A DNA stretch of 64,000 nucleotides, from contig NZ_JABMCF010000040.1 of NCBI RefSeq assembly GCF_013359815.1, positions 496,001-560,000 of the forward strand. Direction: 5' to 3'. Shown one piece after another: positions 1-64,000 of the stretch (positions are counted from its first letter, which is position 1; each line of letters starts with the position of its first letter). The position numbers and the translations under genes are program-made. Source of the stretch: Curtobacterium flaccumfaciens (GTDB taxonomy: Bacteria; Actinomycetota; Actinomycetes; Actinomycetales; Microbacteriaceae). Below the pieces are notes generated by a model that saw nothing but the letters and a program-made list of their open reading frames with translations, was not told the origin of the DNA and did not search any database.

Positions 1-908
1 GCATCGTCGTCCCGCCGGTGCGCACCCGCGACTCGATCGACCTGCCGCCGTCGACGTACGCCATCCGGATCGCCGGCGTCGAGGCGGGTCGGGGCACCGC
101 GCCCGCCCGCAGCGTCCTGGCACTCGGCGACCACCTGGACGGCCTGCCCGGCACCTCGACCGTCGAGCCGGTGTTCGGCCTGACCGGCAAGTGGGTGCCC
201 GCCGAGCTCCGGCACGCCGCCGAGATGACCGGCGCGACCGTGATCGACCGGGTCTCCGTGCTCGTCACCCACCTGCAGGCGGTCATCGGCGACAACGCCG
301 CGCGCCTGCTCACCCGCGAGGACGTCAAGGTCCTGACCGAGGGCGTCAAGCAGGTCAACCCCGCCGCGGTCGAGGAGCTCGTCCCCGGCATGCTCTCGAT
401 GGCCGAACTGCAGCGGGTGCTGCAGGGCCTGCTCGCCGAGCGCGTGCCGATCAACGACCTCGGCCGGATCTGCGAGGCCCTCACGCTCCGCGCCAAGGTG
501 TCGACCGACCCCGAGGGACTCGTCGAGTCCGCCCGTGCGGCCCTCGGCCCGGCCCTCGCCGCCCGGCACACCGACGCCGGCACCCTGCGCGTCATCATGA
601 TCGACCCGATGCTCGAGCAGTCGATGCTCGAGGGGCTCCGGCCGTCCGAGCAGGGCAGCCAGATCGTGCTCGACGCGCACCGCATCGAGCAGGTCCTCGG
701 CTCCGTCCGCGACGCCGTGCGCTCCGTGGAGGACCAGGGGCTCTCCGCCGTCCTGGTCTGCGCCCCGCAGCTCCGCCCGGCCGTGCACCGCATGGTCGCC
801 GCCCAGTCGAACGGGCTCCCGGTGCTGTCGTACCAGGAGGCCACCGCCGCGGGCTCCACCATCGAGACCGTGGGAGTGGTCCGTGCCGCCGACCCGATTG
901 CAGCGTAG
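1..908 (+). CDS. flhA: Flagellar export protein FlhA, C-terminal part (5' end outside window)
   Basis: FlhA is the large inner-membrane gate of the flagellar type III export apparatus; its cytoplasmic C-terminal domain docks chaperone-substrate complexes. The frame is open from base 3, so the gene enters from outside the window and only about 300 residues are visible. They show the FHIPEP-family cytoplasmic domain: 'VPPVRTRDSIDLPP' at the start, then 'KWVPAELRHAAEMTGATVID', a helical stretch around 'LTREDVKVLTEGVKQVNP', and the C-terminal 'LPVLSYQEA' block. The eight transmembrane segments lie upstream of the window. The stop codon overlaps the start of the following FlhF-like gene by 26 nt, and csrA follows, so this is the tail of a flagellar operon. 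Confidence 0.93.
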   Translation, partial: IVVPPVRTRDSIDLPPSTYAIRIAGVEAGRGTAPARSVLALGDHLDGLPGTSTVEPVFGLTGKWVPAELRHAAEMTGATVIDRVSVLVTHLQAVIGDNAARLLTREDVKVLTEGVKQVNPAAVEELVPGMLSMAELQRVLQGLLAERVPINDLGRICEALTLRAKVSTDPEGLVESARAALGPALAARHTDAGTLRVIMIDPMLEQSMLEGLRPSEQGSQIVLDAHRIEQVLGSVRDAVRSVEDQGLSAVLVCAPQLRPAVHRMVAAQSNGLPVLSYQEATAAGSTIETVGVVRAADPIAA

Positions 909-1836
909 CGGCGCCACGCTCGAGTCCGTCCGCGACGCGGTCCGGACCGAGTTCGGCGCGGGTGCGCGGATCGTCGCGGCCGAACGCGTGACCACGCCGG
1001 GCTTCGGCGGACTGTTCCGCAAGGCGCACGTCGAGGCCACCGTCGAGGTGCCGGAACCGGGGGACCAGCCCACCGCCCGGGTCGTCATCGCCGACTCGCC
1101 CGTGCAGCGCGTCGGCATCGCAGCGCTGCTCGCCGACGCCGAGGCGGCCGAGGCACGCATCGCCGGCACCGACGGCACCGCGACGACGCGGGCCGACGCC
1201 TTCGCGTCGGTGCTCGACGGGTTCCAGGCGGACGGCATCACGCCGAGCGCCCCGCGCCCGACGCGTGCGCCGGCCGAGCCGGACGTACCCGCGGGGGTCG
1301 ACCCGCGCCTCCAGGCCGCCGTCGACGCGCAGACGCTGGCCGACGCGCAGGCGCAGCCGGTCGTCGAGCCCCGGTCGGGAGGCCCGTTCCGCGTCCTCGA
1401 CGCGCCCTCGCCTGCTCCGGTGGCCCGGTCCACCGCGCCCGCCGTACGGTCCGCGGACGGTGACCTGGTGCTCCTGGTCGGGCGGCCGAACGACGTCGAC
1501 GCCGCCGCCGGACTCTTCGCGGTGCGGCACGCGCTCCGCCCGACGGACGCCGCCGACCGCCGTGCCGCGATCCTGGCGCGGGCCGACGGTGTCCGCGACG
1601 GGCACGCCGTGCTCGCCGTCGCCGCGTGGGACGACCGGGCGACCGGCGACGCGCTGGAGGCCGACCAGGTGTGGGTCGTGGTCGACGTCGGGCGGAAGCC
1701 CGCGGACTCGGCCGCGATGGTGTCCGCGGTGGCCTCGCGGCTGCCCGTGGTCGGTGTCGTGGCGATCGGTGCGGGGGAGACCGCCACGCCCGGGTCGGTG
1801 GACCTGCTGGGGCTGCCCGTCGTGTCGCTAGGCTGA
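883..1836 (+). CDS. FlhF-like protein with degenerate GTPase domain
   Basis: Position after flhA and the N-terminus suggest FlhF, the SRP-type GTPase that places flagella. The first 50 residues ('TLESVRDAVRTEFGAGARIV', then 'FGGLFRKAHVEATVEV') match the FlhF N-terminal pattern. The region that should be the NG GTPase domain is not functional by motif. The usual GxxGxGKTT loop is replaced by 'LVGRPNDVDAA' (about residue 198), and the DTAGR-like element reads 'VVVDVGRKPADSA'. The end 'VVGVVAIGAGETATPGSVDL' resembles the closing part of FlhF. An Ala/Pro-rich linker joins the two parts. The length (317 aa) is shorter than canonical FlhF. The GTG start at 883 has GGGAG 6 nt upstream. The family assignment is an inference; a flagellar protein of unknown role is the alternative. 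Confidence 0.7.
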   Translation: MPPTRLQRSGATLESVRDAVRTEFGAGARIVAAERVTTPGFGGLFRKAHVEATVEVPEPGDQPTARVVIADSPVQRVGIAALLADAEAAEARIAGTDGTATTRADAFASVLDGFQADGITPSAPRPTRAPAEPDVPAGVDPRLQAAVDAQTLADAQAQPVVEPRSGGPFRVLDAPSPAPVARSTAPAVRSADGDLVLLVGRPNDVDAAAGLFAVRHALRPTDAADRRAAILARADGVRDGHAVLAVAAWDDRATGDALEADQVWVVVDVGRKPADSAAMVSAVASRLPVVGVVAIGAGETATPGSVDLLGLPVVSLG

Positions 1837-1840
1837 ACCG

Positions 1841-2119
1841 GTGCTGGTACTCACGCGGAAGGTCGGCGAGCGGATCCTCGTCGGCGACGACATCGTCATC
1901 ACGGTGCTCGACTCCCGGGGCGACGGCGTCCGGATCGGCATCGACGCCCCGCGCGGCGTGAAGATCCAGCGCGAAGAGGTCGTGCGTGCGGTCGCCGAGG
2001 CGAACGCCGAGGCCGCCGCCGCCGGTGACGACGCCGAGGCGCAGCTGCGCGCGGCGCTCGGGGCGCGTGGCGGGGCTGCCGCGGACGGCTCGACTCCGTC
2101 GGAGCCGACCGACTCCTAG
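1841..2119 (+). CDS. csrA: Carbon storage regulator CsrA
   Basis: CsrA is a small dimeric RNA-binding protein that blocks translation by binding GGA motifs in leaders; in flagellated Gram-positives it controls flagellin synthesis and is antagonised by FliW. The protein begins MLVLTRKVGERILVGDDI and contains 'VRIGIDAPRGVKIQREEV', the canonical CsrA core with the RNA-contacting N-terminal strand and the Arg of the REEV region. At 92 aa it is longer than the usual 60-75 because of an acidic, Ala-rich tail after about residue 55. It starts with GTG 4 nt after the FlhF-like gene, so it is co-transcribed with the flagellar genes. No clear Shine-Dalgarno is seen, which suggests translational coupling. 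Confidence 0.95.
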   Translation: MLVLTRKVGERILVGDDIVITVLDSRGDGVRIGIDAPRGVKIQREEVVRAVAEANAEAAAAGDDAEAQLRAALGARGGAAADGSTPSEPTDS

Positions 2120-2128
2120 CCGTCCGAC

Positions 2129-2157
2129 GCAGCCACGCCCGTCACGGGCGCGGCTGC
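2129..2157. terminator. Bidirectional terminator between csrA and acyl-CoA oxidase
   Basis: A hairpin with 13-nt arms (GCAGCCACGCCCG / CGGGCGCGGCTGC, one mismatch) and a 3-nt loop lies between two convergent genes. GC-rich stems without a long T-run are common for actinobacterial terminators. Function is inferred from position. Confidence 0.6.
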
Positions 2158-2187
2158 TCGTCGATCACGGCTGCGGCTGTCTGTCCG

Positions 2188-4338
2188 TCACGGGCGGGGC
2201 TTCTTCTCCTGTTCGGGCAGGCGGCCGGCGGCGGCCTCGGCGGCGAACCAGGCGCGTGCCTCGTCCTGTCGGGCCTGCTCGGCACCGAGCGCGATCGGCG
2301 CCCGGACGTGACCGGGCTCGTACCCGAAGGTCTCGATCAGCTGCGGCACGATCGGTCGGACACGGGCGACGAGCCGGTCGATGTACGCGGACACCGCACG
2401 GGCCCGCTGCGCCGACAGTCGGCCGTGCAGCAGGTACCAGTCCAGGTGCTGCTCGAGCAGGCCGAGCGCGAACAGGTCGCGCAGCCAGACGAGCACGCGT
2501 CGGGTGTCGCCCTCGGTGACCTCGTCGAGCGCCTCGGTGAAGGCGTCCCACTGCATGAGCTCGGCGTGGGCCTTCGACGCCTCGATGAGCTCGTGCTGCG
2601 AGCGGTTCAGCAGTCGGGCGGCGCGGGCGCGGTCCTTGCCGGCCGACGCCAGGCGCATGCCGATCTCGGCGACCATCGTGTCGACCCGACCGGCGAGCAG
2701 CTCGCGCTGCGTGCGGGGGTCCTGCAGGTCGGCGACGCTGGCGGCCAGGGACCCGCGGTCGGCCACGGTCTGGCCGAGGCGGCGGATGCCCGACGCGTCG
2801 GCCAGCTTCGACGCCGCGACGGCGGCCACGAACTTCGCGGTGGACGCCGGGTCCTTCGGGGCCTTCGCGCGGAACTCGGTGAGCAGGCGCTTGCCGACGA
2901 GCTGCAGCAGCACGGTGTTGTCGCCCTCGAACGTCACGTAGACGTCGAGGTCGGCGCGGAGCCCGGTCAGACGGTTCTCGGCGAGGAATCCGGCACCGCC
3001 GCAGGCCTCGCGGGCCTCCTGCAGGGTGTCGAGCGCCGACCAGGTCGACATCGACTTGAACGCCGCGGCCTGGGTCTCCAGGTCTTCCCGGCGCTCCGGG
3101 GTGTCTTCACGACCGCTGAAGACATCGTCGAAGGTGCGCAGGAGCTTCTCGTGCGCGAACGACTGCGCGAACACCGTCGCCAGGCGCGGGATGAGCCGGC
3201 GCTGGTGCCGGCCGTAGTCGAGCAGCACGCCCTCGGTGCCGTCACCGGTGGGGAACTGGCGGCGCTGCATGGCGTAGGTCAGGGCGATCTGCAGCGCGAT
3301 CTTCTGGGCGACGACCGCGGCGCCGTCGAGCGACACCCGGCCCTGCACCAGGGTGCCGAGCATCGTGAAGAACCGGCGGCCGGGCGAGGCGATCGGTGAC
3401 GAGTAGGTGCCGTCCGCGGCGACGTCGCCGTAGCGGTTCAGCAGGTTGGTGCGGGGGACCCGGACGTGGTCGAACGCGAGCCGGCCGTTGTCGATGCCGT
3501 TCAGGCCGCCCTTGGGGCCGTCGTCCTCACCGCTGACGCCGGGCAGGAACGCCCCGTCGGCGTCGCGGAGCGGGACGTAGAACGCGTGCACGCCGTGGTC
3601 GACACCGGCGGTCACGAGCTTCGCGAACACGACGGCGGCGTGGCCGTGCAGGGCTGCGTTGCCGATGTAGTCCTTCCACGCACCGCGGAACGGCGTGTGG
3701 ATCTCGAACTCCTCGGTCGCGGGGTCGTACGTGGCCGTCGTGGCGATGCTCTGGACGTCCGAGCCGTGGCCGGTCTCGGTCATCGCGAAGCAGCCGGGGA
3801 CCTCGAACGAGACGATGCCCGGCAGGAACTCGCGGTGGTTCGCCTCGGTGCCCAGGTGATGCACGGCGGACCCGAACAGTCCCCACTGCACCCCGGCCTT
3901 GATCTGCATCGACGGATCGGCGACGACGAGCTCCTCGAACGCCGCCAGGTTGCCGCCGTGGTTGTCCTGGCCGCCGAACTCTGCGGGGTACGGGCGCTGG
4001 ATCGCCCCGGCGTCGACCAGGGTCCGGAGCTGCTCGAGCACGCGTGCCCGGTGCTCGGGGATCGGCTGGCCCTCGATCTTCTGCATCGCGGGGTCGAGCG
4101 CGAGCCGCCGGGAGATCCGGCGGTCCTCGGCCCAGCGTCCGAGCAGGAGCTCCTGCACCAACTCGACGTCGATGCGGACGTCGGTGTCCGTCCCGGCCGT
4201 CGGGGTGCCCGCTGCCGGGTCGCCGGCGGCATCGGCGTTCGGCGCGGCGTGCTGCGCGGCATTCTTCGCGTCGACGTCCGGCGCGGTGTCGCTGCCGCTG
4301 GCGGGGGTGGTGCGCTGGGCGGGTGCGGTGTCGACCAT
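2188..4338 (-). CDS. Acyl-CoA oxidase / dehydrogenase
   Basis: FAD-dependent oxidation of acyl-CoA to trans-2-enoyl-CoA, the first step of beta-oxidation. The protein is 716 aa, the size of peroxisomal-type acyl-CoA oxidases and much larger than short acyl-CoA dehydrogenases. It carries 'CFAMTETGHGSDVQSIATTA' near residue 185, which forms the flavin/substrate site. 'REACGGAGFLAENRL' near residue 445 includes the catalytic-base Glu of the family. The first 60 residues are a low-complexity Ala/Thr/Asp extension. The start is taken at 4338 because AGGAGGA lies 8 nt upstream; an in-frame start at 4512 would run through the divergent promoter region shared with the peptide transporter gene. It is monocistronic, and convergent with csrA across a hairpin. 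Confidence 0.88.
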   Translation of the reverse strand: MVDTAPAQRTTPASGSDTAPDVDAKNAAQHAAPNADAAGDPAAGTPTAGTDTDVRIDVELVQELLLGRWAEDRRISRRLALDPAMQKIEGQPIPEHRARVLEQLRTLVDAGAIQRPYPAEFGGQDNHGGNLAAFEELVVADPSMQIKAGVQWGLFGSAVHHLGTEANHREFLPGIVSFEVPGCFAMTETGHGSDVQSIATTATYDPATEEFEIHTPFRGAWKDYIGNAALHGHAAVVFAKLVTAGVDHGVHAFYVPLRDADGAFLPGVSGEDDGPKGGLNGIDNGRLAFDHVRVPRTNLLNRYGDVAADGTYSSPIASPGRRFFTMLGTLVQGRVSLDGAAVVAQKIALQIALTYAMQRRQFPTGDGTEGVLLDYGRHQRRLIPRLATVFAQSFAHEKLLRTFDDVFSGREDTPERREDLETQAAAFKSMSTWSALDTLQEAREACGGAGFLAENRLTGLRADLDVYVTFEGDNTVLLQLVGKRLLTEFRAKAPKDPASTAKFVAAVAASKLADASGIRRLGQTVADRGSLAASVADLQDPRTQRELLAGRVDTMVAEIGMRLASAGKDRARAARLLNRSQHELIEASKAHAELMQWDAFTEALDEVTEGDTRRVLVWLRDLFALGLLEQHLDWYLLHGRLSAQRARAVSAYIDRLVARVRPIVPQLIETFGYEPGHVRAPIALGAEQARQDEARAWFAAEAAAGRLPEQEKKPRP

Positions 4339-4536
4339 GGGCGGAGTCCTCCTGAACTGCGGTGTCCGTGTTGCACCGTCCACGCTAGACACCGGTGCCG
4401 ACAGTGGCGGGAACGCCGTGCGGGCCGCACAACCCCGTGTCGCCCGTGCCGTCACGAGGTCGTGGGAACCCTCCAAAGACATGAGCGGGGTTCGACGATT
4501 GGGCGTGCCCACCCCGCCAGGGGCAGACTGGCCGCC

Positions 4537-6003
4537 ATGTCACGTACCACCCCCGCGGACCGCGAAGGCCGTCCCGGACGCACCTTCTTCGGGCAACCGT
4601 TCGAGCTCTCGACACCGTTCGCCGTGGAGCTCTGGGAGCGGTTCTCGTTCTACGGGATGCAGGGCATCGTCCTCATCTACATGTACTACACGGTCACGCA
4701 GGGCGGCCTGGGGATCGACAAGGGCATCGCCACCGGCATCATGGGTGCCTACGGCGGCGCGGTCTACCTGTTCACGATCATCGGGGCGTGGATCGCCGAC
4801 CGGCTGATCGGTGCGGACCGGACCCTGTTCGGCAGCGCGATCGTCGTCATGCTCGGGCACATCGCCCTCGCGCTCATCCCCGGGGTAGCCGGGGTCGGGG
4901 TCGGCCTCGTGCTCATCGCGCTCGGCTCCGGCGGGCTCAAGGCCACCGCCACCACGATCGTCGGCGGCCTCTACAGCCGCGAGGACCCGCGCCGCGACGC
5001 CGGCTTCTCGCTCTACTACCTCGGCGTGAACCTCGGGGCGTTCTTCGGACCGCTGCTCACCGGGCTGCTGCAGAGCTCGCTCGGCTTCCACTGGGGCTTC
5101 GGCCTCGCCGCCGTCGGCATGGCGGCGGGCCTGGTGCAGTACGCGATCCGGCGGAGGAAGCTGCCCGAGGTCGTCCGCCACGTGGCGAACCCCGTCGACC
5201 GCCGCCGTCTGCCGCTCATCGGAGCCGGCGTCGTCGTCGCGCTCGTCGTCATCGTCGTCGCCGTGCTGACCGGCCTGCTCAACGTCGGCAACCTGCCCAC
5301 CGTCGTGGTGGCGGTCGTCGTGCTGGCCACCGTCGGCTACTTCGTTGTCATCCTGTCGAGCGGCATCACCCGTGACGAGCGGTCGCGGGTCTTCGCGTTC
5401 ATCCCGCTGTTCATCGGCAGTGCCGTGTTCTGGTCGCTCTACCAGCAGCAGTTCACCGTCGTGACGGTCTACTCCGACGAGCGCCTCGACCGCTCGCTGT
5501 TCGGCTGGGAGATGCCCGTGTCGTGGGTGCAGTCGATCAACCCGGTCTTCATCATCGTGCTGTCCGGCGTCTTCGCGGCGCTGTGGACCAAGCTCGGCGA
5601 CCGCCAGCCGTCCACCCCGGTGAAGTTCGCCCTCGGCACCGGGATCATGGGGCTCGCGTTCCTGCTCTTCCTGCCGTTCACCGGCTCGGGCGAGAACGGC
5701 ACGCCGCTGCTCGCGCTCGTCGGCATCCTGCTGGTCTTCACGCTCGCCGAGCTGCTGCTCTCTCCCGTCGGCCAGTCCGTCGCGACGAAGCTCGCGCCGC
5801 CGAAGTTCCAGACGCAGATGGTCGCGCTGTTCTTCCTGTCGGTGTCGCTGGGCACCGCCGTCACCGGGGTGCTGTCCCGCTACTACGACCCGGCGGACGA
5901 GGCCCCGTACTTCACGATCCTCGGCCTGGTCGCCGTCGTGGTGGGCGTGGTCCTGCTGCTCCTGGCCAAGCCGGTGCTGCGGCTCATGCGCGGCATCCGG
6001 TAA
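4537..6003 (+). CDS. POT-family proton-coupled peptide transporter
   Basis: Proton-driven uptake of di- and tripeptides across the inner membrane. The 488-aa protein has the POT (PTR2) fold of about 14 membrane segments. The first helix carries the signature 'ELWERFSFYGMQGIVLIYM' containing the ExxER motif that couples protons to peptide binding. 'LGVNLGAFFGPLLTG' is the second family signature. The start at 4537 (MSRTTPADREG) follows a 198-nt spacer shared with the divergent acyl-CoA oxidase gene; an in-frame extension to 3466 would run antisense through that gene and is rejected. No partner genes adjoin, as expected for a single-subunit carrier. Confidence 0.93.
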   Translation: MSRTTPADREGRPGRTFFGQPFELSTPFAVELWERFSFYGMQGIVLIYMYYTVTQGGLGIDKGIATGIMGAYGGAVYLFTIIGAWIADRLIGADRTLFGSAIVVMLGHIALALIPGVAGVGVGLVLIALGSGGLKATATTIVGGLYSREDPRRDAGFSLYYLGVNLGAFFGPLLTGLLQSSLGFHWGFGLAAVGMAAGLVQYAIRRRKLPEVVRHVANPVDRRRLPLIGAGVVVALVVIVVAVLTGLLNVGNLPTVVVAVVVLATVGYFVVILSSGITRDERSRVFAFIPLFIGSAVFWSLYQQQFTVVTVYSDERLDRSLFGWEMPVSWVQSINPVFIIVLSGVFAALWTKLGDRQPSTPVKFALGTGIMGLAFLLFLPFTGSGENGTPLLALVGILLVFTLAELLLSPVGQSVATKLAPPKFQTQMVALFFLSVSLGTAVTGVLSRYYDPADEAPYFTILGLVAVVVGVVLLLLAKPVLRLMRGIR

Positions 6004-6047
6004 CCTGAACGGAGCCACACGCCGACGCAACCAAGGAGTCACCACCC

Positions 6048-6155
6048 ATGCTCGAACTCATCGCAGGGATCATCATCGGCGTCGGCGTCCTCGGTGGCGT
6101 CGGGTGCTGCATGGCCGTCGCGGCCATGATGAAGAGCGGCTCCGAGGAGTACTGA
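6048..6155 (+). CDS. Small membrane protein, 35 aa
   Basis: An ATG preceded by AAGGAG 9 nt upstream opens a 35-residue frame. Residues 3-27 are almost entirely hydrophobic and Gly-rich (LELIAGIIIGVGVLGGVGCC then MAVAAMM) and the end is charged (KSGSEEY). This is a single membrane span with a short polar tail. It sits 44 nt behind the peptide transporter gene on the same strand and may be a co-transcribed accessory peptide. It is too short to assign to a family; function unknown. Confidence 0.6.
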   Translation: MLELIAGIIIGVGVLGGVGCCMAVAAMMKSGSEEY

Positions 6156-6169
6156 GTCCCTGACCCGGA

Positions 6170-6484
6170 CTACTCGCCGCTGTCGGTCGTGACCGGCACC
6201 AGCTGACGACTCAGGACGGTCGCGCGCTCGAAGGGGCCGCGGCCGTCCTTCGTGTACGCGGGCTCATCGAAGGCGACGGTCCACGTGCGCGGTGTCCCGC
6301 CGATCTGACTCCCGCCGGGAGCCACGATCACCCCGATCGGCTCGTCGGCCCACTGCTCGCCGCCCCGATCGGTGTCGATGACCTGCACGAGGGCACCGAT
6401 GCCGAGACCGGGAGCGTCGTCGGGGCGGGGACTGGGGGAGCGGCGGCGTCCGAACACGCCATCACCGTAGCGGCGAGTGGTCAT
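6170..6484 (-). CDS. Hypothetical protein, 104 aa
   Basis: No family recognised. After a basic N-terminus (MTTRRYGDGVFGRRRS) the protein has a compact beta-rich look: 'GIGALVQVIDTDRGGEQW', 'PIGVIVAPGG', 'TWTVAFDEPAYT' and 'VLSRQLVPV', reminiscent of an SH3-like barrel, but this is only an impression. The ATG at 6484 was chosen over an upstream in-frame ATG because the latter would extend towards the repeat region. It lies on the same strand as the jet operon and downstream of it, with 540 nt of repeats between. It is far too short to be the missing jetD nuclease. Confidence 0.6.
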   Translation of the reverse strand: MTTRRYGDGVFGRRRSPSPRPDDAPGLGIGALVQVIDTDRGGEQWADEPIGVIVAPGGSQIGGTPRTWTVAFDEPAYTKDGRGPFERATVLSRQLVPVTTDSGE

Positions 6485-6530
6485 GGAACGTCTGTGCGGC
6501 ACCTGTCGACACGCTGACGGCCCGGCCGCC

Positions 6531-6998
6531 GGGTGGTCGGGACACCCCGCCTGCTGCGCGCCGAGTGGTCGCGAACTGTCGGCTGCGCCGCCGCCATCCG
6601 ACAGTTCGTGACCGCTCGGCGAACCCGAGCGGGGTGTTGCGACCGGCGGGACGACGGCCGGGAGGCCCGTAGCGGGCCCGCACCGCGCCTCCAGGCCGCG
6701 GGCCGGGTGGTCAGGACACCCCGCCTGCCGCGCGCCGAGTGGTCACGAACCGTCGGCTGCGCCGCCGCCATCCGATGGTTCGTGACCAGCGCGCGGAGGT
6801 GAGCGGCGTGTTGCGACCGGCGGAAGGGCGGACGGGAGGCCCGTGGCGGGCCCGCACCGCGCCTCCAGGCCGCGGGTCGGGTGGTCAGGACACGCCGCCT
6901 GCCGCGCGCCGAGTGGTCACGAACTGTCGGCTGCGCCGCCGCCATCCGACAGTTCGTGACCCCTCGGCGTACCTGAGCGGGGTGTCTTGACCAGCCGA
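6531..6998. repeat. 174-bp direct repeat, about 2.7 copies, each with a long hairpin
   Basis: Copies begin with GGGTGGTC(G/A)GGACAC at 6531, 6705 and 6879, an exact 174-bp period. Each copy contains a pair of about 22-nt inverted arms (first copy 6561-6582 and 6598-6619, two mismatches) around a conserved 15-nt spacer. Copies 1 and 2 also hold a degenerate GGGAGGCCCG..CGCCTCCAGGCC hairpin. In copy 2 the left arm reads GAACCGTCGG and the right CCGATGGTTC, so one base pair changed on both sides. The region fills the gap downstream of jetC, and no gene is supported in it. Related hairpins recur near 59.1 kb and 61.4-61.9 kb. Confidence 0.9.
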
Positions 6999-7023
6999 CA
7001 CGCGCGACCAGACCCAACCCGCG

Positions 7024-10000
7024 TCAGACGGCCGCCGGCTCCACCCGGGCGATCTCGGTGATGGACGAGTGGCCCGTCTCGGGGTGCTTGCGCATCGACA
7101 GCAGCCGCTCCATCGACGGTTCGAGCGCCGTGACCTTGTCGAGCGGCGCACTCACGACGAGCTGGAACCCGAGCCGGAGCCACGCGGTGACCGCACGGCC
7201 GGCGAACTCCGAGTCCGCCTTGATGAACGCCTCGTCGAGGAACACCGGCGCGAACCGGGGACGGGGACGGGTCTCGTCACCGAGCTGGTAGCGCAGCGCG
7301 GCGCCGACGATGAACGCCACGAGCTCCTGCGTCTCGCCACCGGACTTGTCGCCGAGCGACGAGTACACACCGAGGTCGTTGCCGTCGGTGTCGTACCGGA
7401 CCGCCGTGATCTCCATGTGCCGTCGGACGTCGAGCACGGCGTCGCGCTGGGTGGTGCGGCCGCGGGCGGCGTCGGGGTCGGGCCGGATGACCGCCATGAA
7501 GCGCCGGAGCCGCCGGAACCGGGTCTCGAGCACGTCGTCGGTCAGCTCGGTGTCGACCGAGGCCGACAGGGCGCGGAGCTCGCGGCGGAAGGCGGTGACG
7601 TCCTCGCGGGTGACCCGGCGGATCTGGATCTTCAGGCGGTCCCGGTTGGCACCGAACGGCAGCTCCCGCAGGATCTCGTTGACCGGCTCGAGGCGCTCCT
7701 CGATCTCGACGACGGCGCGGTCGAAGGCGCCGGCGAGCGGGACGAGGTCCTCACCGCTCCACTGCGACAGGCGTCGACGCCACTCGCTCCGACGCGCGTG
7801 CAGGCCGGTCGCCACGATCTGGTCGAGGATCGCGTGGTAGTCCGGGTACGACGCGACGCCCGTGCCGAGGTTCGGGTCGGGCCAGGCGTCCTGGTACCGC
7901 TGGAACGTCAGTGTCAACGAGGTCGAGGCCGCCGCGGCACCGTCGAGCGCCTGCGTGAGCCGCTCCTCGAGCCGGCGCTTCAGTCGTCGCGTGGCGTCGT
8001 CGAACCCGTCGACACCGTCCGGGGCACCGATCTCCTCGAAGGTCTCCTCGAGCAGACGGGACTGCTGGTCGTCCGGCAGCGAACCGGGCGAGGACTCGAA
8101 GCGCTCCAGGATCTCGGCGGCGGCGTCCTGGCCGTCGACGAGCACCGCGTGGCGCTCCTCCAGCCGCTGGACGGACAGCCGTGCGGCGGAGCGACGGTCG
8201 GCCGCTTCGTCGAGGGACTTCCGGAGCCGCGCGACCGAGGCCCGCAGCGTCCGCAGGCCGTCGTCAGCGGCGAGCAGCGCCTGCCGTTCCTCGTCGAGCC
8301 GGGCGAGGGACGTCCCGAGCCCGTCGACGTCGATCGCGGCCCACGTGACGTCGACCACGTGCTGGTGCGCGGCGCGGAGCACGTCGAGCGCGGTGAGGTC
8401 CTGCGCGACGTCGGTGCGGCGGGCCTCGAGCGTCGCCAGGTCCTGCGCGATGGAGGCGAGCTCCTGCTCGACCGCGGCGACGCGGGCCTCGTTCGTGAAG
8501 CCGATGACGTTCGACTGGCGGCGGTCACCGTGCGCGCCACGACGGCCGTCGCGGAGCTGCCCGGACTCGGTGACCCGGCGGCCACCACCGCCGAGGTCCG
8601 ACGCCGAGGCGACACAGCGTGCGTCGGTGCGGTCGGACTCGATCCGCTCGCGCACCCAGGTGCTGAACGGCGACGGCTTGATGGCGAGCTTGCCGGAGAC
8701 CATCGCCGGGTCGCCGTCGAGGTCCAGGTGCGGGCCGGTCGGCACACCCTCGAACTGCACGCGGACGGGCAGGCGCAGTGCGTCGATCGCCTCGCTGAAG
8801 TCGCCGAGGCGGTCCTGGTCGACGAGCAGCGTGCGGGCGACGGGGGCCAGGACGGACTCGATGGCCGTGCGCCAGCGCTCCTCGCCGGGCAGCACGTCGA
8901 GCAGTTCCGCCACGAAGGGCAGTTCGGCCGGGTCGATGCCGGCGGCGCGGGCCATCGCGAGCCGGGCCTCGTGCATCGGCAGCGGCATCGCGCCCTGCCG
9001 GTGCTCGAGCGACTGGCGCTCCTGCCGCAGGGACCGTTCGCGGTCGAGGAGCGGGTACTCCTCGCGGGTCAGGGCGTCGCGGCGCTCGTCGAGGGCGGTG
9101 CGCGCGTCGGCGTACGACCCGAGGAACTCGTGCGCGGCACGCTGGATCCCGGTGAAGTCCTGCTCCGAGGAGACCGGGACCCCGAGCACCGCCGTGCGCT
9201 CGTCGAAGGTGGCACGGGTGCGCACCACGGCGTCGCGCTCACGGGTGAGCCGTTCGATGCGGTCCTCGAGCTGGGCGAGCGCGTTGCCGCCCTGGTCGCG
9301 GAGCCGGGCCTCGGCGTCGCGCAGCTCGATCTCGACGGCGGCGTGCCGGGCCTCGGCCGCGGCGACCTCGGCGCGCGATGCCGTTCGCTCGCGGGCGTTG
9401 CGCGACACCTCGGCGTCGAGCAGGTCGCGCTTCCGCGAGGCCGTCCAGTGCGCGAACGGCGACACCTCGGCGCCGGTCGCGATGCCGTCCAGAGCCGCTG
9501 CGGCTTCGGTCGCGCGCGAGATCTCGTCGTGCAGGTCGGTGATGGGGGAGAGGATGCGGACCTTGCGCTCCTCGGTGTCCATCGCCTCGTACGCCTCGTC
9601 GAGGGCGGAGAAGTGCGCGAGGGCGCGGTCGGCCGCCTCATACGTGCCCGGGGTCTCGAGCACGAGCGACTTGTACAGCGCGTCGACGGTCGGCAGGTGC
9701 TGGCCGGCCTGGATCCGGGCGAGCAGGCGCATCGCCCGGTTGCCGCCGCCGGAGTCGCCGATGCCCAGCCGGGTCTGCAGCGTGTACGCGAGCTCCTGGT
9801 AGGTGTCGCGGATGACGAGCCCCGGCACGCGGCCGGTCAGCTCGAGGTGGTGGAACCGCGACGGCACGAACTCCTCGAGCCGGCGCAGGTCGAAGGTGTC
9901 GTCGACCGTCGCCATGGTCATCTGGATGTCGCCGACCCCGCGGGCACGCTTCGGCACGATGTACGCACGCAGCACCGTGAAGCGCCGCTCGTCGTCGTTC

Positions 10001-10392
10001 CGGAACGTGACCGCCGCCGCACCCCAGGTGGTCTGGTCGTCGCCGCGCAGGTTCACGTCGCGCAGGCTGCCGGTCTCCGGGTCGCGCCGGGTGTCGACCT
10101 TGCCGCGCAGGTACGTGAGCAGGTTGCGCTGGTCGGCGCTGCGGGCCCGGCCGGTGGTGGCGTCGTTCGAGGCGCCGTTGAACGGCACGTCGGACGGCAT
10201 CATCACGGCCAGGTAGGCGTCCATCAGCGTGGACTTGCCGGTGCCCGAGGCGCCTGAGATGAGCGTCGCCGTGCCGGACAGCTCGACCTGCCGGTGGCCG
10301 TGGAACCCACCCCAGTTGACGACCTGCATCGACTCGGCGCGCCACTGCGCGACCGTGTCGAAGAGCGCCGGGATCTCGAACGTGTCGGTCAC
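7024..10392 (-). CDS. jetC: JetC / MksB-like SMC ATPase (Wadjet condensin)
   Basis: This is the motor subunit of the JetABC (MksBEF) loop-extruding condensin, which recognises small circular DNA in Wadjet anti-plasmid systems. The protein is 1122 aa. It has a Walker A at residues 47-54 (GASGTGKS) and long Arg/Glu-rich coiled coils. A hinge-like stretch lies around residues 540-640. The ABC signature 'SLGDKSGGETQELV' lies near residue 1016, and Walker B 'PVFLDEAFIKAD' near 1050. The architecture and the two upstream partners are typical of JetC. The GTG start overlaps the jetB stop by 4 nt. The expected jetD, encoding the Toprim nuclease, does not follow; 174-bp repeats do. Confidence 0.88.
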   Translation of the reverse strand: MTDTFEIPALFDTVAQWRAESMQVVNWGGFHGHRQVELSGTATLISGASGTGKSTLMDAYLAVMMPSDVPFNGASNDATTGRARSADQRNLLTYLRGKVDTRRDPETGSLRDVNLRGDDQTTWGAAAVTFRNDDERRFTVLRAYIVPKRARGVGDIQMTMATVDDTFDLRRLEEFVPSRFHHLELTGRVPGLVIRDTYQELAYTLQTRLGIGDSGGGNRAMRLLARIQAGQHLPTVDALYKSLVLETPGTYEAADRALAHFSALDEAYEAMDTEERKVRILSPITDLHDEISRATEAAAALDGIATGAEVSPFAHWTASRKRDLLDAEVSRNARERTASRAEVAAAEARHAAVEIELRDAEARLRDQGGNALAQLEDRIERLTRERDAVVRTRATFDERTAVLGVPVSSEQDFTGIQRAAHEFLGSYADARTALDERRDALTREEYPLLDRERSLRQERQSLEHRQGAMPLPMHEARLAMARAAGIDPAELPFVAELLDVLPGEERWRTAIESVLAPVARTLLVDQDRLGDFSEAIDALRLPVRVQFEGVPTGPHLDLDGDPAMVSGKLAIKPSPFSTWVRERIESDRTDARCVASASDLGGGGRRVTESGQLRDGRRGAHGDRRQSNVIGFTNEARVAAVEQELASIAQDLATLEARRTDVAQDLTALDVLRAAHQHVVDVTWAAIDVDGLGTSLARLDEERQALLAADDGLRTLRASVARLRKSLDEAADRRSAARLSVQRLEERHAVLVDGQDAAAEILERFESSPGSLPDDQQSRLLEETFEEIGAPDGVDGFDDATRRLKRRLEERLTQALDGAAAASTSLTLTFQRYQDAWPDPNLGTGVASYPDYHAILDQIVATGLHARRSEWRRRLSQWSGEDLVPLAGAFDRAVVEIEERLEPVNEILRELPFGANRDRLKIQIRRVTREDVTAFRRELRALSASVDTELTDDVLETRFRRLRRFMAVIRPDPDAARGRTTQRDAVLDVRRHMEITAVRYDTDGNDLGVYSSLGDKSGGETQELVAFIVGAALRYQLGDETRPRPRFAPVFLDEAFIKADSEFAGRAVTAWLRLGFQLVVSAPLDKVTALEPSMERLLSMRKHPETGHSSITEIARVEPAAV

Positions 10393-11159
10393 GCTTCCGT
10401 CTCGCCTTCGTCGTCGGTGTCTGCCTGGAGGCCCGGGTCGTCCCCGTCGGTCGGCTCGCCACCCGGGCCGGTCGCCTCACCCTGCGCGGTGGTGGTCCGC
10501 AGCCAGGTGTCCAGTTCGAGCAGGCGCTCCAGGGGGAGCAGCACCTCGACGACGCTCGCCACCCGGAAGCGGTCCGGGTCGGAGGTGCGGATCAGGATGC
10601 GTGCGGTCACGAGGCGCTCGATCGCCTTGGTGACCCGGCCCTCGTCGCGGGTGCGGTCCGTCGCGGTCGCCGGACGGAAGCCCGCGACGTGCCCGAGGAT
10701 CTCGGAGCGGTCGACGACGACCTGGTCCGGGCCCGGTCGGGCGTCAGCGCGCAGGCGCATCCGCAGGTAGACGAGGACGATCGTCTCCTCGCGGGTGTAC
10801 GGCAGGTCGCGGAGCAGGGTCGGGAACGTGCGGCGCTGGCTCTCCGATCGGGCCTGGCGCTTCCAGGCGACCTCGCGGTCACGGTCGACGTGCAGCTCGA
10901 GGAACAGGTCGTTCAGGCGGGACCGCAGCTGGTGTTCGGCGTCGAGCACCGCGCGCCACTCGTCGGGGTGCGTGCGGGAGCTGACGTACGAGTGCCGCAG
11001 CAGGGCCACCAGGGCGCGTCGCTGGTGCTCGTCGAGCCGGCCCTCGTCGCCCTCGAAGAGGGCGAAGCTGGACTCGTCACGCTCGTCGTCCTGCATCACG
11101 GATGCGGGGTCGTCGTAGGGGACCGTATCGTCGACCGGTGCCGGCGTCGTGTCGCTCAC
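10389..11159 (-). CDS. jetB: JetB / MksE-like subunit, DUF4194
   Basis: This is the small winged-helix (MukE/kite-type) subunit that bridges kleisin and SMC heads in JetABC condensins. It is 256 aa and lies between jetA and jetC with GTGA overlaps on both sides. The family core includes 'RALVALLRHSYVSSRTHPDE', 'LPYTREETIVLVYLRMRLRA' and 'AIERLVTARILIRTSDPDRF'. The tails are acidic: an Asp/Glu-rich start and an Asp/Gly/Glu-rich end. Stoichiometric translation is suggested by the overlaps. The assignment rests on motif resemblance to DUF4194 and on the conserved gene order. Confidence 0.85.
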   Translation of the reverse strand: MSDTTPAPVDDTVPYDDPASVMQDDERDESSFALFEGDEGRLDEHQRRALVALLRHSYVSSRTHPDEWRAVLDAEHQLRSRLNDLFLELHVDRDREVAWKRQARSESQRRTFPTLLRDLPYTREETIVLVYLRMRLRADARPGPDQVVVDRSEILGHVAGFRPATATDRTRDEGRVTKAIERLVTARILIRTSDPDRFRVASVVEVLLPLERLLELDTWLRTTTAQGEATGPGGEPTDGDDPGLQADTDDEGETEA

Positions 11160-12721
11160 CGTGCCTCCTGTGCGTTCTCGTCGTGTGCGTCGCCGACCGG
11201 AGTGCGCTCGTCGTCGAGCGCAGCGGTGGGCATGTGGAAGGTGATCGCGGTGCCGTCGGGGCGGACCGTGCGGTGCTCGGCAATGTGCGCGGCGGACTCG
11301 AAGTCGTCGCGCCCCGTCAGCAGGTGCGCGAGGCCGAAGAGCTCGACCGGTCGGCGCTGCTCGGGCGGCAGCCCGTGGAACGCGTCGACGCTGGAGTCGG
11401 CCTCGGCGAAGCGGAGTGCCGCGCGCAGCTCGGTGAGGAGCGGCCCGCCGTGCTTGCGGAGCATCTCGACGTCGAGGTCCTCGAAGACGTCGTCGTCGGG
11501 TTCCTCGATGGGCGGCGGCACGGACTCGGCGTCCGGGTCGTAGAAGCGCTCGCGCAGCGTGCCGACCTCGGCCGCCGCCGGCAGGAGCGGCAGCGGGATC
11601 CGGTCGCGTGCACCGCCCTGGTCCATCAGGGTGGCGAGGCCGCGGTTGATCGAACGGAGCACCGCGTCGAGCTCGCGGTCGCGCACCACGTCGTGGGCGA
11701 CGATCTGGTCGCGGAGCGTGGCGGTGAGCTGACGGCGCTGGGCGAGGACGTCCTCGATGCCCTGGCGCAGGATCGTCACCGTGTTGCGGAAGGCCCGACG
11801 CTCGCCGGCTCCGAGGCCCTGCGCGAACGGGTGCGCCAGGATCGTCGCGATGTCGTCACGGAGCCGCAGGAGCAGGGCGTCGTCGCGCAGCAGTTCGAAG
11901 GCGCCCTCGAAGGCACGGCCCTCGGGCGTCGCTTCCATCAGGTTGTCGGTGCGCGCCAGGTAGTCGTCGAGGATCTCGCCGATGGGGCGGACCTCTTGCC
12001 GGAAGTCCTCGACGATCGAGCGGTGCATCGTCGCGACCGCTTCTTCCACGCGCTTGAAGTCGCTCGGCAGCTGCCGGATCAGGTCGGAGATGTTCGTGTA
12101 CCCGTCGCGCATCCGGTCGTCGTCGACGGCCACGACGTCGTCACCGTGCTCCAGGCGTTCCCGCTCGGCCTGCAGCTCGGCGATCTGGGCGTCGATCCGG
12201 CGGATCTGCACGTCGGGGTCGGGTTCGGCGCGAGCCGCCCACCGGTGCACCGCGTCGACGATCATTGCCAGCCGGCTCTCGCTGATCAGGGCGCGGTCGG
12301 CCGACAGGGCGTCGACGAGGCTCAGCGCCTCGAGCGCGTGGCTCGTCAGGGAGTACTGCTCGTCGCCGTCGGGGGAGTTCGAGCGGACGAGCCACTGGGC
12401 GCCGACCCACTCGCGGCACAGGGCGCGGCCATTCGGGCGGGCCTCCTGCTCGCCCTCGGTCTGCTCGCTGTCGGCCTGCGCGCTGGCCGCCGGCACCGGC
12501 TGGTCGCTCGCGGGCACACGGGCACCCGCGGCCTGCAGGCGCGCGACGTGTTCCTCGACCTGCAGGTGCATGCGGTCGGCGGGGACGTACTGCACGTCGC
12601 GATCGAAGACCGTGCGGAACACGGCCAGGACCGTGGCGCTGGTCGGCCGGGACATGAGCCGCAGGGTCGGACGGTCGAGGACCGCTCGGACCCGGGCGAA
12701 CTCGAGGTCGACGTCGGTCAT
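11156..12721 (-). CDS. jetA: JetA / MksF-like kleisin, DUF3375
   Basis: This is the kleisin subunit of the Wadjet/Mks condensin. It is 521 aa, near the usual size of DUF3375 proteins. The N-terminus 'DRPTLRLMSRPTSATVLAVF' and 'VQYVPADRMHLQVEEHVARL' match the family's winged-helix start. The middle is helical and charged ('DAQIAELQAERERLEHGDDV'), and the C-terminal third carries the acidic 'PPPIEEPDDDVFEDLDVEML'. ATG at 12721 follows GAAGGGG. A longer in-frame reading to 13120 would cross the tRNA-Val gene and a terminator and is rejected. It is the first gene of the three-gene jet operon; its promoter must lie in the 60 nt after the tRNA-Val terminator. Confidence 0.85.
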   Translation of the reverse strand: MTDVDLEFARVRAVLDRPTLRLMSRPTSATVLAVFRTVFDRDVQYVPADRMHLQVEEHVARLQAAGARVPASDQPVPAASAQADSEQTEGEQEARPNGRALCREWVGAQWLVRSNSPDGDEQYSLTSHALEALSLVDALSADRALISESRLAMIVDAVHRWAARAEPDPDVQIRRIDAQIAELQAERERLEHGDDVVAVDDDRMRDGYTNISDLIRQLPSDFKRVEEAVATMHRSIVEDFRQEVRPIGEILDDYLARTDNLMEATPEGRAFEGAFELLRDDALLLRLRDDIATILAHPFAQGLGAGERRAFRNTVTILRQGIEDVLAQRRQLTATLRDQIVAHDVVRDRELDAVLRSINRGLATLMDQGGARDRIPLPLLPAAAEVGTLRERFYDPDAESVPPPIEEPDDDVFEDLDVEMLRKHGGPLLTELRAALRFAEADSSVDAFHGLPPEQRRPVELFGLAHLLTGRDDFESAAHIAEHRTVRPDGTAITFHMPTAALDDERTPVGDAHDENAQEAR

Positions 12722-12780
12722 GCGCCCCTTCGTCCGATCGTGCTGGTGGTCTGGCCCGCGTGCTGCGGCCTGATGAGATG

Positions 12781-12814
12781 ACAAGAGCCCGACGCTGCTG
12801 CGTCGGGCTCTTGT
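12781..12814 (-). terminator. Terminator of minus-strand tRNA-Val
   Basis: A perfect 14-bp stem (ACAAGAGCCCGACG / CGTCGGGCTCTTGT) with a 6-nt loop lies 21 nt beyond the tRNA 3' end. It insulates the tRNA from the jet operon transcribed in the same direction. Confidence 0.8.
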
Positions 12815-12834
12815 CGGTGGTGTGTGTTGCTGTG

Positions 12835-12907
12835 TGGGCGATACCAGACTCGAACTGATGACCTCTTCGGTGTGAACGAAGCGCGCTACCAACTGCGCCA
12901 ATCGCCC
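12835..12907 (-). tRNA. tRNA-Val (anticodon CAC)
   Basis: The 73-nt cloverleaf has acceptor GGGCGAT / ATCGCCC with discriminator A. The anticodon stem CTTCG/CGAAG encloses loop TTCACAC, giving CAC (reads GUG). The T arm contains GTTCGAGTC. No CCA is encoded. GUG is a heavily used Val codon in this GC-rich genome. Confidence 0.95.
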
Positions 12908-12929
12908 CCTGCACTGTTCGTGCGGATCG

Positions 12930-12959
12930 ATACTAGCGGAAGTCCGGCGGTGCATCGAA
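12930..12959 (-). promoter_or_regulatory. Likely promoter of tRNA-Val (CAC)
   Basis: On the minus strand TTCGAT, an 18-bp spacer and TAGTAT lie 23 nt before the tRNA 5' end, a good sigma-70 type layout in an otherwise GC-rich gap. Inference from motif and spacing. Confidence 0.5.
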
Positions 12960-13059
12960 CACGTCGCGCGGCCCGGGTGTGGCGCGCTGTCCGCAGGGGG
13001 TGTCGGACCGCCCCGATCCGCATGAACTCGGGGGACACGCCCGGTGAACGGGGAGGATT

Positions 13060-13089
13060 TTGGTGGAAGTGCCCCGGTGCGTATAGAGT
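13060..13089 (+). promoter_or_regulatory. Likely promoter of the Gly-Cys-Val tRNA operon
   Basis: TTGGTG, an 18-bp spacer and TAGAGT (within TATAGAGT) lie 33 nt before tRNA-Gly. The same TAGAGT box stands 31 nt before the second tRNA-Gly at 28507, which supports the call. Confidence 0.6.
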
Positions 13090-13122
13090 TTACGTCGTCG
13101 CCGCGACAGCGGAACGACAAGT

Positions 13123-13194
13123 GCGGATGTGGCGCAGTGGTAGCGCATCACCTTGCCAAGGTGAGGGTCGCGAGTTCGAATCTCGTCATCCGCT
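13123..13194 (+). tRNA. tRNA-Gly (anticodon GCC), copy 1
   Basis: The 72-nt cloverleaf has acceptor GCGGATG / CATCCGC and discriminator T. The anticodon stem TCACC/GGTGA encloses TTGCCAA, giving GCC. The T arm contains GTTCGAATC. It is the first gene of a three-tRNA operon and is identical to the copy at 28507. No CCA is encoded. Confidence 0.96.
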
Positions 13195-13276
13195 CGAGTG
13201 TGGGTCTTCTCGAAGGCCCGCGACTCACCAGAGGGTATCCCACCGTTCGGGTACTCACGGAGACGTGAACCTCGAT

Positions 13277-13350
13277 GGTGGGGTGGCCGAGAGGCTAGGC
13301 AGCGGCCTGCAAAGCCGTCCACGCGGGTTCGAATCCCGTCCCCACCTCCA
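13277..13350 (+). tRNA. tRNA-Cys (anticodon GCA)
   Basis: Acceptor GGTGGGG / CCCCACC, discriminator T and an encoded CCA. The anticodon stem GCGGC/GCCGT encloses CTGCAAA, giving GCA. The T arm CGGGTTCGAATCCCG is perfect. Second gene of the tRNA operon. Confidence 0.95.
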
Positions 13351-13397
13351 GATCCACCCTCCAAGACCTTGATGGACTCCGGTCCACGCAGGGACTT

Positions 13398-13472
13398 GGG
13401 CGATTGGCGCAGCGGTAGCGCGCTTCCCTGACACGGAAGAGGTCACTGGTTCGATCCCAGTATCGCCCACCA
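13398..13472 (+). tRNA. tRNA-Val (anticodon GAC)
   Basis: Acceptor GGGCGAT / ATCGCCC, discriminator A and an encoded CCA. The anticodon stem CTTCC/GGAAG encloses CTGACAC, giving GAC. Its acceptor matches that of the divergent tRNA-Val(CAC) at 12835, suggesting an old duplication. Confidence 0.95.
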
Positions 13473-13477
13473 CGACG

Positions 13478-13520
13478 AAGCCCCCGGCAGGACCACCAGG
13501 TCCGGCCGGGGGCTTTCTTC
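13478..13520 (+). terminator. Terminator of the tRNA operon
   Basis: The AAGCCCCCGGC / GCCGGGGGCTT stem with an inner AGGACC/GGTCC stem is followed by TTCTTCG, six nt after the CCA of tRNA-Val(GAC). A strong intrinsic terminator. Confidence 0.85.
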
Positions 13521-13595
13521 GTTCCGGTCTGCTCGCCGTTCCCAGTCCGCCAGGACCGCGATGTTCCGTGGACCCCGCCCGGTACGGTGGTGGTC

Positions 13596-13976
13596 ATGCA
13601 GATCGGCCGGAGGCGGAAGCGTGCCCGACGCGGCACCACGCCGGTGCTGTTCCACAAGGTCTGCGAGTGGCAGCGGGACGATCGGGACCCCGGTGACGTC
13701 GTCGTCGAACGAGGAGTCTGGCTGGCGTTCACCGCGCGCCGAGTCGCGGTCTACGAGTTCGACGGCCGTGACACCCACGCTGCCGTGCTCGAACTGGACG
13801 AAGTGCTCGGTCCGACGTGGCAGGAAATGATCGACGAGGCGCCGGCAGACTGGCTCCTGACACACCTGGAACGATTCGCGAGCGGTGTGGACGTCCGCCG
13901 GGCGGTGTTGGACGACTACGCCCTCCGACACGGCGGCGGAGCACCGCCGACCATCGAGTGGGCGATCCGGCTGTAG
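13596..13976 (+). CDS. Hypothetical protein, 126 aa
   Basis: No family recognised. The N-terminus is very basic (MQIGRRRKRARRG). Later parts contain 'GVWLAFTARRVAVYEFDGRD', then a helical acidic stretch 'LDEVLGPTWQEMIDEAPADW' and 'VDVRRAVLDDYALRHGGGAP'. There are no membrane segments or signal peptide. The ATG at 13596 is preceded 7 nt upstream by TACGGT, fitting a leaderless transcript; no ribosome site is seen. An in-frame ATG 9 nt upstream is less likely. It lies between the tRNA operon terminator and an MFS gene on the same strand. Confidence 0.6.
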   Translation: MQIGRRRKRARRGTTPVLFHKVCEWQRDDRDPGDVVVERGVWLAFTARRVAVYEFDGRDTHAAVLELDEVLGPTWQEMIDEAPADWLLTHLERFASGVDVRRAVLDDYALRHGGGAPPTIEWAIRL

Positions 13977-14115
13977 CGACGGAGTTCCCTCGACGGCGAC
14001 TGGAATGGCCCAGATCGAGTCAGCCGGCCTCGTCGCAGGGCGCGCGGCGTTCGCTGGCCCGCGTGTCGACCACGAGGGGCTGGTGGACCAGTGCGCGGTC
14101 GGCCAAGGTGAGCAC

Positions 14116-15300
14116 GTGACCGCCTCGTCGACGACCACTGCCCCTCGGCTCGCTCCGCTGTACGCCGCGGGGTTCGTGACCGCCTTCGGGGCGAACGGCG
14201 TCGCCGCGGCGGTCGGCGGCGAGCACCTCGAACTGGGCCTGACGCTCGCGTGGCTCGGGCTCTTCCTGGCGCTCTACGACGTCGCCGAACTCGTCCTCAA
14301 GCCGGTCTTCGGCGCACTGTCCGACCGCATCGGCCCGCGACCGGTGATCGTCGGCGGACTCATCGTCTTCGCGGCGGCTTCACTCATTGGCGTCTTCGGG
14401 ACCGGTCCGTTCTGGCTCGGGCTCGCCCGCCTGCTGCAGGGTGCCGGCGCCTCCGCGTTCTCGCCGGCATCGTCCGCCGCAGTTGCCCGCCTCGTGCCGG
14501 CGCACCGCCGCGGGACGTACTTCGGTCGGTACGGCTCGTGGAAGGGTCTCGGCTACGCCGGGGGACCGGTCATCGGTGCAGTCGTGGTGCAGTTCGGCAG
14601 CACGCAGTGGCTCTTCGGGATCCTCGTCGTGATGGCCCTCGTGACGGCAGTGGCGGTGCTCGTCGCCGTCGAACCGATCGTGCCCCTGCCCCGGCAGCGG
14701 GCCACGCTCGCCGTGATGGTCCGAGCGGCCACGGACCGCCAGTTCCTGATCCCGGTCGTCGTCCTGGCCGTCGGCAGCGCTGCGATCGGCGCGCTGACCG
14801 GGATGCTCCCCGCGCTCGGTACCGAGCTCGGCATCCCGCTCCTGGTGTCGACGCTCGCGGTCGCCGTCCTCGCGGTGACGTCGTCGCTCGTGCAGCCCGT
14901 CGCCGGGCGGCTGCACGACGCCGGGCGCCTCGGTACCGGGGTGGCGGGTGTGGCCGGGACGGCCGCGGTGGCCGCTGCGTTCCTGGTGGTCGCCGTCGCA
15001 CCCTCGGCGGTGGCCGTCTTCATCGCGGCGCTGCTCGCCGGGGCCGGTGTCGCCACGCTGACACCCGTCGCGTTCGCGCACCTCGCCGGGACGACTCCGC
15101 CGGATCGGCTCGGTCGCACCATGGGTTCAGCGGAGCTCGGGCGTGAGACCGGGGACGCCGTCGGGCCACTCGTCGTCGGTGGTGTCGGCAGCGCGATCGG
15201 GCTGCCGTTCGGGTTCGCGGCCTTCGCGGTGGTGGCGCTCGTCGGGACGCTCGTGGCATCGCGGTTGCCGTCGAAGACCAACTCGGCACAGGACGCGTAG
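14116..15300 (+). CDS. MFS transporter (efflux type)
   Basis: A secondary transporter of the major facilitator superfamily, 394 aa with about 12 membrane segments. The A-motif between helices 2 and 3 is visible as 'GALSDRIGPRPVIVGG', and the motif-C-like 'GLGYAGGPVIGAVVV' is typical of drug/H+ antiporters. Substrate cannot be read from sequence. The GTG start at 14116 was chosen because AAGGTGAG lies just upstream and the first helix begins soon after. Reading further back in frame gives a non-hydrophobic, unlikely extension overlapping the preceding gene. It converges with a small membrane protein gene 24 nt downstream. Confidence 0.88.
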   Translation: MTASSTTTAPRLAPLYAAGFVTAFGANGVAAAVGGEHLELGLTLAWLGLFLALYDVAELVLKPVFGALSDRIGPRPVIVGGLIVFAAASLIGVFGTGPFWLGLARLLQGAGASAFSPASSAAVARLVPAHRRGTYFGRYGSWKGLGYAGGPVIGAVVVQFGSTQWLFGILVVMALVTAVAVLVAVEPIVPLPRQRATLAVMVRAATDRQFLIPVVVLAVGSAAIGALTGMLPALGTELGIPLLVSTLAVAVLAVTSSLVQPVAGRLHDAGRLGTGVAGVAGTAAVAAAFLVVAVAPSAVAVFIAALLAGAGVATLTPVAFAHLAGTTPPDRLGRTMGSAELGRETGDAVGPLVVGGVGSAIGLPFGFAAFAVVALVGTLVASRLPSKTNSAQDA

Positions 15301-15324
15301 GGGATCGACGAACCCCATCGAGAG

Positions 15325-15792
15325 CTACGCGTACGGGTCAGCCGACACCGTCCCGTAGGCATTCGTCCGACGTCGACGATCGCGGTGCGCAGCGACCCAG
15401 CGAGCCGCCGCGAGCGCGAGCAGCGCGGCGGACACCCCGGCGAGCAGCCACAACCACCCGTCGTCGTCCTCGATGAGCAGGCGCAGGGCCAGCACTCCGA
15501 GCGGTGCTGCTACCAGGATGCGTCGGAGCTCACGCCACGACGGCTTCCAGAGCGTGGTGAGGCCCTTCCTCCACCGACCGACCACGACGTACGCGATCAC
15601 ACATCCTGGGATGCAGAGGGCGAGCCAGTTCGCGACCGCCCGCACCCCGTCGTCGTAGAACGGATGCGCCACTTCGCGGAGGACGCCGCCAGCAGCAGCC
15701 GCGACGAGCAGCACCCACATCCGCGCCTCCCAGCGGCGAGGGTGCCACCAGGGTGTGCGCCACAACAGCACTCGCTCACGGACCACCGGCAT
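15325..15792 (-). CDS. Hypothetical membrane protein, 155 aa
   Basis: Four hydrophobic segments are visible: 'MWVLLVAAAAGGVL', 'WLALCIPGCVIAYVVVG', 'ILVAAPLGVLALRLLI' and 'WLWLLAGVSAALLALAAA'. A basic start precedes them, and the tail is Arg-rich (AHRDRRRRTNAYG). Family unknown. The ATG at 15792 has GGAGGAG 5 nt upstream, which decides it over a longer in-frame reading. It is convergent with the MFS gene. Confidence 0.7.
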   Translation of the reverse strand: MPVVRERVLLWRTPWWHPRRWEARMWVLLVAAAAGGVLREVAHPFYDDGVRAVANWLALCIPGCVIAYVVVGRWRKGLTTLWKPSWRELRRILVAAPLGVLALRLLIEDDDGWLWLLAGVSAALLALAAARWVAAHRDRRRRTNAYGTVSADPYA

Positions 15793-15944
15793 CGCGACTC
15801 CTCCCCGGTCGGGCGTCCAGCCTATGCGCGACGTCGATCGACGACGGGACCGAGAGGCTGCCGTCCCTGGCGGGAATCCGGCCCTCCGCGTACGGTGTGA
15901 CGGGACGAGACCGACACCGCAGGTCGGTCCGACGAGGGGGCACC

Positions 15945-16091
15945 ATGAAGATCTTGAGCATCGTGGCACGGGGGCTCGGAGCGTTGCTCACGACGGTCGC
16001 CAAGACGATGGGCGGGATGCTGGGCGCGAAGCCGTACATCGATTCCCACGCGGCGGAGCTCTTGCCGCGTCGCAAGGACTACCGCCCCTAG
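15945..16091 (+). CDS. Small protein, 48 aa
   Basis: MKILSIVARGLGALLTTVAK opens an amphipathic/hydrophobic helix, then GGMLGAKPYIDSHAAELLPR and a basic-polar end (RKDYRP). GAGGGGG 5 nt upstream of the ATG is a good ribosome site. Amphipathic N-terminus with charged tail suggests peripheral membrane association. Function unknown. It is the first of three small genes (15945, 16126, 16432) on the plus strand. Confidence 0.55.
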   Translation: MKILSIVARGLGALLTTVAKTMGGMLGAKPYIDSHAAELLPRRKDYRP

Positions 16092-16125
16092 ATCGTGCGC
16101 GCCGGGCCACTGGTTGGATGGCTGC

Positions 16126-16389
16126 ATGACGATCGCTCCCGGGACGGCTCCGCACCGGGGCGCAGTGGTCCTGCTCACCGTGCTGGTGATCGCGTCCTGG
16201 ACGGCGACTGTCGTACTCCCGCTCCTGGTGCTGCATTTGCTCCTCGGCGTCGACGCACCCGCCGACAGGGCGTTGCCGATCGCGCTCGGGTGGTTCGTGG
16301 CCCCAGCACTGACAGCAGCCGGGCTGACCGTGGGACTGGTCATCCTCCGCCGATCGCGGAAGTCCGGAGCGCGTCAGCCGTCACCGTAG
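16126..16389 (+). CDS. Small membrane protein, 87 aa
   Basis: Two predicted membrane helices ('VVLLTVLVIASWTATVVLPL', 'WFVAPALTAAGLTVGLVILR') and a basic C-terminus (RRSRKSGARQPSP). The start is uncertain: ATG at 16126 or at 16114, neither with a strong ribosome site. Family unknown; its neighbours are small membrane proteins of unknown role. Confidence 0.6.
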   Translation: MTIAPGTAPHRGAVVLLTVLVIASWTATVVLPLLVLHLLLGVDAPADRALPIALGWFVAPALTAAGLTVGLVILRRSRKSGARQPSP

Positions 16390-16431
16390 GATCGTCGAGC
16401 CGCATGCAGCGGAACGACGGGGGAGCACCTG

Positions 16432-16926
16432 ATGGAACAGCACACTGAACAGCGCACGCGACCGCGGGTCGTCACGATCGCCGTGGCGCTCTGGTGGGCG
16501 TCCGTCATCATCAGCCTCGTGGCCGCCGCGCCCGGCATGGTCGTGTCCATGCGCGAAGCCGGCGGCGCGATCATCGGGGCGTCGCTCGGGCTCGTCATCG
16601 TCCTCGCCTGGTCGGCACTGTTCGTGTGGCTGGCGACGCGGATGGGACGAGGCTCCGGGAACGCGCGTCTCTGGCTCGCGATCATCGCCGGGCTGAGTGC
16701 CTGCAGCACAGTGTTCGCCATCGCCACCGACGGCGTGGACTGGAGCTTCATCGAGGCCGTCTGCGTCGTCGTCGCCGCGGTTCTCAGCTACCTGCCCAGC
16801 GCCCGTCCGTTCTTCCCGCGGGACGAACGACGCCCGCGATCAGCGGAACCCCGCACCATCGGGTGGGACCCGACGACGGGCGAGCGCATCTTCGAGACGC
16901 CCCCGTCGGGCGACCGCGCGCACTGA
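16432..16926 (+). CDS. Hypothetical membrane protein, 164 aa
   Basis: Four hydrophobic segments: 'VVTIAVALWWASVIISLVAA', 'GAIIGASLGLVIVLAWSALF', 'LWLAIIAGLSACSTVFAIA' and 'FIEAVCVVVAAVLSYLPSA'. They are followed by a cytosolic tail with 'TIGWDPTTGERIFETPPSGD'. GGGGGAG 7 nt before the ATG supports the start. No family recognised. Confidence 0.7.
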   Translation: MEQHTEQRTRPRVVTIAVALWWASVIISLVAAAPGMVVSMREAGGAIIGASLGLVIVLAWSALFVWLATRMGRGSGNARLWLAIIAGLSACSTVFAIATDGVDWSFIEAVCVVVAAVLSYLPSARPFFPRDERRPRSAEPRTIGWDPTTGERIFETPPSGDRAH

Positions 16927-16939
16927 CGCGGACCCCGAG

Positions 16940-16958
16940 GTACGTTCGGAGAACGTAC
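16940..16958. promoter_or_regulatory. Palindromic operator candidate upstream of the BLUF-TetR gene
   Basis: GTACGTTC-GGA-GAACGTAC is a perfect 8-3-8 inverted repeat in the 246-nt gap before the BLUF-TetR gene. Its length and symmetry suit a TetR-family dimer, and TetR regulators usually act next to their own gene. The assignment to this regulator is an inference; the site lies 214 nt before the start codon. Confidence 0.5.
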
Positions 16959-17172
16959 GTTCCCCGTAGTGGGGGTACCGCCGACGAGCGCTGGATGGTT
17001 CCATTCAGAGGTCGGCATCCTCCGGGTGCCGAACAGCCACGGACCGTCTTGCGTCGCAGTGAAGGTGGTCGCCGCTGGTTACGGTGACCACGAGGTGCCG
17101 TCGAGTCGATTCGGGTTCGACACGGCGGCGCCTCCCACACACCGGGGGACCGTCCGACCAGGAAGCAGCACC

Positions 17173-18225
17173 ATGCGATCGCTCGTCTACACCAGCACCC
17201 AGACCCGTCCGATCACGGATTCCGAACTCGCCCAGATCCTGGCGGTCGGTCGCGAGAAGAACACCCGGCTCGGCATCACCGGCATGCTCGCGCACCGCGA
17301 TGACAACTGCATCGGGATCATCGAGGGCGAGGACGACGTCGTCCGGGAGCGCTTCGACCAGGTCCGGGCCGACCCGCGGCACACGAACGTCCGGGTGCTG
17401 CTCGACGAGCCGATCGCCCAGCGCTCGTTCCCGGACTGGTCGATGGCGTTCCAGTCCCTCGACCCGCTGATGCACGAAGTTCCGGGGTTCAGCGACCTGT
17501 TCAGCCCGGGTCGCCCGACTGATCCGGCGTTCGGGGCCTCCCGCGCTCGCGCCCTCCTGGACTGGTTCCGGAAGCACCCGCTGGCACCACTGACGAACCA
17601 GAACGCCGCCGACGAGGAAGTCCCGCGCACGCGGGCGATCAACGGTGCGATCGCGGTCATCCACGACGGGGGACTGTCACGCTTCTCGCTCGAGGGCGTC
17701 GCGTCCCGGTCGGGGATGCGGCAGGCCGAGATCCTCGAGCTCTTCCCCTCCGAGCACGCACTGCTGGCCGCCGCGGTGATGCGGTGGACCCGCGCGGTGT
17801 CGGCACCGCTGCTGCCGCTCGCCGGTGAGAAGGGCACGGTGGCGTTCCTGCACGCGCTGCTCTCCGCCCACGCCGAGGACCCGTCCCTCATGCGTCTGAT
17901 CGCCGCGACGCTGGCCATCTCGACCGACCCGTCGACCGACGGCGCCGACTACTACCGGTCCGCGTACCTGCAGTTCCGCGAGACCGTCCGCACCGCGCTG
18001 CAGGAAGACGTCCGCACCGGCCGCGAACCGGCGACGATGGACCCGATCCGCGGGGCACAGCAGCTGCTCGCCCTCTACGACGGCATCCGCCTGCAGGCGC
18101 TGCTGACGCCGGACACCGACGTCGTCGACGCGTTCGACCGTGCCGCCGCCCGCATGCGCCGCGGCTGGTCCGAGCAGTACGAGGAGACCACCGTGTGGGA
18201 CATCTCCGCGCCGGCCGTGGACTGA
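17173..18225 (+). CDS. BLUF domain fused to a TetR-family DNA-binding domain
   Basis: BLUF domains bind FAD and respond to blue light; TetR proteins are dimeric repressors. Residues 1-95 align without gaps to BLUF proteins. Tyr6, Asn30, Trp89 and Met91 sit at the spacings of AppA Tyr21, Asn45, Trp104 and Met106. 'LGITGML' and 'IIEGEDDVV' flank the flavin. The key glutamine (AppA Gln63) is Gly48 here ('NCIGIIEGE'), so normal photochemistry is doubtful. Residues about 154-205 form a TetR helix-turn-helix ('LSRFSLEGVASRSGMRQAEI', 'LFPSEHALLAAAV'), and the rest is a helical ligand/dimer domain. AGGAAG precedes the ATG. Length 350 aa. The fusion suggests flavin- or light-linked transcription control. 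Confidence 0.85.
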   Translation: MRSLVYTSTQTRPITDSELAQILAVGREKNTRLGITGMLAHRDDNCIGIIEGEDDVVRERFDQVRADPRHTNVRVLLDEPIAQRSFPDWSMAFQSLDPLMHEVPGFSDLFSPGRPTDPAFGASRARALLDWFRKHPLAPLTNQNAADEEVPRTRAINGAIAVIHDGGLSRFSLEGVASRSGMRQAEILELFPSEHALLAAAVMRWTRAVSAPLLPLAGEKGTVAFLHALLSAHAEDPSLMRLIAATLAISTDPSTDGADYYRSAYLQFRETVRTALQEDVRTGREPATMDPIRGAQQLLALYDGIRLQALLTPDTDVVDAFDRAAARMRRGWSEQYEETTVWDISAPAVD

Positions 18226-18228
18226 CGT

Positions 18229-18729
18229 TCAGCGCACCAGACGCACGGTCCGGGGGATGGGTCCGAACGCCGACTCGGCACCGTCGGGCGTGAAGCCGTT
18301 CCGCCGGTAGAAGGCGTGCGCCCGCGGGTTGTCCGCGGCCACCCACAGCGACGCCGGACGATCGGCGAGCACGGTGTCGAGGAGTGCCTGGCCGGCTCCG
18401 GTCTCGTGCGCACGTGCCAGGACGTAGAGCGTCGTCAGCTCCTCGGGGCGGACGGCATCCGGCTCTGGGGTCGTCTGCGCCGCGGCGAAGCCCACGACGC
18501 CGGTGCTGTCGAGGGCGACCTGGACGGCTTCTCGGACGTCGGGACTCTCGAGCGTCGACCGCCACATGTCGACCCGGCGACCCGCGTCGAACCACGGGCT
18601 CGTGTCCGGGTCGTCGACGAACCGGCCGTACGTCTCTCGCCACGACACCGTGTGCACGTGGGCGATCGCATCCGCATCAGCGAGCGTGGCCGGGCGGATC
18701 AGCGTCGAGACATCAGCATCGTTCCCCAC
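18229..18729 (-). CDS. GNAT-family N-acetyltransferase
   Basis: Acetyl-CoA-dependent N-acetyltransferase of unknown substrate, 166 aa. It shows the GNAT order: N-terminal 'LIRPATLADADAIAHVHTVS', the strand 'LTTLYVLARAHETGAGQALL' with the pyrophosphate-loop region, and the C-terminal 'LWVAADNPRAHAFYRRNGF' motif B. The loop has 'HETGAG' in place of the common Q/RxxGxG. Start GTG at 18729. It converges with the BLUF-TetR gene, 3 nt apart. Confidence 0.85.
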   Translation of the reverse strand: MGNDADVSTLIRPATLADADAIAHVHTVSWRETYGRFVDDPDTSPWFDAGRRVDMWRSTLESPDVREAVQVALDSTGVVGFAAAQTTPEPDAVRPEELTTLYVLARAHETGAGQALLDTVLADRPASLWVAADNPRAHAFYRRNGFTPDGAESAFGPIPRTVRLVR

Positions 18730-18759
18730 TCGATCAGGGTAACGACCGGCGTCCGGTGC

Positions 18760-19062
18760 TCAGAGCTGGAGGTCCAGGTCGAAGAACCCGGCACCGCCGA
18801 GGAACAGCGGCACGATGACCCCGAACAACGTCAGCGTCGCCCCGATCAGGATCGCCGCGAACGCGATGCCGTCACCCCGCTCACCGGTCAGTCGCACGTC
18901 CCGGCGCGCGATGAACCCGACGACGAGACCGCCGATCGGTGCCACGAACGCGAGGGCGATCGCCACCACCGCGAGCAGGCTGAGGGGCGGGAGCGGCACG
19001 GCTGCCGATGCGGGGGACCCGGCGGCGCTCGGCGCGGTCTGGTCAGGAGCGAGGTCGGTCAC
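18760..19062 (-). CDS. DUF4190-like small membrane protein, 100 aa
   Basis: A polar, Ala/Pro-rich N-terminus precedes two membrane helices with the pattern 'ALAFVAPIGGLVVGFIARRD' and 'GIAFAAILIGATLTLFGVIV', separated by 'VRLTGERGD'. This is the arrangement of DUF4190 proteins, in which Gly-x-x-x-Gly-rich helices flank a short basic loop. Function unknown. The GTG start at 19062 is a best guess because no strong ribosome site is present. Confidence 0.65.
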   Translation of the reverse strand: MTDLAPDQTAPSAAGSPASAAVPLPPLSLLAVVAIALAFVAPIGGLVVGFIARRDVRLTGERGDGIAFAAILIGATLTLFGVIVPLFLGGAGFFDLDLQL

Positions 19063-19097
19063 GTCGGCCAGCCTAGGGTCGACGAGGATCCCTCTGC

Positions 19098-19736
19098 TCA
19101 CCCCTGACCGAGGTTCGTCACCAGGTTGATGGCGACCGCGATCAGCACCGTCCCGAAGAAGTACGACAGCAGCGCGTGCGGCAACGCCTTCCGCCGGGTC
19201 TCGCTGTCGTCCGGCTCGACCTCTGGTGCCGCGTACGACATGCCGATCGTGAAGGCGAAGTAGGCGAAGTCGCTGTAGGTCGGCCGCCCGTCCTGCTTGA
19301 CGTCGAACCCACCGCCCCGGTGGTCGAGGAAGAACATCCGGGCGTACTTCAAGGCGTAGACCGTGTTGACCAACGCCCACGCCACCATCGTGCCGAGCAC
19401 GCCCAGGATGACCGCCGCGACGGAGGCCGGATCTCGCGCCTGGCTGGCTTCGCTCAGCGCCAGGACGACGGCGGCGAGACTCGCGAAACAGGCCACGATG
19501 AGCGCGTTGTCACTGACCCGTGTCTCGGACTCCTCGCGTGCGAGACGCTCGGTGCCGTCGGCGTCCTGGCGCCAGCACTTGTGCCAGACCTGGACCAGCG
19601 CGATCAGGCCGGCCGTGCACCAGGCCGCGAGCGGCCCGAGGGACGGAGCCCCGGTGAAGGTCAACGCGACCCCGACCAGGACCCCGACCCCCACGATGAG
19701 GAGCGCCCGGCGCGTGGAGAGTATCCGATCGTTCAT
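19098..19736 (-). CDS. DUF1345 integral membrane protein
   Basis: 212 aa with about five membrane helices. 'ALVNTVYALKYARMFFLDHR' and 'YSDFAYFAFTIGMSYAAPEV' are the hallmark of DUF1345, whose members are uncharacterised. The N-terminal helix follows a basic start (MNDRILSTRRALL). It lies 51 nt downstream of the alcohol dehydrogenase gene on the same strand and could be its last operon member. Confidence 0.8.
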   Translation of the reverse strand: MNDRILSTRRALLIVGVGVLVGVALTFTGAPSLGPLAAWCTAGLIALVQVWHKCWRQDADGTERLAREESETRVSDNALIVACFASLAAVVLALSEASQARDPASVAAVILGVLGTMVAWALVNTVYALKYARMFFLDHRGGGFDVKQDGRPTYSDFAYFAFTIGMSYAAPEVEPDDSETRRKALPHALLSYFFGTVLIAVAINLVTNLGQG

Positions 19737-19787
19737 CGTCGTGCCTTCACGATCGTTCCTTCCTCCTGTCCGCTGCGTGGTCGGTCG

Positions 19788-20963
19788 TCACACGCCGGGG
19801 GCGAAGACGGCCCTGACGCAGCCGTCGTCCTTGTTCTTGAACATCTCGTACCCGCGCGGCCCTTGCGACAGTGGCATCACGTGCGTGGCGAGGTGCTCGG
19901 TGCTGATCTCTCCCGCGGCGATGCGGTCGAGGATCATCGGGATGTAGCGGTGCCCGTGCTGCTGGGCGCCGCGGACCGTCATGCCCTTGTTCATGATCGC
20001 GCCGAACGGGAACTTGTCGACGAGCCCACCGAAGACCCCGAGCGAGAACAGGCTGCCGCCCTTCCGGCAGGCGTAGATCGCCTCGCGCAGGGCGGTCGGC
20101 CGGTCGGTCTGCAACCGCAGCTGCTGCTTGGCCTGGTCGTACAGGTACAGCGGTCCGGTGCCGTGCGCTTCCATGCCGACGGCCTCGATGCACACGTCGG
20201 GACCCCGACCGCCGGTGCGTTCCTTGAGTTCCGGGAGCACGGCGTCGCCGGTGTAGTCGAGCGTCTCGGCACCGATGTGCTCGCGCACCTGTCGCAGCCG
20301 CTCGGGCAGACGGTCGATCACGATCACCTGCTCGGCGCCGAGGAGCATCGCCGCACGAGCGGCCATCTGGCCGACGCCACCGGCGCCCCACACTGCGACG
20401 GTGTCACCCGGTGTGATCCCGGCCAGGTCGGCTCCGGTCCACCCGGTGGGTGCGGCATCGGAGGCGAACAGGGCGGCCGTGTCGGACACGCCGTCGGGGA
20501 CCGTGAACGCCCCCTGGTCGGCGTAGGGCACGCGGACGTACTCGGCGTGGCTGCCTGCGAACCCGCCGAGCGCGTGGCTGTAGGCGAAGCAGCCGCCGAT
20601 CGACGACCCCCACATCGCCTCGGTCAAGCCCGGGTTCGGGTTGCCGTTGTCGCAGAGTGAGAACTGTCCGTGGGTGCAGTACCAGCACTGCCCGCAGGCG
20701 ATGAACGAGCAGACGACGACCCGGTCGCCCACCTTGTGCTTCGTGACGGCCGATCCCGTCTCGACGACTTCTCCCATGAACTCGTGCCCCAGGACGTCAC
20801 CGGAGCGCATGCTCGGGATGTACCCGCCGAGCAGGTGCAGGTCCGAGCCGCAGGTGGTGCTCAGACGCACCTTCAGGATCACGTCGTGATCGTTGAGGAT
20901 CTTCGGGTCCTCCACCGTCTCCACCGCGGTCTCGTTGACCCCGGTCCAACAGAGCGCCTTCAC
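19788..20963 (-). CDS. Zinc-dependent alcohol dehydrogenase (formaldehyde dehydrogenase-like)
   Basis: NAD(P)-dependent medium-chain dehydrogenase, 391 aa. The catalytic-zinc ligands are Cys38, His60 and Glu61 ('TTCGSDLH', 'GHEFMGEV'). The structural-zinc cysteines are Cys90, 93, 96 and 104. The Rossmann fold shows 'VAVWGAGGVGQMAARAAMLL'. A 20-residue insertion around 'GGCFAYSHALGGFAGSHAEY' is typical of the glutathione-independent formaldehyde dehydrogenase branch, so short aldehydes are plausible substrates. ATG overlaps the stop of the upstream SRPBCC-like gene by 4 nt, which implies co-translation. Confidence 0.9.
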   Translation of the reverse strand: MKALCWTGVNETAVETVEDPKILNDHDVILKVRLSTTCGSDLHLLGGYIPSMRSGDVLGHEFMGEVVETGSAVTKHKVGDRVVVCSFIACGQCWYCTHGQFSLCDNGNPNPGLTEAMWGSSIGGCFAYSHALGGFAGSHAEYVRVPYADQGAFTVPDGVSDTAALFASDAAPTGWTGADLAGITPGDTVAVWGAGGVGQMAARAAMLLGAEQVIVIDRLPERLRQVREHIGAETLDYTGDAVLPELKERTGGRGPDVCIEAVGMEAHGTGPLYLYDQAKQQLRLQTDRPTALREAIYACRKGGSLFSLGVFGGLVDKFPFGAIMNKGMTVRGAQQHGHRYIPMILDRIAAGEISTEHLATHVMPLSQGPRGYEMFKNKDDGCVRAVFAPGV

Positions 20964-21412
20964 AGCACACCCTCCTCGTTGCTCCGTTTCGTCGCCACGT
21001 CCACCAACGCGCCGGTGGGTGTGGCCTTCCGTCGGCCGTGGGGGACCGGATCCACCCGGAGCACCTCGCCGACCTCGATGAGTTGCTTCGCTTCACGTAG
21101 AGCGGCCCGCAGCCGACCCTGAGAATCCGGGCCGCCGCCACGGAACCGGGCACGGAGCTCGGTGCCACGATCGCCGGGCGCGGGACGGGCCTCCACCTCG
21201 ACGTCCAGCCCGAACGCCGTGAGCGGCGCGGGGATCCGCCCGCCTGGCAGCACCGCGTCCTGCCCGCGGTTCACCGTGACCGCATGCCAGCCGGAACGCG
21301 GTTCGGCCAGCACCTTCCGTACGGGCCCGGGTGCGCCGCGTCGGCGGCGCGAGACGACGATGCCGACGGCAGCCGTGACCATCGCAGCGGCGGCGAGGTT
21401 CCGGGCCCTCAT
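20960..21412 (-). CDS. SRPBCC-like membrane-anchored protein, 150 aa
   Basis: N-terminal membrane anchor (RNLAAAAMVTAAVGIVVSRR) followed by a soluble part. Its end, 'DRGTELRARFRGGG' and 'LREAKQLIEVGEVLRVD', resembles the C-terminal strands and long helix of actinobacterial SRPBCC (START-like) proteins, often encoded beside zinc alcohol dehydrogenases. At 150 aa it is shorter than most, so part of the ligand-binding fold may be missing. It overlaps the 25-aa upstream frame and the downstream dehydrogenase by 4 nt each. The family call is tentative. Confidence 0.6.
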   Translation of the reverse strand: MRARNLAAAAMVTAAVGIVVSRRRRGAPGPVRKVLAEPRSGWHAVTVNRGQDAVLPGGRIPAPLTAFGLDVEVEARPAPGDRGTELRARFRGGGPDSQGRLRAALREAKQLIEVGEVLRVDPVPHGRRKATPTGALVDVATKRSNEEGVL

Positions 21413-21486
21413 CGTGGTGTCCCAGCGAGGAGTCGGTGGGCAGCGGACGCGTTCGCGTCACACCGCCGGGGATTCGTGTGTTCCAT
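21409..21486 (-). CDS. Candidate 25-aa peptide gene or leader
   Basis: An ATG at 21486 with AAGGAGG 5 nt upstream opens a 25-codon frame (MEHTNPRRCDANASAAHRLL, then AGTPR). It ends in TGA overlapping the ATG of the next gene (21412) as ATGA. The strong ribosome site plus exact coupling geometry argues for real translation, either as a small protein or as a leader that feeds ribosomes to the SRPBCC-like gene, which has no good site of its own. Confidence 0.5.
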   Translation of the reverse strand: MEHTNPRRCDANASAAHRLLAGTPR

Positions 21487-21654
21487 CGCGGCCTCCTTGA
21501 GTCGCATCGGTGCGGATCAACGGGACGGGAGCGACGACCGCGCGATCGTGCCGGTCGGGACCACGGAGTCGCTCCTGTCGATTCACCTTGAGCGTGGCTG
21601 CCCTGGTGCCGTCCCGGGTTGTCCGCGATGCGCTGCGGCAGGTGACGGCAGCGA

Positions 21655-21702
21655 GACGGACGGGAGGCCCGGTGCCAGCTGGCACCGGGCCTCCCGTCCG
21701 TC
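21655..21702. terminator. Perfect 48-bp palindrome, terminator-like, family GACGGGAGGC
   Basis: The two 24-nt halves are exact reverse complements (left half GACGGACGGGAGGCCCGG then TGCCAG). It lies 13 nt beyond the catalase stop codon. Closely related palindromes stand at 39833 and 48008, also just past gene ends. The rest of the 21487-21654 gap shows nothing else recognisable. Confidence 0.8.
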
Positions 21703-21715
21703 CTGGGGTCGCGTC

Positions 21716-23371
21716 TCAGACTCGCACGGCGCGTTCGTCGGGGACGCAGTGCGTCATCATCAGGCCCTCGACGTCGCGGGAGCCGTTGTGACCGAGGTTC
21801 GCGAGGCGGGCGAGCTCGTCGTCGCTGAGCGTCTGGGACTGCAGCGGGGGCAGGTCCTTGACCTCGTCGAGGGCGATGCCGAGCCCCTCGCCGACACGAC
21901 GACCCAGGTCGTCCTCGACCATGTAGAAGTGCCAGAGCATGCGCTCCTGCACCGGACGGGCCGCCTGCGAGATGAGGTCGACGAAGTTCGCGACGAGGTC
22001 GTCGCGCTCCCAGTCCTGCAGGAGCAGGTACCGCTGGCCGGCCTGGGTGTAGTCGTTCGTCCGGGGGATCCGCTTGCGGGTGAGACGCCCGACGATCTCC
22101 GGTCCCTGGTCGTCGTGGGTCGGGTACTCCGCCTCGCGCAGGCCGCCGGTGATCGACGGCTCGTAGTTGACGTGCGGGTTCTCGCCGCCGTGGTCCTGGT
22201 GGTACGCCATCTGCCCGTCGCGCTGGTTGGTCGCGACGGCGCCGTTCTTCGGGGCGTTCACCGGCAGCTGCAGGTAGTTCGGGCCGACGCGGTAGCGCTG
22301 CGTGTCCGAGTACGAGAACGTGCGGCCGACGAGCATCTTGTCGTCGGAGAAGTCGAGGCCGTCGACGAGCACGCCGGTGCCGAAGGACAGCTGCTCGTTC
22401 TCGGCGAAGTGGTTCGTGACGTTGCGGTCCAGGACCATCTTGCCGACGGGCTTCGGCGGGAACTCGTTCTCCGGCCACACCTTCGTGTCGTCGAGCGGGT
22501 CGAAGTCGAGCTCCGGGTGCTCGTGGTCGTCCATGAGCTGCACACGGAGCTCCCACTCGGGGTACTCACCACGCTCGATCGCCTCGTACAGGTCCTTCGA
22601 CGCGTGCCCGAGGTCGCCGGCCTGCACCGCGGCGGCGTCGGCCTCGGTCATCGAGGACACGCCCACCGACGGGATCCAGTGGTACTTGACGAGCTTGGTG
22701 TCACCGTCCGCGTTCACCCACTTGTAGGTGTTCACGCCGAAGCCCTGCTGCGTGCGGTAGTTCGCGGGGATGCCACGTGGACTGAACAGGTTGACGAGCA
22801 TGTGCATCGACTCGGGGGTCTGCGACATGAAGTCGAAGATGCGCGCGGGCTCCTGGCGGAAGGTCACGGGGTCGGGCTTGAGGGAGTGGATGACGTCGGG
22901 GAACTTGATGGCGTCGCGGATGAAGAAGACGCCGAGGTTGTTGCCGACGAGGTCCCAGTTGCCGTCCTCGGTGTAGAACTTCACGGCGAAGCCGCGCGGG
23001 TCGCGGGCAGCCTCGGAGGAGTCTCTGCCGCCGATCACGGTGGAGAACCGGATCGCCAGGTCGGTGCGCTTGCCGGCCTCCTGGAACAGCTTCGCGCGGG
23101 TGTACTGCGCGATGGGTTCGTCACCCCACGTGCCGGTGGCCTCGAAGTACCCGAAGGCGACGGCACCGCGGGCGTGCACGACGCGCTCCGGGATCCGTTC
23201 GCGGTCGAAGTGGCTGATCTTCTCGAGGAACTGGTAGTTCTCGAGCGTCGCCGGGCCACGGGCCCCTACGGTGCGCTGGTTCTGGTTGTCGGAGACGGGG
23301 TGGCCCTGGCGGTTCGTCAGGATGCGGCGGTCGTCGCCCTCGGCGGGCGGTTGGCTGGAGACGTCGGTCAT
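21716..23371 (-). CDS. Monofunctional haem catalase
   Basis: Breaks down H2O2 to water and oxygen. 551 aa, small-subunit catalase size. The active-site His66 lies in '[15 protein letters not shown]', the distal Asn in '[18 protein letters not shown]', and the haem-ligand Tyr region in '[20 protein letters not shown]'. The start at 23371 ([12 protein letters not shown]) has AGAGGAC 6 nt upstream; a longer in-frame reading lacks support. A 48-bp palindrome follows the stop. The upstream 121 nt hold a hairpin near the end of the preceding aldolase gene but no regulator gene is adjacent. Confidence 0.95.
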
Positions 23372-23492
23372 GTCTCGTCCTCTCTGCGGTCGCGGTCGGC
23401 TCGGGTTCCCGACCGAGTGTGGACCGGGCGCGGGCACGCCCTCTCAGCGGCGTCGAGGACGCGGACGAGGACCGGTCGCCGCTGACGACCCG

Positions 23493-24236
23493 TCAGTACG
23501 AGGTGCGACCGGTGGCTGCTTCGCCGAGCACCGTGGCCGCTCCGTGGGCCAGCAGGGTCCCGTCGGTGACGACGGCGACGCGGTCGAAGCCGAGTGCGCG
23601 GAGACGTTCGGCGCGGGCCAGGTCGCCGGCGAAGGCGCCGGTGTGCTTGCCAGCGCGGCCGGCTGCGGAGACGATCGCGGGGAGTGCGCCGTCGTCGTGC
23701 AGCAGTACGTCCAGCTCGATGCCCAGTCCGATCGACAGGTCGAAGGGACCGACGAACACCGCCGAGACGCCCGGGACCGCCAGGATCTCCTCGGCGGCAC
23801 GGAGGCCCTCGGGTGTCTCGAGCATCACCCACACCTCGGGGTCGGCAGCGACGGCGGACGGTGCCGAACCGCCCCAGAGTCCCGCCATCGGCCCCCAGCT
23901 CCGCCGGCCCCGCGGTGGGTAGTGCGCGGCACGGACGGCGTGCTCGGCCTGCTCGACGGTCTCGATCATCGGGACGATCACGATGTCCGCGCCGAGGTCG
24001 AGCGCACGGCCGATGGCCGCGTCCGAGCCCTCGGCGACCCGGACGGCCACGGGGACCTGCGGTGCGACCGCGGCGAGCGCCGGCATCGTCGCCAGGAGCG
24101 TGGCGTCGTCGAAGGCGCCGTGCTGGGCGTCGAGGCCGAGCCAGGCGAACCCGTTCTGGGCGATCTGCGCGGTGGTCCGGGGTTCGCCGAGCGTGCACCA
24201 CACGCCGTCGGCGCGGCCGTCTCCGAGTGCTGGCAC
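23493..24236 (-). CDS. HpcH/HpaI aldolase / citrate lyase family protein
   Basis: Class II, metal-dependent aldolase of the HpcH/HpaI type, cleaving 2-oxo-4-hydroxy acids to pyruvate and an aldehyde. The 247-aa barrel shows 'FAWLGLDAQHGAFDD' (catalytic His region), 'VMLETPEGLRAAEEI' (metal-binding Glu) and 'VSAVFVGPFDLSIGLG' (metal-binding Asp and substrate loop). The GTG start at 24236 has GGAGGA 5 nt upstream; earlier in-frame codons give an Arg-rich, unlikely extension. No catabolic partner genes are nearby, so the true substrate is open. Confidence 0.85.
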   Translation of the reverse strand: MPALGDGRADGVWCTLGEPRTTAQIAQNGFAWLGLDAQHGAFDDATLLATMPALAAVAPQVPVAVRVAEGSDAAIGRALDLGADIVIVPMIETVEQAEHAVRAAHYPPRGRRSWGPMAGLWGGSAPSAVAADPEVWVMLETPEGLRAAEEILAVPGVSAVFVGPFDLSIGLGIELDVLLHDDGALPAIVSAAGRAGKHTGAFAGDLARAERLRALGFDRVAVVTDGTLLAHGAATVLGEAATGRTSY

Positions 24237-24517
24237 CGTGGTCCTCCATCTGGTCTGCCGTCGCGGGCGTCGGCGTTCGGTCGTCCGGCGCGTCAGGCTA
24301 CCGCCCACGGGGAACTCGACGCGCACGCGGCGGCGCCGGGGACGGGCCGGGCCGGGCCGGGCCGGGGGATGGCCTCATGCGCACGCATGGGACATGGACA
24401 AGTGCTCACCTTCGGGTGTAGTCCTGTGCGCAGGACGCACTGCACGGGCGATCACAGGTCGCCAACACCCACCAGCACCGCAGCACCAGCCGGGACCTGC
24501 AGGGAGGTCGGACGGAC

Positions 24518-25111
24518 ATGCGTGACGAACGTGACGTCGGCCAGCGGACGGGCTCGCGTCCGCCGGCCGGCGACGGGATCCGGGTGGCGTTCGGGATCGT
24601 CGGCGCGGTGGGCGTGCTCGCCGGGCTCGCTGCGATCGTCCTGCCCCACGCGACGCTGTTCGCGGTGTCGTGGGTCTTCGGGACCTACCTGGTCGTGTCG
24701 GGGGCGGCGCTGGTCGTCCGGGGACTCCAGGTGCACCCTCGGGTCTGGTGGCGTCAGATCGGGCTGGTGGTCCTCGGGGCGCTGGTCGCCGCTGGCGGTG
24801 TCGTCGCGATCGTGTTCCCGCCGATCGGGGCGCGATGGGTGGCACTGCTGCTCGGGTTCGCCTGGATCCTCGAGGGCATCGCACTCATCTACGCACCGTG
24901 GGTGGGCCGCCGTGCGCTGACCGTGGTGCTCGCCGTGCTCAGTGTGCTGAGCGGCATCCTGGTGATGAACCTTCCGGGTCTCGGCGCGCTCGTGACGGTG
25001 GCCGCTGTGGGGAGCGTGCTCATCGTGTTCGGTGTCGTCCAGCTCGTCGTCGCGTTCAGCTGGCCGCGTGGGGTGGGGGAGCGGGCCGGCCTGCCGGTCC
25101 CGGGCCCCTGA
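24518..25111 (+). CDS. DUF308 (HdeD-like) membrane protein
   Basis: 197 aa with six hydrophobic helices in three pairs, each with a Gly-rich pattern: 'GIVGAVGVLAGLAAIVLPHA', 'IGLVVLGALVAAGGVVAIVF' and 'VVLAVLSVLSGILVMNLPGL'. This threefold repeat with 'P' after each first helix is diagnostic of DUF308/HdeD, linked to acid resistance in enterobacteria but unproven here. GGGAGG precedes the ATG. The 281-nt gap before it holds only a G-rich GGGCC iteration near 24342-24366. ATGA overlap with the next gene. Confidence 0.85.
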   Translation: MRDERDVGQRTGSRPPAGDGIRVAFGIVGAVGVLAGLAAIVLPHATLFAVSWVFGTYLVVSGAALVVRGLQVHPRVWWRQIGLVVLGALVAAGGVVAIVFPPIGARWVALLLGFAWILEGIALIYAPWVGRRALTVVLAVLSVLSGILVMNLPGLGALVTVAAVGSVLIVFGVVQLVVAFSWPRGVGERAGLPVPGP

Positions 25112-25401
25112 TGCTCGCCGTCCGCTGGGAGCAGCAGGGACCGAAGTCGTGGGTGGCGCGCGACCACGGGACCAGCCTGGGGATCGTGCTGCACGTCCGT
25201 GAGCGGTTCCTGGCGTTCGACCAGGACGACCGCCCGCTCGGGAGCGCGGCGTCCCTGGCGGCGGCCCAGCAGCTCGTCGCCGGTGCCGTCCGCGCGAGCG
25301 CCCCGGCCCGGCGGGACACCGTCGCGGTGGTGCTGTCGGTGCTCGCGGCGCTGACCGTCGGGGGAGCGGCCGTCGTGCTCGCCGCCCGCGCCCTGATCTG
25401 A
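25111..25401 (+). CDS. Hypothetical protein with C-terminal membrane helix, 96 aa
   Basis: The first 60 residues are soluble with a beta-strand look ('WEQQGPKSWVARDHGTSLGI', 'ERFLAFDQDDRPLGS'), followed by one membrane helix at the C-terminus ('VAVVLSVLAALTVGGAAVVL'). The start overlaps the DUF308 stop as ATGA, so the two are translationally coupled. No family recognised. Confidence 0.65.
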   Translation: MLAVRWEQQGPKSWVARDHGTSLGIVLHVRERFLAFDQDDRPLGSAASLAAAQQLVAGAVRASAPARRDTVAVVLSVLAALTVGGAAVVLAARALI

Positions 25402-25416
25402 ACGGCGCCGTGCGGG

Positions 25417-26298
25417 TCACTCCGAGCCCACCGGACGGTGTACCCACTGCCGGAGTGCGGCCGTGACCGCGACGTGGTCCTCCCACGGCGCGAGGTGCCC
25501 GACGTCGTCGAGCACGACGACCTCGGGGTGCCCCGGCAGCGCCGTCTGCAGGTCGTACGCCTGGTGCAGGGGGATCCAGGGGTCCTGCCGCCCCCACCCG
25601 ATCCGTGTCCGGCACCGCACGGAGCCCAACAGCTCGGCGACCGCGCGGGTGTCGTCGGGGGTCAGCGCGGCGATCTGGAGTGAGAACGCGACCTGCCCCT
25701 CGGGGCCGGCCCAGGGCCGCGCCAGGGCCTCGAGGTCCGCCGGCGAGAAGCCCCGCGCCGAGGCACCGTCGATGTACTGCCGCACCAGGGCGGCGTGCAG
25801 GTCGCCGGGGAGTCGGTCGAAGACGTCACGGTGCTCCGCCACCAGCCGGAAGAACGGAGAGCCCCACGGGTCGAGCACGACGGCGTCCCAGAGGAACAGG
25901 CTCGCGTACTCGGCACCGTGCAGCAGGTGTGCCCGGAGCGCCACGGCGCCGCCCAGGTCGTGTGCGACCAGGTGGGGTCGATCGAGGCCCCACCGGTCGA
26001 GGAGCGCGCCGAGACGGGTCGCCTGCGCTCGGAGCGTGGCGTCCACGGTCGGCCCGCGGTCCGAGTCGCCGTACCCGGGCATGTCCCAGAGGAACACCCG
26101 GTGGTCCTGCGCGAGTGCCCGGCCGACATCGGCCCAGACCGCGGACGACCAGGGGGTGCCGTGGCACAGGACGACGTCGCCGCGTGCCGGTCCTGCCGGC
26201 TCGAGGACCCTCGTGGCGATGGTGGTGCCGTCCACGACGACCGGGACCGGAGCGGGGAGGAGGACGGGTACGGGGAGGGGCGCTCGGCGTGGCAGCAT
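25417..26298 (-). CDS. Alpha/beta hydrolase with Asp nucleophile
   Basis: 293 aa. The oxyanion segment 'LCHGTPWSSAVW' (about 45-55) and nucleophile elbow 'VAHDLGGAVAL' place Asp114 where serine hydrolases have Ser. The order HGxP then HDxGG is that of haloalkane dehalogenases and epoxide hydrolases. The catalytic His is likely in 'LDDVGHLAPWEDH'. 'WDMPGYGDSDRG' is also family-typical. So the substrate is probably an epoxide or halogenated compound, but this is inference. It is transcribed away from a MerR regulator through a MerR-type promoter with a 19-bp spacer. Its ATG lies 6 nt after the -10 box, fitting a leaderless mRNA. Confidence 0.85.
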   Translation of the reverse strand: MLPRRAPLPVPVLLPAPVPVVVDGTTIATRVLEPAGPARGDVVLCHGTPWSSAVWADVGRALAQDHRVFLWDMPGYGDSDRGPTVDATLRAQATRLGALLDRWGLDRPHLVAHDLGGAVALRAHLLHGAEYASLFLWDAVVLDPWGSPFFRLVAEHRDVFDRLPGDLHAALVRQYIDGASARGFSPADLEALARPWAGPEGQVAFSLQIAALTPDDTRAVAELLGSVRCRTRIGWGRQDPWIPLHQAYDLQTALPGHPEVVVLDDVGHLAPWEDHVAVTAALRQWVHRPVGSE

Positions 26299-26304
26299 GG
26301 TCGC

Positions 26305-26335
26305 ACGCTAGGACCTCAGGTCGACCTGAGGTCAA
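26305..26335 (-). promoter_or_regulatory. MerR-type promoter with perfect palindrome in a 19-bp spacer
   Basis: On the minus strand TTGACC (26335-26330), exactly 19 bp, then TAGCGT (26310-26305), then 6 nt and the hydrolase ATG. The spacer region contains the 22-bp perfect palindrome of arms GACCTCAGGTC (26312-26333). MerR activators twist such over-long spacers; the inner CCTCAGGT..ACCTGAGG resembles SoxR-class boxes. Confidence 0.8.
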
Positions 26336-26354
26336 GAGGAACGAACGGGGCGCG

Positions 26355-26768
26355 GTGCGGATCGGTGCAGCAGCTCGGCGGGTCGGCGTCGAGGTCCACG
26401 TGCTGCGGCACTGGCACGACACGGGGGTCGTCGTCCCCGATCGAGCGCCGTCGGGTCACCGGGAGTACTCCGAGGAAGACGTCCGTCGCCTGCAGGTCGT
26501 CCGGGCCTGCCAGGGCGTCGGCATGAGCCTGGCGGAGATCCGGCTGGTGCTCCGACGGAGTGCACCCGACCGGTCCGGCGTGATCACCGAGCGTCTCCGC
26601 CAGATCCGGGCGCAGCGTGACCAGCTGGCCGATGCCGAGCGGTTCCTCGAGCACGTGATCGACTGCACCCACGACCTGCTGACGCGGTGCCCGTCGTGCT
26701 CCGCCTACGCCTCCTCGGGCACGCGGCTCCGGTCGGGGCCCTCCGCACCGGTACCGTTGCGTCCGTGA
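26355..26768 (+). CDS. MerR-family transcriptional regulator
   Basis: 137 aa. The N-terminal winged helix reads 'IGAAARRVGVEVHVLRHWHD' then 'VVVPDRAPSGHREYSEEDVR', the MerR signature. A coiled-coil dimer helix follows ('VITERLRQIRAQRDQLADAE'). The C-terminus has 'CTHDLLTRCPSCSAYAS', with Cys spaced 8 and 2 apart, which could bind metal or sense redox. The GTG start has no close ribosome site. It is divergent from the hydrolase gene; the 56-nt gap holds the palindromic operator. It overlaps the next gene by 4 nt (GTGA), so an unknown 460-aa protein is part of the same unit. Confidence 0.88.
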   Translation: MRIGAAARRVGVEVHVLRHWHDTGVVVPDRAPSGHREYSEEDVRRLQVVRACQGVGMSLAEIRLVLRRSAPDRSGVITERLRQIRAQRDQLADAERFLEHVIDCTHDLLTRCPSCSAYASSGTRLRSGPSAPVPLRP

Positions 26769-28147
26769 ACGACGACCCCGATGCCGCCATCGCCCAGCAC
26801 GTCCACGACGCCTGGGACGGTTCCCTGCGCCTGGTGCACATCACGATCTCGGACGAGGACGGTGACGCCTACCCCGGGCAGGACGTCGACCGGTGGGTGA
26901 TCGACGTCCGCGTCCCGATCACCGACGACGACGAGACCGAGGCGGTCTCCGTCGCCGAGGTCACCGCCTTCACGAGCCGTGCACCGGAGTCGCTCGAGGC
27001 CCTGGTGCTCGGCTACCAGGTCTCCGACGTCGCGGGGTCCTTCGCGTCCGCCGTCGCCGCACAGGACGCGACGGGGGAGACGTTCTTCTCGCTACAGACC
27101 CACGCCGCCGAGATGCTCGGCAAGCCCGACCTGCTCGCCGTCGACCGACTCACGGTCCGTCCCGCCTACCGAGCGCTGCCCGGACTGGTGCCGGCGATCG
27201 TCGACGCGGTCCGCCACGGTCCGGCCGGTCGCACCGCATCGTGGGTGCTCACGGACCCGACGGTGTGGGACGTGCCGTTCGGCGAGGACGACCGTTCCGC
27301 CGGCGGGTTCGTGCAGTGGGCCGACACCGCGGTGCTCACCTCGATGAACGCCGCGCCGGACGACCTGGAACACCTGTCGCTCGCGCCGCCGACCGGTGGC
27401 ATCGTGATGGGGTCCCGGGCGGACGAGGTGCACCTCGGCGACGCGATCGACCACGCGATGACGCAACCCGCGATCGCGGTGCCGTTCGACCTGCCGCCGA
27501 AGCTCCCCGCCAGCATCTGGGCCGCCGCGCCCGAGGACGTCCACGGCGTGCACCCGGACGAGACCACCGGGTCGATCACGGTGGAGACGCACGACGAACA
27601 GCTCGAGGTCGTCGGTTCGCCCGGCACCGCACCGCAGCTCGTGGGGATCTCGGCCTCGGCCGACGCCGCGACCCAGGAGTGGCTGCGCACCGTGCACCAG
27701 CGCTGGTGGCAGTACGAGCCGGACCTGCACGCCCGCATCCACGACGTCGTCGACGAGTACCTGTCCACCGGACACATCGAGTCGGCGTCGGACGAGCTCG
27801 CCGGGCACCTGCACGCACCCGACCTGCCGCCGTACCGGACGGAGTGGCCGGGCACCGGCACCGTCCTGCTCGAGGAACTCGGTGAGGACACCGAGCCGAT
27901 CGTCTTCGACGCCGTGCTCGAGGACGGCACCCGGCACGAGCACATCGGCGTGGTCGTCGTGCACGAGTCCGGACACGTCCGCGCGTTCCTGCACGACGAG
28001 TGGGAGCCCGGGTTCCCGGCCGCCGAGGCCGCGGTCGCGCACCTCATCAGCCTCGGTGCCGGCGAGTTCTTCGCGGACGCCCTGCACGACGAGCTGTCAG
28101 CGGGTGTCGAGCACGCGATCCTGACGGGAGACGTCCGCGGACACTGA
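26765..28147 (+). CDS. Unknown protein, 460 aa, coupled to merR
   Basis: No family recognised. It is acidic, without signal peptide or membrane helix. It seems to have two parts. Residues 1-260 include 'VSVAEVTAFTSRAPESLEAL' and 'LAVDRLTVRPAYRALPGLVP', whose order (strand, then 'V.P.YR..GL') faintly recalls GNAT domains. Residues about 330-460 include 'LLEELGEDTEPIVFDAVLED' and 'ISLGAGEFFADALHDELSAG'. The GTG start overlaps the merR stop by 4 nt, implying joint translation. Possible roles are therefore linked to the MerR/hydrolase response, but nothing in the sequence proves it. Confidence 0.75.
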   Translation: MNDDPDAAIAQHVHDAWDGSLRLVHITISDEDGDAYPGQDVDRWVIDVRVPITDDDETEAVSVAEVTAFTSRAPESLEALVLGYQVSDVAGSFASAVAAQDATGETFFSLQTHAAEMLGKPDLLAVDRLTVRPAYRALPGLVPAIVDAVRHGPAGRTASWVLTDPTVWDVPFGEDDRSAGGFVQWADTAVLTSMNAAPDDLEHLSLAPPTGGIVMGSRADEVHLGDAIDHAMTQPAIAVPFDLPPKLPASIWAAAPEDVHGVHPDETTGSITVETHDEQLEVVGSPGTAPQLVGISASADAATQEWLRTVHQRWWQYEPDLHARIHDVVDEYLSTGHIESASDELAGHLHAPDLPPYRTEWPGTGTVLLEELGEDTEPIVFDAVLEDGTRHEHIGVVVVHESGHVRAFLHDEWEPGFPAAEAAVAHLISLGAGEFFADALHDELSAGVEHAILTGDVRGH

Positions 28148-28166
28148 CGGGCCGCCCTGGGTCGGC

Positions 28167-28373
28167 TCAGACCGGGCGGTAGATCGCGATCGGCGGGGTG
28201 TCGTCGTCGCCCGCGTCGTGGGCGTCGCCCGTCGCGAGCCAGGTGCGGCCCTCGTGCTCGATCGTGGTCGGCAGGTCGCCGTGCACCAGGATCCGGATCG
28301 CGGGGGCGTCGCCGTCGACCAGGTCGACGCCGTGGGCCTCGGTCCCGCCGGGATTGTCGTGCACGTAGCTCAT
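28167..28373 (-). CDS. Small acidic hypothetical protein, 68 aa
   Basis: MSYVHDNPGGTEAHGVDLVD starts a compact acidic protein with 'IRILVHGDLPTTIEHEGRTW' and the end 'DDDTPPIAIYRPV', probably a small beta-fold. The ATG at 28373 was chosen because reading further upstream enters the tRNA-Gly promoter region. It converges with the 460-aa gene 19 nt away. Function unknown. Confidence 0.55.
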   Translation of the reverse strand: MSYVHDNPGGTEAHGVDLVDGDAPAIRILVHGDLPTTIEHEGRTWLATGDAHDAGDDDTPPIAIYRPV

Positions 28374-28469
28374 GGTCTGATCGAACTCCGTCGACCTGAC
28401 GGACCGCCCGCGCCGCGCCGGACACGCCCGGAACCTCCACCGGAACCGGTGCTGCCGCCCTTCTTCGGG

Positions 28470-28475
28470 TAGAGT
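28470..28475 (+). promoter_or_regulatory. -10 box of second tRNA-Gly
   Basis: TAGAGT 31 nt before the tRNA, matching the box before copy 1 (13084). No clear -35 hexamer was found. Confidence 0.45.
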
Positions 28476-28506
28476 CATCTCCGCACGGCCAGGACGGCGT
28501 GTGAAT

Positions 28507-28578
28507 GCGGATGTGGCGCAGTGGTAGCGCATCACCTTGCCAAGGTGAGGGTCGCGAGTTCGAATCTCGTCATCCGCT
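28507..28578 (+). tRNA. tRNA-Gly (anticodon GCC), copy 2
   Basis: Identical over all 72 nt to the copy at 13123, with the same cloverleaf and GCC anticodon. Solitary, with its own -10 box and terminator. No CCA is encoded. Confidence 0.96.
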
Positions 28579-28593
28579 CAGAACAGGAAGACC

Positions 28594-28629
28594 GGAACCC
28601 CCGTCGCTCGGAAGAGCGGCGGGGGTTCC
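28594..28629 (+). terminator. Terminator of tRNA-Gly copy 2
   Basis: 15-bp stem (GGAACCCCCGTCGCT / AGCGGCGGGGGTTCC, one G-T pair) with a 6-nt loop, 15 nt after the tRNA. The remaining sequence to 28862 is GC-rich and shows no gene. Confidence 0.8.
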
Positions 28630-28862
28630 GTCGTTGCGGGGCGTCGCGGCACCGAAGGCGTGGGGGCCCAGCGGGCGCAGGCTTCGGGTTCCCGCGCCCA
28701 CCGGGCGCGGAGGCGACCCTGCCCCCACTGGCACGCGCCGGGTGGGTGGCCCGGCGCAGTTCCGAGGATGTATCCGGAGCCGTCCCCCGTTCGGGTGGGA
28801 ACCGGATCCAGGGTTGCGGGAACCCGCAAGAAACCCGCACGACCCGCCGCGCGAGCCTTGTG

Positions 28863-29132
28863 CTACTCGATGCCGTCCGGTATCGGCGCCGACATCGTGC
28901 GGGCGCCGGGCAACCCGACCCACCGCCGGGCCCCGGATTCCACGACCGTGACGAGCGCCGTGTCGCACCCGCGGCAGCGCGCCACCGACCCCATGGCGGT
29001 GCGGTAGACGGTGGTCTGCCCGAGCACCCCGAGCGACCCGCACCCGGCGCACAGCAGGGCGACCACGGTCGGCTCGGGCCCCAGGCTGTCGGCCAGCGTC
29101 CCCGCCAGCGCGTTGCCGTCCACGACGACCAT
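28863..29132 (-). CDS. DUF6510 zinc-ribbon-like protein
   Basis: 89 aa. Two CxxC pairs, 'LLCAGCGSLG' and 'ARCRGCDTALVT', are spaced as in a zinc ribbon, and the start MVVVDGNALAGTLADSLG is typical of the actinobacterial DUF6510 family found beside ferredoxin-reductase-type genes. The ATG overlaps the stop of the upstream reductase gene by one base (TGATG). It probably serves the molybdoenzyme/reductase pair; the mechanism is not known. Confidence 0.8.
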   Translation of the reverse strand: MVVVDGNALAGTLADSLGPEPTVVALLCAGCGSLGVLGQTTVYRTAMGSVARCRGCDTALVTVVESGARRWVGLPGARTMSAPIPDGIE

Positions 29133-29923
29133 CAGTTGCCCCCGAACCGTTCGGCGCGCACGTCGCTGGTGTCGTGCCCGAGCTCGGTGAGCCAGCGCAG
29201 CACCTGCTCGACGAACGGCGTCGACCCGCACACGTAGACCAGGGCACCCGCGTCCGGCGGGAACACCGCGGCAGCGAGCGTGTCCCGCGTCAGCCGGCCG
29301 GCCGGCACGGACGAGCCTGGAGGCACGGTGCGGCTGTACACGTGGGTCACCTCGAGCGGTGCCCGGCTCGCGAGCGCCTGGTCGAGTTCCGGACGGAAGA
29401 AGACGTCGTCCGGTGTGCGGACGGCCGCGAGGAGCCGGAAGGGCGCCGGGTCGTCCGCCTCGGCGTGGGCGGTCACCATCGCGACGAGCGGCACGATGCC
29501 GGAGCCGCCGGCGATGAGCTGCACCGGACGGGTGGACTCGCCCGGCCGCCAGACGAACCAGCCACCCAGGGGTCCGTGGACCTCGAGCGCGTCGCCGACC
29601 TCGACGGCATCGACGAGGAACGGGGAGACCTCGCCGCCGTCCACCCGGTCGACCGCGAGCACGACGTCGGTCGCGGGGCCGGCCGACGCGATCGAGTACG
29701 AACGCTGTGCCTGGTAGCCGTCCTCGGCGGTCAGCCGCAGGTCCAGGTGCTGCCCGGGGTCGTTGCCCGGCCAGGTGGGGACGTCGAGGACGATCCGCCG
29801 CGCGTTCGTCGTCTCGCGGCCGACGGACGCGACGGTGGCGGCGTGCCAGGCCGGCCGCCTGCGGGTGGCGGGACGAGCGACGGGGGTGATCCGTGCCTCC
29901 AGGCCGGTGTCGGGGAGCGTCAC
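29132..29923 (-). CDS. FAD/NAD(P)-binding ferredoxin-reductase-type oxidoreductase
   Basis: 263 aa. The FAD motif 'QRSYSIAS' (RxYS), then 'PLGGWFVW', the NAD(P) loop 'LIAGGSGIVPLVAMV' (GGxGxxP) and the C-terminal 'YVCGSTPFVEQV' place it in the ferredoxin-NADP reductase superfamily. There is no [2Fe-2S] domain, so it passes electrons to or from a separate partner. The GTG start overlaps the stop of the sulfite-oxidase-like gene by 4 nt. The pair likely forms a short electron chain between NAD(P)H and the molybdenum cofactor. Confidence 0.88.
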   Translation of the reverse strand: MTLPDTGLEARITPVARPATRRRPAWHAATVASVGRETTNARRIVLDVPTWPGNDPGQHLDLRLTAEDGYQAQRSYSIASAGPATDVVLAVDRVDGGEVSPFLVDAVEVGDALEVHGPLGGWFVWRPGESTRPVQLIAGGSGIVPLVAMVTAHAEADDPAPFRLLAAVRTPDDVFFRPELDQALASRAPLEVTHVYSRTVPPGSSVPAGRLTRDTLAAAVFPPDAGALVYVCGSTPFVEQVLRWLTELGHDTSDVRAERFGGN

Positions 29924-30513
29924 CAGTACCGCTCTTCCTTCCACGGGTCGCCGTGCAGGTTGTAGCCCGCGTTCTCCCAGAAGCCGGGCTCGTCGTCGGA
30001 CTGCATGACGATGCCGCGCACCCACTTGGCGCTCTTCCAGAAGTACAGGTGGGGCACCAGCAGGCGGGCGGGCCCACCGTGCTCGGGCGTCAGGGGCTCG
30101 CCGTCGGCCTCGAACGCGATCCAGGACTTCCCGTCGAGCAGCTCGTCGAGCGGGACGTTGGTCGTGTAGCCGCCGTAGCTGTGCACCATGCAGTAGTCGA
30201 GTTCGGTCTCGACGTCCTCGAACAGGCGGTCGAGCGGGACACCCCGCCACGGCATGTCGAGCTTGGTCCAGTGCGTGACGCAGTGGATGTCGACGGTGAC
30301 GTCCTCGACGCCGAGTGCGTGCACCTCGTCCCAGGTCCACTGGTGGAGGCCGGACTCGGTGCGGATCGAGAAGGCCCAGTCGGTCGACTCGATGTCGGGC
30401 GTCGCCCCGGCGGACAGGACGGGCCAGTCGCGGACCAGGGTCTGACCGGGCGGGATGCGGGTGTCGTCGCGGTCGTCGCGGCGACCGCCGAACCCGCGGG
30501 TGAACGTGGCCAT
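29920..30513 (-). CDS. Sulfite-oxidase-like molybdopterin oxidoreductase (soluble)
   Basis: 197 aa, a single Oxidoreductase-molybdopterin-binding domain without the dimerisation domain of sulfite oxidase. 'VDIHCVTHWTKLDMPWRGVP' carries the Cys that ligates molybdenum. 'MVHSYGGYTTNVPLDEL' and 'LLVPHLYFWKSAKWVRGI' are family blocks. No Tat signal is visible, unlike MsrP/YedY, so it is likely cytosolic. ATG at 30513 has GAGGAGG 5 nt upstream. It leads a three-gene operon with the flavin reductase and DUF6510 protein. The substrate is unknown; N- or S-oxides are possible. Confidence 0.87.
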   Translation of the reverse strand: MATFTRGFGGRRDDRDDTRIPPGQTLVRDWPVLSAGATPDIESTDWAFSIRTESGLHQWTWDEVHALGVEDVTVDIHCVTHWTKLDMPWRGVPLDRLFEDVETELDYCMVHSYGGYTTNVPLDELLDGKSWIAFEADGEPLTPEHGGPARLLVPHLYFWKSAKWVRGIVMQSDDEPGFWENAGYNLHGDPWKEERYW

Positions 30514-30686
30514 GGTCCTCCTCGGGGACGTCGGTGCGTTCCCGATCATGCCGTGTGCCGGGCGGTGCCGTGTAACGGGTTGGTAAACGTTCCACCCGTG
30601 TACGGAACGGTCGTGCGCGGCGGCGGATCCGCGCAGGCTCGCCGATCGGGTCGGACGCGGTGGTGATCCGCGCGTCAGGAGCGGGC

Positions 30687-30728
30687 TTGGGGGATCGGCC
30701 CGGGACCTCTATCGTTCACCGGAACGAT
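30687..30728 (+). promoter_or_regulatory. Promoter with overlapping palindromic operator before the peptide ABC operon
   Basis: TTGGGG (30687-30692), 17 bp, TATCGT (30710-30715). Overlapping the -10 and start site is the perfect inverted repeat ATCGTTC-ACCG-GAACGAT (30711-30728). The ribosome site AGGAGG follows at once. A dimeric repressor here would block transcription; the TetR gene that ends the operon (38133) is the natural candidate. Confidence 0.65.
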
Positions 30729-30748
30729 TACAGGAGGGGTCACCCCGA

Positions 30749-32350
30749 ATGCAGCCCATCGTCCCCGAACCCCGCAATGCCCACGGTCCGAGCCGTCGGG
30801 CGCTCATCACCGGCGCCGCCGGTCTGGCCGGCCTCGGCCTGCTCACGCTCGCCGGATGCAGCTCCGGTGCGACCGCCGGCACCCCCACGATCCCCGAGGC
30901 CGCGGCCACGGGCGTCGCCCGTCGCGGCGGACGCCTGCGCATCGCACGGCCCGCCGCGTCCGCCGCCGAGACCCTCGACTCCGCGAGCTCGCTGTCGGCC
31001 TACGAGTACCTCGGCGCGCTGTACAACCGGCTCGTCAAGCTCGACCAGCAGGGCACCCCGGTGCCGGACCTGGCCGAGGAGTGGTCCGCGAACGCCGACG
31101 GCACCGAGTGGACGTTCGCGCTCCGCCGGGGCGTGACCTTCCACGACGGGTCCCGGTTCACCGCCGACGACGCCATCGCGAGCATCCGGCACATCCTCGA
31201 CGAGAAGACCGGCAGCCCGCAGGCCGGGGTGCTCGGCGAGGTCATGGACGCCGACTCGATGCGCGCCGTCGACCCGTACACGCTGCGCTTCTCGCTGACC
31301 AAGCCCAACGCCGAGTTCCCGTCGCTGCTCACCGCCTACCAGTGCTACATCGTGCCGGCCGACGCCGTCGCCGACATCGGCCGCACCGGGATCGGGACGG
31401 GGCCGTTCCGGCTGTCGTCGTTCACCCCCGCCGGTGCCGGCAGCGTCGAGGCGTTCCCGGACCACTTCGCCGGCCGCCCGGCGCTCGACGGCATCGACTT
31501 CTACTCGATCCAGGACACCACCGCGCGGGTGAACGCCCTGCTCGCCGGACAGATCGACCTCATCTCGCAGACCAACCTGGACTTCGCAACCGCCCGGGTG
31601 GTCTCGGCGTCCGACCGCGCCACCGTCGCCCGGTCGAAGAACGCCCAGTGGTACACGATCCCGATGCTGGCCACGAGCGACGAGTTCAGCGACCCGCGGG
31701 TGCGCCAGGCGATGAAGCTCGCCTACGACCCCCGGAAGATCGTCGACACCGCACTGCAGGGCACCGGTTCGGCGGGTTGGGACAACCCCGTGCCGCCGCA
31801 GCTCGCCGCGTTCGTCGACGACCACCGCGAGTACGACCCGGACAAGGCCCGGGCGCTGCTCAAGCAGGCCGGGCGCGAGGACTTCCGCGCCGCGATCTAC
31901 ACGTCGAGCTACGAGTCGGTGTTCACCCCGATGGCCGTCGCCTACCGCGACGCCGTCGCCGACGCGGGCATCCGCCTGACCGTCCGCAACGCGAGTTCGG
32001 ACTCGTACTACACGCAGATCTGGATGCAGAAGCCGCTCATGGTGAGCTACTGGTTCACGGGGCGGCCGATCGACCAGCTGCTCAACCAGATCTTCCGCTC
32101 TGGGTCGTCGTACAACGAGAGCGCCTGGTCGAACGAGACCTTCGACGGGCTGCTCGACGACGCCCGCGCCGAGATGGACGACGCCAAGCGGCTCACCCTG
32201 TACCAGGACGCCCAGCGGCTCGTCGTCGAGGACGGTGCCGACATGACGCCGATGTTCGGCGACCGGCTCGTGGGGTTGTCCCGCGACGTCGTGAACTACT
32301 CGGAGTACGGCTTCGAGTTCGACTACCTGCGGATCGGACTGCGCCGATGA
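30749..32350 (+). CDS. Peptide/nickel-type ABC transporter substrate-binding lipoprotein
   Basis: Extracellular receptor (SBP family 5) that captures peptides or similar solutes for import. 533 aa. Signal with twin Arg ('GPSRRALITGAAGLAGLG') and lipobox LTLAGC, lipidated at Cys37. Family blocks include 'EWTFALRRGVTFHDGSRFTA' and 'DPRVRQAMKLAYDPRKIVDT'. AGGAGG precedes the ATG at 30749. It is the first gene of a six-gene operon in which each gene overlaps the next by 4 nt. The co-encoded CocE-type hydrolase suggests that the imported compound is a peptide or ester that is then hydrolysed. Confidence 0.92.
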   Translation: MQPIVPEPRNAHGPSRRALITGAAGLAGLGLLTLAGCSSGATAGTPTIPEAAATGVARRGGRLRIARPAASAAETLDSASSLSAYEYLGALYNRLVKLDQQGTPVPDLAEEWSANADGTEWTFALRRGVTFHDGSRFTADDAIASIRHILDEKTGSPQAGVLGEVMDADSMRAVDPYTLRFSLTKPNAEFPSLLTAYQCYIVPADAVADIGRTGIGTGPFRLSSFTPAGAGSVEAFPDHFAGRPALDGIDFYSIQDTTARVNALLAGQIDLISQTNLDFATARVVSASDRATVARSKNAQWYTIPMLATSDEFSDPRVRQAMKLAYDPRKIVDTALQGTGSAGWDNPVPPQLAAFVDDHREYDPDKARALLKQAGREDFRAAIYTSSYESVFTPMAVAYRDAVADAGIRLTVRNASSDSYYTQIWMQKPLMVSYWFTGRPIDQLLNQIFRSGSSYNESAWSNETFDGLLDDARAEMDDAKRLTLYQDAQRLVVEDGADMTPMFGDRLVGLSRDVVNYSEYGFEFDYLRIGLRR

Positions 32351-33375
32351 CGACCACGAACACGCCGTCGGACGTCCTCGTCCCCGTCCTCCGCCGCGTC
32401 GGCATCGCCGTGCTGACCGTGGTGCTCGCCTCGCTCTTCGTGTTCCTCGCGGTGCAGGCACTCCCCGGTGACGTCGCCCAGCAGCTGCTCGGGCAGAACG
32501 CCACCCCCGACGCCGTCAAGCAACTGCGCGAGACCCTCGGCCTCGACCAGAACGTCTGGCTCCGCTACCTGCATTGGCTCGGCGGCGCGGTGCACGGCGA
32601 CTTCGGCACCTCGCTCGTCAGCGGCGAACCGGTCGCCCCGACGCTGTTCACGGCCTTCCGGAACAGCATGCTCATCGCCGTGCCCGCGATGCTCGTCGGC
32701 GTCACGGTGTCCCTGACGCTCGGTGTCGTCGCCGGTGTCCGCCGCGGCCGTCCGAGCGACAAGGTGATCTCGATCGTCAGCCTGGTCGTGATGAGCGTGC
32801 CGGAGTTCATGGTCGCCACCGTGCTGGTGCTGCTATTCGCGATCGGCCTGCCGGTGTTCCCCGCCGTCGTGCTGCGGGGGAGCGACGCCACCGTGGCCGA
32901 GCTGCTGCCCACCATCTGGCTGCCGATCATCGTGCTGACCCTCGCGATGGCCGCCTACATCGTGCGGACGGCCCGCTCGTCGACCATCGACGTGATGGCG
33001 TCGGAGTTCGTCACGACTGCCGAGCTCAAGGGCCTGACGATGCGCCGGGTGGTGTGGAAGCACGCGGTCCCGAGCGCTCTGCTGCCGACGCTCAACGTCG
33101 TCGCGCTCAACGTCGCGTGGCTGCTCGGCGGTGTCGTGGTGGTCGAGAACGTCTTCAACTACCCGGGGATGGGCAAGCTCATGCTCGAGTCGGTGTTCAA
33201 CCGCGACCTGCCCACCATCGAGGCGATCGCCCTGCTGAGCGCCCTGATCTACGTCGTGTGCAACCTGGCCGCCGACCTCGTCGCGCTCGCACTCGACCCG
33301 AAGCTGCGGACCCGCCAGCGACGACCGCGCACGCGCACCCGCAGCGCCCGCAGCACCAGGAAGGCCGCCGCATGA
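32347..33375 (+). CDS. ABC transporter permease, DppB/OppB type
   Basis: Inner-membrane permease subunit, 342 aa, six helices. After the first helix 'VLTVVLASLFVFLAVQALPG' comes the typical periplasmic 'LRETLGLDQNVWLRYLHWLG' and 'GDFGTSLVSGEPV'. The EAA loop contacting the ATPase reads 'TTAELKGLTMRRVVWKHAVP'. The C-terminal 14 residues are Arg-rich. Start ATGA overlaps the receptor gene stop. Confidence 0.93.
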   Translation: MTTTNTPSDVLVPVLRRVGIAVLTVVLASLFVFLAVQALPGDVAQQLLGQNATPDAVKQLRETLGLDQNVWLRYLHWLGGAVHGDFGTSLVSGEPVAPTLFTAFRNSMLIAVPAMLVGVTVSLTLGVVAGVRRGRPSDKVISIVSLVVMSVPEFMVATVLVLLFAIGLPVFPAVVLRGSDATVAELLPTIWLPIIVLTLAMAAYIVRTARSSTIDVMASEFVTTAELKGLTMRRVVWKHAVPSALLPTLNVVALNVAWLLGGVVVVENVFNYPGMGKLMLESVFNRDLPTIEAIALLSALIYVVCNLAADLVALALDPKLRTRQRRPRTRTRSARSTRKAAA

Positions 33376-34259
33376 CCGCCACCGCACCCCGCCGCCGCGT
33401 CGGACGCGACGTGCTCGCCGGCGCGCTCGCACCCCTGCGCGGGTCGACGGCGCTGAGCATCGGCCTCGGCCTCATCGCCCTGCACGTCGTCCTCGCCCTG
33501 CTCGCGCCGGTCATCGCCGGGCACGACCCGGTCGCCACGAACGCCGGCGACGTGCTCGCCGGTCCGACGTGGACGCACTGGCTCGGCACCGACCAGTACG
33601 GGCGTGACGTCCTCTCCCGCACCCTGAACGGCGGCCGGTACGCGCTGTCCGTGACCTTCCTGGCCACCACGATCGCCGTCGCGGTCGGCACCGTGCTCGG
33701 CTGCGTCACCGCCTACGCCGACAACTGGTTCGACGAGGTCGTCATGCGCGTCGTCGACGCCCTGCTCAGCGTGCCGTCGATCCTCGCGCTCCTGGTCGTC
33801 GTGACCGTCTTCGACGCCGGCCTCTGGGTCATCGTCCTCGCCGTCACGGTCGTCTACGCCCCCGCGGTGACCCGGGTCGTCCGCGGCGCCGCCCGCACCG
33901 TGATCACCCAGGACTACGTCACCGCGGCCCGCGCCCGGGGCGAGCGGCCGCTGTCGATCGTGTTCCGCGAGATCCTGCCGAACGTGCTCGACGTCGTGCT
34001 CGTCGAGTACGCGATGCGGGCCTCGTGGATCGTGCTGCTCGTCGCGTCGCTGTCCTTCCTGGGCTTCGGCGCGAACCCGCCGACCCCGGACTGGGGCCTG
34101 ATGGTGCAGGAGAACCGCACCGCGCTCACCGTGGTGCCGCTCGGCACGCTCGCCCCGATCGTGGCCCTCGCCACGCTGGTGATCGGACTGAACCTCGCGG
34201 CCGACGGCCTGAGCAAGTCGCTCGGCGTCGACCGCGCCAAGCAGGGAGTCAGCGCATGA
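33372..34259 (+). CDS. ABC transporter permease, DppC/OppC type
   Basis: Second permease subunit, 295 aa. 'HWLGTDQYGRDVLSRTLNGG' is the OppC signature before the transport domain. The coupling loop reads 'TAARARGERPLSIVFREILP', and the end has 'GFGANPPTPDWGLMVQENR'. About six helices. Starts with ATGA overlap. Confidence 0.93.
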   Translation: MTATAPRRRVGRDVLAGALAPLRGSTALSIGLGLIALHVVLALLAPVIAGHDPVATNAGDVLAGPTWTHWLGTDQYGRDVLSRTLNGGRYALSVTFLATTIAVAVGTVLGCVTAYADNWFDEVVMRVVDALLSVPSILALLVVVTVFDAGLWVIVLAVTVVYAPAVTRVVRGAARTVITQDYVTAARARGERPLSIVFREILPNVLDVVLVEYAMRASWIVLLVASLSFLGFGANPPTPDWGLMVQENRTALTVVPLGTLAPIVALATLVIGLNLAADGLSKSLGVDRAKQGVSA

Positions 34260-36043
34260 CCCGCACCGACACCGGCACGACGTCCGCCGCGACGGCGACC
34301 GTGCCCGACGCGATCGTCCGCGTGGACGACCTGTCCATCTCGTACGCCGCCGGCAAACGGCGCGTCCCCGTCGTCCGGGGTGTCTCGTTCGCGATCGAGG
34401 CCGGTCGCACCCTCGGCCTGGTCGGCGAGTCCGGCAGCGGCAAGTCCACCGTCGCGCGGACGCTCCTCGCACACCTGCGCGCCGGGTCGGCGATCGACGG
34501 CGGGACGGTCCGCGTCGACGGCGCCGACGTGTTCGCCCTGTCGCCGGCCGGCCGCCGGGCGCTCCGCGGCGGCACCGCCTCGGTCGTCGCCCAGAACGCC
34601 GGGCAGGCACTCACCCCGTCGATGCGCGTCGGCGAGCAGATCCGCGAGGCCCTCCGCGCCCACGGCGAGCCCGACGGCCCCGAACGCGTCGCCGAGCTGG
34701 TGCGCATGGTCCGGCTGCCGGACCCCGACGCGATCGTCCGTCGGTACCCGCACCAGTTGTCCGGCGGGCAGCAGCAGCGCATCGCCATCGCGATGGCCGT
34801 CGCCGCCCGACCGCGCGTGCTCGTCCTCGACGAACCGACCACCGCCCTCGACGTGGTCACGCAAGCCGCGGTCCTCGACCTGGTCGCCGACCTCGGTCGG
34901 CAGCTCGGCATGGCCGTCCTGCTCGTCAGCCACGACCTCGGGGTGGTGTCCGCCATGGCGGACGAGATCGCCGTGATGCGCGACGGCGAGGTCGTCGAGC
35001 ACGCCGCCACCGCGGCGCTCTTCGCCGCGCCGCAGCACGAGTACACGCGCGCCCTGCTGGCCGCGGTGCCGGACGGGCGGCGGCCTGGAGGCGCGGGGCA
35101 CGTGTCCGACGACGCGACCGTCCCCGGGACGGTCAGCTCCACGGCCACCGGCACCGTGCCTCCCGGAAGTCCCGCCCGCCCCGTGGTGACCGCGGACGAC
35201 CTGGTGATCCGCTACGGCCGCGGCCTGCCGGCCGCCGTCGACGGCGTCTCGTTCACGATCGCCGCGCACGAGACGCTCGCCGTCGTCGGCGAGTCCGGCA
35301 GCGGCAAGTCGACGCTCGCGACGGCGCTGGCCGGCCTGGTGCCGGCCGAGTCGGGGACGTTCACGTACGACGACGGCACGACCCGCGGCGACCTGCGCGA
35401 GCCGATCGCCGGCCGCGCGCCCGACCTGCGGCGCGCCGTGCAGCTCGTGTTCCAGAACGCGGACACGTCGCTCAACCCGCGGCGCACCGTGGGTGCAGCC
35501 GTCGCGCGGCCGCTCCGGCTGTTCAGCGGCTCGTCCTCGCGCGAGCGCGTGGGCGCCCTGCTCAGCCAGGTCGGGCTCGGGCCGGAGTTCGCCGACCGCC
35601 TGCCCGCGCAGCTGTCCGGTGGGCAGCGCCAGCGCGTCGGGATCGCGCGCGCACTCGCGGCCGAGCCGTCGCTCGTGATCGCCGACGAGATCACCACCGC
35701 GCTCGACGTGCAGGTGCAGGCGGGGATCCTCGCGCTGCTGGCCGACCTGCAGCGCGAACGAGGGCTCGCCTGCCTGTTCATCAGCCACGACCTCGCCGTG
35801 GTGCGGGGCGTGGCGGACCGGGTCGCGGTGATGACCGGTGGTCGGATCGTCGAGATCGGACCGACCGAGCGGGTGTTCACCGGCCCGAACCACCCGTACA
35901 CGTCGACGTTGCTCGCGGCGACGCTCGAACCCGGCAGCACGACCCTGCCCGACGTCGGTGACGGGGTGCCGCGCTGGCGGCACGCCGACGGCTGGACCGA
36001 CCACGGCGACGGACACCGCACCCGCAACTGGGAGGACGCATGA
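34256..36043 (+). CDS. Fused double ABC ATPase, DppD-DppF type
   Basis: Both nucleotide-binding domains of the importer are fused in one 595-aa chain. Domain 1 has Walker A 'GESGSGKST' (57-65), signature 'LSGGQQQRIAIAMAVA' and Walker B 'VLVLDEPTTALD'. Domain 2 (from about residue 315) has 'GESGSGKST' near 345, 'LSGGQRQRVGIARALA' and 'LVIADEITTALD'. A proline/threonine-rich linker of about 40 residues joins them. Both sites look catalytically complete. ATGA overlap with the permease gene before and with the hydrolase gene after. Confidence 0.93.
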   Translation: MTRTDTGTTSAATATVPDAIVRVDDLSISYAAGKRRVPVVRGVSFAIEAGRTLGLVGESGSGKSTVARTLLAHLRAGSAIDGGTVRVDGADVFALSPAGRRALRGGTASVVAQNAGQALTPSMRVGEQIREALRAHGEPDGPERVAELVRMVRLPDPDAIVRRYPHQLSGGQQQRIAIAMAVAARPRVLVLDEPTTALDVVTQAAVLDLVADLGRQLGMAVLLVSHDLGVVSAMADEIAVMRDGEVVEHAATAALFAAPQHEYTRALLAAVPDGRRPGGAGHVSDDATVPGTVSSTATGTVPPGSPARPVVTADDLVIRYGRGLPAAVDGVSFTIAAHETLAVVGESGSGKSTLATALAGLVPAESGTFTYDDGTTRGDLREPIAGRAPDLRRAVQLVFQNADTSLNPRRTVGAAVARPLRLFSGSSSRERVGALLSQVGLGPEFADRLPAQLSGGQRQRVGIARALAAEPSLVIADEITTALDVQVQAGILALLADLQRERGLACLFISHDLAVVRGVADRVAVMTGGRIVEIGPTERVFTGPNHPYTSTLLAATLEPGSTTLPDVGDGVPRWRHADGWTDHGDGHRTRNWEDA

Positions 36044-38136
36044 CCACCGACGACGGCACCGACCACGGCACCGCCGCCACCACCTTCACCGCCATCGGCG
36101 ACCCTGGCTCGCTGCCCGCGGGCGTGACGGTCCGCGACGAGTGGATCCCGATGCCCGACGGCGTGCGGCTGCACGCCCGGATCTGGGCACCGTCGCAGTC
36201 GCCGACGCAGCCGGGTGCGCCCAGCGACCCGACGCCGGTGCTGCTCGAGTACCTGCCGTACCGGCTCGACGACTGGACCGCACCGCGCGACTCGGAGCGG
36301 CACCCCTGGTACGCCCAGCACGGCTATGCCTCGGTGCGGGTCGACATCCGCGGCACCGGGTCGTCCGACGGGTTCTTCGACGACGAGTACAGCGAGCAGG
36401 AGCTGCTCGACGGCGAGACCGTGATCGCCTGGCTCGCCGAGCAGCCGTGGTCGACCGGTGCCGTCGGCATGTTCGGCATCTCGTGGGGCGGCTTCAACGC
36501 CCTGCAGCTCGCAGCCCGGGCACCCGCCGCCCTCAAGGCCATCGTGACGGTCTGCTCGACGGACGACCGGTACGACAACGACGTGCACTACGTCGGCGGC
36601 GCCGTGCTCGGCATCGACATGGCGGCCTGGGGCGCGACGATGTTCGCCTTCAACTCGCGGCCGCCCCGGCCCGAGGTCGTCGGTGCCGGGTGGATCGACC
36701 GGTGGCGGGAACGCCTCGAGGCGAACCGCCCGATGACGCCGGTGTGGCTCGCGCACCAGGAGCGCGACGACTACTGGCGGCACGGCAGCGCGGCCGAGGA
36801 CTACGACGGCATCCGCGCCGCGGTGCTCGCCGTCGGCGGGTGGGCGGACCCGTACCGGGACGCCGTGCTCCGGCTCGTCGACCACGTCAGCGCCCCCGTG
36901 AAGGGCATCGTCGGCCCGTGGTCGCACCAGTACCCGGACCGTGGACTCGCGCCGGGGCCGTCGATCGGGTTCCTGCAGGAGACCCTGCGGTGGTGGGACC
37001 GCTGGCTGCGCGGGGTCGACACCGGCGTCGAGGACGACCCCGCACTGCGGGCCTGGATCAACGAGGGCGAAGCCCCCGCGCCCTACTACGCCGGTCGCCG
37101 CGGTCGCTGGATCGGTGCCGAGGCGTGGCCCTCCGCCGCGACCCACGAGCGTGTCCTGCCCCTCGCCGCCCTGCGCGGCGGTGACCTCGGGCCGGTCGTT
37201 GTGCGGTCGCCGCAGCACACCGGGGTGGACGCCGGTCGGTTCTTCCCGTTCGGCAACGCCACCGACCTGCCGACGGACCAGCGCGCCGAGGACGGCCGGT
37301 CGGTCACCTTCGACCTGCCCGTCGGCAAGGCGTTCGACCTGCTCGGCAACGTGCTCGTGCGGCTGTCCGTCACGAGCGACCAGCCCCGGGCCACCCTGAC
37401 CGTGCGGCTCTGCGACGTCGCACCGGACGGCTCGTCGACGCTCGTCACGCGCGGGGTGCTGAACGCCGCGAAGCGCGACGGGATGGACCGCGACGACGTG
37501 CTCGTGCCCGGGACACCCGCCGACCTGCCCGTGCGCCTGGTCTCGACCGGACACCGGTTCGCCGCCGGACACCGGCTGCGCATCGCGGTCTCGTCGTCGT
37601 ACTGGCCGTGGGTGTGGCCGCACGGCGTCGAGGCCACCGTGACGATCGACCCGACCGCCTCGAGCGTCACCCTGCCCACCTGGACCCGGTCGGCCGACGA
37701 CGGGGTGGTCTTCGCCGAGCCCGAACGGTCCGAGCCCCTCGTGATCGAGCGCGTCGCGCCGGCCGACCCGCTGCCGCAGCGCACGGTGACGCACGACGTC
37801 GAGACGGGGGAGTGGACGCTCGACGTCGACCCCGGGTACGGAGGCGGACGCGTCTACCCGGACGGCCTCGTGTTCACCGAGGACGCTCGCGAGACGTACC
37901 GGATCCGCTCCGACGACCCGACCAGCGCACGGGCGAGTTCCCGCTGGGCGATCGGGCTGACGAAGCCGGAGTGGGCCGCGCGCCTCGAGACGACGTCCGA
38001 GGTCACCGCCGACGCCGACACCTTCCACGTCGTCAACACCGTGCGCGCCTGGGCCCGCGACGGCGGACCCGACGAACCCGAGGTGCTCGTCACCGAGCGG
38101 ACCTTCGTCGACGACGTCCCACGGACCTCGGCGTGA
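36040..38136 (+). CDS. CocE/NonD-family hydrolase (X-Pro dipeptidyl-peptidase-like)
   Basis: Serine hydrolase of the cocaine esterase / X-Pro dipeptidyl-peptidase class, 698 aa. Nucleophile Ser148 is in 'GISWGGFNALQLA'. 'YASVRVDIRGTGSSDGFF' precedes it, and 'IVGPWSHQYPD' contains the likely catalytic His. The C-terminal half is the jelly-roll domain ('TDQRAEDGRSVTFDLPV', 'FAAGHRLRIAVSSSYW'). No signal peptide, so cytosolic. Located between a peptide importer and its regulator with 4-nt overlaps, it probably degrades the imported compound: Pro-containing peptides, esters or an amide antibiotic are options. Confidence 0.9.
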   Translation: MTTDDGTDHGTAATTFTAIGDPGSLPAGVTVRDEWIPMPDGVRLHARIWAPSQSPTQPGAPSDPTPVLLEYLPYRLDDWTAPRDSERHPWYAQHGYASVRVDIRGTGSSDGFFDDEYSEQELLDGETVIAWLAEQPWSTGAVGMFGISWGGFNALQLAARAPAALKAIVTVCSTDDRYDNDVHYVGGAVLGIDMAAWGATMFAFNSRPPRPEVVGAGWIDRWRERLEANRPMTPVWLAHQERDDYWRHGSAAEDYDGIRAAVLAVGGWADPYRDAVLRLVDHVSAPVKGIVGPWSHQYPDRGLAPGPSIGFLQETLRWWDRWLRGVDTGVEDDPALRAWINEGEAPAPYYAGRRGRWIGAEAWPSAATHERVLPLAALRGGDLGPVVVRSPQHTGVDAGRFFPFGNATDLPTDQRAEDGRSVTFDLPVGKAFDLLGNVLVRLSVTSDQPRATLTVRLCDVAPDGSSTLVTRGVLNAAKRDGMDRDDVLVPGTPADLPVRLVSTGHRFAAGHRLRIAVSSSYWPWVWPHGVEATVTIDPTASSVTLPTWTRSADDGVVFAEPERSEPLVIERVAPADPLPQRTVTHDVETGEWTLDVDPGYGGGRVYPDGLVFTEDARETYRIRSDDPTSARASSRWAIGLTKPEWAARLETTSEVTADADTFHVVNTVRAWARDGGPDEPEVLVTERTFVDDVPRTSA

Positions 38137-38807
38137 CCGCGGCGGCACGCGTCCGGCAGCGGCCGGAGGTCCGACGCGCGATGATCGTCGAGGCCGCCCG
38201 CGCGGTGATCGTCCGGAACGGCGTCGGCGCCACCGGGCTGCGTGACATCGCGGCCGAGGCCGGCGTCTCCGTCGGCACCGTGACGTACCACTTCGGCAGC
38301 GTCGCGGAGATCCTCAACGAGGTCGTGGTGCTCGAGACGGAGCGCTTCTACGGCGCCATCGTCGCAGCGGTCGACGCCGAACCCGACGTGCTGGTGGGGC
38401 TTCGGATGCTCGTCGCCCCGCTGTTCGGCGACACCGAGCAGGTCCGGCAGCACTGGCGGATCTGGTCCGACTACTGGACCGCGGTGGTCCGGCGGCCCGA
38501 GGTCGCCGCCGAGTACGCCGAACGCATCCGCGTCTGGGAGGCCTGCCTGGTGCGGGTCATCCGGCGCGGGGTGGACGCCGGGGTGTTCGGTGGCACACGC
38601 CAGGGCAGCGACGGCGGCGACCCCGTCGACGCCGACACCGTCGCGCTGCAGCTCGCCGCGTACAGCGACGGCGTCGCGACCCAGATCGCCCAGGGCGTCC
38701 CGGGGCTGACGAACACGGTCGCCCTGTCGTGGATGTGGCGGTTCCTGTCGCACGAACTCGGTGTGCCCGCTGTGGACATCGCCGGAACCGGTCGTTCCCC
38801 CTTGTGA
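38133..38807 (+). CDS. TetR-family transcriptional regulator
   Basis: 224 aa. The helix-turn-helix 'GATGLRDIAAEAGVSVGTVT' followed by 'YHFGSVAEILNEVV' is canonical TetR. The rest is the helical ligand-binding and dimer domain. The GTG start overlaps the hydrolase stop (GTGA), making this the last gene of the operon, so the regulator is made together with the transporter. The palindrome over the operon's promoter at 30711-30728 is its likely operator, giving negative autoregulation relieved by the transported compound (inference). Confidence 0.9.
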   Translation: MTAAARVRQRPEVRRAMIVEAARAVIVRNGVGATGLRDIAAEAGVSVGTVTYHFGSVAEILNEVVVLETERFYGAIVAAVDAEPDVLVGLRMLVAPLFGDTEQVRQHWRIWSDYWTAVVRRPEVAAEYAERIRVWEACLVRVIRRGVDAGVFGGTRQGSDGGDPVDADTVALQLAAYSDGVATQIAQGVPGLTNTVALSWMWRFLSHELGVPAVDIAGTGRSPL

Positions 38808-38830
38808 TGAGGTAAGGCTTCCCTTACCGT
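38802..38830 (+). promoter_or_regulatory. Iron box (IdeR/DtxR type) inside a leaderless promoter
   Basis: TTGTGA (38802-38807), 17 bp, TACCGT (38825-38830), then 6 nt to the ATG at 38837. The 19 bp 38808-38826 match 14 of 19 positions of the DtxR/IdeR consensus TTAGGTTAGGCTAACCTAA and contain the inverted repeat GGTAAGG-CTTC-CCTTACC. Iron-loaded IdeR should repress. Confidence 0.75.
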
Positions 38831-38836
38831 TGCCAC

Positions 38837-39259
38837 ATGGCACGGACCCGGCGACAGCCCAGCGAACGCATCCTCATCGCGGGCGGTGCCGAGGACCTCG
38901 TCGAGATCCACCGCCAGCTCGAGGAACTCCCCGAGAACACGTACGGGCAGGTCTTCGTCGAGGTCGCCCTCGACGAGCAGATCCGCATCCTGCCGGCCCC
39001 GCCGCGCGTCACCGTGACCTGGCTGGTCCGGAGCGCCCGCAGCTCGGCCGTCGCCCCGCTGGTCTTCGCCGACCACGGCGAAGCCCTCGCACACGCCTTG
39101 ACCGGGTGGGCCGCCGAGTGGTGCGTGACGGGCTGCGAGCCCCGCACCTCGGTGTGGATCGGGTGCGCGGACAGCCCGTGGATCGAGCGCGCTCGGTCCA
39201 TGGTGCAGCTCGAACTCACCGACGCCGGCCAGCAGGTCCAGGTCGAGTACGGCGGGTAA
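38837..39259 (+). CDS. Stand-alone SIP (siderophore-interacting protein) C-terminal domain
   Basis: 140 aa matching only the NAD(P)-binding SIP half of siderophore-interacting ferric reductases: 'RILIAGGAEDLVEIHRQLEE' at the start and 'YGQVFVEVALDEQIRILPAP' next, as in full-length ViuB/SIP proteins. The FAD-binding half is absent, so it cannot itself be a flavin reductase. It may pair with another protein or sense pyridine nucleotides. No ribosome site precedes the ATG, but promoter spacing fits a leaderless mRNA. The iron box makes iron control very likely; dps follows. Confidence 0.82.
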   Translation: MARTRRQPSERILIAGGAEDLVEIHRQLEELPENTYGQVFVEVALDEQIRILPAPPRVTVTWLVRSARSSAVAPLVFADHGEALAHALTGWAAEWCVTGCEPRTSVWIGCADSPWIERARSMVQLELTDAGQQVQVEYGG

Positions 39260-39276
39260 GGGCAGCCTGCTCTTCC

Positions 39277-39289
39277 TTGCAATGTGCAA
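39277..39289. promoter_or_regulatory. Small palindrome upstream of dps
   Basis: TTGCA-ATG-TGCAA is a perfect 5-3-5 inverted repeat 22 nt before the dps start codon. A FurA/other regulator site is possible, but arms this short can occur by chance. Confidence 0.3.
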
Positions 39290-39311
39290 AAGACGGGGGC
39301 ATGGTTGTGCC

Positions 39312-39815
39312 ATGACCACGCAGAGCAGCACCACCACCCCGAGCACCACGTCCCCGTTCTCGACCACGCCGGAGCTCGCAGCCGGGGTCGCCCAGTTCCT
39401 CGCCCCCGTCGTCATCGACCTCGAGGCGCTCGTCGTCAACGGCAAGCAGGCCCACTGGCACGTCCGTGGCCGCAACTTCGTCGGCGTGCACGAGCTCCTC
39501 GACGAGATCGTCGAGCACGCGCAGGACTACGCGGACAAGGCTGCGGAGCGCATCGTCGCCCTCGGCCTGCCGGTCGACTCGCGCATCGCGACCGTCGCCG
39601 CGAACACCACCCTGCCGCCGCTGTCGCAGGGCTTCCAGAACTCCGACGTCACCATCACCGAGGTGATCGCCCAGATCGACGCCGCGCTGCTGCAGGTCCG
39701 CCGTGCGGTCGACGGCCTCGACGAGGTCGACCTCAACAGCCAGGACGTCGCGATCGAGATCGAGCGCGCGCTGACGAAGGACCGCTGGTTCCTGCAGGCG
39801 CACCTCGCCGCCTGA
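39312..39815 (+). CDS. dps: Dps-family DNA-binding ferritin
   Basis: Forms a 12-subunit shell that oxidises and stores iron and protects DNA. 167 aa. The ferroxidase site between subunits is visible: 'VNGKQAHWHVRGRNFVGVHE' with the conserved His, and 'DEIVEHAQDYADKAAERIVA' with Asp/Glu ligands. A Ser/Thr-rich N-terminal tail (about 20 residues) replaces the usual Lys-rich DNA-binding tail. The ATG at 39312 has GGGGG 12 nt upstream. It follows an iron-regulated SIP gene by 52 nt, and a perfect 40-bp palindrome closes the transcript. Confidence 0.92.
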   Translation: MTTQSSTTTPSTTSPFSTTPELAAGVAQFLAPVVIDLEALVVNGKQAHWHVRGRNFVGVHELLDEIVEHAQDYADKAAERIVALGLPVDSRIATVAANTTLPPLSQGFQNSDVTITEVIAQIDAALLQVRRAVDGLDEVDLNSQDVAIEIERALTKDRWFLQAHLAA

Positions 39816-39832
39816 GTCGCGACCACCCCGCT

Positions 39833-39872
39833 GACGGGAGGCCCGGTGCCAGCTGGCACCGGGCCTCCCGTC
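39833..39872. terminator. Perfect 40-bp palindrome, terminator-like, family GACGGGAGGC
   Basis: The halves are exact reverse complements (GACGGGAGGCCCGGTGCCAG and partner). It lies between the convergent dps and response regulator genes. Its core is identical to the palindrome at 21655. Confidence 0.8.
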
Positions 39873-39901
39873 CGTCTCGGGTCGCGCTCCGGGCCCGCAC
39901 C

Positions 39902-40564
39902 TCACGCGGACGGCGTGACCAGCCCGCTCTCGTAGGCCAGCACCACGGCGTGCACCCGGTCCCGCAGCTGCAGCTTCGCCAGGACGCGGCCGACGTGGGT
40001 CTTCACGGTCTGTTCGGCGATGAACAGCTCCGCCGCGATCTCCCCGTTCGACCGCCCCCGCGCCATCAGCAGGAACACGTCACGCTCCCGGTCGGTCAGC
40101 ACGTCGAGCACCTCGGTCCGCGGGGCCGCCGGCTGCGGACCGGCGACGAAGGCCTCGACGAGGCGCCGGGTCACCCTCGGTGCGAGCAGGGAGTCGCCGG
40201 CCGCGACGGTCCGCACGGCCTGCACGAGCTCCTCGGCGCTCGCGTCCTTGAGCAGGAACCCGCTCGCCCCGGCACGGAGCGCGTCGAACACGTAGTCGTC
40301 GATGTCGAACGTCGTGAGCATCACCACGCGGACGGGCGACTCCGCGGGCGCCGCGGTGATCCGCCGGGTCGCCTCGATCCCGTCGAGCTCCGGCATCCGG
40401 ACGTCCATCAGGATCACGTCCGGCCGGAGCCGGATCGCCATGACGACCGCGTCGGCACCGTTCGCGGCCTCGCCGACGACCTCGACGTCGTCCTGGGCCT
40501 GGAGGATCGCCCGCAGTCCGACACGGAACATCTGCTGGTCGTCGACCACCATCACCCGCGTCAT
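39902..40564 (-). CDS. NarL/LuxR-type response regulator
   Basis: 220 aa. Receiver domain with acidic pocket 'VMVVDDQQMFRVGLRAIL', phospho-acceptor Asp in 'PDVILMDVRMPELDGIEA', and Thr/Lys switch residues in 'VVMLTTFD' and 'GFLLKDASAEE'. C-terminal LuxR helix-turn-helix 'LTDRERDVFLLMARGRSNGE' and 'LFIAEQTVKTHVGRVLAKLQ'. Partner of the upstream histidine kinase; ATGA overlap. Target genes are not evident, but the operon also contains the DedA gene. Confidence 0.92.
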   Translation of the reverse strand: MTRVMVVDDQQMFRVGLRAILQAQDDVEVVGEAANGADAVVMAIRLRPDVILMDVRMPELDGIEATRRITAAPAESPVRVVMLTTFDIDDYVFDALRAGASGFLLKDASAEELVQAVRTVAAGDSLLAPRVTRRLVEAFVAGPQPAAPRTEVLDVLTDRERDVFLLMARGRSNGEIAAELFIAEQTVKTHVGRVLAKLQLRDRVHAVVLAYESGLVTPSA

Positions 40565-41808
40565 CGGCTTGCCCCGTCGGCCGTCGGCTGCGACGTGGTC
40601 GCGGTGGGCCGGGTGGGCAGACTGACGGCGACGCGGAAGCCGCCGTCCGGGTCCGGTCCGTGGTCGATGGTGCCGCGGAGCGCGGCGACCCGCTCGCGCA
40701 TGCCCGCCAGACCGAAGCCGCCGTCGTCCGGCGGCGCACCGGGCACGCTGCCGGCCGGTGGCGCGGCGTTGGCGACCTCGACCGTGAGGGCCGACCCGTG
40801 CCTCCCGACCGTCACGACGGTGGTCGCACCGGGCGCGTGCCGGGCGACGTTGCCGAGCGCCTCCTGCACGACCCGGTACACGGCGAGCTGTGCGAGCCGG
40901 TCGACGTCGTCGAGGTCCGGGTCGAGCCCCTCGTCGAGTCGGAGCTCGACGGGGATGCCGGCCGCGCGGGTGGCCTGCACCAGTGCGGGCAGGTCGGCGA
41001 GCCGCGGCTGCGGCGCACGCTCGGCGTCGGCGTCGCCACGCAGGGTGCCGAGCAGCTGCCGCATCTCCCGCAGGGCCGTGCGCGAGGTCTCGGCGATCGC
41101 GGCGAACTCGGTGCGGGCGTCCGGCGGCAGGTCCGCGACGCGGTACGGGGCGGACTCGGCCTGCATGTGCACGACGGACATGCTGTGGGCGACGACGTCG
41201 TGGAGCTCGCGGGCGATCCGGGAGCGCTCCTCGACCGTCCGGCGTCGGGCCTGCTCGAGCTCGGTGTCCCGGCGGGCGGCGGCGAGTTCCTCGCGCACGG
41301 TCCGGCGCTGCCCGATGACGACCGCCGCGGCGGCCACGACGAGGGTGTCGCCGGCGCTCACCACGAAGCTCGTCGCCCAGACGTCGACCTGCCCCCACCG
41401 GTCGGGGGTCACGCCGATGAGCAGCAGGGTGAGCAGTGTCGCCGCGACCCAGACCACCGCGGTGAGCCGCCAGGTGGTGCGGACACCCAGCACGACGAGC
41501 AGCACGCTGAGGCCGACGATGCTCGTGACCGAGACCGGCCAGGGCCCGATGGTGCCCGGTGCCGTCAGGACCCCGAGGCCGGCGAGGGCGACGAGGTGCG
41601 CGACCGACGCCGTGCGGGGGAAGAGCGGTGCGAGGCCGATGCTCGCCGAAAGGACGGCGGTCACGAGCAACGCGAGCGGCACGGGGACGCCGTAGAACAC
41701 CGCGGTCACGGGTGCCGCGACGGCGAACAGGGACACCGCGACGACGACGAAGCCGATCTGCACGGCGGGCCGGACCCAGGTGGGTCGGGGCTTCGGGACG
41801 ACGGTCAC
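40561..41808 (-). CDS. Membrane histidine kinase, HisKA_3 (DesK/NarX-like)
   Basis: 415 aa. Several N-terminal membrane helices (for example 'VQIGFVVVAVSLFAVAAPV', 'SVTSIVGLSVLLVVLGVRT') form the sensor. The phospho-acceptor His is in 'ERSRIARELHDVVAHSMSVV', typical of HisKA_3. The ATPase domain has the N box 'VVQEALGNVARHAPGA' and the G box 'DDGGFGLAGMRERVAAL'. The GTG start overlaps the DedA stop as GTGA. No extracellular domain is seen, so it probably senses a membrane signal. Confidence 0.9.
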   Translation of the reverse strand: MTVVPKPRPTWVRPAVQIGFVVVAVSLFAVAAPVTAVFYGVPVPLALLVTAVLSASIGLAPLFPRTASVAHLVALAGLGVLTAPGTIGPWPVSVTSIVGLSVLLVVLGVRTTWRLTAVVWVAATLLTLLLIGVTPDRWGQVDVWATSFVVSAGDTLVVAAAAVVIGQRRTVREELAAARRDTELEQARRRTVEERSRIARELHDVVAHSMSVVHMQAESAPYRVADLPPDARTEFAAIAETSRTALREMRQLLGTLRGDADAERAPQPRLADLPALVQATRAAGIPVELRLDEGLDPDLDDVDRLAQLAVYRVVQEALGNVARHAPGATTVVTVGRHGSALTVEVANAAPPAGSVPGAPPDDGGFGLAGMRERVAALRGTIDHGPDPDGGFRVAVSLPTRPTATTSQPTADGASR

Positions 41809-42530
41809 TGGCGGGCGGTCTCTCCGGTCCGGGCGAGGCAGGGTTCGGGGGCGATGGCGATGGCGGTGGCTGTGGCGGGTGTGGCTGCGGTGGCTGTGGC
41901 TGCGGCTGCGGCTGCGGCGCGGGCGTCACGGGCTTCGCGCCTGCGGCTGATGGTACCGAGCACCCGGTCGACCGCGATCCCGAGCCCGGCGGCGACCACC
42001 ATCGACACCAGGGCGGCGACGATCGGTTCGTGCAGCACGCTCGACGCGGCCAGGGCGATGCCGATCGACACTGCCGACCACGCCAGCCCCGCGATCGCGC
42101 TGATCGCCAGGAACCGGCGGTAGGGCAGGCCGGTCGCGCCGGCGGTCATGTTGACCGCGACCCGGCCGACCGGGATGAAGCGCCCGGTCAGGATGAGGCT
42201 GGCGGAGCGGCGCTGCATCTGCCGCTCGGCGAACGCGAAGGCCGCCGCGATCCGTGGTCGCTTCGAACGGGCCAGCCGGGCGAACCCGATCCGGCGTCCG
42301 ATCCAGTACGCGATCGAGTCGCCGGCGATCGCTCCCAGGGCGGCGGCGACGAGCACCACGGCGAGGACGGGCTGTCCGGACGTCGCGGCGATCGCGGCGA
42401 CCGCGACCAGGGCGGACTCGCTCGGCACCGGCGGGAAGAAGCCGTCCACCAGGCACAGGACGAAGAGGACGACGTAGACGAGCGGACTCGCGGCCAGCTC
42501 GACGACGAGCGGGGTGATCTGGTCGAACAC
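41805..42530 (-). CDS. DedA-family (VTT domain) membrane protein
   Basis: 241 aa. The DedA core is present: 'VDGFFPPVPSESALVAVAAI', 'LGAIAGDSIAYWIGRRIGF', 'LILTGRFIPVGRVAVNMTAG' (conserved Arg and Gly-rich re-entrant loop). Members act in lipid carrier recycling (undecaprenyl phosphate in some) and membrane homeostasis. The last 50 residues are low complexity (repeated Ala/Thr), encoded by an imperfect GGCTGTGGCTGCGG array at 41855-41925. The GTG start at 42530 has GGGAGGGAG upstream. It heads the DedA-kinase-regulator operon, beside the glycan genes. Confidence 0.87.
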   Translation of the reverse strand: MFDQITPLVVELAASPLVYVVLFVLCLVDGFFPPVPSESALVAVAAIAATSGQPVLAVVLVAAALGAIAGDSIAYWIGRRIGFARLARSKRPRIAAAFAFAERQMQRRSASLILTGRFIPVGRVAVNMTAGATGLPYRRFLAISAIAGLAWSAVSIGIALAASSVLHEPIVAALVSMVVAAGLGIAVDRVLGTISRRREARDARAAAAAAATATAATPATATAIAIAPEPCLARTGETARQ

Positions 42531-42623
42531 GGGGTGCTCCCTCCCGCCGACGGAACTCGCCGACGAGGACGACGCTACGGAGCCGACGCGCGCTGGCCAT
42601 CCCGCGGCGGTCTCGACCACCCC

Positions 42624-43508
42624 CTACCGCGGTATGACGTTCCCGTCCGCGAAGACCACGTCGGGTGCGTCGACACGGCGGTCGAGGACGGTGGTCGGGG
42701 CTTCCAGGTGCACGGCACCCGAGGGCATGATGCCCGCACCGCCGAACCGTTCCATCACCCGCCACTGCGCGACGACGTCCTCGCCGGCGTGGTCGGGCGG
42801 CAGGGTGTCCCAGAACCGGAAGCCGCCGACCTCCTCGAGCGCACGGCGGTCGTACAGCGCGCAGGCGCCGACCCATGCGACGCGGTAGGGCACCCACTCG
42901 CCGGGGTGCAGGTCGAGGTCGGCGGCGACGTGCGTCGGGTTCGCGGCGTTGTGCAGTGACCAGCGGTCGAAGCCGGGGGTCCCGCGGCGCACCACCTCGG
43001 GCACGACGGGGCCGTCCCACCGTTCGAACACCGAGGTCTCGTGCGGGCGGCGGTCCTGCAGGTACGACAGGCCCTGCACGGCGCTGCCGACGAACCCGCA
43101 GCCCAGGGTGCGGAGCGCGTCGAGCATCCGCGCGATCGACCCCGGCTCGAGCCAGACGTCGTCGTCGAGGAACAGCACCGCAGGTGCCTGGGCGTGGTTG
43201 AGCAGGAACTGCCGGTGCTCTGCCAGGCCACGCCGTTCCGGGTGGGTGAGGAGCGTGACGGGGCGGCCCTGCGCCTCCAGGACGCGGAGCATCGCGGCGA
43301 CCGCCGGCGCGCTGGCGGCGTCTCCGTCCGCGGACTGGTCGCTCAGCACGACGCGCAGGTCGACGTCGGTCTGGGCGGCGAGGCCGGCGAGCGTCGTGGC
43401 GAGCTCGGCCGGCCTGCCGACGGTCGGGATGAGCACGTCGACGTCGACCGTGCTCGTGTCCGCTGGATCGGGGGCCTTCGCCCAGGACCCGGACCAGCGG
43501 GCGGTCAC
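42624..43508 (-). CDS. Glycosyltransferase family 2
   Basis: 294 aa, GT-A fold. 'VDVLIPTVGRPAELATTLAG' opens the nucleotide-binding domain, and 'APAVLFLDDDVWLEPGSIAR' carries the DxD-type metal motif (DDD). 'RGLAEHRQFLLNHA' is the typical third block. The acceptor half is less conserved. No membrane helix. The GTG start overlaps the upstream hldE stop (GTGA), so it belongs to an ALDH-hldE-GT2 operon and likely extends a heptose-containing glycan. Confidence 0.88.
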   Translation of the reverse strand: MTARWSGSWAKAPDPADTSTVDVDVLIPTVGRPAELATTLAGLAAQTDVDLRVVLSDQSADGDAASAPAVAAMLRVLEAQGRPVTLLTHPERRGLAEHRQFLLNHAQAPAVLFLDDDVWLEPGSIARMLDALRTLGCGFVGSAVQGLSYLQDRRPHETSVFERWDGPVVPEVVRRGTPGFDRWSLHNAANPTHVAADLDLHPGEWVPYRVAWVGACALYDRRALEEVGGFRFWDTLPPDHAGEDVVAQWRVMERFGGAGIMPSGAVHLEAPTTVLDRRVDAPDVVFADGNVIPR

Positions 43509-44998
43509 GGTGCCGGGTCCGGTTCGGGCCGCGCAGCGGCTTCGCGGATCCGGCGCACGACGGCGCTGGTGGAGTGCTCGGGCACGTAGTCGACCATGAC
43601 GACCTCGCCGCCGTAGCCGCGCACGACCTCGGTCTCGGTCAGCATCTCGGGGGAGTAGTCGCCGCCCTTGACGTAGACCTCGGGGCGCAACCGTTCGATG
43701 AGCGGGATGGGGGTGTCCGTCGCGAACACCGTCACCAGGTCGACGCAGGCCAGCGCGGCGAGCACGCCGGCGCGGTCCTCGGCCGGGTTGATCGGCCGCT
43801 CCGGGCCCTTCAGCCGGCGCACCGAGTCGTCGTCGTTCAGCGCGACGACGAGCAGGTCGCCCAGGTCACGGGCCTGGCGCAGGTACGTGGTGTGCCCGCG
43901 GTGCACGACGTCGAAGCAGCCGTTCGTGAAGACGACGCGGCGGCCCGCCTGGCGAGCGGCCTCGACGGCGGTGGCGAGCTCGTCGTGGTCGACGACGGTC
44001 GCCGCCGGCGCGGTCACCGAGTCGAGCAGGGCCGCGGCGCTGCAGACGGACGTGCCGGCCTCGCGGACCACGACGTCGGCAGCGGCCTGGGCGACGGTGA
44101 CGGCATCGCGGAGGGGTGCCTGCACGGCGAGGGCGACGGTTGCGGCGGCACAGAAGGTGTCACCGGCGCCGGAGGCCTGCTGCTCCGAGGCGGGCGTCGC
44201 ACGCGTGCGGAACCCCTGGTCGGAGCCGGGCTCGAGCAGCACGGTGCCGTCGCGGTCGAGCGTGACCACCGCGGCACGGGCGCCACTGCGGGCGAGCACG
44301 TCGGCGCGGGCTGCGACGACGGTGCCGACGCGGTCGGAACCGGTGCCGAGCTCCGTGCCGAGCAGTGCGGCGGTCTCACCGGCGTTCGGCGTGACGAGGT
44401 CGGGGTGCAGCGCGGCCCAGCGGGTCAGGTCGTGCGCGTCGACCACGACGGCGCCGGGGCGGTCACGGTCGAGCATCGGCACGACGTCCTCGGCGCGGAC
44501 GCCCAGGCCGTAGTCGCACACGACGGCGGCGTCGGCGCACCGGACGGCACGGGCCACCGAGCGGGCGAGGCGTTCGCCGTGCTCGGCGGTCGGGGTCGCG
44601 GCGAGCTCGTCGACCCGGACCACGACGCGGTCACCGCCGACCACGCGCGACTTCGTCGTGGTGCGGGCACCGGGGATCTCGACCAGGAACGACGTGTCGA
44701 CGCCGGCAGCCTCGAGCCGCTGGCGCAGGACCTCACCGGCCTCGTCGTCACCGATGAGCCCCACCATGCGGACCCGGGCGCCGAGGGCGCGGGCGTTCAC
44801 GGCCGTGTTCGCCGCGCCGCCCGGCACCGCGATGGTCTCGGTGACGCGGACGACGGGGGCCGGCGCCTCGCGGGAGACCCGCTCGGCCTCGCCGACGGTC
44901 CAGCGGTCCAGGATGCAGTCGCCGATGACGACGACGAGGGGTTCGCGGTCGTCGATCGTGGCGACGAGGTCACGGACCAGCCGGACGTCGGCGGTCAT
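43505..44998 (-). CDS. hldE: Bifunctional heptose-7-phosphate kinase / heptose-1-phosphate adenylyltransferase, copy 1
   Basis: Makes heptose 1,7-bisphosphate and, after GmhB removes the 7-phosphate, ADP-D-glycero-D-manno-heptose. 497 aa, the size of E. coli HldE. Kinase (PfkB) domain 1-310: 'AERVSREAPAPVVRV', 'AVPGGAANTAVNARALGA', 'VVCDYGLGV' and active site 'ASGAGDTFCAAATVAL'. Adenylyltransferase domain 350-497: 'VFTNGCFDVVHRGHTTYLRQ' (HxGH motif) and 'RLRPEVYVKGGDY'. Both sites look complete. ATGA overlap with the aldehyde dehydrogenase gene upstream. Confidence 0.9.
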   Translation of the reverse strand: MTADVRLVRDLVATIDDREPLVVVIGDCILDRWTVGEAERVSREAPAPVVRVTETIAVPGGAANTAVNARALGARVRMVGLIGDDEAGEVLRQRLEAAGVDTSFLVEIPGARTTTKSRVVGGDRVVVRVDELAATPTAEHGERLARSVARAVRCADAAVVCDYGLGVRAEDVVPMLDRDRPGAVVVDAHDLTRWAALHPDLVTPNAGETAALLGTELGTGSDRVGTVVAARADVLARSGARAAVVTLDRDGTVLLEPGSDQGFRTRATPASEQQASGAGDTFCAAATVALAVQAPLRDAVTVAQAAADVVVREAGTSVCSAAALLDSVTAPAATVVDHDELATAVEAARQAGRRVVFTNGCFDVVHRGHTTYLRQARDLGDLLVVALNDDDSVRRLKGPERPINPAEDRAGVLAALACVDLVTVFATDTPIPLIERLRPEVYVKGGDYSPEMLTETEVVRGYGGEVVMVDYVPEHSTSAVVRRIREAAARPEPDPAP

Positions 44999-46521
44999 CG
45001 GGTGCCTCCCACGGTGTCGGCGCTGCCGGCGGTGGCGCCGGCAGCGGCTGCGGGGCCGGCGGTGCCTGCTGCGGCGCCGGTGCTGCTGGTGGCTGCGCTG
45101 CTGCTGTCTGCTGCCGTCGACGGCTCGGCGGTGCGGCGCGGCGGGGCTGCCTCGAGGTGCACCACCGTCGTGGTCGTCATCTCGTCGAGCAGGTGCGGGC
45201 CGTACCCGAACCCGGCGCCCGAGGCACCGCGGGGCTGGGCGCTGCCGCCCGGAGCGCCACCGAACACGGCGTTCACCTTGACGGTGCCCACGGGCAGTTC
45301 GGCCGCGGCGCGGAGCGCGTGCGCGGTGTCGTTCGTGAGCACCGTGGCCGCGAGGCCGTAGCGGTCGGCCGCGGCGAGCCGGAGGCCCTCCGCGAAGTCC
45401 GACACGATGCGCACCGGAGCGATCGGGCCGAAGGTCTCCTCGGTCAGCACGAGCATGTCGTCCGTGCAGTCGGTCAGGACGGTCGCCGGGTAGAACGATC
45501 CGAGCCCGCCGGGCGTGACGCCGCCGGTCCGGGCCGAGGCGCCGCGGGCGATCGCGTCATCGACGTGGTGCTGCACGAGCTCGCGCAGCCGGTCGTCCAC
45601 GAGCGGCCCGAACTCGGCGGCGGGTGCGGCCGTGCGGCGCTCCGCCTCGGCGACGAGCGCGGCGACGAAGGGCTCGGCGACGTCCTGGTGCACGTACACC
45701 CGCTCGACGCTGGTGCAGATCTGGCCGGTGTTCGCGAACGCGCCGAGGGCGACCTGTGCGGCGGCCCACTCCGGGTCGACGTCGGCGTCGACGATGACCG
45801 GGTCGTTGCCGCCGTTCTCGCGGATGACGTGGGCGCGGGTGGTCGCGGCCACCTCGCTCAGGCGGTCGCCGGTCGCGGTCGACCCGACGTGCGCGTAGAC
45901 GTCGGTGCCCTCCTGCGCCAGGAGCAGCTCGCCGGTGGTCGCGTCGCCGTCGACACCGATGAGCACGCCGTCCGGCAGGACCTCGGCGAGCAGCGCGTTG
46001 AGTCGGGCGAAGGTCGCCGGGCAGCGTTCGCTGCCCTTGTGCACGACGGTGTTGCCCGTGACGATCGCTGCGCCGAGGATCCCGCAGGCCACGGCGACCG
46101 GGTCGTTCCACGGCGTCAGGGCGAGCACCACGCCGCGCGGGTGCGGCACCGACCAGTCGGCGGCACCGAACTGCCCGCGCAGGGCCTCACCGCGGTGCAC
46201 CGGCCCGAGCTCGGCGTACTGCACGAGCGTGCCGATGCCGGCCTCGACCCCACCGAGGGCGTCGCCGGGCACCTTGCCGGTCTCGCGGGTGTTCAGGTCC
46301 GCCAGCTCCTGCGCGTGCGCACGGAGGTGTTCGGCTGCGGCGTGCAGCAGAGCACCGCGCTCGGCCGGCGCGGTCCGAGCCCAGGCACCGGCAGCGGCAC
46401 GGGCGCGGGCGACGGCGTTGCGGACGTCGTCCTCGGTCGAGCGGCGCACGGTGGACGCGATCGATCCGTTCACGGGGTCGGTCACCACGAGGTCGTCGGC
46501 GGCGGGGGGTGCGATCGTCAT
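44995..46521 (-). CDS. Aldehyde dehydrogenase family protein
   Basis: NAD(P)-dependent aldehyde oxidation, 508 aa. The catalytic Cys is in 'FANTGQICTSVERVYV' and the general-base Glu in 'VIRENGGNDPVIVDAD'; cofactor site 'VALTPWNDPVAVACG' and 'HVGSTATGDRLSEV'. The last about 50 residues are an unusual Ala/Gly/Thr tail absent from the family. AAGGAC precedes the ATG. It heads a three-gene operon with hldE copy 1 and a GT2, which suggests the substrate is a sugar-derived aldehyde, but sequence does not fix it. Confidence 0.87.
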   Translation of the reverse strand: MTIAPPAADDLVVTDPVNGSIASTVRRSTEDDVRNAVARARAAAGAWARTAPAERGALLHAAAEHLRAHAQELADLNTRETGKVPGDALGGVEAGIGTLVQYAELGPVHRGEALRGQFGAADWSVPHPRGVVLALTPWNDPVAVACGILGAAIVTGNTVVHKGSERCPATFARLNALLAEVLPDGVLIGVDGDATTGELLLAQEGTDVYAHVGSTATGDRLSEVAATTRAHVIRENGGNDPVIVDADVDPEWAAAQVALGAFANTGQICTSVERVYVHQDVAEPFVAALVAEAERRTAAPAAEFGPLVDDRLRELVQHHVDDAIARGASARTGGVTPGGLGSFYPATVLTDCTDDMLVLTEETFGPIAPVRIVSDFAEGLRLAAADRYGLAATVLTNDTAHALRAAAELPVGTVKVNAVFGGAPGGSAQPRGASGAGFGYGPHLLDEMTTTTVVHLEAAPPRRTAEPSTAADSSSAATSSTGAAAGTAGPAAAAGATAGSADTVGGTR

Positions 46522-46655
46522 GGGGTCCTTCCGGAGGCGGGCGGGGCCTCACACGGTGCTCGTGCTCCGCTGTGTGCGGTCACGGCATCGCGCTTCTCGT
46601 CCATACGGGGGCGCTGCTGGGCGTCCGGACGGGTCCGACCGGTAGACGTGGAGCT

Positions 46656-47744
46656 GTGCAACAGATCGGTGTGGGCGGAGAACGGTTCGACGGTGTCAGC
46701 GAGATCGCGGTGCTCCGCGGCGGGGGACTGGGCGACCTGATGTTCGCCCTCCCGGCAGTCGAGGCCCTGGCCGCCGCGTACCCAGGAGCCCGGATCACGC
46801 TGCTCGGGGCACCGTCAGCGCGGCCGGTGCTCGAGGGCCGGAGCGAGGCCGTGCACGCCTACGAGGAGCTCCCCGTCGTGCCCGGCGTCCGGGACTCGGG
46901 CGAGGGCGCACCGACCGCACGGGACTTCTTCGAGCGGCTGCACGGGCGCTTCGACCTCGCTGTGCAGCTGCACGGCGGCGGCCGGAACTCGAACCCGTTC
47001 CTGCTCCGGCTCGGGGCCCGTCACACCGTGGGCACCGCCACCGAGGACGCCGAGGTCCTGGAGCGCTGGGTCCGCTACGTCTACTACCAGCACGAGGTCG
47101 TCCGGGCGCTCGAGGTGGCCTCGCTCGCCGGCGCCGAACCGGTCACCCTCGACCCCCGACTGCACGTCCCCGAGGCCACGCGGGCCGGGGTCCGGCAGCG
47201 CCTCGGCGTCCGCGGACGACTCGTCGCGATCCACCCCGGTGCCACCGACCCGCGTCGCCGCTGGAGCCCCTCGCGCTTCGCCGAGGTCGCCCGTGCCCGG
47301 CTCGCCGCCGGGGACGACGTGGTGCTCGTGGGTGACGACTCGGACGTGCCGGCGGCGTCCGCCATCGTCGCTTCGCTGCCGCTGGAGCTGCGGGAGCGTC
47401 TGCACGACCTCACCGGGTCACTGCCGCTCCGTGAGCTCCCCGACGTCCTCGCCGCTGCCGACGTCATGGTCGGCGACGACTCCGGCCCGCGGCACCTCGC
47501 CGTTGCCGTGGGCACCCCGACCGTCGGCGTGTTCTGGTTCGGCAACGTGATCAACGCCGGGCCGTTCGACCGCGGTCGGCACCGCGTGCACCTGTCCTTC
47601 GTGACGCAGTGCCCGGTCTGCGGCATCGACGTCACCCAGGTCGGCTGGACCGCCGAGCGGTGCGAGCACGACCCGTCCTACGTGGACCAGGTCGAGCCGG
47701 AGGCCGTCCTCGCCGACGTCGAGGACCTGCTCCGCACGACCTGA
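46656..47744 (+). CDS. Glycosyltransferase family 9 (heptosyltransferase-like), A
   Basis: 362 aa, GT-B fold. 'VLRGGGLGDLMFALPAVEAL' is the GT9 N-terminal signature. 'VAIHPGATDPRRRWSPSRFA' and 'VGDDSGPRHLAVAVGTPTVG' are the ADP-sugar binding blocks. The C-terminus has Cys pairs ('QCPVCGIDVTQ', 'RCEHDPSYVD') as in heptosyltransferases. It is divergent from the aldehyde dehydrogenase gene. The GTG start at 46656 has GGAG just upstream. ADP-heptose is the most likely donor given the neighbours. Confidence 0.87.
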   Translation: MQQIGVGGERFDGVSEIAVLRGGGLGDLMFALPAVEALAAAYPGARITLLGAPSARPVLEGRSEAVHAYEELPVVPGVRDSGEGAPTARDFFERLHGRFDLAVQLHGGGRNSNPFLLRLGARHTVGTATEDAEVLERWVRYVYYQHEVVRALEVASLAGAEPVTLDPRLHVPEATRAGVRQRLGVRGRLVAIHPGATDPRRRWSPSRFAEVARARLAAGDDVVLVGDDSDVPAASAIVASLPLELRERLHDLTGSLPLRELPDVLAAADVMVGDDSGPRHLAVAVGTPTVGVFWFGNVINAGPFDRGRHRVHLSFVTQCPVCGIDVTQVGWTAERCEHDPSYVDQVEPEAVLADVEDLLRTT

Positions 47745-47765
47745 CGCTGTGCGCGGCACCACAAG

Positions 47766-47838
47766 CGCTCGGTGCGAGGTTCCCCACTCCGTGCGACGCT
47801 CCGGCCCTCGCACGGAGTGCGGAAGCTCGCACCGAGCG
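47766..47838. repeat. 73-bp hairpin element, copy 1
   Basis: 31-nt arms (CGCTCGGTGCGAG.. and ..CTCGCACCGAGCG) with two mismatches around an 11-nt loop, downstream of a GT9 gene. First of four hairpins in the 325-nt gap to 48069, which has no gene. Confidence 0.8.
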
Positions 47839-47857
47839 GTGAACGCGACCGTCGGAC

Positions 47858-47899
47858 GGCCTGGAGGCGCGGTGCCAGCCCGGCACGCGCCTCCAGGCC
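47858..47899. repeat. GGCCTGGAGGCGC hairpin
   Basis: GGCCTGGAGGCGCGGTGCC pairs with GGCACGCGCCTCCAGGCC with one bulge. It resembles the terminator-like family at 21655/39833/48008 and the partial hairpins in the 6.5-kb repeats. Confidence 0.75.
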
Positions 47900-47919
47900 G
47901 CGCCGTGGCGCGTCACGAG

Positions 47920-47992
47920 CGCCCGGTGCCAGGTTCCACACTCCGTGGCACGCTCCGGCCCTCGCACGGAGTGCGGAAGCCCGCACCTGCGC
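47920..47992. repeat. 73-bp hairpin element, copy 2
   Basis: Second copy of the 47766 element with the same loop (CGCTCCGGCCC) and right arm TCGCACGGAGTGCGGAAG. Its outer arms are more diverged, so only the inner stem pairs well. Confidence 0.7.
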
Positions 47993-48007
47993 CCGGCACA
48001 CGCACAC

Positions 48008-48045
48008 ACGGGAGGCGCGGTGCCAGCCGGCACCGCGCCTCCCGT
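48008..48045. terminator. Palindrome, terminator-like, family GACGGGAGGC
   Basis: ACGGGAGGCGCGGTGCC..GGCACCGCGCCTCCCGT, one mismatch next to the centre, between convergent GT9 and SDR genes. A variant of the palindromes at 21655 and 39833 with compensating C-to-G changes on both arms. Confidence 0.75.
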
Positions 48046-48069
48046 CCGTCAGCGGCAAGCGGCGAGCGG

Positions 48070-48774
48070 CTACGGCCAGCTCGGCTCCGTCGCCGGCATG
48101 ATCGACAGCTCGCGGATCTCGCAGCCGGCCGGCTGCGACAGCGCGAAGATGATCGAGTTCGCGACGTACTCCGGCTCGATGAGCTGCGCGTCCGGGCCCG
48201 GCTTGTACTGCTCGGTCCGGTCGGCGAAGAAGTTCGTGCGCATCCCGGCGGGGATGATGTTGGTCACGCCGATGCGACCGGCGGTCTCGGCGGCCAGCGC
48301 CTGCGAGAACCCACGGACGCCGAACTTCGACGCCGAGTACGCGGTGCCGTCGCCGACGCCGCGCAGGGCGAGCGACGACGAGATCGTGACGACGCGGCCG
48401 TGCGTGGCCTCGAGGGCGGGCAGGGCGGCGCGCACGGTCGAGGCGGTGCCGATCAGGTTGACGCCGACGATCTGCTCCCACTTGCCGGACGAGATCGCGT
48501 CGATCGGGGCGGGGGTGTCGATGCCCGCGGCGGTGACGACGGCGTCGAGGCCACCGTGCCGCTCGGCGGCGTCACGGACCGCCTGCTCGACGGCGTCGGT
48601 GTCCGAGACGTCCACGGCGACGGCGTCGACGCCCTCGGGGACGGCGTCGATCCGCAGGTCGAGGACGATCGGGGTGCCGCCGGCCTCGGTGACGGCGGCC
48701 ACGACGGCGGCGCCGAGTCCGGAGGCGCCGCCGGTGACGAGGACGCGGCCGATGGGGGTGGTGGGGACGGGCAT
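48070..48774 (-). CDS. Short-chain dehydrogenase/reductase (SDR)
   Basis: 234 aa, classical SDR. NAD(P) loop 'VLVTGGASGLGAAVVAAVTE', 'VVTAAGIDTPAPID' (NAG-like), and catalytic Ser/Tyr/Lys in 'VVTISSSLALRG' and 'GTAYSASKFGVRGFSQAL'. The short length and YxxxK layout are not those of extended-SDR epimerases such as HldD, so it is not an obvious heptose 6-epimerase. AAAGGAC precedes the ATG at 48774. It lies 62 nt downstream of hldE copy 2 in the same operon; substrate unknown. Confidence 0.88.
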   Translation of the reverse strand: MPVPTTPIGRVLVTGGASGLGAAVVAAVTEAGGTPIVLDLRIDAVPEGVDAVAVDVSDTDAVEQAVRDAAERHGGLDAVVTAAGIDTPAPIDAISSGKWEQIVGVNLIGTASTVRAALPALEATHGRVVTISSSLALRGVGDGTAYSASKFGVRGFSQALAAETAGRIGVTNIIPAGMRTNFFADRTEQYKPGPDAQLIEPEYVANSIIFALSQPAGCEIRELSIMPATEPSWP

Positions 48775-48836
48775 GGATGTCCTTTGCGTAGTGGAGCGGG
48801 AAGTGGTCGAGCTGGTGTGGAACGGCGAGCGAACGC

Positions 48837-50270
48837 TCAGCCGACGCGTTCGATCGCGGCGGCGAGCCGGGTGGTCGAGCGGCCCGGGTGGAACGGCACG
48901 GTGACGACGCGGCCACCCCACTCGGCGAGGGTCGCCGTCTCGGGCAGTTCGCTCGCGGTGTAGTCGCCGCCCTTCGCCCAGACGTCCGGTCGGAAGCGGC
49001 GCAGGGCCTCGTCGGGGGTGGACTCGTCGAACACCACGACGGCGTCGACGCAGTCGAGTGCCAGGAGCAGCTCGACCCGGTCGTCCTGGGTCATGATCGG
49101 CCGGTCCGGGCCCTTCAGAGCGCGCACCGACGAGTCCGAGTTCAGGCAGACGACCAGGCAGTCGCCGAGAGCGCGGGCGGCCGACAGGGTGCGGGCGTGC
49201 CCGGCGTGCAGCAGGTCGAAGCAGCCGCCGGTCGCGACGACGGTGCCGCCGGCGCTCCGGACGTCGTGCACCAGGCGCATGGCGTCCCGGTCTGCCCCGG
49301 GCACGGCGAGCGGCGCGGGGCCGTCGTCGGCGAAGAGCGCGGTCACGCCGCCGGCGGCCAGGTACTCGGACGCGGCGACCACCCCGGCGGAGACGGCGTC
49401 GGGGACGTCCGCCCCGGACGCCAGCGCGACGGCGACGCCCGCGGCGAGCCGGTCGCCGGCACCGCAGGGGTCCCCGGCGCTGACGGACGGAGCCGGCACG
49501 AAGCGGCTGTCGCCCTGGGCGTCGGCGAGCAGTGCGCCGCGGTCACCCATCGTCACGGCGACGGCGCCGGCCTGCCACTGCTCAACGAGCCGGGCGGCTG
49601 CAACGGTCGCGAAGGGCACGCCGTGTCCCTCGACGTCCGTGAAGCGTCGTGCCTCGGCCGCGTTCGGGGTGGCGACGGTGGTGCCGGGGACGGGGGCGGC
49701 GCCCTTGGGGTGCGGGTCCCAGACCACCGGCAGGCGCTCGGCCGCACGGGTGAGGGCCTCACGGAGGGCCGGGGCAGCGGCGACCCCGCGGCCGTAGTCG
49801 GCGACGACGATCGCGTCGACGCCGTCGAGGGCGGCGGTCATCGCCTCGGTGGCACCGGGCACGGGCGGGGTCGCGCAGCCCTCGTCGATCCGGACGAGGG
49901 CGTGGTCGACGACGCGCACGCGGGTCTTCACGGGGGTGGGGACGCCGGAGGGTCCGGCGACGATCGTGACCTCGGGGAGCAGGTCACGGATCTCCTGGGC
50001 ACGGCCGTCGTCGCTCAGGACGGTGACCAGGGTGACGTCGTGGCCGTCGCGGGCGAGCATCGTCGCGACGAGTCCGGCACCACCGGCACGGCGGTCGTCG
50101 GTGGCGACGTCCACCACGGGGACAGGGGCGTCCGGGCTCAGCCGCTCGCTCGTGCCGGACACGTCGACGTCGAGCAGGGTGTCCCCGACGACGGCGATGC
50201 GGAAGCGCGGTCCGGCGGCACGGCCACCGGCGGCACCGGAACGCGGTGCGACTGCAGCGGGCCCGCTCAT
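48837..50270 (-). CDS. hldE: Bifunctional heptose-phosphate kinase / adenylyltransferase, copy 2 (diverged)
   Basis: Second HldE-like protein, 477 aa. Kinase part: 'RIAVVGDTLLDVDVSGTSER', 'LSPDAPVPVVDV', 'AGGAGLVATMLARDGHD' and 'AGDPCGAGDRLAAGVAVAL'. The Asn normally following GGA(A) in the substrate loop is missing ('GGAGL' against 'GGAANTA' in copy 1), so specificity may differ. Adenylyltransferase part: 'VATGGCFDLLHAGHARTLSA' with HxGH, and 'RFRPDVWAKGGDYTASEL'. ATGA overlap with gmhA directly upstream ties it to heptose synthesis. Having two copies suggests two heptose pools or subfunctionalised domains. Confidence 0.87.
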   Translation of the reverse strand: MSGPAAVAPRSGAAGGRAAGPRFRIAVVGDTLLDVDVSGTSERLSPDAPVPVVDVATDDRRAGGAGLVATMLARDGHDVTLVTVLSDDGRAQEIRDLLPEVTIVAGPSGVPTPVKTRVRVVDHALVRIDEGCATPPVPGATEAMTAALDGVDAIVVADYGRGVAAAPALREALTRAAERLPVVWDPHPKGAAPVPGTTVATPNAAEARRFTDVEGHGVPFATVAAARLVEQWQAGAVAVTMGDRGALLADAQGDSRFVPAPSVSAGDPCGAGDRLAAGVAVALASGADVPDAVSAGVVAASEYLAAGGVTALFADDGPAPLAVPGADRDAMRLVHDVRSAGGTVVATGGCFDLLHAGHARTLSAARALGDCLVVCLNSDSSVRALKGPDRPIMTQDDRVELLLALDCVDAVVVFDESTPDEALRRFRPDVWAKGGDYTASELPETATLAEWGGRVVTVPFHPGRSTTRLAAAIERVG

Positions 50271-50890
50271 CGACGGCCCCCGCGACGCAGCGTCGGCTCC
50301 ATCGCCTTGCAGAGCGCGTGCACCAGGACGAGCTGTGCCTCCTGCACGTTGGCGGACGGCCCCTCGATGCAGATCGCGTCGTCGACCAGGTCGGCGAGTG
50401 GGTTCGGCCCGGAGCCGGTCAGCGCGAGGGAGCGGGCACCCACGGCACGTGCGGCCTCGGCGGCCCGCAGCAGGTTCGGGCTCTTGCCGCTCGTCGACAG
50501 CAGCACGAGGACGTCGCCGGCCCGGGCGTGCGCCGACACCTGCCGCGCGAACACCTGGTCGTAGCCGTAGTCGTTCCCGATGGCGGTCACGGCGGAGGTC
50601 TCGGCGTGCAGCGAGATGGCCGAGTACGCCGGCCGGTCGCCCTCGAAGCGGCCGGTGAGCTCGGACGTCAGGTGCTGCGCCTCGGCAGCCGAGCCGCCGT
50701 TGCCCGCGGCGAGCAGCCGACGCCCGGCGACGAGCCGCCCGGCGATGTCGTCCGCCCACTCGGCGATGTGGTCCTTGTGGTCGACGAGGGAGGCGATCAC
50801 GGGGACCGACGCCGCGACGTGGTCGACGACGACGCGGGCGCTGTCGGTGACGGCGCGGTCCTCGAGCCCGGTCTGCTGGTCGATGGTCAT
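50267..50890 (-). CDS. gmhA: Sedoheptulose-7-phosphate isomerase GmhA
   Basis: First enzyme of ADP-heptose synthesis: sedoheptulose 7-phosphate to D-glycero-D-manno-heptose 7-phosphate. 207 aa SIS-domain protein, the usual size. '[20 protein letters not shown]' and '[20 protein letters not shown]' are diagnostic of GmhA. '[19 protein letters not shown]' is the phosphosugar-binding Ser-rich loop. Start and stop overlap both neighbours by 4 nt. A general SIS isomerase is an alternative, but hldE and gmhB nearby make GmhA secure. Confidence 0.92.
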
Positions 50891-52215
50891 CGTGCGGTCC
50901 TCTCCGTCGACTGCGCGGCGCGGGTGACCCGGCCGGCGTGGGTGGTGCGCGAGCGGCCGGCGGCGGGCCCGGTGATGCTGGCGGACGAGGTCGTGCCGGC
51001 GAGCAGGCGCTCGTAGACGCGCTCGCTGTCGGCCGCGACCTTCTGCCAGGTGTAGCGGGACTCGGCGCGCTGTCGACCGGCTCGGCCGTACGCCTCGCGG
51101 CGCTCCGGGTCGTCGAGCAGTGCGCCGACGGCCTCGGCGACCGCGGTCTCGTCGCGCGGCGGCACGTGCAGGCCGGTGGCGTCCTCGACGACGGTGTCGA
51201 TGAGCCCGCCGACGCTCGACGCGACCACCGGGCGGCCGCAGGCCATCGCCTCGAGCGGCACGATGCCGAACGGCTCGTACCAGGGGGCGCAGACGACGAC
51301 GTCGGCGCTGCGGTAGACGGCGGGCATGTCGTGCTGCCCGAGCTGCCCGCGGAACGTCACGTGGTCGCGCACGCCGAGCGACCGGGCGAGTGCGTCGAGG
51401 CGCTGGTACTCGGGGTCGTCCACCAGGTCGGCACCGGCGACACCGGCACCACCCACGACGACGAGCTCGACGTCACGGCCCTGTTCGACCAGTGCTGCGA
51501 GAGCGGCGATGGTCGTGCCGACGCCCTTCCGCTGCACGAGTCGTGAGGCGGTGAGCACCCGGAGCGGACGGTCGCGCTGCTCGACGGGGCCGTCCGGACG
51601 GAAGAGTGACACGTCGACGCCGCACGGCACCACCGAGATGCGGTGCAGCGGGACACCGAGGGCCTTGAGCTCGAACGCCTCGTCCGAGCAGGTCGCGACG
51701 ACCTGGTCGACGCTCCGGCCGACGGCGGGTTCGACCCACTCGCGCTCGGCCGGGCTGGTGTCCGCGGCACCCTGGTGCCGGCGCTTCACGACACCCAGGG
51801 CGTGGAAGGTCTGCACCACCGGGATCCGCACGCCACCGGTCCGGGCCTGCACCTGCGTCACCGCGTCGAGGGCGGCGTGGCCCGACATCCAGAAGTGCGC
51901 GTGCACCACGTCGGGGCGGTCGAGGAACCACTCGGCGGCGAGCACCGACGCGAACGTCCCCATGAACGGGAACAGCTCGTCCTTCGGCACGGCACGCGCG
52001 GGACCGGCGTCGACGTGCACGACGTCCACACCGGGGCGCAGGGGCACGCGGACGGGCTGCGACGCGTCGTCGCGCCGCGTGTAGACGGTCACGTGGTGGC
52101 CGCGGTCGGCCAGTGCACCGGACAGTTCGGCGACGTGGACGTTCTGCCCACCGGCGTCGACCCCGCCGAGCACGGCGAGCGGACTCGCGTGCTCGGACAC
52201 CATGGCGATCTTCAT
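50887..52215 (-). CDS. Glycosyltransferase family 4/1
   Basis: 442 aa, GT-B. N-terminal '[20 protein letters not shown]' is typical of sucrose-synthase/mycothiol-type GT4. '[17 protein letters not shown]' forms the acceptor cleft and '[20 protein letters not shown]' starts the donor domain. '[20 protein letters not shown]' holds the E-x7-E motif. Located between another glycosyltransferase gene and gmhA with 4-nt overlaps; presumably adds a sugar to the same glycan. Confidence 0.88.
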
Positions 52216-53213
52216 CGCAGGCTCCCTTCGAGCGCGGCTCCCGCCGCACGGTTCCGTCGCGCACCGCGCGCGACGGCGTCGTCGAGCAGGTCGTCCCAGT
52301 CGGCCAGGAACCGACCGAGCGCGTGCCGTGCGAGCACGGCCTCACGCGCCACGAGCCCCCGTCGGCGCGCCTCGTCCGGGTCCTCCAGCAGCAGCCTGGA
52401 GGCCCGCACCAGCTCCTCGACGTCGGTCGCGATCGCCCCGGCCTCACCCGGGACCGTGCGGGCCACGTCCGTCGTCGCGAGCACCAGGACCGGCATGGCC
52501 ATGTGCATCGACTCGATGAGCGACAGGCCGAGCGAGGTCCAGCGGTTCGGGTGCACGTAGGCCCGCCGTTCGGCCAGCGCCGCGTGCATGGGGTCGGCCT
52601 GGACATCGCCCTGCGCGACCACGCGGTCGCCGAAGCCGAGCTCCGGCAGCCGTTCGGTGCCGATGCCCCAGACGTCGACCGGGGCGACCTCGGCGAAGCG
52701 GGGGAGCAGGTCGGTACCGACGACACGGTTGCGCCGGACGGGTTCGTTGATGACGACGCCGAGGCGCTGGAGCGCACCGGTGTACAGCGGGCCGGGGTCG
52801 ACGACGCCGTGCTCGACGACGGTGGTCCGGGTGGTGCCGCAGTCCCACATCAGGGCGTTCCAGTGCGTCACGTGCGCGATCGTCAGGTCGTCGCGGTCGC
52901 GCATCGGGTGCAGGCTGTTCGGCACGTCGACCCGGGGGGCGTTGTGCTCCACGAAGACGATCGGGACGTCACGGCCACCGAGCAGACGACGGGCTTCCTC
53001 GAGCTCCTCGGTGCGCTGCAGGACGACCACGTCGACCTCGGCCTCGGCGACGTCGGCCGGGTCGATCTCGATCGCGGAGTCCGGCCAGGCGCGCCCGCCG
53101 CGGCCGAGTCCCCAGGCGTCGCGCGCCGGGGTGGTCGGGATGAGGTACTCGTGGGGGCCGCGGACGAAGGCGTCCATCCAGCCGCCGTGCACGTGCCACA
53201 CGAGGATCCGCAT
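52212..53213 (-). CDS. Glycosyltransferase (GT-B)
   Basis: 333 aa. The N-terminus '[20 protein letters not shown]' and the C-terminal '[20 protein letters not shown]' (ExxxxMxxPV, GT4-type donor site) define a GT-B transferase. '[19 protein letters not shown]' and '[17 protein letters not shown]' are further conserved-looking blocks. The specific family is less certain than its neighbour's. Overlaps the GT4 gene by 4 nt. The 87-nt gap upstream contains a purine-rich GGAGCAGGAGAA iteration. Confidence 0.78.
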
Positions 53214-53300
53214 GCAGGGCCTTCCGGTCGGTGTCGATGGGCTCGCTCCCCGCCGCTGCCGGAGCAGCAGGAGAAGGAGCAGGAGAAGCAGTGGCGCACG

Positions 53301-54380
53301 CTACGCAGCGCCTTCTGGGCCGCCCCGCAGACTTCTCCGATCAGTCCGCGAAACGCGGTCGAGGAGCCGCTCGTGGGCCTCCAGGACGTCCGCGATGCGC
53401 ACTCCGGACAGGCACGGGTGGCCGGGGACCGGGCACTCGCGAGCGCGGCTGAGTCGGCACGGTGCGGCCTGGTCCCCGAGCAGTTCGACGAGCGGGGCGT
53501 ACGGCGCCCACTTCACGGCGGGGACGACCGGCGAGAACAGACTCACGATGGGCGCCCCGACGGCTGCGGCGAGGTGGGCCGGACCGGTGTTCCCGACGAC
53601 GACGACCTCGGCTCCGGCGAGGACGGCCGCGAGTTCGGCGGGGCTGGTGCGGCCGCCGAGGTCGATGCCGGTGTCGCCCGCCACGGCGGCGGTCAGCGCG
53701 CGTTCGCCGGGGGAGCCGGTGACGACGACGGGGACGCCGCGCTCGGCGTAGGCGGCGACGAGCGCACGGTGGTGGGCCTCCGGCCACGACCGTGCCGGGA
53801 CGCTGGCTCCGGGGTGGACGACGACGTAGCGGTCGAGGCCGGCCACGGGCGGGGGCAGGACGGCGTCGTGGCGCACCGCGAGCCTCCCGTCGTCGTCCGG
53901 CGGCAGCCGGAACCCGGCCGCCTCGGCGATCCGCAGCGCACGCTCGGGCTCGGGGAGGTCCTCGGGCAGGTCCTCGCCGGGGCGCAGCCGCACGTCGAGC
54001 AGTGACCCGGGGTGGTCGACCGAGGCCCCGGAGACCCGGGGGACCCCGGCCAGGCGCAGGAGCAGGGCGAGGGGCAGGGGCGACTGGTGGAAGGACGTCA
54101 GGACGACGGCCTCGTCGGGCTGTTCCTCGGCGACCAGCGCGCGGAACTCGGCGAGCAGGGCGTCGTCGATCGGGCGTGCGGTCTCGGTGACCCACGGTGC
54201 CGCCCACACCCGCACCCGGTCGATGCCGGGCAGCAGGTCGGCGGCCGGTGCCCCCTGCGGTCCGCACAGCATCGTCACGTGCGCGGCACCGGCGGCGACC
54301 GCGCGGACCGCGGGTCCGGCGACCAGGACGTCGCCGAACGAGTCGAGCCGGGCGACGAGGACGCGCCGACCGGCGCTCAC
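53301..54380 (-). CDS. Glycosyltransferase family 9 (heptosyltransferase-like), B
   Basis: 359 aa. 'LVARLDSFGDVLVAGPAVRA' is the GT9 start. 'YVVVHPGASVPARSWPEAHH' and 'VVGNTGPAHLAAAVGAPIVS' are the nucleotide-sugar blocks. The C-terminal 'CRLSRARECPVPGHPCLSGV' matches the Cys-rich end of WaaF/WaaC-type heptosyltransferases. The GTG start overlaps the gmhB stop. ADP-heptose transfer is the best guess. Confidence 0.88.
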   Translation of the reverse strand: MSAGRRVLVARLDSFGDVLVAGPAVRAVAAGAAHVTMLCGPQGAPAADLLPGIDRVRVWAAPWVTETARPIDDALLAEFRALVAEEQPDEAVVLTSFHQSPLPLALLLRLAGVPRVSGASVDHPGSLLDVRLRPGEDLPEDLPEPERALRIAEAAGFRLPPDDDGRLAVRHDAVLPPPVAGLDRYVVVHPGASVPARSWPEAHHRALVAAYAERGVPVVVTGSPGERALTAAVAGDTGIDLGGRTSPAELAAVLAGAEVVVVGNTGPAHLAAAVGAPIVSLFSPVVPAVKWAPYAPLVELLGDQAAPCRLSRARECPVPGHPCLSGVRIADVLEAHERLLDRVSRTDRRSLRGGPEGAA

Positions 54381-54934
54381 GCCCGGTCCGCCACGCTGCC
54401 GACGTGCTCGAGCACCAGGGTGACGGCCTCGTCCAGGTCCGCGGCGACGGTGTCGGCCTCGTCGATCTCCTGAGCGCGGGTGCGCGGGGTGGGCACGAGG
54501 ATCCCCTGCGCGCCGGCGTTCCGCGCGGCCTGGACGTCGGCGCCGATGTCACCGACGACGACGATCGACTCCGGCGGGATGCCGAGCCGCTCGGCGGCGT
54601 CGAGGACCATCGCGGGCCGGGGCTTCCGGCAGGCACAGTCGTCACTGGCGTCGTGCGGGCAGACGCACCACACGTCGAACGGGCCGACGAGCTCGTCGAC
54701 CCGGGCGTTGGTGGCGTCGACCTCTTCGCGCGTGGCCATGCCCTTCGCGATCACCGACTGGTTCGTGACGACGCCGAGCTGCAACCCGGCGGCACGCGCC
54801 CGGTCGACGGCGCGGCGGGCACCGGGGACGGGGACGACCAGGTGCGGGTCGGCGTTGTACGGGACGTCCACCACGAGGGTGTCGTCGCGGTCGAGGAGCA
54901 GGCCGCGGATGACGCGGTCCGGTGCGAGGGCCAT
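54377..54934 (-). CDS. gmhB: Heptose 1,7-bisphosphate 7-phosphatase GmhB (HAD family)
   Basis: Removes the 7-phosphate of D-glycero-D-manno-heptose 1,7-bisphosphate between the two HldE steps. 185 aa, standard GmhB length. The HAD nucleophile is Asp15 with Asp17 in 'LLLDRDDTLVVDVPYN'. The zinc-site motif 'WCVCPHDASDDCACRKPRP' is specific for GmhB against other HADs. 'VVTNQSVIAKGMATREEVD' and 'VVVGDIGADVQAARNAGA' supply motifs II and IV. First gene of the minus-strand heptose operon running to 48070. Confidence 0.92.
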   Translation of the reverse strand: MALAPDRVIRGLLLDRDDTLVVDVPYNADPHLVVPVPGARRAVDRARAAGLQLGVVTNQSVIAKGMATREEVDATNARVDELVGPFDVWCVCPHDASDDCACRKPRPAMVLDAAERLGIPPESIVVVGDIGADVQAARNAGAQGILVPTPRTRAQEIDEADTVAADLDEAVTLVLEHVGSVADRA

Positions 54935-55034
54935 GCTCCGTGACTACCGGTCCACGGCCGGGGACCGCCCCAGGAAGAGCCGCGGAGCGCGGTCCCGGCA
55001 GGACCGTCAGCGTGTCGGGTCTACCGTCGCGGCG

Positions 55035-56018
55035 GTGACCGCCCTCGAGAACCTGCCCGACCCCGACGGACGCCCGGAACTGCTCGTCCTCCGTGCCATC
55101 AAGCTCGGCGACCTGCTCGTCGCCGTCCCCGCACTGCACGCGCTCCGCCGCGCGTTCCCCGACCACCGCATCACCCTGGCCACCACGGCGTGGCTGGCGC
55201 CGGTCGTCGAACTCGTACCTGCGGTGGACGTCCACCTGGCCCAGCACGGTCTCGACCACCCGATCGCGGTGCCGCACGGTGCCGTCGACATCGCCGTCAA
55301 CCTGCACGGTGCCGGCCCGGAGTCCTCGGACCTCGTCGCCGCACTCGCCCCGCGCCGGGTCATCGGGCACGCCGACCCGACCCACGACTACGAGGGCCCG
55401 GAGTGGCCGGACGACGTGCACGAGCGCGACCGCTGGGCGGACCTGCTCACGTGGCACGGCATCCAGGCGGACGCCACCGAGGTGCACATCGACCGCCCCG
55501 CCGAGCCGCCGGTGGTCGCCGACGCGGCCGTCGTGCACGTGGGTGCCTTCCACGGTGCGCGGCACTGGCCGACGGACCGCTTCGCCGACGTGGTGCGCGG
55601 GCTCCGGGCGCGCGGTGCCGACGTGGTCCTGACGGGAGGCTCGGACGACGTCGTGCGCGCCCGTGCCGTCGCCGACGCGGCCGGCCTGGCGCCGGAGGCG
55701 GTCCTGGCCGGCACCCTGGACCTGCAGGCCTTCGCCGCGGTGATCGCCGCGGCGCGGCTCGTCGTCACGGTCGACACCGGCGCTGCGCACCTGGCGACCG
55801 CGTACGGGGTGCCGTCGGTCGTGCTGTTCGGCCCGGCCCCGCCCGAGGCGTGGGGCCCGCCGTCGACCGGTCCGCACATCGTGCTCACCGACGCCTCGGT
55901 CCGTCGCGGCGACGTCTTCGCCGAGGACCCGGATCCGGCGATCCTGGCCGTGACCGCGGACGACGTGCTCGGCGCGGTGGACCGGCTCCGGGTGACCGCT
56001 CAGGCGGCCGGGCGGTAG
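55035..56018 (+). CDS. Glycosyltransferase family 9 (heptosyltransferase-like), C
   Basis: 327 aa. 'VLRAIKLGDLLVAVPALHAL' (GT9 start), 'AVVHVGAFHGARHWPTDRFA' and 'TVDTGAAHLATAYGVPSVVL' are the family blocks. It lacks the Cys-rich end of copies A and B and is the shortest. Divergent from gmhB across a 100-nt gap. The GTG at 55035 lies 7 nt after TACCGT, fitting a leaderless transcript. Acts with the heptose genes. Confidence 0.87.
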   Translation: MTALENLPDPDGRPELLVLRAIKLGDLLVAVPALHALRRAFPDHRITLATTAWLAPVVELVPAVDVHLAQHGLDHPIAVPHGAVDIAVNLHGAGPESSDLVAALAPRRVIGHADPTHDYEGPEWPDDVHERDRWADLLTWHGIQADATEVHIDRPAEPPVVADAAVVHVGAFHGARHWPTDRFADVVRGLRARGADVVLTGGSDDVVRARAVADAAGLAPEAVLAGTLDLQAFAAVIAAARLVVTVDTGAAHLATAYGVPSVVLFGPAPPEAWGPPSTGPHIVLTDASVRRGDVFAEDPDPAILAVTADDVLGAVDRLRVTAQAAGR

Positions 56019-56068
56019 CGTCGACCGAGAGCCTCCCGGACCTGCCGGATGCTCGGAGGGAGTCCTTC

Positions 56069-56425
56069 GTGTTCGAAGCCGCGAACATCCGTGACTGGAT
56101 CGGTCTGCCCGTCGTCGACGAGGCCGACGACAAGGTCGGCACGCTCGAGAGCATCTACTACGACACCGCCACGTCCGAGCCGGCGTTCGGTGCCCTGACC
56201 ACCGGCATGGTCGGGTTCCAGAAGCTCGTCTTCGTCCCGCTGTTCGGCGCCACCGTCGCCCCGAAGCACCTGCGCGTGACGTTCCCGAAGAAGCTCGTCA
56301 AGGACGCCCCCTCGATCTCGACCGACGGGGAGCTCGACGCCGCGACCGAGCCCGAGCTGTTCCAGCACTACGGGCTGGAGTACCGCACCGGCAGCGGTGG
56401 CGAACGCCGTCTCGGACGCCGCTGA
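56069..56425 (+). CDS. PRC-barrel domain protein
   Basis: 118 aa. 'IRDWIGLPVVDEADDKVGTL' followed by 'IYYDTATSEPAFGALTTGMV' is the PRC-barrel pattern (found in RimM and photosynthetic reaction-centre H subunits), with 'KLVFVPLFGATVAPKHLRVT' after it. The GTG start at 56069 has GGAGGGAG 5 nt upstream; in-frame GTG upstream is not preferred. Single-domain PRC proteins are common, poorly understood, stress-associated proteins in actinobacteria. Confidence 0.82.
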   Translation: MFEAANIRDWIGLPVVDEADDKVGTLESIYYDTATSEPAFGALTTGMVGFQKLVFVPLFGATVAPKHLRVTFPKKLVKDAPSISTDGELDAATEPELFQHYGLEYRTGSGGERRLGRR

Positions 56426-56494
56426 GCCCGTCCCGCCCCACCCGACCGACCCCACCCGACCGACCGATCCGCCGCACCCGCCCGGAGGCCGCAA

Positions 56495-57568
56495 CTGCTC
56501 CGCACCGCCCGTACGACGCTGCTCGCCGCCTTGGCGGCGGTCGCCGTCGTCGGGCTGGTGGTGGCCGGGGTCGCGGCACCGGGGCCGGTGGAACCCGCGT
56601 CGGCCGCGCCGATGTGGCCCGTCCCGCAGCCCTACCCGGTGCCGGACGACCCCACCGAATCGCTCGCCGACCTCCCGCCCGGCAGCGAGTACGTCGCCCT
56701 CGGTGACTCGTACTCCGCCGGCTACGGCCTCGGCGACCGGACCCGGCTGCCCACGAGCGCGTGCGTGCAGTCGGCCCGTGACTACCCGCACCGGCTCGCG
56801 GCGCGCTTCGGCCTCGACCTGACCGACGTCACGTGTGCGGGCGCCACCAGCGAGGACGTCACGACCGGACACCAGTTCAAGGGCGTCCCCCCGCAGATCG
56901 AGTCGCTGTCGTCGCGCACCCGGCTCGTGACCCTGACCATCGGCGGCAACGACGCGGACCTGTTCGGCACCGCCGCGTCGTGCCTGGCGATCTCGGCCGA
57001 CGGCCCGGTGTTCTCCGGACGTGACGCGCCGTCGTGCGAGAGCACGCTCGTGCAGGACGGTGAGGACCAGCTCAGCGTGAAGATCCAGTCGCGGGTCGCG
57101 CTCGGGATCGCCGACACCCTCGCAGCGGTGCAACGGGCCGCGCCGAACGCCGTCGTCGTGTTCCTCGGGTACCCGGCGATCTTCCCGGACGCCGAGCACA
57201 CCCCGGCGAAGGGCTGCTTCCGCTCGGCGCTCGACCTCGGCACGCTCGCGGGGTCGTTCCCCTCGGACACCTTCCCGTTCACCGACGACGACGTGGCGTA
57301 CCTGCACGGTGTGCAGGAGGAGCTCGACGCCGTGTCCGCATCCGCCGCCGACGCCGCCGGGGTGCGGTTCGTCGACGTCCTCGAACGCACCGAGGCCCAC
57401 TCGGCCTGCGCCCCGGCGGACGAACGCTACGTCGCCGGGGTCAGCCTGACCGGCTCGAGCGACCTGCGACGCATCGACCTCAAGGCCGGCGCCCTGCACC
57501 CGAACGGCCGCGGTGTCGCGTACCTCACCGACCAGATGGCCGACGCGATCCGGGAACTCGCCGGCTGA
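56495..57568 (+). CDS. Secreted SGNH/GDSL hydrolase, probable CTG start
   Basis: Secreted esterase/lipase-like enzyme, 357 aa. SGNH blocks: 'YVALGDSYSAGYGLGD' (Ser nucleophile), 'LVTLTIGGNDADLFG' (Asn) and 'GALHPNGRGVAYLTDQ' (His), with Cys pairs typical of secreted actinobacterial members. The only start giving a normal signal peptide (basic LRTARTT then hydrophobic) is CTG at 56495, which has GGAGG 6 nt upstream. TTG at 56531 would leave a signal without positive charge. The 3' end overlaps the convergent universal stress protein gene by 44 nt. Confidence 0.82.
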   Translation: MLRTARTTLLAALAAVAVVGLVVAGVAAPGPVEPASAAPMWPVPQPYPVPDDPTESLADLPPGSEYVALGDSYSAGYGLGDRTRLPTSACVQSARDYPHRLAARFGLDLTDVTCAGATSEDVTTGHQFKGVPPQIESLSSRTRLVTLTIGGNDADLFGTAASCLAISADGPVFSGRDAPSCESTLVQDGEDQLSVKIQSRVALGIADTLAAVQRAAPNAVVVFLGYPAIFPDAEHTPAKGCFRSALDLGTLAGSFPSDTFPFTDDDVAYLHGVQEELDAVSASAADAAGVRFVDVLERTEAHSACAPADERYVAGVSLTGSSDLRRIDLKAGALHPNGRGVAYLTDQMADAIRELAG

Positions 57569-58394
57569 CCCCTCCGGACCCCGCGCTGTCCGTGTGCGCC
57601 GCCGGAGGGACGACACACACCGGAGCCGCCGTCTCACGGACGACGTCGTGGAGCAGTGCGCCGGACAGCACCCGCACGTGCCCCCGTCCGAGCACCACGA
57701 GCGACGCCCGCCGGGTGCGCGATGCGATGGCGTGCCCCGGGTGTCCCTCCACGAGCAGCGGCCGGATCCGCACCGCCGGGAACCGCGCGGTCAGGTCCTC
57801 GGTGACCCGCTGCAGCAGTTCGGCGTTCCGGGCGCGCCACCGCAGGGGATCCTCGGCGAAGTCGGTGAGCCCGGTCCGGGTCAGCACGGGCATCTCCCAC
57901 GCCCGGAGCAGCGTCAGTCGCCGGTGCAGCCGGACGGCCTCGGCGACGGCGATCGAGACGGCCCGTTCATCGGTCGGTTCCTCGACGGCCAGCACCACGT
58001 CGCCGTCGATCGGGTGCGGTCCCTCGGGGACGATCACGGTCGGCACCGCCGCGCGGACCGCGACCCGCGCCGGGTCGCCGCCGGCGGTCGAACCCCGTCG
58101 GCTCCGGAAGGTCCCGATCACCAGGAGGTCACCGCCGTCGGACTCCTCGACCAGGGCGGTGGCGAACGGCCCCGCGTGCCGGTGCACCTCGACGGTCACT
58201 CCGGGCAGGGCGGCGCGCGCGGCCTCGGCCAGGCGGTCGGCCACCGGTCCGGGGCCCTCGATCGCCGGGTCGGCACCGATGATCCGGATCCGCTCGATCC
58301 CGCTGTCCGCGCGGGCGGCGATCCACCGCAGCGCCTCGTCGTGCGCCATCGCGGCGTCCGCGGCCAGCGTCACCGTCGTCCATCGTTCGTCCAT
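57525..58394 (-). CDS. Universal stress protein with two USP domains
   Basis: 289 aa. N-terminal half: 'TVTLAADAAMAHDEALRWIA' to 'GDLLVIGTFRSRRG' and 'AVPTVIVPEG'. C-terminal half: 'DVVLAVEEPTDERAVSIAVA' to 'ASLVVLGRGHVRVLSGALLH' and 'AAPVCVVPPA'. The second half has a G..G..G(S) nucleotide loop (GRGHVRVLSG) that may bind ATP; the first is degenerate. ATG 58394 has GGAGGAGG about 10 nt upstream. A longer in-frame reading to 59240 crosses the divergent Nudix gene and is rejected. Confidence 0.85.
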   Translation of the reverse strand: MDERWTTVTLAADAAMAHDEALRWIAARADSGIERIRIIGADPAIEGPGPVADRLAEAARAALPGVTVEVHRHAGPFATALVEESDGGDLLVIGTFRSRRGSTAGGDPARVAVRAAVPTVIVPEGPHPIDGDVVLAVEEPTDERAVSIAVAEAVRLHRRLTLLRAWEMPVLTRTGLTDFAEDPLRWRARNAELLQRVTEDLTARFPAVRIRPLLVEGHPGHAIASRTRRASLVVLGRGHVRVLSGALLHDVVRETAAPVCVVPPAAHTDSAGSGGVSRRVPGSRRPSGR

Positions 58395-58569
58395 CCCGAT
58401 CGGCCTCCTCCATCGCAGGTCCTCCGGGGGCGTCACACGGCGCTCCGTGCGCCACACGGTACTCCCGGGCGGGCGTGGGGAACCGGCGGTGGAACCGGCC
58501 ACATCGGGTCGTGCGCCGTGCGCGGGCGGTGATCCGGGCCTCCCGGTCGGGTCTGCGTAGTCTCGGGGC

Positions 58570-59034
58570 GTGGTCGTGAGCGCCGGACTGTTGCTGCACC
58601 GGACCGGCCCGTCCGGGCCCGAGGTCTTCCTCGCGCACATGGGCGGGCCGTTCTGGCGGAACCGGCCGCGTGCCTGGTCGATCCCGAAGGGGCTGGTCGA
58701 GGCGGGCGAGGAGCCGCTCGGCACCGCGCTGCGCGAGTTCGCCGAGGAGATCGGCGTGCCCGCACCGGTGGCCGCCGCCGACCTGACCGACCTGGGGGAG
58801 TTCCGGCAGGCGTCGGGCAAGCGGGTGCGGGCCTTCGCGGCACGGGCGTCGGGGTTCTCGGTCGACACCGTGCGCAGCAACACCGTGCGGCTCGAGCTGC
58901 CGCGCGGGTCAGGACGGTTCGTGGAGGTACCCGAGGTGGACGACGCACGGTGGGTCGGCCTCGACGATGCGCGGGAGCTGGTGGTGGCCGGGCAGGTCGC
59001 TGCGCTCGACGCCCTGGTGGCGCTCGGTTCCTGA
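58570..59034 (+). CDS. Nudix hydrolase
   Basis: 154 aa. The Nudix box is complete: 'GLVEAGEEPLGTALREFAEE' then IGV, matching Gx5Ex7REUxEExGU. The N-terminal 'SAGLLLHRTGPSGPEVFLAH' and 'RNRPRAWSIPKG' resemble the small Nudix proteins that act on Ap4A-like or nucleotide substrates. GTG at 58570 lies 6 nt after TAGTCT, consistent with a leaderless mRNA; no ribosome site is seen. Confidence 0.88.
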   Translation: MVVSAGLLLHRTGPSGPEVFLAHMGGPFWRNRPRAWSIPKGLVEAGEEPLGTALREFAEEIGVPAPVAAADLTDLGEFRQASGKRVRAFAARASGFSVDTVRSNTVRLELPRGSGRFVEVPEVDDARWVGLDDARELVVAGQVAALDALVALGS

Positions 59035-59050
59035 CGCGCCGTTCGGTTTG

Positions 59051-59145
59051 GTCGAGTGGTCACGAACTGTCGTCCGGCGGCCCTCCAGCCGACACTTCTC
59101 GGCCACCCGGCGACCGCCACGCGGCAGGTCGTGACCACTCGGCGA
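59051..59145. repeat. GTGGTCACGAACTGTCG palindrome element
   Basis: Left end CGAGTGGTCACGAACTGTCG, right end GGTCGTGACCACTCGGCGAG. Outer arms CGAGTGGTCACGA and TCGTGACCACTCG are perfect inverted repeats. Same left core as in the 6.5-kb repeats. It lies between the Nudix gene and the surface protein gene. Confidence 0.8.
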
Positions 59146-59242
59146 GACCTTCTTGCTCGTGTCGTGCCCCGGACACGAGCCGCGCCCGCTGGATAGTCTG
59201 AGGGGGTGTCGGGTTCTCCGGCGCCACAGCAGGGGAGCACAC

Positions 59243-61324
59243 ATGCGGCGCTGGCGCGCGGTCACGGCTGGGCTGACGGCCCTGGCACTCGGAGCAGGAC
59301 TCGCGATCGGCGGCGCGACCAGTGCGTCGGCGGAGCCGGTCGGCAACTGGGGGACCTTCACCCTCAGCGGAGCGAGCCGGGCCTACACCGGCACGATGAC
59401 GCTCGCCGGGTTCCCCGAGACGACCTTCACGTCGGACTCCCGGCAGTCGACCGTCGTCAGCGGGGCATCGACCTGGCAGTCGGCGTCGACCCCGTCGGGC
59501 GCGGTCTACGGGACGAGCCGCGGCAAGACCTACATGAACCAGCGGCCGAACGTCGACTCGCCCACGACCGGCGCATCGACGACCACCTACACGTTCGCCG
59601 AGCCGACGCCGGGTGCCCAGAGCTGGTCGTTCGTGCTCGGCGACGTCGACGCCGACCGGGCGACCATCTCGGCCACCGTCTCCGGGGGCGGCGCCGCGAC
59701 CGCGGAGCAGCTCGGCTACGTGAGCTCCTACAACTCGTGCTCGGCCGCCGTCGCCGGAGGGCCGTCGTGCACCGCCGACCCCGACGGCACGACCGGGCAG
59801 GACCGGCCCACCTGGGACCCGGCCACCCGGACCCTCACGGGCAACACCGGCGCGGTCGACACCGCCGGCGCGACGGCCTGGTTCACGCCGACCGTGTCGC
59901 TCACCAGCCTGACGATCACGTACCAGCAGCGCAGCGGGTTCCCCGTCTACCAGACCTGGTTCGCCAACCGCACGGCCGCGATCACCGGCACCGCGACCCT
60001 CGACGGCGCCCCCATCCCCGGCGCGATCGTCCGCGTCACCGCTCCGCGCGGCACCGTGTACACGACGACGACCAACCCCGACGGCACCTACGCGTTCCCG
60101 CAGCTGCCGGTGATCGCGAACTACCGCGTCGAGATCACCCCGCCGGACGGTGCCGAGGGCCCCGTCCAGCCCACGAGGGTCTCCCTTGCCCAGGCAGGCT
60201 CACCGGGCGGCGTGGACCAGCAGGCCGATTTCGCGTTCACGTCGCCGGAGGACACCGTGTCGGTCATCGGCACCGTGGTCGACGAGGACGGCCGACCGGT
60301 CTCGAACCTCGAGGTCGTCATCACCGACCCGGACTCCGGGGACGTCCTCGTCGACACCACGACGAACAGCGACGGCGTCTACACCGGCTCGGACCTGCCG
60401 GCGGACACCGACCTCGACGTGTCCGTCGCCGACGAGCCGCCCGTGACCATCACGACCGGCGACGTCGACGCGGCACCGGCAGTCCCCGAGGAGATCGATG
60501 TGCCGGCCGCCGTCGTCGCGACGGTCGCCGGTGTGGTTTCGCTCGACGGTTCCCCCGTGCCCGCCGGCGCGGTGGTCGAGCTCCTCGACGGCACGGGCAT
60601 CGTGGTCGCATCGACCGAGACCGATGCCGACGGTCGCTACGTCTTCGCCACCGCGGCGGGCACGTACACCGTGCGGACCGAACGACCGGAGCCGGGGGCG
60701 ACCGGGGCGACCTCGAACACCGGTGTGACGGCCGTCGCCGGCGAGCGTGCTGCGTCCGACCTGCCGTTCGCCTCCGCAGCCCCCGCAGCCGAGGTCACGA
60801 CCGACCAGCCCGGCACGGTCGTCGACACGAACGGCGAACCCGTTCCGGACGTCGAGGTCGTCGCGACTCCGACGGACCCACGGGCCGGCGATCCCGTGTC
60901 GGTCGTCACGGACGACGACGGTGCGTTCGACCTGACCGGCCTGGAGCCCACGACCGAGTACGTCGTCTCGGTCGACGTCGAGGGGGCCGAGACGGCGACC
61001 GTCGTCACCCCGGAGTCCGGGGCCGCGACGCCGCTGGCGTTCGTGGTGCGGGCCGCGGCGGGTCCGGCTCCCGCGCCGTCGCCGTCGCCGTCTCCGAGTG
61101 GCTCTCCTTCGGCGGCTCCGACCGGCCCCGCTGCCGGCTCGGGCTCTGGCTCCGCGCCGGTGTCGGGCCAGGGCGACGCGGGGGACGGTCGACCGTTGGC
61201 GTACACGGGGGCGGACCTCGGCCCGGGGCTCATCGCCGCCGGGGTGCTCGTGCTGCTCGGTGCGGCGCTGCTGACCTACCGCGCGGTGCGCAACCGCCGC
61301 CGCACGGACCACCTGCAGGACTGA
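59243..61324 (+). CDS. Sortase-anchored (LAYTG) surface protein with SpaA/CnaB-like repeats
   Basis: 693 aa. Signal peptide 'MRRWRAVTAGLTALALGAGL' ending ASAE. The N-terminal 240 residues form an unknown domain with one Cys pair. Then come four or more beta-sandwich repeats of the CarboxypepD-reg/CnaB kind, each with 'G..V.D.NG.PV..V.V..T' and 'T..DG.Y' turns (from about 240, 340, 430 and 530). A Ser/Pro/Ala-rich wall-spanning stretch precedes 'PLAYTGADLGPGLIAAGVLV' and a basic RNRRR tail. LAYTG is the class E sortase signal of actinobacteria. Probably an adhesin or structural surface protein; flanked by palindrome repeats. Confidence 0.87.
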   Translation: MRRWRAVTAGLTALALGAGLAIGGATSASAEPVGNWGTFTLSGASRAYTGTMTLAGFPETTFTSDSRQSTVVSGASTWQSASTPSGAVYGTSRGKTYMNQRPNVDSPTTGASTTTYTFAEPTPGAQSWSFVLGDVDADRATISATVSGGGAATAEQLGYVSSYNSCSAAVAGGPSCTADPDGTTGQDRPTWDPATRTLTGNTGAVDTAGATAWFTPTVSLTSLTITYQQRSGFPVYQTWFANRTAAITGTATLDGAPIPGAIVRVTAPRGTVYTTTTNPDGTYAFPQLPVIANYRVEITPPDGAEGPVQPTRVSLAQAGSPGGVDQQADFAFTSPEDTVSVIGTVVDEDGRPVSNLEVVITDPDSGDVLVDTTTNSDGVYTGSDLPADTDLDVSVADEPPVTITTGDVDAAPAVPEEIDVPAAVVATVAGVVSLDGSPVPAGAVVELLDGTGIVVASTETDADGRYVFATAAGTYTVRTERPEPGATGATSNTGVTAVAGERAASDLPFASAAPAAEVTTDQPGTVVDTNGEPVPDVEVVATPTDPRAGDPVSVVTDDDGAFDLTGLEPTTEYVVSVDVEGAETATVVTPESGAATPLAFVVRAAAGPAPAPSPSPSPSGSPSAAPTGPAAGSGSGSAPVSGQGDAGDGRPLAYTGADLGPGLIAAGVLVLLGAALLTYRAVRNRRRTDHLQD

Positions 61325-61380
61325 CCGCGCTGCGGCCGCGGGGGGCGGGGGCGGCGGTCGCACGACACGCCCCCCGCGTC

Positions 61381-61850
61381 TGCCGAGGGGCCACGAACCA
61401 CCGCCCGCCGCCCCCGCAGACGACAGTTCGAGCGACCCCGACGCCCCACCAACGGCATGTCGTGACCACTCGGCGCCAGGCCGCCCGCCTCCACCGCGGT
61501 CGCACAACACGCCGCCCGCGTCCGCCGCGGTCGCACAACACGCCGCCCGCCTCCGCCGCGGTCGAACAACACGCCGCCCGCCTCCACCGCGGTCGCAGAA
61601 CACGCCGCCCGCGTCCGCCGAGGGGTCACGAACCGTCGCCCGCCGACCTGCCAGACGACAGTTCGTGCGACCCCGACGCCGCGCCAACGGCATGTCGTGA
61701 CCACTCGACGGCCGGCCGCGGGCCGTCGCCGCGGTCGCACAACACGCCGCCGGCGTCCACCGAGTGGTCACGAACCGTCGCCCGCCGACCCGTCAGGCGA
61801 CAGTTCGTGCGACCCCGACGTCACGCCAACGGCATGTCGTGACCAATCGG
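61381..61850. repeat. Three GTCACGAACCGTCG..CGACAGTTCG..CATGTCGTGACC elements
   Basis: Copies at 61381-61472, 61617-61709 and 61756-61850 share (G)GTCACGAACC(G/A), CGACAGTTCG, GCGACCCCGACG, CAACGGCATGTCGTGACC in the same order and spacing. The outer ends GGTCACGA / TCGTGACC are inverted. The 576-nt gap 61325-61900 holds only this and a 31-bp tandem array; no gene is supported. Confidence 0.85.
61486..61616. repeat. 31-bp tandem repeat, four full copies plus a partial
   Basis: Units start at 61486, 61517, 61548, 61579 and 61610 (partial) with sequence CGC(C/G)TCC(A/G)CCGCGG then TCGCACAACACGCCGCC. There are no spacers, so it is not CRISPR. Single-base variants mark each copy. A likely length-variable locus. 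Confidence 0.85.
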
Positions 61851-61900
61851 CGGGCTGACACGCCGCTCGGGCGCCGACCGCCCGCCGCCCGCGCCAGCCC

Positions 61901-63262
61901 CTACCGCGTCCGCGGCCGCCGCACCGAACCCGTGACGACGCCGATCGACCCCGTGACCGTCTGGATCGCCCGCCCGACGACCGGCACCGACGTGGTGACG
62001 ACCGCGAGCGACGACGTGATCGCCTCGATGGACGAGGTCGACAGGTGCTCCTGCGCGTGCGAGTGCACCGGGAACCCGCGGCGTGCCAGCACGACGACCC
62101 CGAGCGCTCCGACCAGCACCGCGGCACCGGCGAACGGCAGGTACTGCAGCCCGACGATCCCGAGGGCCTGCCCACCGAACGCCGCACCACCGGCGATGCC
62201 GATGTTCGACGCGCCGTTGACCAGCGCGCCGGCGATGTCGGGGGAGACGCCTCCGGCACGGATCGCCGCGGCCATGAAGAGCGTGCCGGTCGTGCCGTTC
62301 GCGGCCATCCAGATGCCCGCGACGACCATCGTCCCGATCAAGGAGCCGTGCACGAACGGCATCGTCGCGAAGGCCACGGCCATCACGGCGACCGAGGCGA
62401 TCAGCGTCTGCCGGGGCGCACGGTCGACGAACATGCCGGCGAGCCAGAGCCCGACGACCCCGGTGCCACCGAGCACGAGCAGCGCCCCGCTGACCATGCC
62501 GGCGTCGAGCCCGGCGTCGATCGCGTACGGCCCGATGTAGGTGTAGACGACGTAGTGCCCGCCGAACAGGAGCATGTCGGCGATCACGACGGACAGCAGT
62601 CCGGTGCGCGCCCAGGCCTTCGGCGACCCGATGTGCGGCGACGAGGCACCGCGGACGGCGGGCAGGAACAGCAGCGCGACGACCGCGAGTGCCGCTGCGG
62701 CGACCCCGACGGAGAACACGGCCTGCCGCCAGCCGATGTGCTGCGCGACCCAGGTCGCGACGGGCACGCCGAGCACGAACCCGAGCGAGCTGCCCGAGTA
62801 CACGAACGCGATCGCGCGCCCGGCCAGCCGCGGCGGCACGATCCGGGTGGCGTACGCCGAGGCGACCGAGAAGAACAGTGCGTGCGCGATGCCGCCGACG
62901 ACGCGTCCGGCGCAGACCACGGCGAACGACGGCGCGAGCGCGACCATCAGGTTCGACACGGTGTAGCCGACGAGCGTGGCGACGAGCACGGTCTTGCGGG
63001 GCAGCTTCGCGGTGAACGCGGTGAGCGGCAGCGCGAGGATCGCGACGGCCGCGGCGTACACGGTGATGACGATGCCCATGGTGGCCTCGGTCACGCCGAG
63101 GTCGGCGCTCATCGTGCCGAGCAGCCCGACGGGCATGAGCTCGGTGGTGATGGCGAAGAACGTGGCCAGTCCGAGCACGGCGATGCCGACGATGGACTGA
63201 CTGGTGACGGTGATCGGCCGCGTGTGGGTCGACACGGCCGAGGTGGTGGTGTTGGTGGACAC
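61901..63262 (-). CDS. MFS transporter, DHA1 family
   Basis: 453 aa with 12 membrane helices. 'ATFFAITTELMPVGLLGTMS' and 'LTAFTAKLPRKTVLVATLVG' match the AraJ/YdhP-type sugar or drug exporters of the DHA1 family. 'VASAYATRIVPPRLAGRAIA' is the loop 4-5 region. A 60-residue C-terminal tail with repeated 'S/T' and 'V' is not typical. The GTG start at 63262 has GGAGGAGG about 10 nt upstream. Substrate unknown. Confidence 0.87.
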   Translation of the reverse strand: MSTNTTTSAVSTHTRPITVTSQSIVGIAVLGLATFFAITTELMPVGLLGTMSADLGVTEATMGIVITVYAAAVAILALPLTAFTAKLPRKTVLVATLVGYTVSNLMVALAPSFAVVCAGRVVGGIAHALFFSVASAYATRIVPPRLAGRAIAFVYSGSSLGFVLGVPVATWVAQHIGWRQAVFSVGVAAAALAVVALLFLPAVRGASSPHIGSPKAWARTGLLSVVIADMLLFGGHYVVYTYIGPYAIDAGLDAGMVSGALLVLGGTGVVGLWLAGMFVDRAPRQTLIASVAVMAVAFATMPFVHGSLIGTMVVAGIWMAANGTTGTLFMAAAIRAGGVSPDIAGALVNGASNIGIAGGAAFGGQALGIVGLQYLPFAGAAVLVGALGVVVLARRGFPVHSHAQEHLSTSSIEAITSSLAVVTTSVPVVGRAIQTVTGSIGVVTGSVRRPRTR

Positions 63263-63491
63263 GCTGCTGACCTCCTCCGAGGCACGGTGGAGCGCGCGAC
63301 GATGCCGATCGTTCTGACGGCGGTGACCGGGAGGGTCTGCGGGGCGCGCTCGCTGGCGGATGTGGATGATGTGGGTACGACTCCACGACGAGTGCGCTCA
63401 TCCAGTGTTGCACGATGGAACGACTCTCGCGAGGGCATCCAGCAAATACATCGGAGCGCTCCAACGAAACACTCAGCTACACCGTCGCCGC

Positions 63492-64000
63492 TCAGTACTC
63501 GTTCGTCACCCGGCCCTGGACGCCGCCGCCGCGCAGCTCGATCGTCAACGTGCCGCTCCTGGACTGCGCCGACATCGACACCGATCCGTGCAGCGCCGCC
63601 TGCCGCGGGAAGCACGCCGTCGACGACTCGATGCGGTCCGCCGTCGCCACGAGACAGATCGTCGACCGGTCGGTCCCGATGCCGGCCCAGACGTTCCAGG
63701 GGGTCTCGGCGGTCCCGCCGTCGAGCGCCCGGTTCGTGAAGACGAGTCGCGTCGTGTGCAGGCTCACCGGCGCAGCGACCGGCCCCGGCAGCTGGTCGGC
63801 GTACGTCTGCGGGACGTCGAGCAGCTGTTCGAGCGTCACCGTCCCCGCCGTCGGCGTGACACTCGGCGCCGCGGCGACGTCGGGCTGCGCGGTCCCGACG
63901 AGCGTCCCGGCGGCGAACGCGACACCCACCGCCGCAGCCGCGCCGCCCGCGATCCAGGCGCGTGGTCGCTCCGTCCACAGCCACCGCCCCCACCGCGATC
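63492..64000 (-). CDS. Membrane-anchored secreted protein, N-terminus outside window
   Basis: The frame stays open to the window edge, so the 5' end is missing. Visible: basic 'RWGRWLWTERPRAWIAGG', a membrane anchor 'AAAAVGVAFAAGTLVG', then an extracellular part of about 130 residues with two Cys ('STICLVATADRIESSTACF') and beta-rich 'LHTTRLVFTNRALDGG' and 'GTLTIELRGGGVQG'. No family recognised. The anchor is that of a single-pass protein facing outside. The 229-nt gap to the MFS gene is comparatively AT-rich, as for a promoter region. Confidence 0.7.
   Translation of the reverse strand, partial: SRWGRWLWTERPRAWIAGGAAAAVGVAFAAGTLVGTAQPDVAAAPSVTPTAGTVTLEQLLDVPQTYADQLPGPVAAPVSLHTTRLVFTNRALDGGTAETPWNVWAGIGTDRSTICLVATADRIESSTACFPRQAALHGSVSMSAQSRSGTLTIELRGGGVQGRVTNEY

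What the first reader, a model, noticed from the sequence alone, without database searches (positions are those of the whole stretch)
43505..56018. ADP-heptose biosynthesis and transfer set in a Gram-positive actinobacterium
GmhA, GmhB, two HldE and three GT9 transferases form a complete route from sedoheptulose 7-phosphate to transferred ADP-heptose. The pathway is classically tied to LPS of Gram-negatives; here it must serve another glycan, a glycoprotein or a small molecule. No HldD-type epimerase is visible, so the D-glycero-D-manno form may be the one used.
Basis: partly seen in the sequence, partly recalled or inferred. Interest (0 to 1): 0.75.

Follow-up and report, generated by a model that had tools for sequence, protein, structure and literature searches.

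The report
Gram-positive heptose glycan gene cluster
A Gram-positive bacterium of the genus Curtobacterium carries a full gene set for making and attaching heptose, a sugar best known from Gram-negative outer membranes; it is a remodelled relative of a Streptomyces "cell wall glycan" operon whose product is so far only predicted.

Summary
The genus is Curtobacterium. No HldD-type epimerase reaches the curated cut-off here, in 99 genomes of this and related genera (36) or in 197 of the phylum (39; own genome in both). The set is not new to Gram-positives: GmhB-GT9b-GT4b-GT4a-GmhA-HldE2 is colinear, at 50-62% identity, with six genes of the 12-gene operon behind the exact sigma-E promoter printed for the Streptomyces coelicolor cwg ("cell wall glycan") operon (57, 64, 67); GT9c also has a counterpart, placed differently. 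In the papers seen, that operon is vancomycin-induced and its product only predicted. New is the Micrococcales version: GT9a, ALDH, GT2 and a second HldE of another lineage. HldE1 keeps kinase motifs of Gram-negative HldE; cwg-type HldE2 lacks them in 62 of 62 homologues and mostly has the arginine linked to NTP promiscuity (30, 51, 70). Best reading: a heptose-containing envelope glycan or glycolipid assembled in the cytosol by two non-redundant synthases. Enzymology and glycan are inferred.

The parts
54909..56018 (+). GT9c, glycosyltransferase family 9 (heptosyltransferase-like); real start probably GTG 55035; DTG motif as in WaaC
   Evidence: Pfam PF01075 86.1 bits on the ORF 54480-56018; best NCBIfam model heptosyltransferase I, 89.2 bits, below its cut-off of 185.3; motif 46 of 46; start candidates
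54377..54934 (-). GmhB-like heptose 1,7-bisphosphate 7-phosphatase (HAD-IIIA, zinc-site pattern); position of cwgD
   Evidence: 54% to the L139 protein
53301..54380 (-). GT9b, heptosyltransferase-like; position of cwgE; NTG in place of DTG/DSG
   Evidence: PF01075 82.1 bits; NTG in 60 of 60; 58% to the L139 protein
52212..53213 (-). GT4b glycosyltransferase; position of cwgF
50887..52215 (-). GT4a glycosyltransferase, MshA / Tll1590-like; position of cwgG
50267..50890 (-). GmhA, sedoheptulose 7-phosphate isomerase; position of cwgH
   Evidence: PF13580 84.0 bits; 133.4 bits to phosphoheptose isomerase 5i01; 62% to the L139 protein
48837..50270 (-). HldE2, cwgI-type bifunctional kinase/adenylyltransferase; GGAGL in the kinase, FHPGRSTT (STTR5) in the nucleotidyltransferase
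48070..48774 (-). classical short-chain dehydrogenase/reductase (YxxxK), 62 nt after HldE2
   Evidence: adh_short 133.7 bits; called in 70 of 80 loci
46656..47744 (+). GT9a, heptosyltransferase-like; DSG motif as in WaaF
   Evidence: PF01075 86.0 bits on the ORF 46509-47744; best NCBIfam model heptosyltransferase II, below cut-off; DSG 41 of 42
44995..46521 (-). aldehyde dehydrogenase, first gene of the HldE1 operon
   Evidence: PF00171 356.2 bits; 4-nt overlap with HldE1; called in 61 of 80 loci
43505..44998 (-). HldE1, second bifunctional kinase/adenylyltransferase with the kinase motifs of Gram-negative HldE (GGAAN, GTS)
42624..43508 (-). GT2 glycosyltransferase, 4-nt overlap with HldE1
   Evidence: PF00535 58.3 bits; called in 29 of 80 loci; overlap
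39902..42530 (-). VTT/DedA protein, histidine kinase and NarL-type regulator; neighbours, probably not part of the system
   Evidence: VTT called in 7 of 80 loci, all Curtobacterium-like

Best explanation
[quoted passage not shown] It is a Micrococcales variant of the actinobacterial cwg (cell wall glycan) gene set. Proposed steps: GmhA isomerises sedoheptulose 7-phosphate; a PfkB kinase of HldE makes the 1,7-bisphosphate; GmhB removes the 7-phosphate; the nucleotidyltransferase domain activates the sugar; GT4a, GT4b and GT9b (the nearly constant trio) assemble a core on a cytosolic acceptor; lineage-specific GT9c, GT9a and GT2 extend it. No HldD was found, so the heptose is probably transferred in the D-glycero form. 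HldE2 is the cwg-type enzyme. HldE1, with ALDH, GT9a and GT2, is an addition seen only in Microbacteriaceae and Micrococcaceae loci of my sample and has a canonical kinase, so the two synthases are probably not redundant. Shown by sequence: gene content, motifs, synteny, homology with the cwg operon, no HldD over cut-off in the sets searched. Inferred: every reaction, the acceptor, the envelope location, export by genes elsewhere.
For: Domain and motif evidence for each enzyme. 4-nt overlaps at GmhB-GT9b, GT4b-GT4a-GmhA-HldE2 and ALDH-HldE1-GT2. Core genes called in 77-80 of 80 loci from Microbacteriaceae to Solirubrobacter and Streptomyces; HldE2 was the bait, so its 80 is by construction. 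Six core genes colinear with the operon behind the exact cwg promoter. Published: cwg is a vancomycin-induced, partly sigma-E-dependent operon predicted to make a cell wall glycan (PMC6767563, passages); cwgH 'putative phosphoheptose isomerase', cwgI 'putative bifunctional synthase/transferase' (PMC5839063, passages); cwgE 'putative heptosyl transferase' (PMC5882110, passages). The three genus genomes without HldE also have no GT9 match: G028 and G050 (100 and 99% complete) and G025 (65%). HldE1 groups with proteobacterial HldE against the HldE2 rows at 100/100.
Against: No polymerase, flippase or ligase was recognised in the cluster, and its enzymes show no clear transmembrane segments (one borderline stretch in ALDH), so a soluble or protein-linked product fits too. 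Counterparts of cwgA-C and of the last two cwg genes are not in place; a simple sigma-E-like pattern was not found upstream of the GmhB or ALDH operons. Neither HldE passes the HldE equivalog cut-off (359.2 and 265 bits against 521) nor the kinase-domain cut-off (199.3 and 147 against 345); GmhA and GmhB equivalog cut-offs are not met. HldE2's changed kinase motif could mean another sugar. Distribution is patchy: 27 of 197 in the phylum, 78 of 199 in the genus with the cwg promoter, and one genome with a near-exact promoter has only remnants of the operon (L140). No paper in the library holds both Curtobacterium and heptose.
Confidence: 0.68

Rival explanations
1. The product is a small soluble heptoside or natural product, like septacidin, not a wall glycan.
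For: No clear membrane proteins in the core; GT4a is related to MshA-type enzymes with a small acceptor; ADP-heptose feeds septacidin (PMC10948575, passages; PMC11461863, part 1 of 2 read).
Against: Two HldE in 54 of 60 genus genomes and the same order across families, unlike a strain-specific cluster; three to six transferases per locus; cwg responds to a wall antibiotic.
Confidence: 0.17
2. Heptosylated surface proteins: the GT9 enzymes glycosylate protein.
For: GT9a weakly hits the Aah/TibC O-heptosyltransferase model (18.8 bits); a putative surface protein with weak sortase-signal matches lies 3 kb away (59243-61324).
Against: The hit is far below its cut-off of 200 bits; GT9a is not called in 34 of 80 loci (some cut at contig ends) while the core stays; no link to the surface protein was tested.
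Confidence: 0.07
3. HldE2 and its partners act on another phospho-sugar, so the core does not make heptose; only HldE1 does.
For: HldE2 has Leu for the Asn of GGAxN and lacks GTS in 62 of 62; its kinase scores 147 bits on TIGR02198 against a cut-off of 345 (HldE1: 199.3, also below).
Against: HldE2 overlaps GmhA, and in L127 GmhA and an HldE2-type enzyme share one 703-residue open frame; its nucleotidyltransferase scores 178.7 bits on TIGR02199 against 181.5; kinase GAGD kept in 60 of 62, GAAD in 2.
Confidence: 0.12

Closest known systems
cwg operon, SCO6179-6190, Streptomyces coelicolor
   Different: Window has no counterpart in place of the cwgA epimerase, cwgB carbamoyltransferase, cwgC GT2 and the two last GT2 genes; adds SDR, GT9a, ALDH, HldE1 and its own GT2; GT9c is divergent instead of downstream; no sigma-E-like promoter found
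Gram-negative ADP-heptose pathway and LPS heptosyltransferases WaaC/WaaF/WaaQ
   Same: GmhA, GmhB, HldE and GT9 enzyme classes
   Different: No HldD over cut-off, two HldE of different lineages, scores below the LPS equivalog cut-offs, GT4 partners, Gram-positive host
Tridomain NDP-heptose synthetases of actinobacteria (Tang et al. 2022; title seen only)
   Same: Isomerase, kinase and nucleotidyltransferase; L127 (Embleya) carries all three in one open frame
   Different: Separate overlapping genes here
Septacidin / hygromycin B heptose supply (Tang et al. 2018; title seen only)
   Same: Sedoheptulose 7-phosphate-derived heptose in actinobacteria
   Different: Secondary metabolites; gene sets not compared here

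Membership tests
cwg (cell wall glycan) gene set | Colinear GmhB-GT9-GT4-GT4-GmhA-HldE run | tested here: met
cwg (cell wall glycan) gene set | GT9 (cwgJ position) directly downstream of HldE | tested here: not met
   window has an SDR there; GT9c is divergent upstream of GmhB
cwg (cell wall glycan) gene set | All 12 genes | tested here: not met
   7 of 12 have a counterpart; cwgA, cwgB, cwgC and the two terminal GT2 genes have none in place
cwg (cell wall glycan) gene set | Sigma-E promoter, vancomycin induction | tested here: not met
   pattern AAC-N15-18-(C/G)GTC absent in 250 nt upstream of GmhB, GT4b, SDR, ALDH, GT9a, VTT; one match 249 nt upstream of a GT9c start, inside GmhB. Induction not testable. 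So called a relative of cwg, not a sigma-E operon
ADP-heptose pathway | GmhA, heptose 7-P kinase, GmhB, heptose 1-P adenylyltransferase present | tested here: met
   domains and motifs; activity not tested
ADP-heptose pathway | HldE equivalog score (NF008454, 521 bits) | tested here: not met
   359.2 and 265 bits; HldE1 passes the domain II model (200.4 against 181.5), HldE2 just misses it (178.7)
ADP-heptose pathway, L-glycero branch | HldD 6-epimerase | tested here: not met
   0 of 1, 0 of 99, 0 of 197 genomes over cut-off, own included in each
GT9 heptosyltransferases | PF01075 over cut-off | tested here: met
   three proteins, 82-86 bits against 22
LPS heptosyltransferase I/II/III | Equivalog cut-offs | tested here: not met
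NTP-promiscuous heptose nucleotidyltransferases | (F/L)XXGRSTT motif | tested here: met
   window HldE2 FHPGRSTT at 460; no match in HldE1; motif from PMC11573728
Cell wall glycan biosynthesis | Heptose in the envelope | not testable with these tools
   needs chemistry

The most novel reading that the evidence does not exclude
The two HldE enzymes feed two different activated heptoses: canonical ADP-heptose from HldE1, and from the cwg-type HldE2, whose kinase motif is changed and whose nucleotidyltransferase carries the NTP-promiscuity motif, a CDP-/UDP-heptose or another heptose isomer. GT9 and GT4 transferases draw on separate pools to build an undescribed, HldD-free heptose glycan that is an old, in some lineages stress-regulated, part of the actinobacterial envelope.
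Probability: 0.22. Interest if true: 0.7.

Novelty: new variant of a known kind. Interest (0 to 1): 0.45.

Why it matters
The cwg operon has been a reported target of the sigma-E envelope stress response since 2002, and in the papers I saw its product is still only predicted. The comparison made here predicts that the product contains heptose, names the nearly constant enzymes, and predicts two distinct HldE types. If true, heptose would be an envelope sugar of many actinobacteria made without LPS or HldD, and these bacteria would be sources of the nucleotide-heptoses sensed by ALPK1.

Tried and rejected
HldE2 as a simple duplicate of HldE1: rejected, separate lineages. The SDR as a replacement for HldD: weak; it is a 234-aa classical SDR (adh_short; FabG-like best solved match), and 10 of 80 loci show no SDR hit: eight Streptomyces or Geodermatophilaceae loci and two (L048, L072) whose contig ends near HldE2. 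Kept open only as a possible sugar oxidoreductase. cwgA as an HldD: the L139 protein scores 66.9 bits on TIGR02197 against 274.6 and higher on dehydratase models; other members of that family were not tested. SDR + ALDH as a heptouronic-acid route: speculation, no test. VTT-HK-RR as cluster regulator: VTT in 7 of 80 and HK in 6 of 80 loci only. Sigma-E-like promoter in the window: not found. Upstream alignment of Curtobacterium and related loci: no shared regulatory motif that I could judge. tRNA-Gly pair as ends of a mobile element: identity extends one base beyond the tRNA. No structure prediction was run; I judged that it would not decide acceptor or donor. Literature searches that gave nothing on heptose glycans of this group.
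Full report
WHAT IS THERE. The stretch 42624-56018 holds twelve genes. On the minus strand, in order of transcription: GmhB (54377-54934), GT9b (53301-54380), GT4b (52212-53213), GT4a (50887-52215), GmhA (50267-50890), HldE2 (48837-50270) and SDR (48070-48774); then ALDH (44995-46521), HldE1 (43505-44998) and GT2 (42624-43508). Two GT9 genes are on the plus strand: GT9c (to 56018), divergent from GmhB, and GT9a (46656-47744), divergent from ALDH. Families come; gene calls; gaps. GmhB-GT9b, GT4b-GT4a-GmhA-HldE2 and ALDH-HldE1-GT2 overlap by 4 nt at each junction; GT9b-GT4b are 87 nt and HldE2-SDR 62 nt apart.

WHERE. Best named relatives are Curtobacterium (L012, L013: 94% for HldE2). The genome is 3.83 Mb in 41 contigs, 100% complete by the tool's figure. 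GT9 is found at three places, all here. Of four places with an SIS_2 match, the three outside the cluster are weak (31.1 bits or less against 84.8). Of 60 genus genomes (own included), 54 have two HldE domain II matches, 3 have one (G008, G022, G054) and 3 none (G025, G028, G050). G025, G028 and G050 also have no GT9 match. G022 has one HldE and no GT9 but is 73% complete; G025 is 65% complete, so its absences weigh little.

HLDD. TIGR02197 gives no match over cut-off in the own genome (best 93.1 of 274.6 bits), none in 99 genomes of this genus and order and none in 197 genomes of the phylum (at most ten first-look candidates per genome were scored in the rows shown); both sets include the own genome. 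HldE domain II is in 27 of 197 at E up to 1e-40 (same size of draw, and the listed handles agree). The control search found E. coli and Caulobacter, so the model works; an epimerase of another family is not excluded.

CONSERVATION. With HldE2 as bait, the best 80 of at least 365 loci were kept. Best-hit calls by tblastn: HldE2 80 (by construction), GmhA 80, GT4a 79, GmhB 78, GT4b 78, GT9b 77, SDR 70, ALDH 61, HldE1 56, GT9c 56, GT9a 46, GT2 29, VTT 7, HK 6. Some loci end at contig ends, so absences are upper limits; a few SDR and ALDH hits are probably other family members (for example the 25-36% ones). Pseudarthrobacter and many Arthrobacter loci show only GT9b of the three GT9 genes in the fetched stretch, which makes GT4a, GT4b and GT9b the minimal transferase set. 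HldE1 appears only in Microbacteriaceae and Micrococcaceae loci of this sample.

RELATION TO CWG. [quoted passage not shown] PMC6767563 (passages) calls it a 12-gene operon, vancomycin-induced, partly dependent on sigma-E, and prints its promoter. Behind it in G529 (L139) lie twelve genes in one direction: epimerase (PF01370), carbamoyltransferase (PF16861/PF02543), GT2, HAD phosphatase, GT9, GT4, GT4, GmhA, HldE2-type, GT9, GT2, GT2. Identity to the window proteins: GmhB 54, GT9b 58, GT4b 52, GT4a 54, GmhA 62, HldE2 50, GT9c 46%. In the window the first six keep that order; GT9c has moved and an SDR follows HldE2. That G529 is S. coelicolor or a near relative, and G120's genus Streptomyces, is my inference. 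L141 (G401) shows the same twelve by tblastn, and so does the named Streptomyces L089. L140 (G419) is against a uniform picture: behind a promoter with one mismatch only GT2, a short GmhB-like piece and GT4a remain. In the same genus only 78 of 199 genomes have an HldE domain II match at E up to 1e-30, and 0 of the 7 of that genus listed. So the set is old but patchy; I lowered the main reading from 0.70 to 0.68 and raised the small-molecule rival from 0.15 to 0.17 for this. Six papers hold at least four of the terms cwg, heptose, vancomycin, Streptomyces, sigE, and none of the six holds "heptose"; PMC5882110 does call cwgE a putative heptosyl transferase. The 2002 paper itself was not seen.

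TWO HLDE TYPES. The tree of 47 rows splits 29 HldE2-side rows (window, Streptomyces, Geodermatophilaceae, Solirubrobacter and others) from 15 HldE1 rows plus 3 proteobacterial HldE at 100/100; the root is arbitrary. HldE1 has GGAxN in 52 of 54 (2 without a pattern match) and GTS in 51 of 54. Solved heptose 7-phosphate kinase 4e84 has GGAAN, and the three proteobacterial rows GGAxN. HldE2 has GGAxL in 62 of 62 and no GTS in 62 of 62; the L139 protein has GGAAL. That this Asn contacts the sugar in related PfkB kinases is recalled. The kinase GAGD motif is kept: 53 of 53 HldE1; 60 GAGD and 2 GAAD of 62 HldE2; L139 has GAAD. The promiscuity motif (F/L)XXGRSTT (PMC11573728, part 1 of 2 read) is exact in window HldE2 and not found in HldE1; with a relaxed pattern the fifth residue is R in 55 and H in 7 of 62 HldE2, while 44 of 53 HldE1 do not match and 9 have G. 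PMC11461863 notes that the motif is not strictly necessary for promiscuity (part 1 of 2 read). In L127 GmhA and HldE2 form one open frame over 703 codons, matching the published notion of tridomain synthetases (that paper not held).

TRANSFERASES. By best model GT9c resembles heptosyltransferase I, GT9a II and GT9b III, all below the equivalog cut-offs. At the DTG/DSG site, GT9c has DTG in 46 of 46, GT9a DSG in 41 of 42 (one DTG), GT9b NTG in 60 of 60. GT9b aligns to heptosyltransferase I (WaaC), which has Asp there, so its donor or acceptor may differ. GT4a matches Tll1590 best among solved chains and then MshA-like chains.

MECHANISM AND LIMITS. The enzymes look soluble (one borderline hydrophobic stretch in ALDH), so assembly is probably cytosolic and export would use genes elsewhere; I did not search for those. 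The envelope location rests on the published regulation of cwg, not on anything in this window, where I found no sigma-E-like pattern. ALDH and SDR are often linked but unexplained.

VERDICT. A real, complete and conserved heptose gene set; not the surprise it seemed, because most of its core is the cwg gene set; but an informative variant that splits nucleotide-heptose synthesis between two HldE types and makes an open question (what does cwg make?) directly testable.

Noticed in passing
window 59243-61324 (+): 693-aa protein with carboxypeptidase-regulatory-like and SpaA/SdrD B-like domains and weak, below-cut-off C-terminal sortase-signal matches: a putative wall-anchored surface protein 3 kb from the heptose cluster.
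   Followed up: no
window 13123-13195 and 28507-28579 (+): Two identical 73-nt tRNA-Gly(gcc) genes 15.4 kb apart around a stretch that is partly of lower G+C; identity extends only one base further.
   Followed up: partly
window 17173-18225 (+): BLUF blue-light sensor domain and a BetI-type TetR C-terminal domain in one 350-aa protein; whether the pairing is unusual was not checked.
   Followed up: no
L127 8296-10404 (+): An Embleya megaplasmid record carries GmhA, kinase and adenylyltransferase in one open frame over 703 codons.
   Followed up: partly
window 44995-46521 (-) and 48070-48774 (-): ALDH and SDR of unknown substrate lie next to HldE1 and HldE2 respectively in most loci that have them.
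   Followed up: partly
L140 (G419:C1:6067700-6086000): A cwg promoter with one mismatch is followed by GT2, a short GmhB-like piece and GT4a only; the rest of the operon is missing there.
   Followed up: partly
window 46500-46660 and 55000-55040: Both divergent GT9 genes have a TAGACG/TACCGT-like box 7 nt before the likely GTG start, as expected of leaderless transcripts (seen by eye).
   Followed up: no
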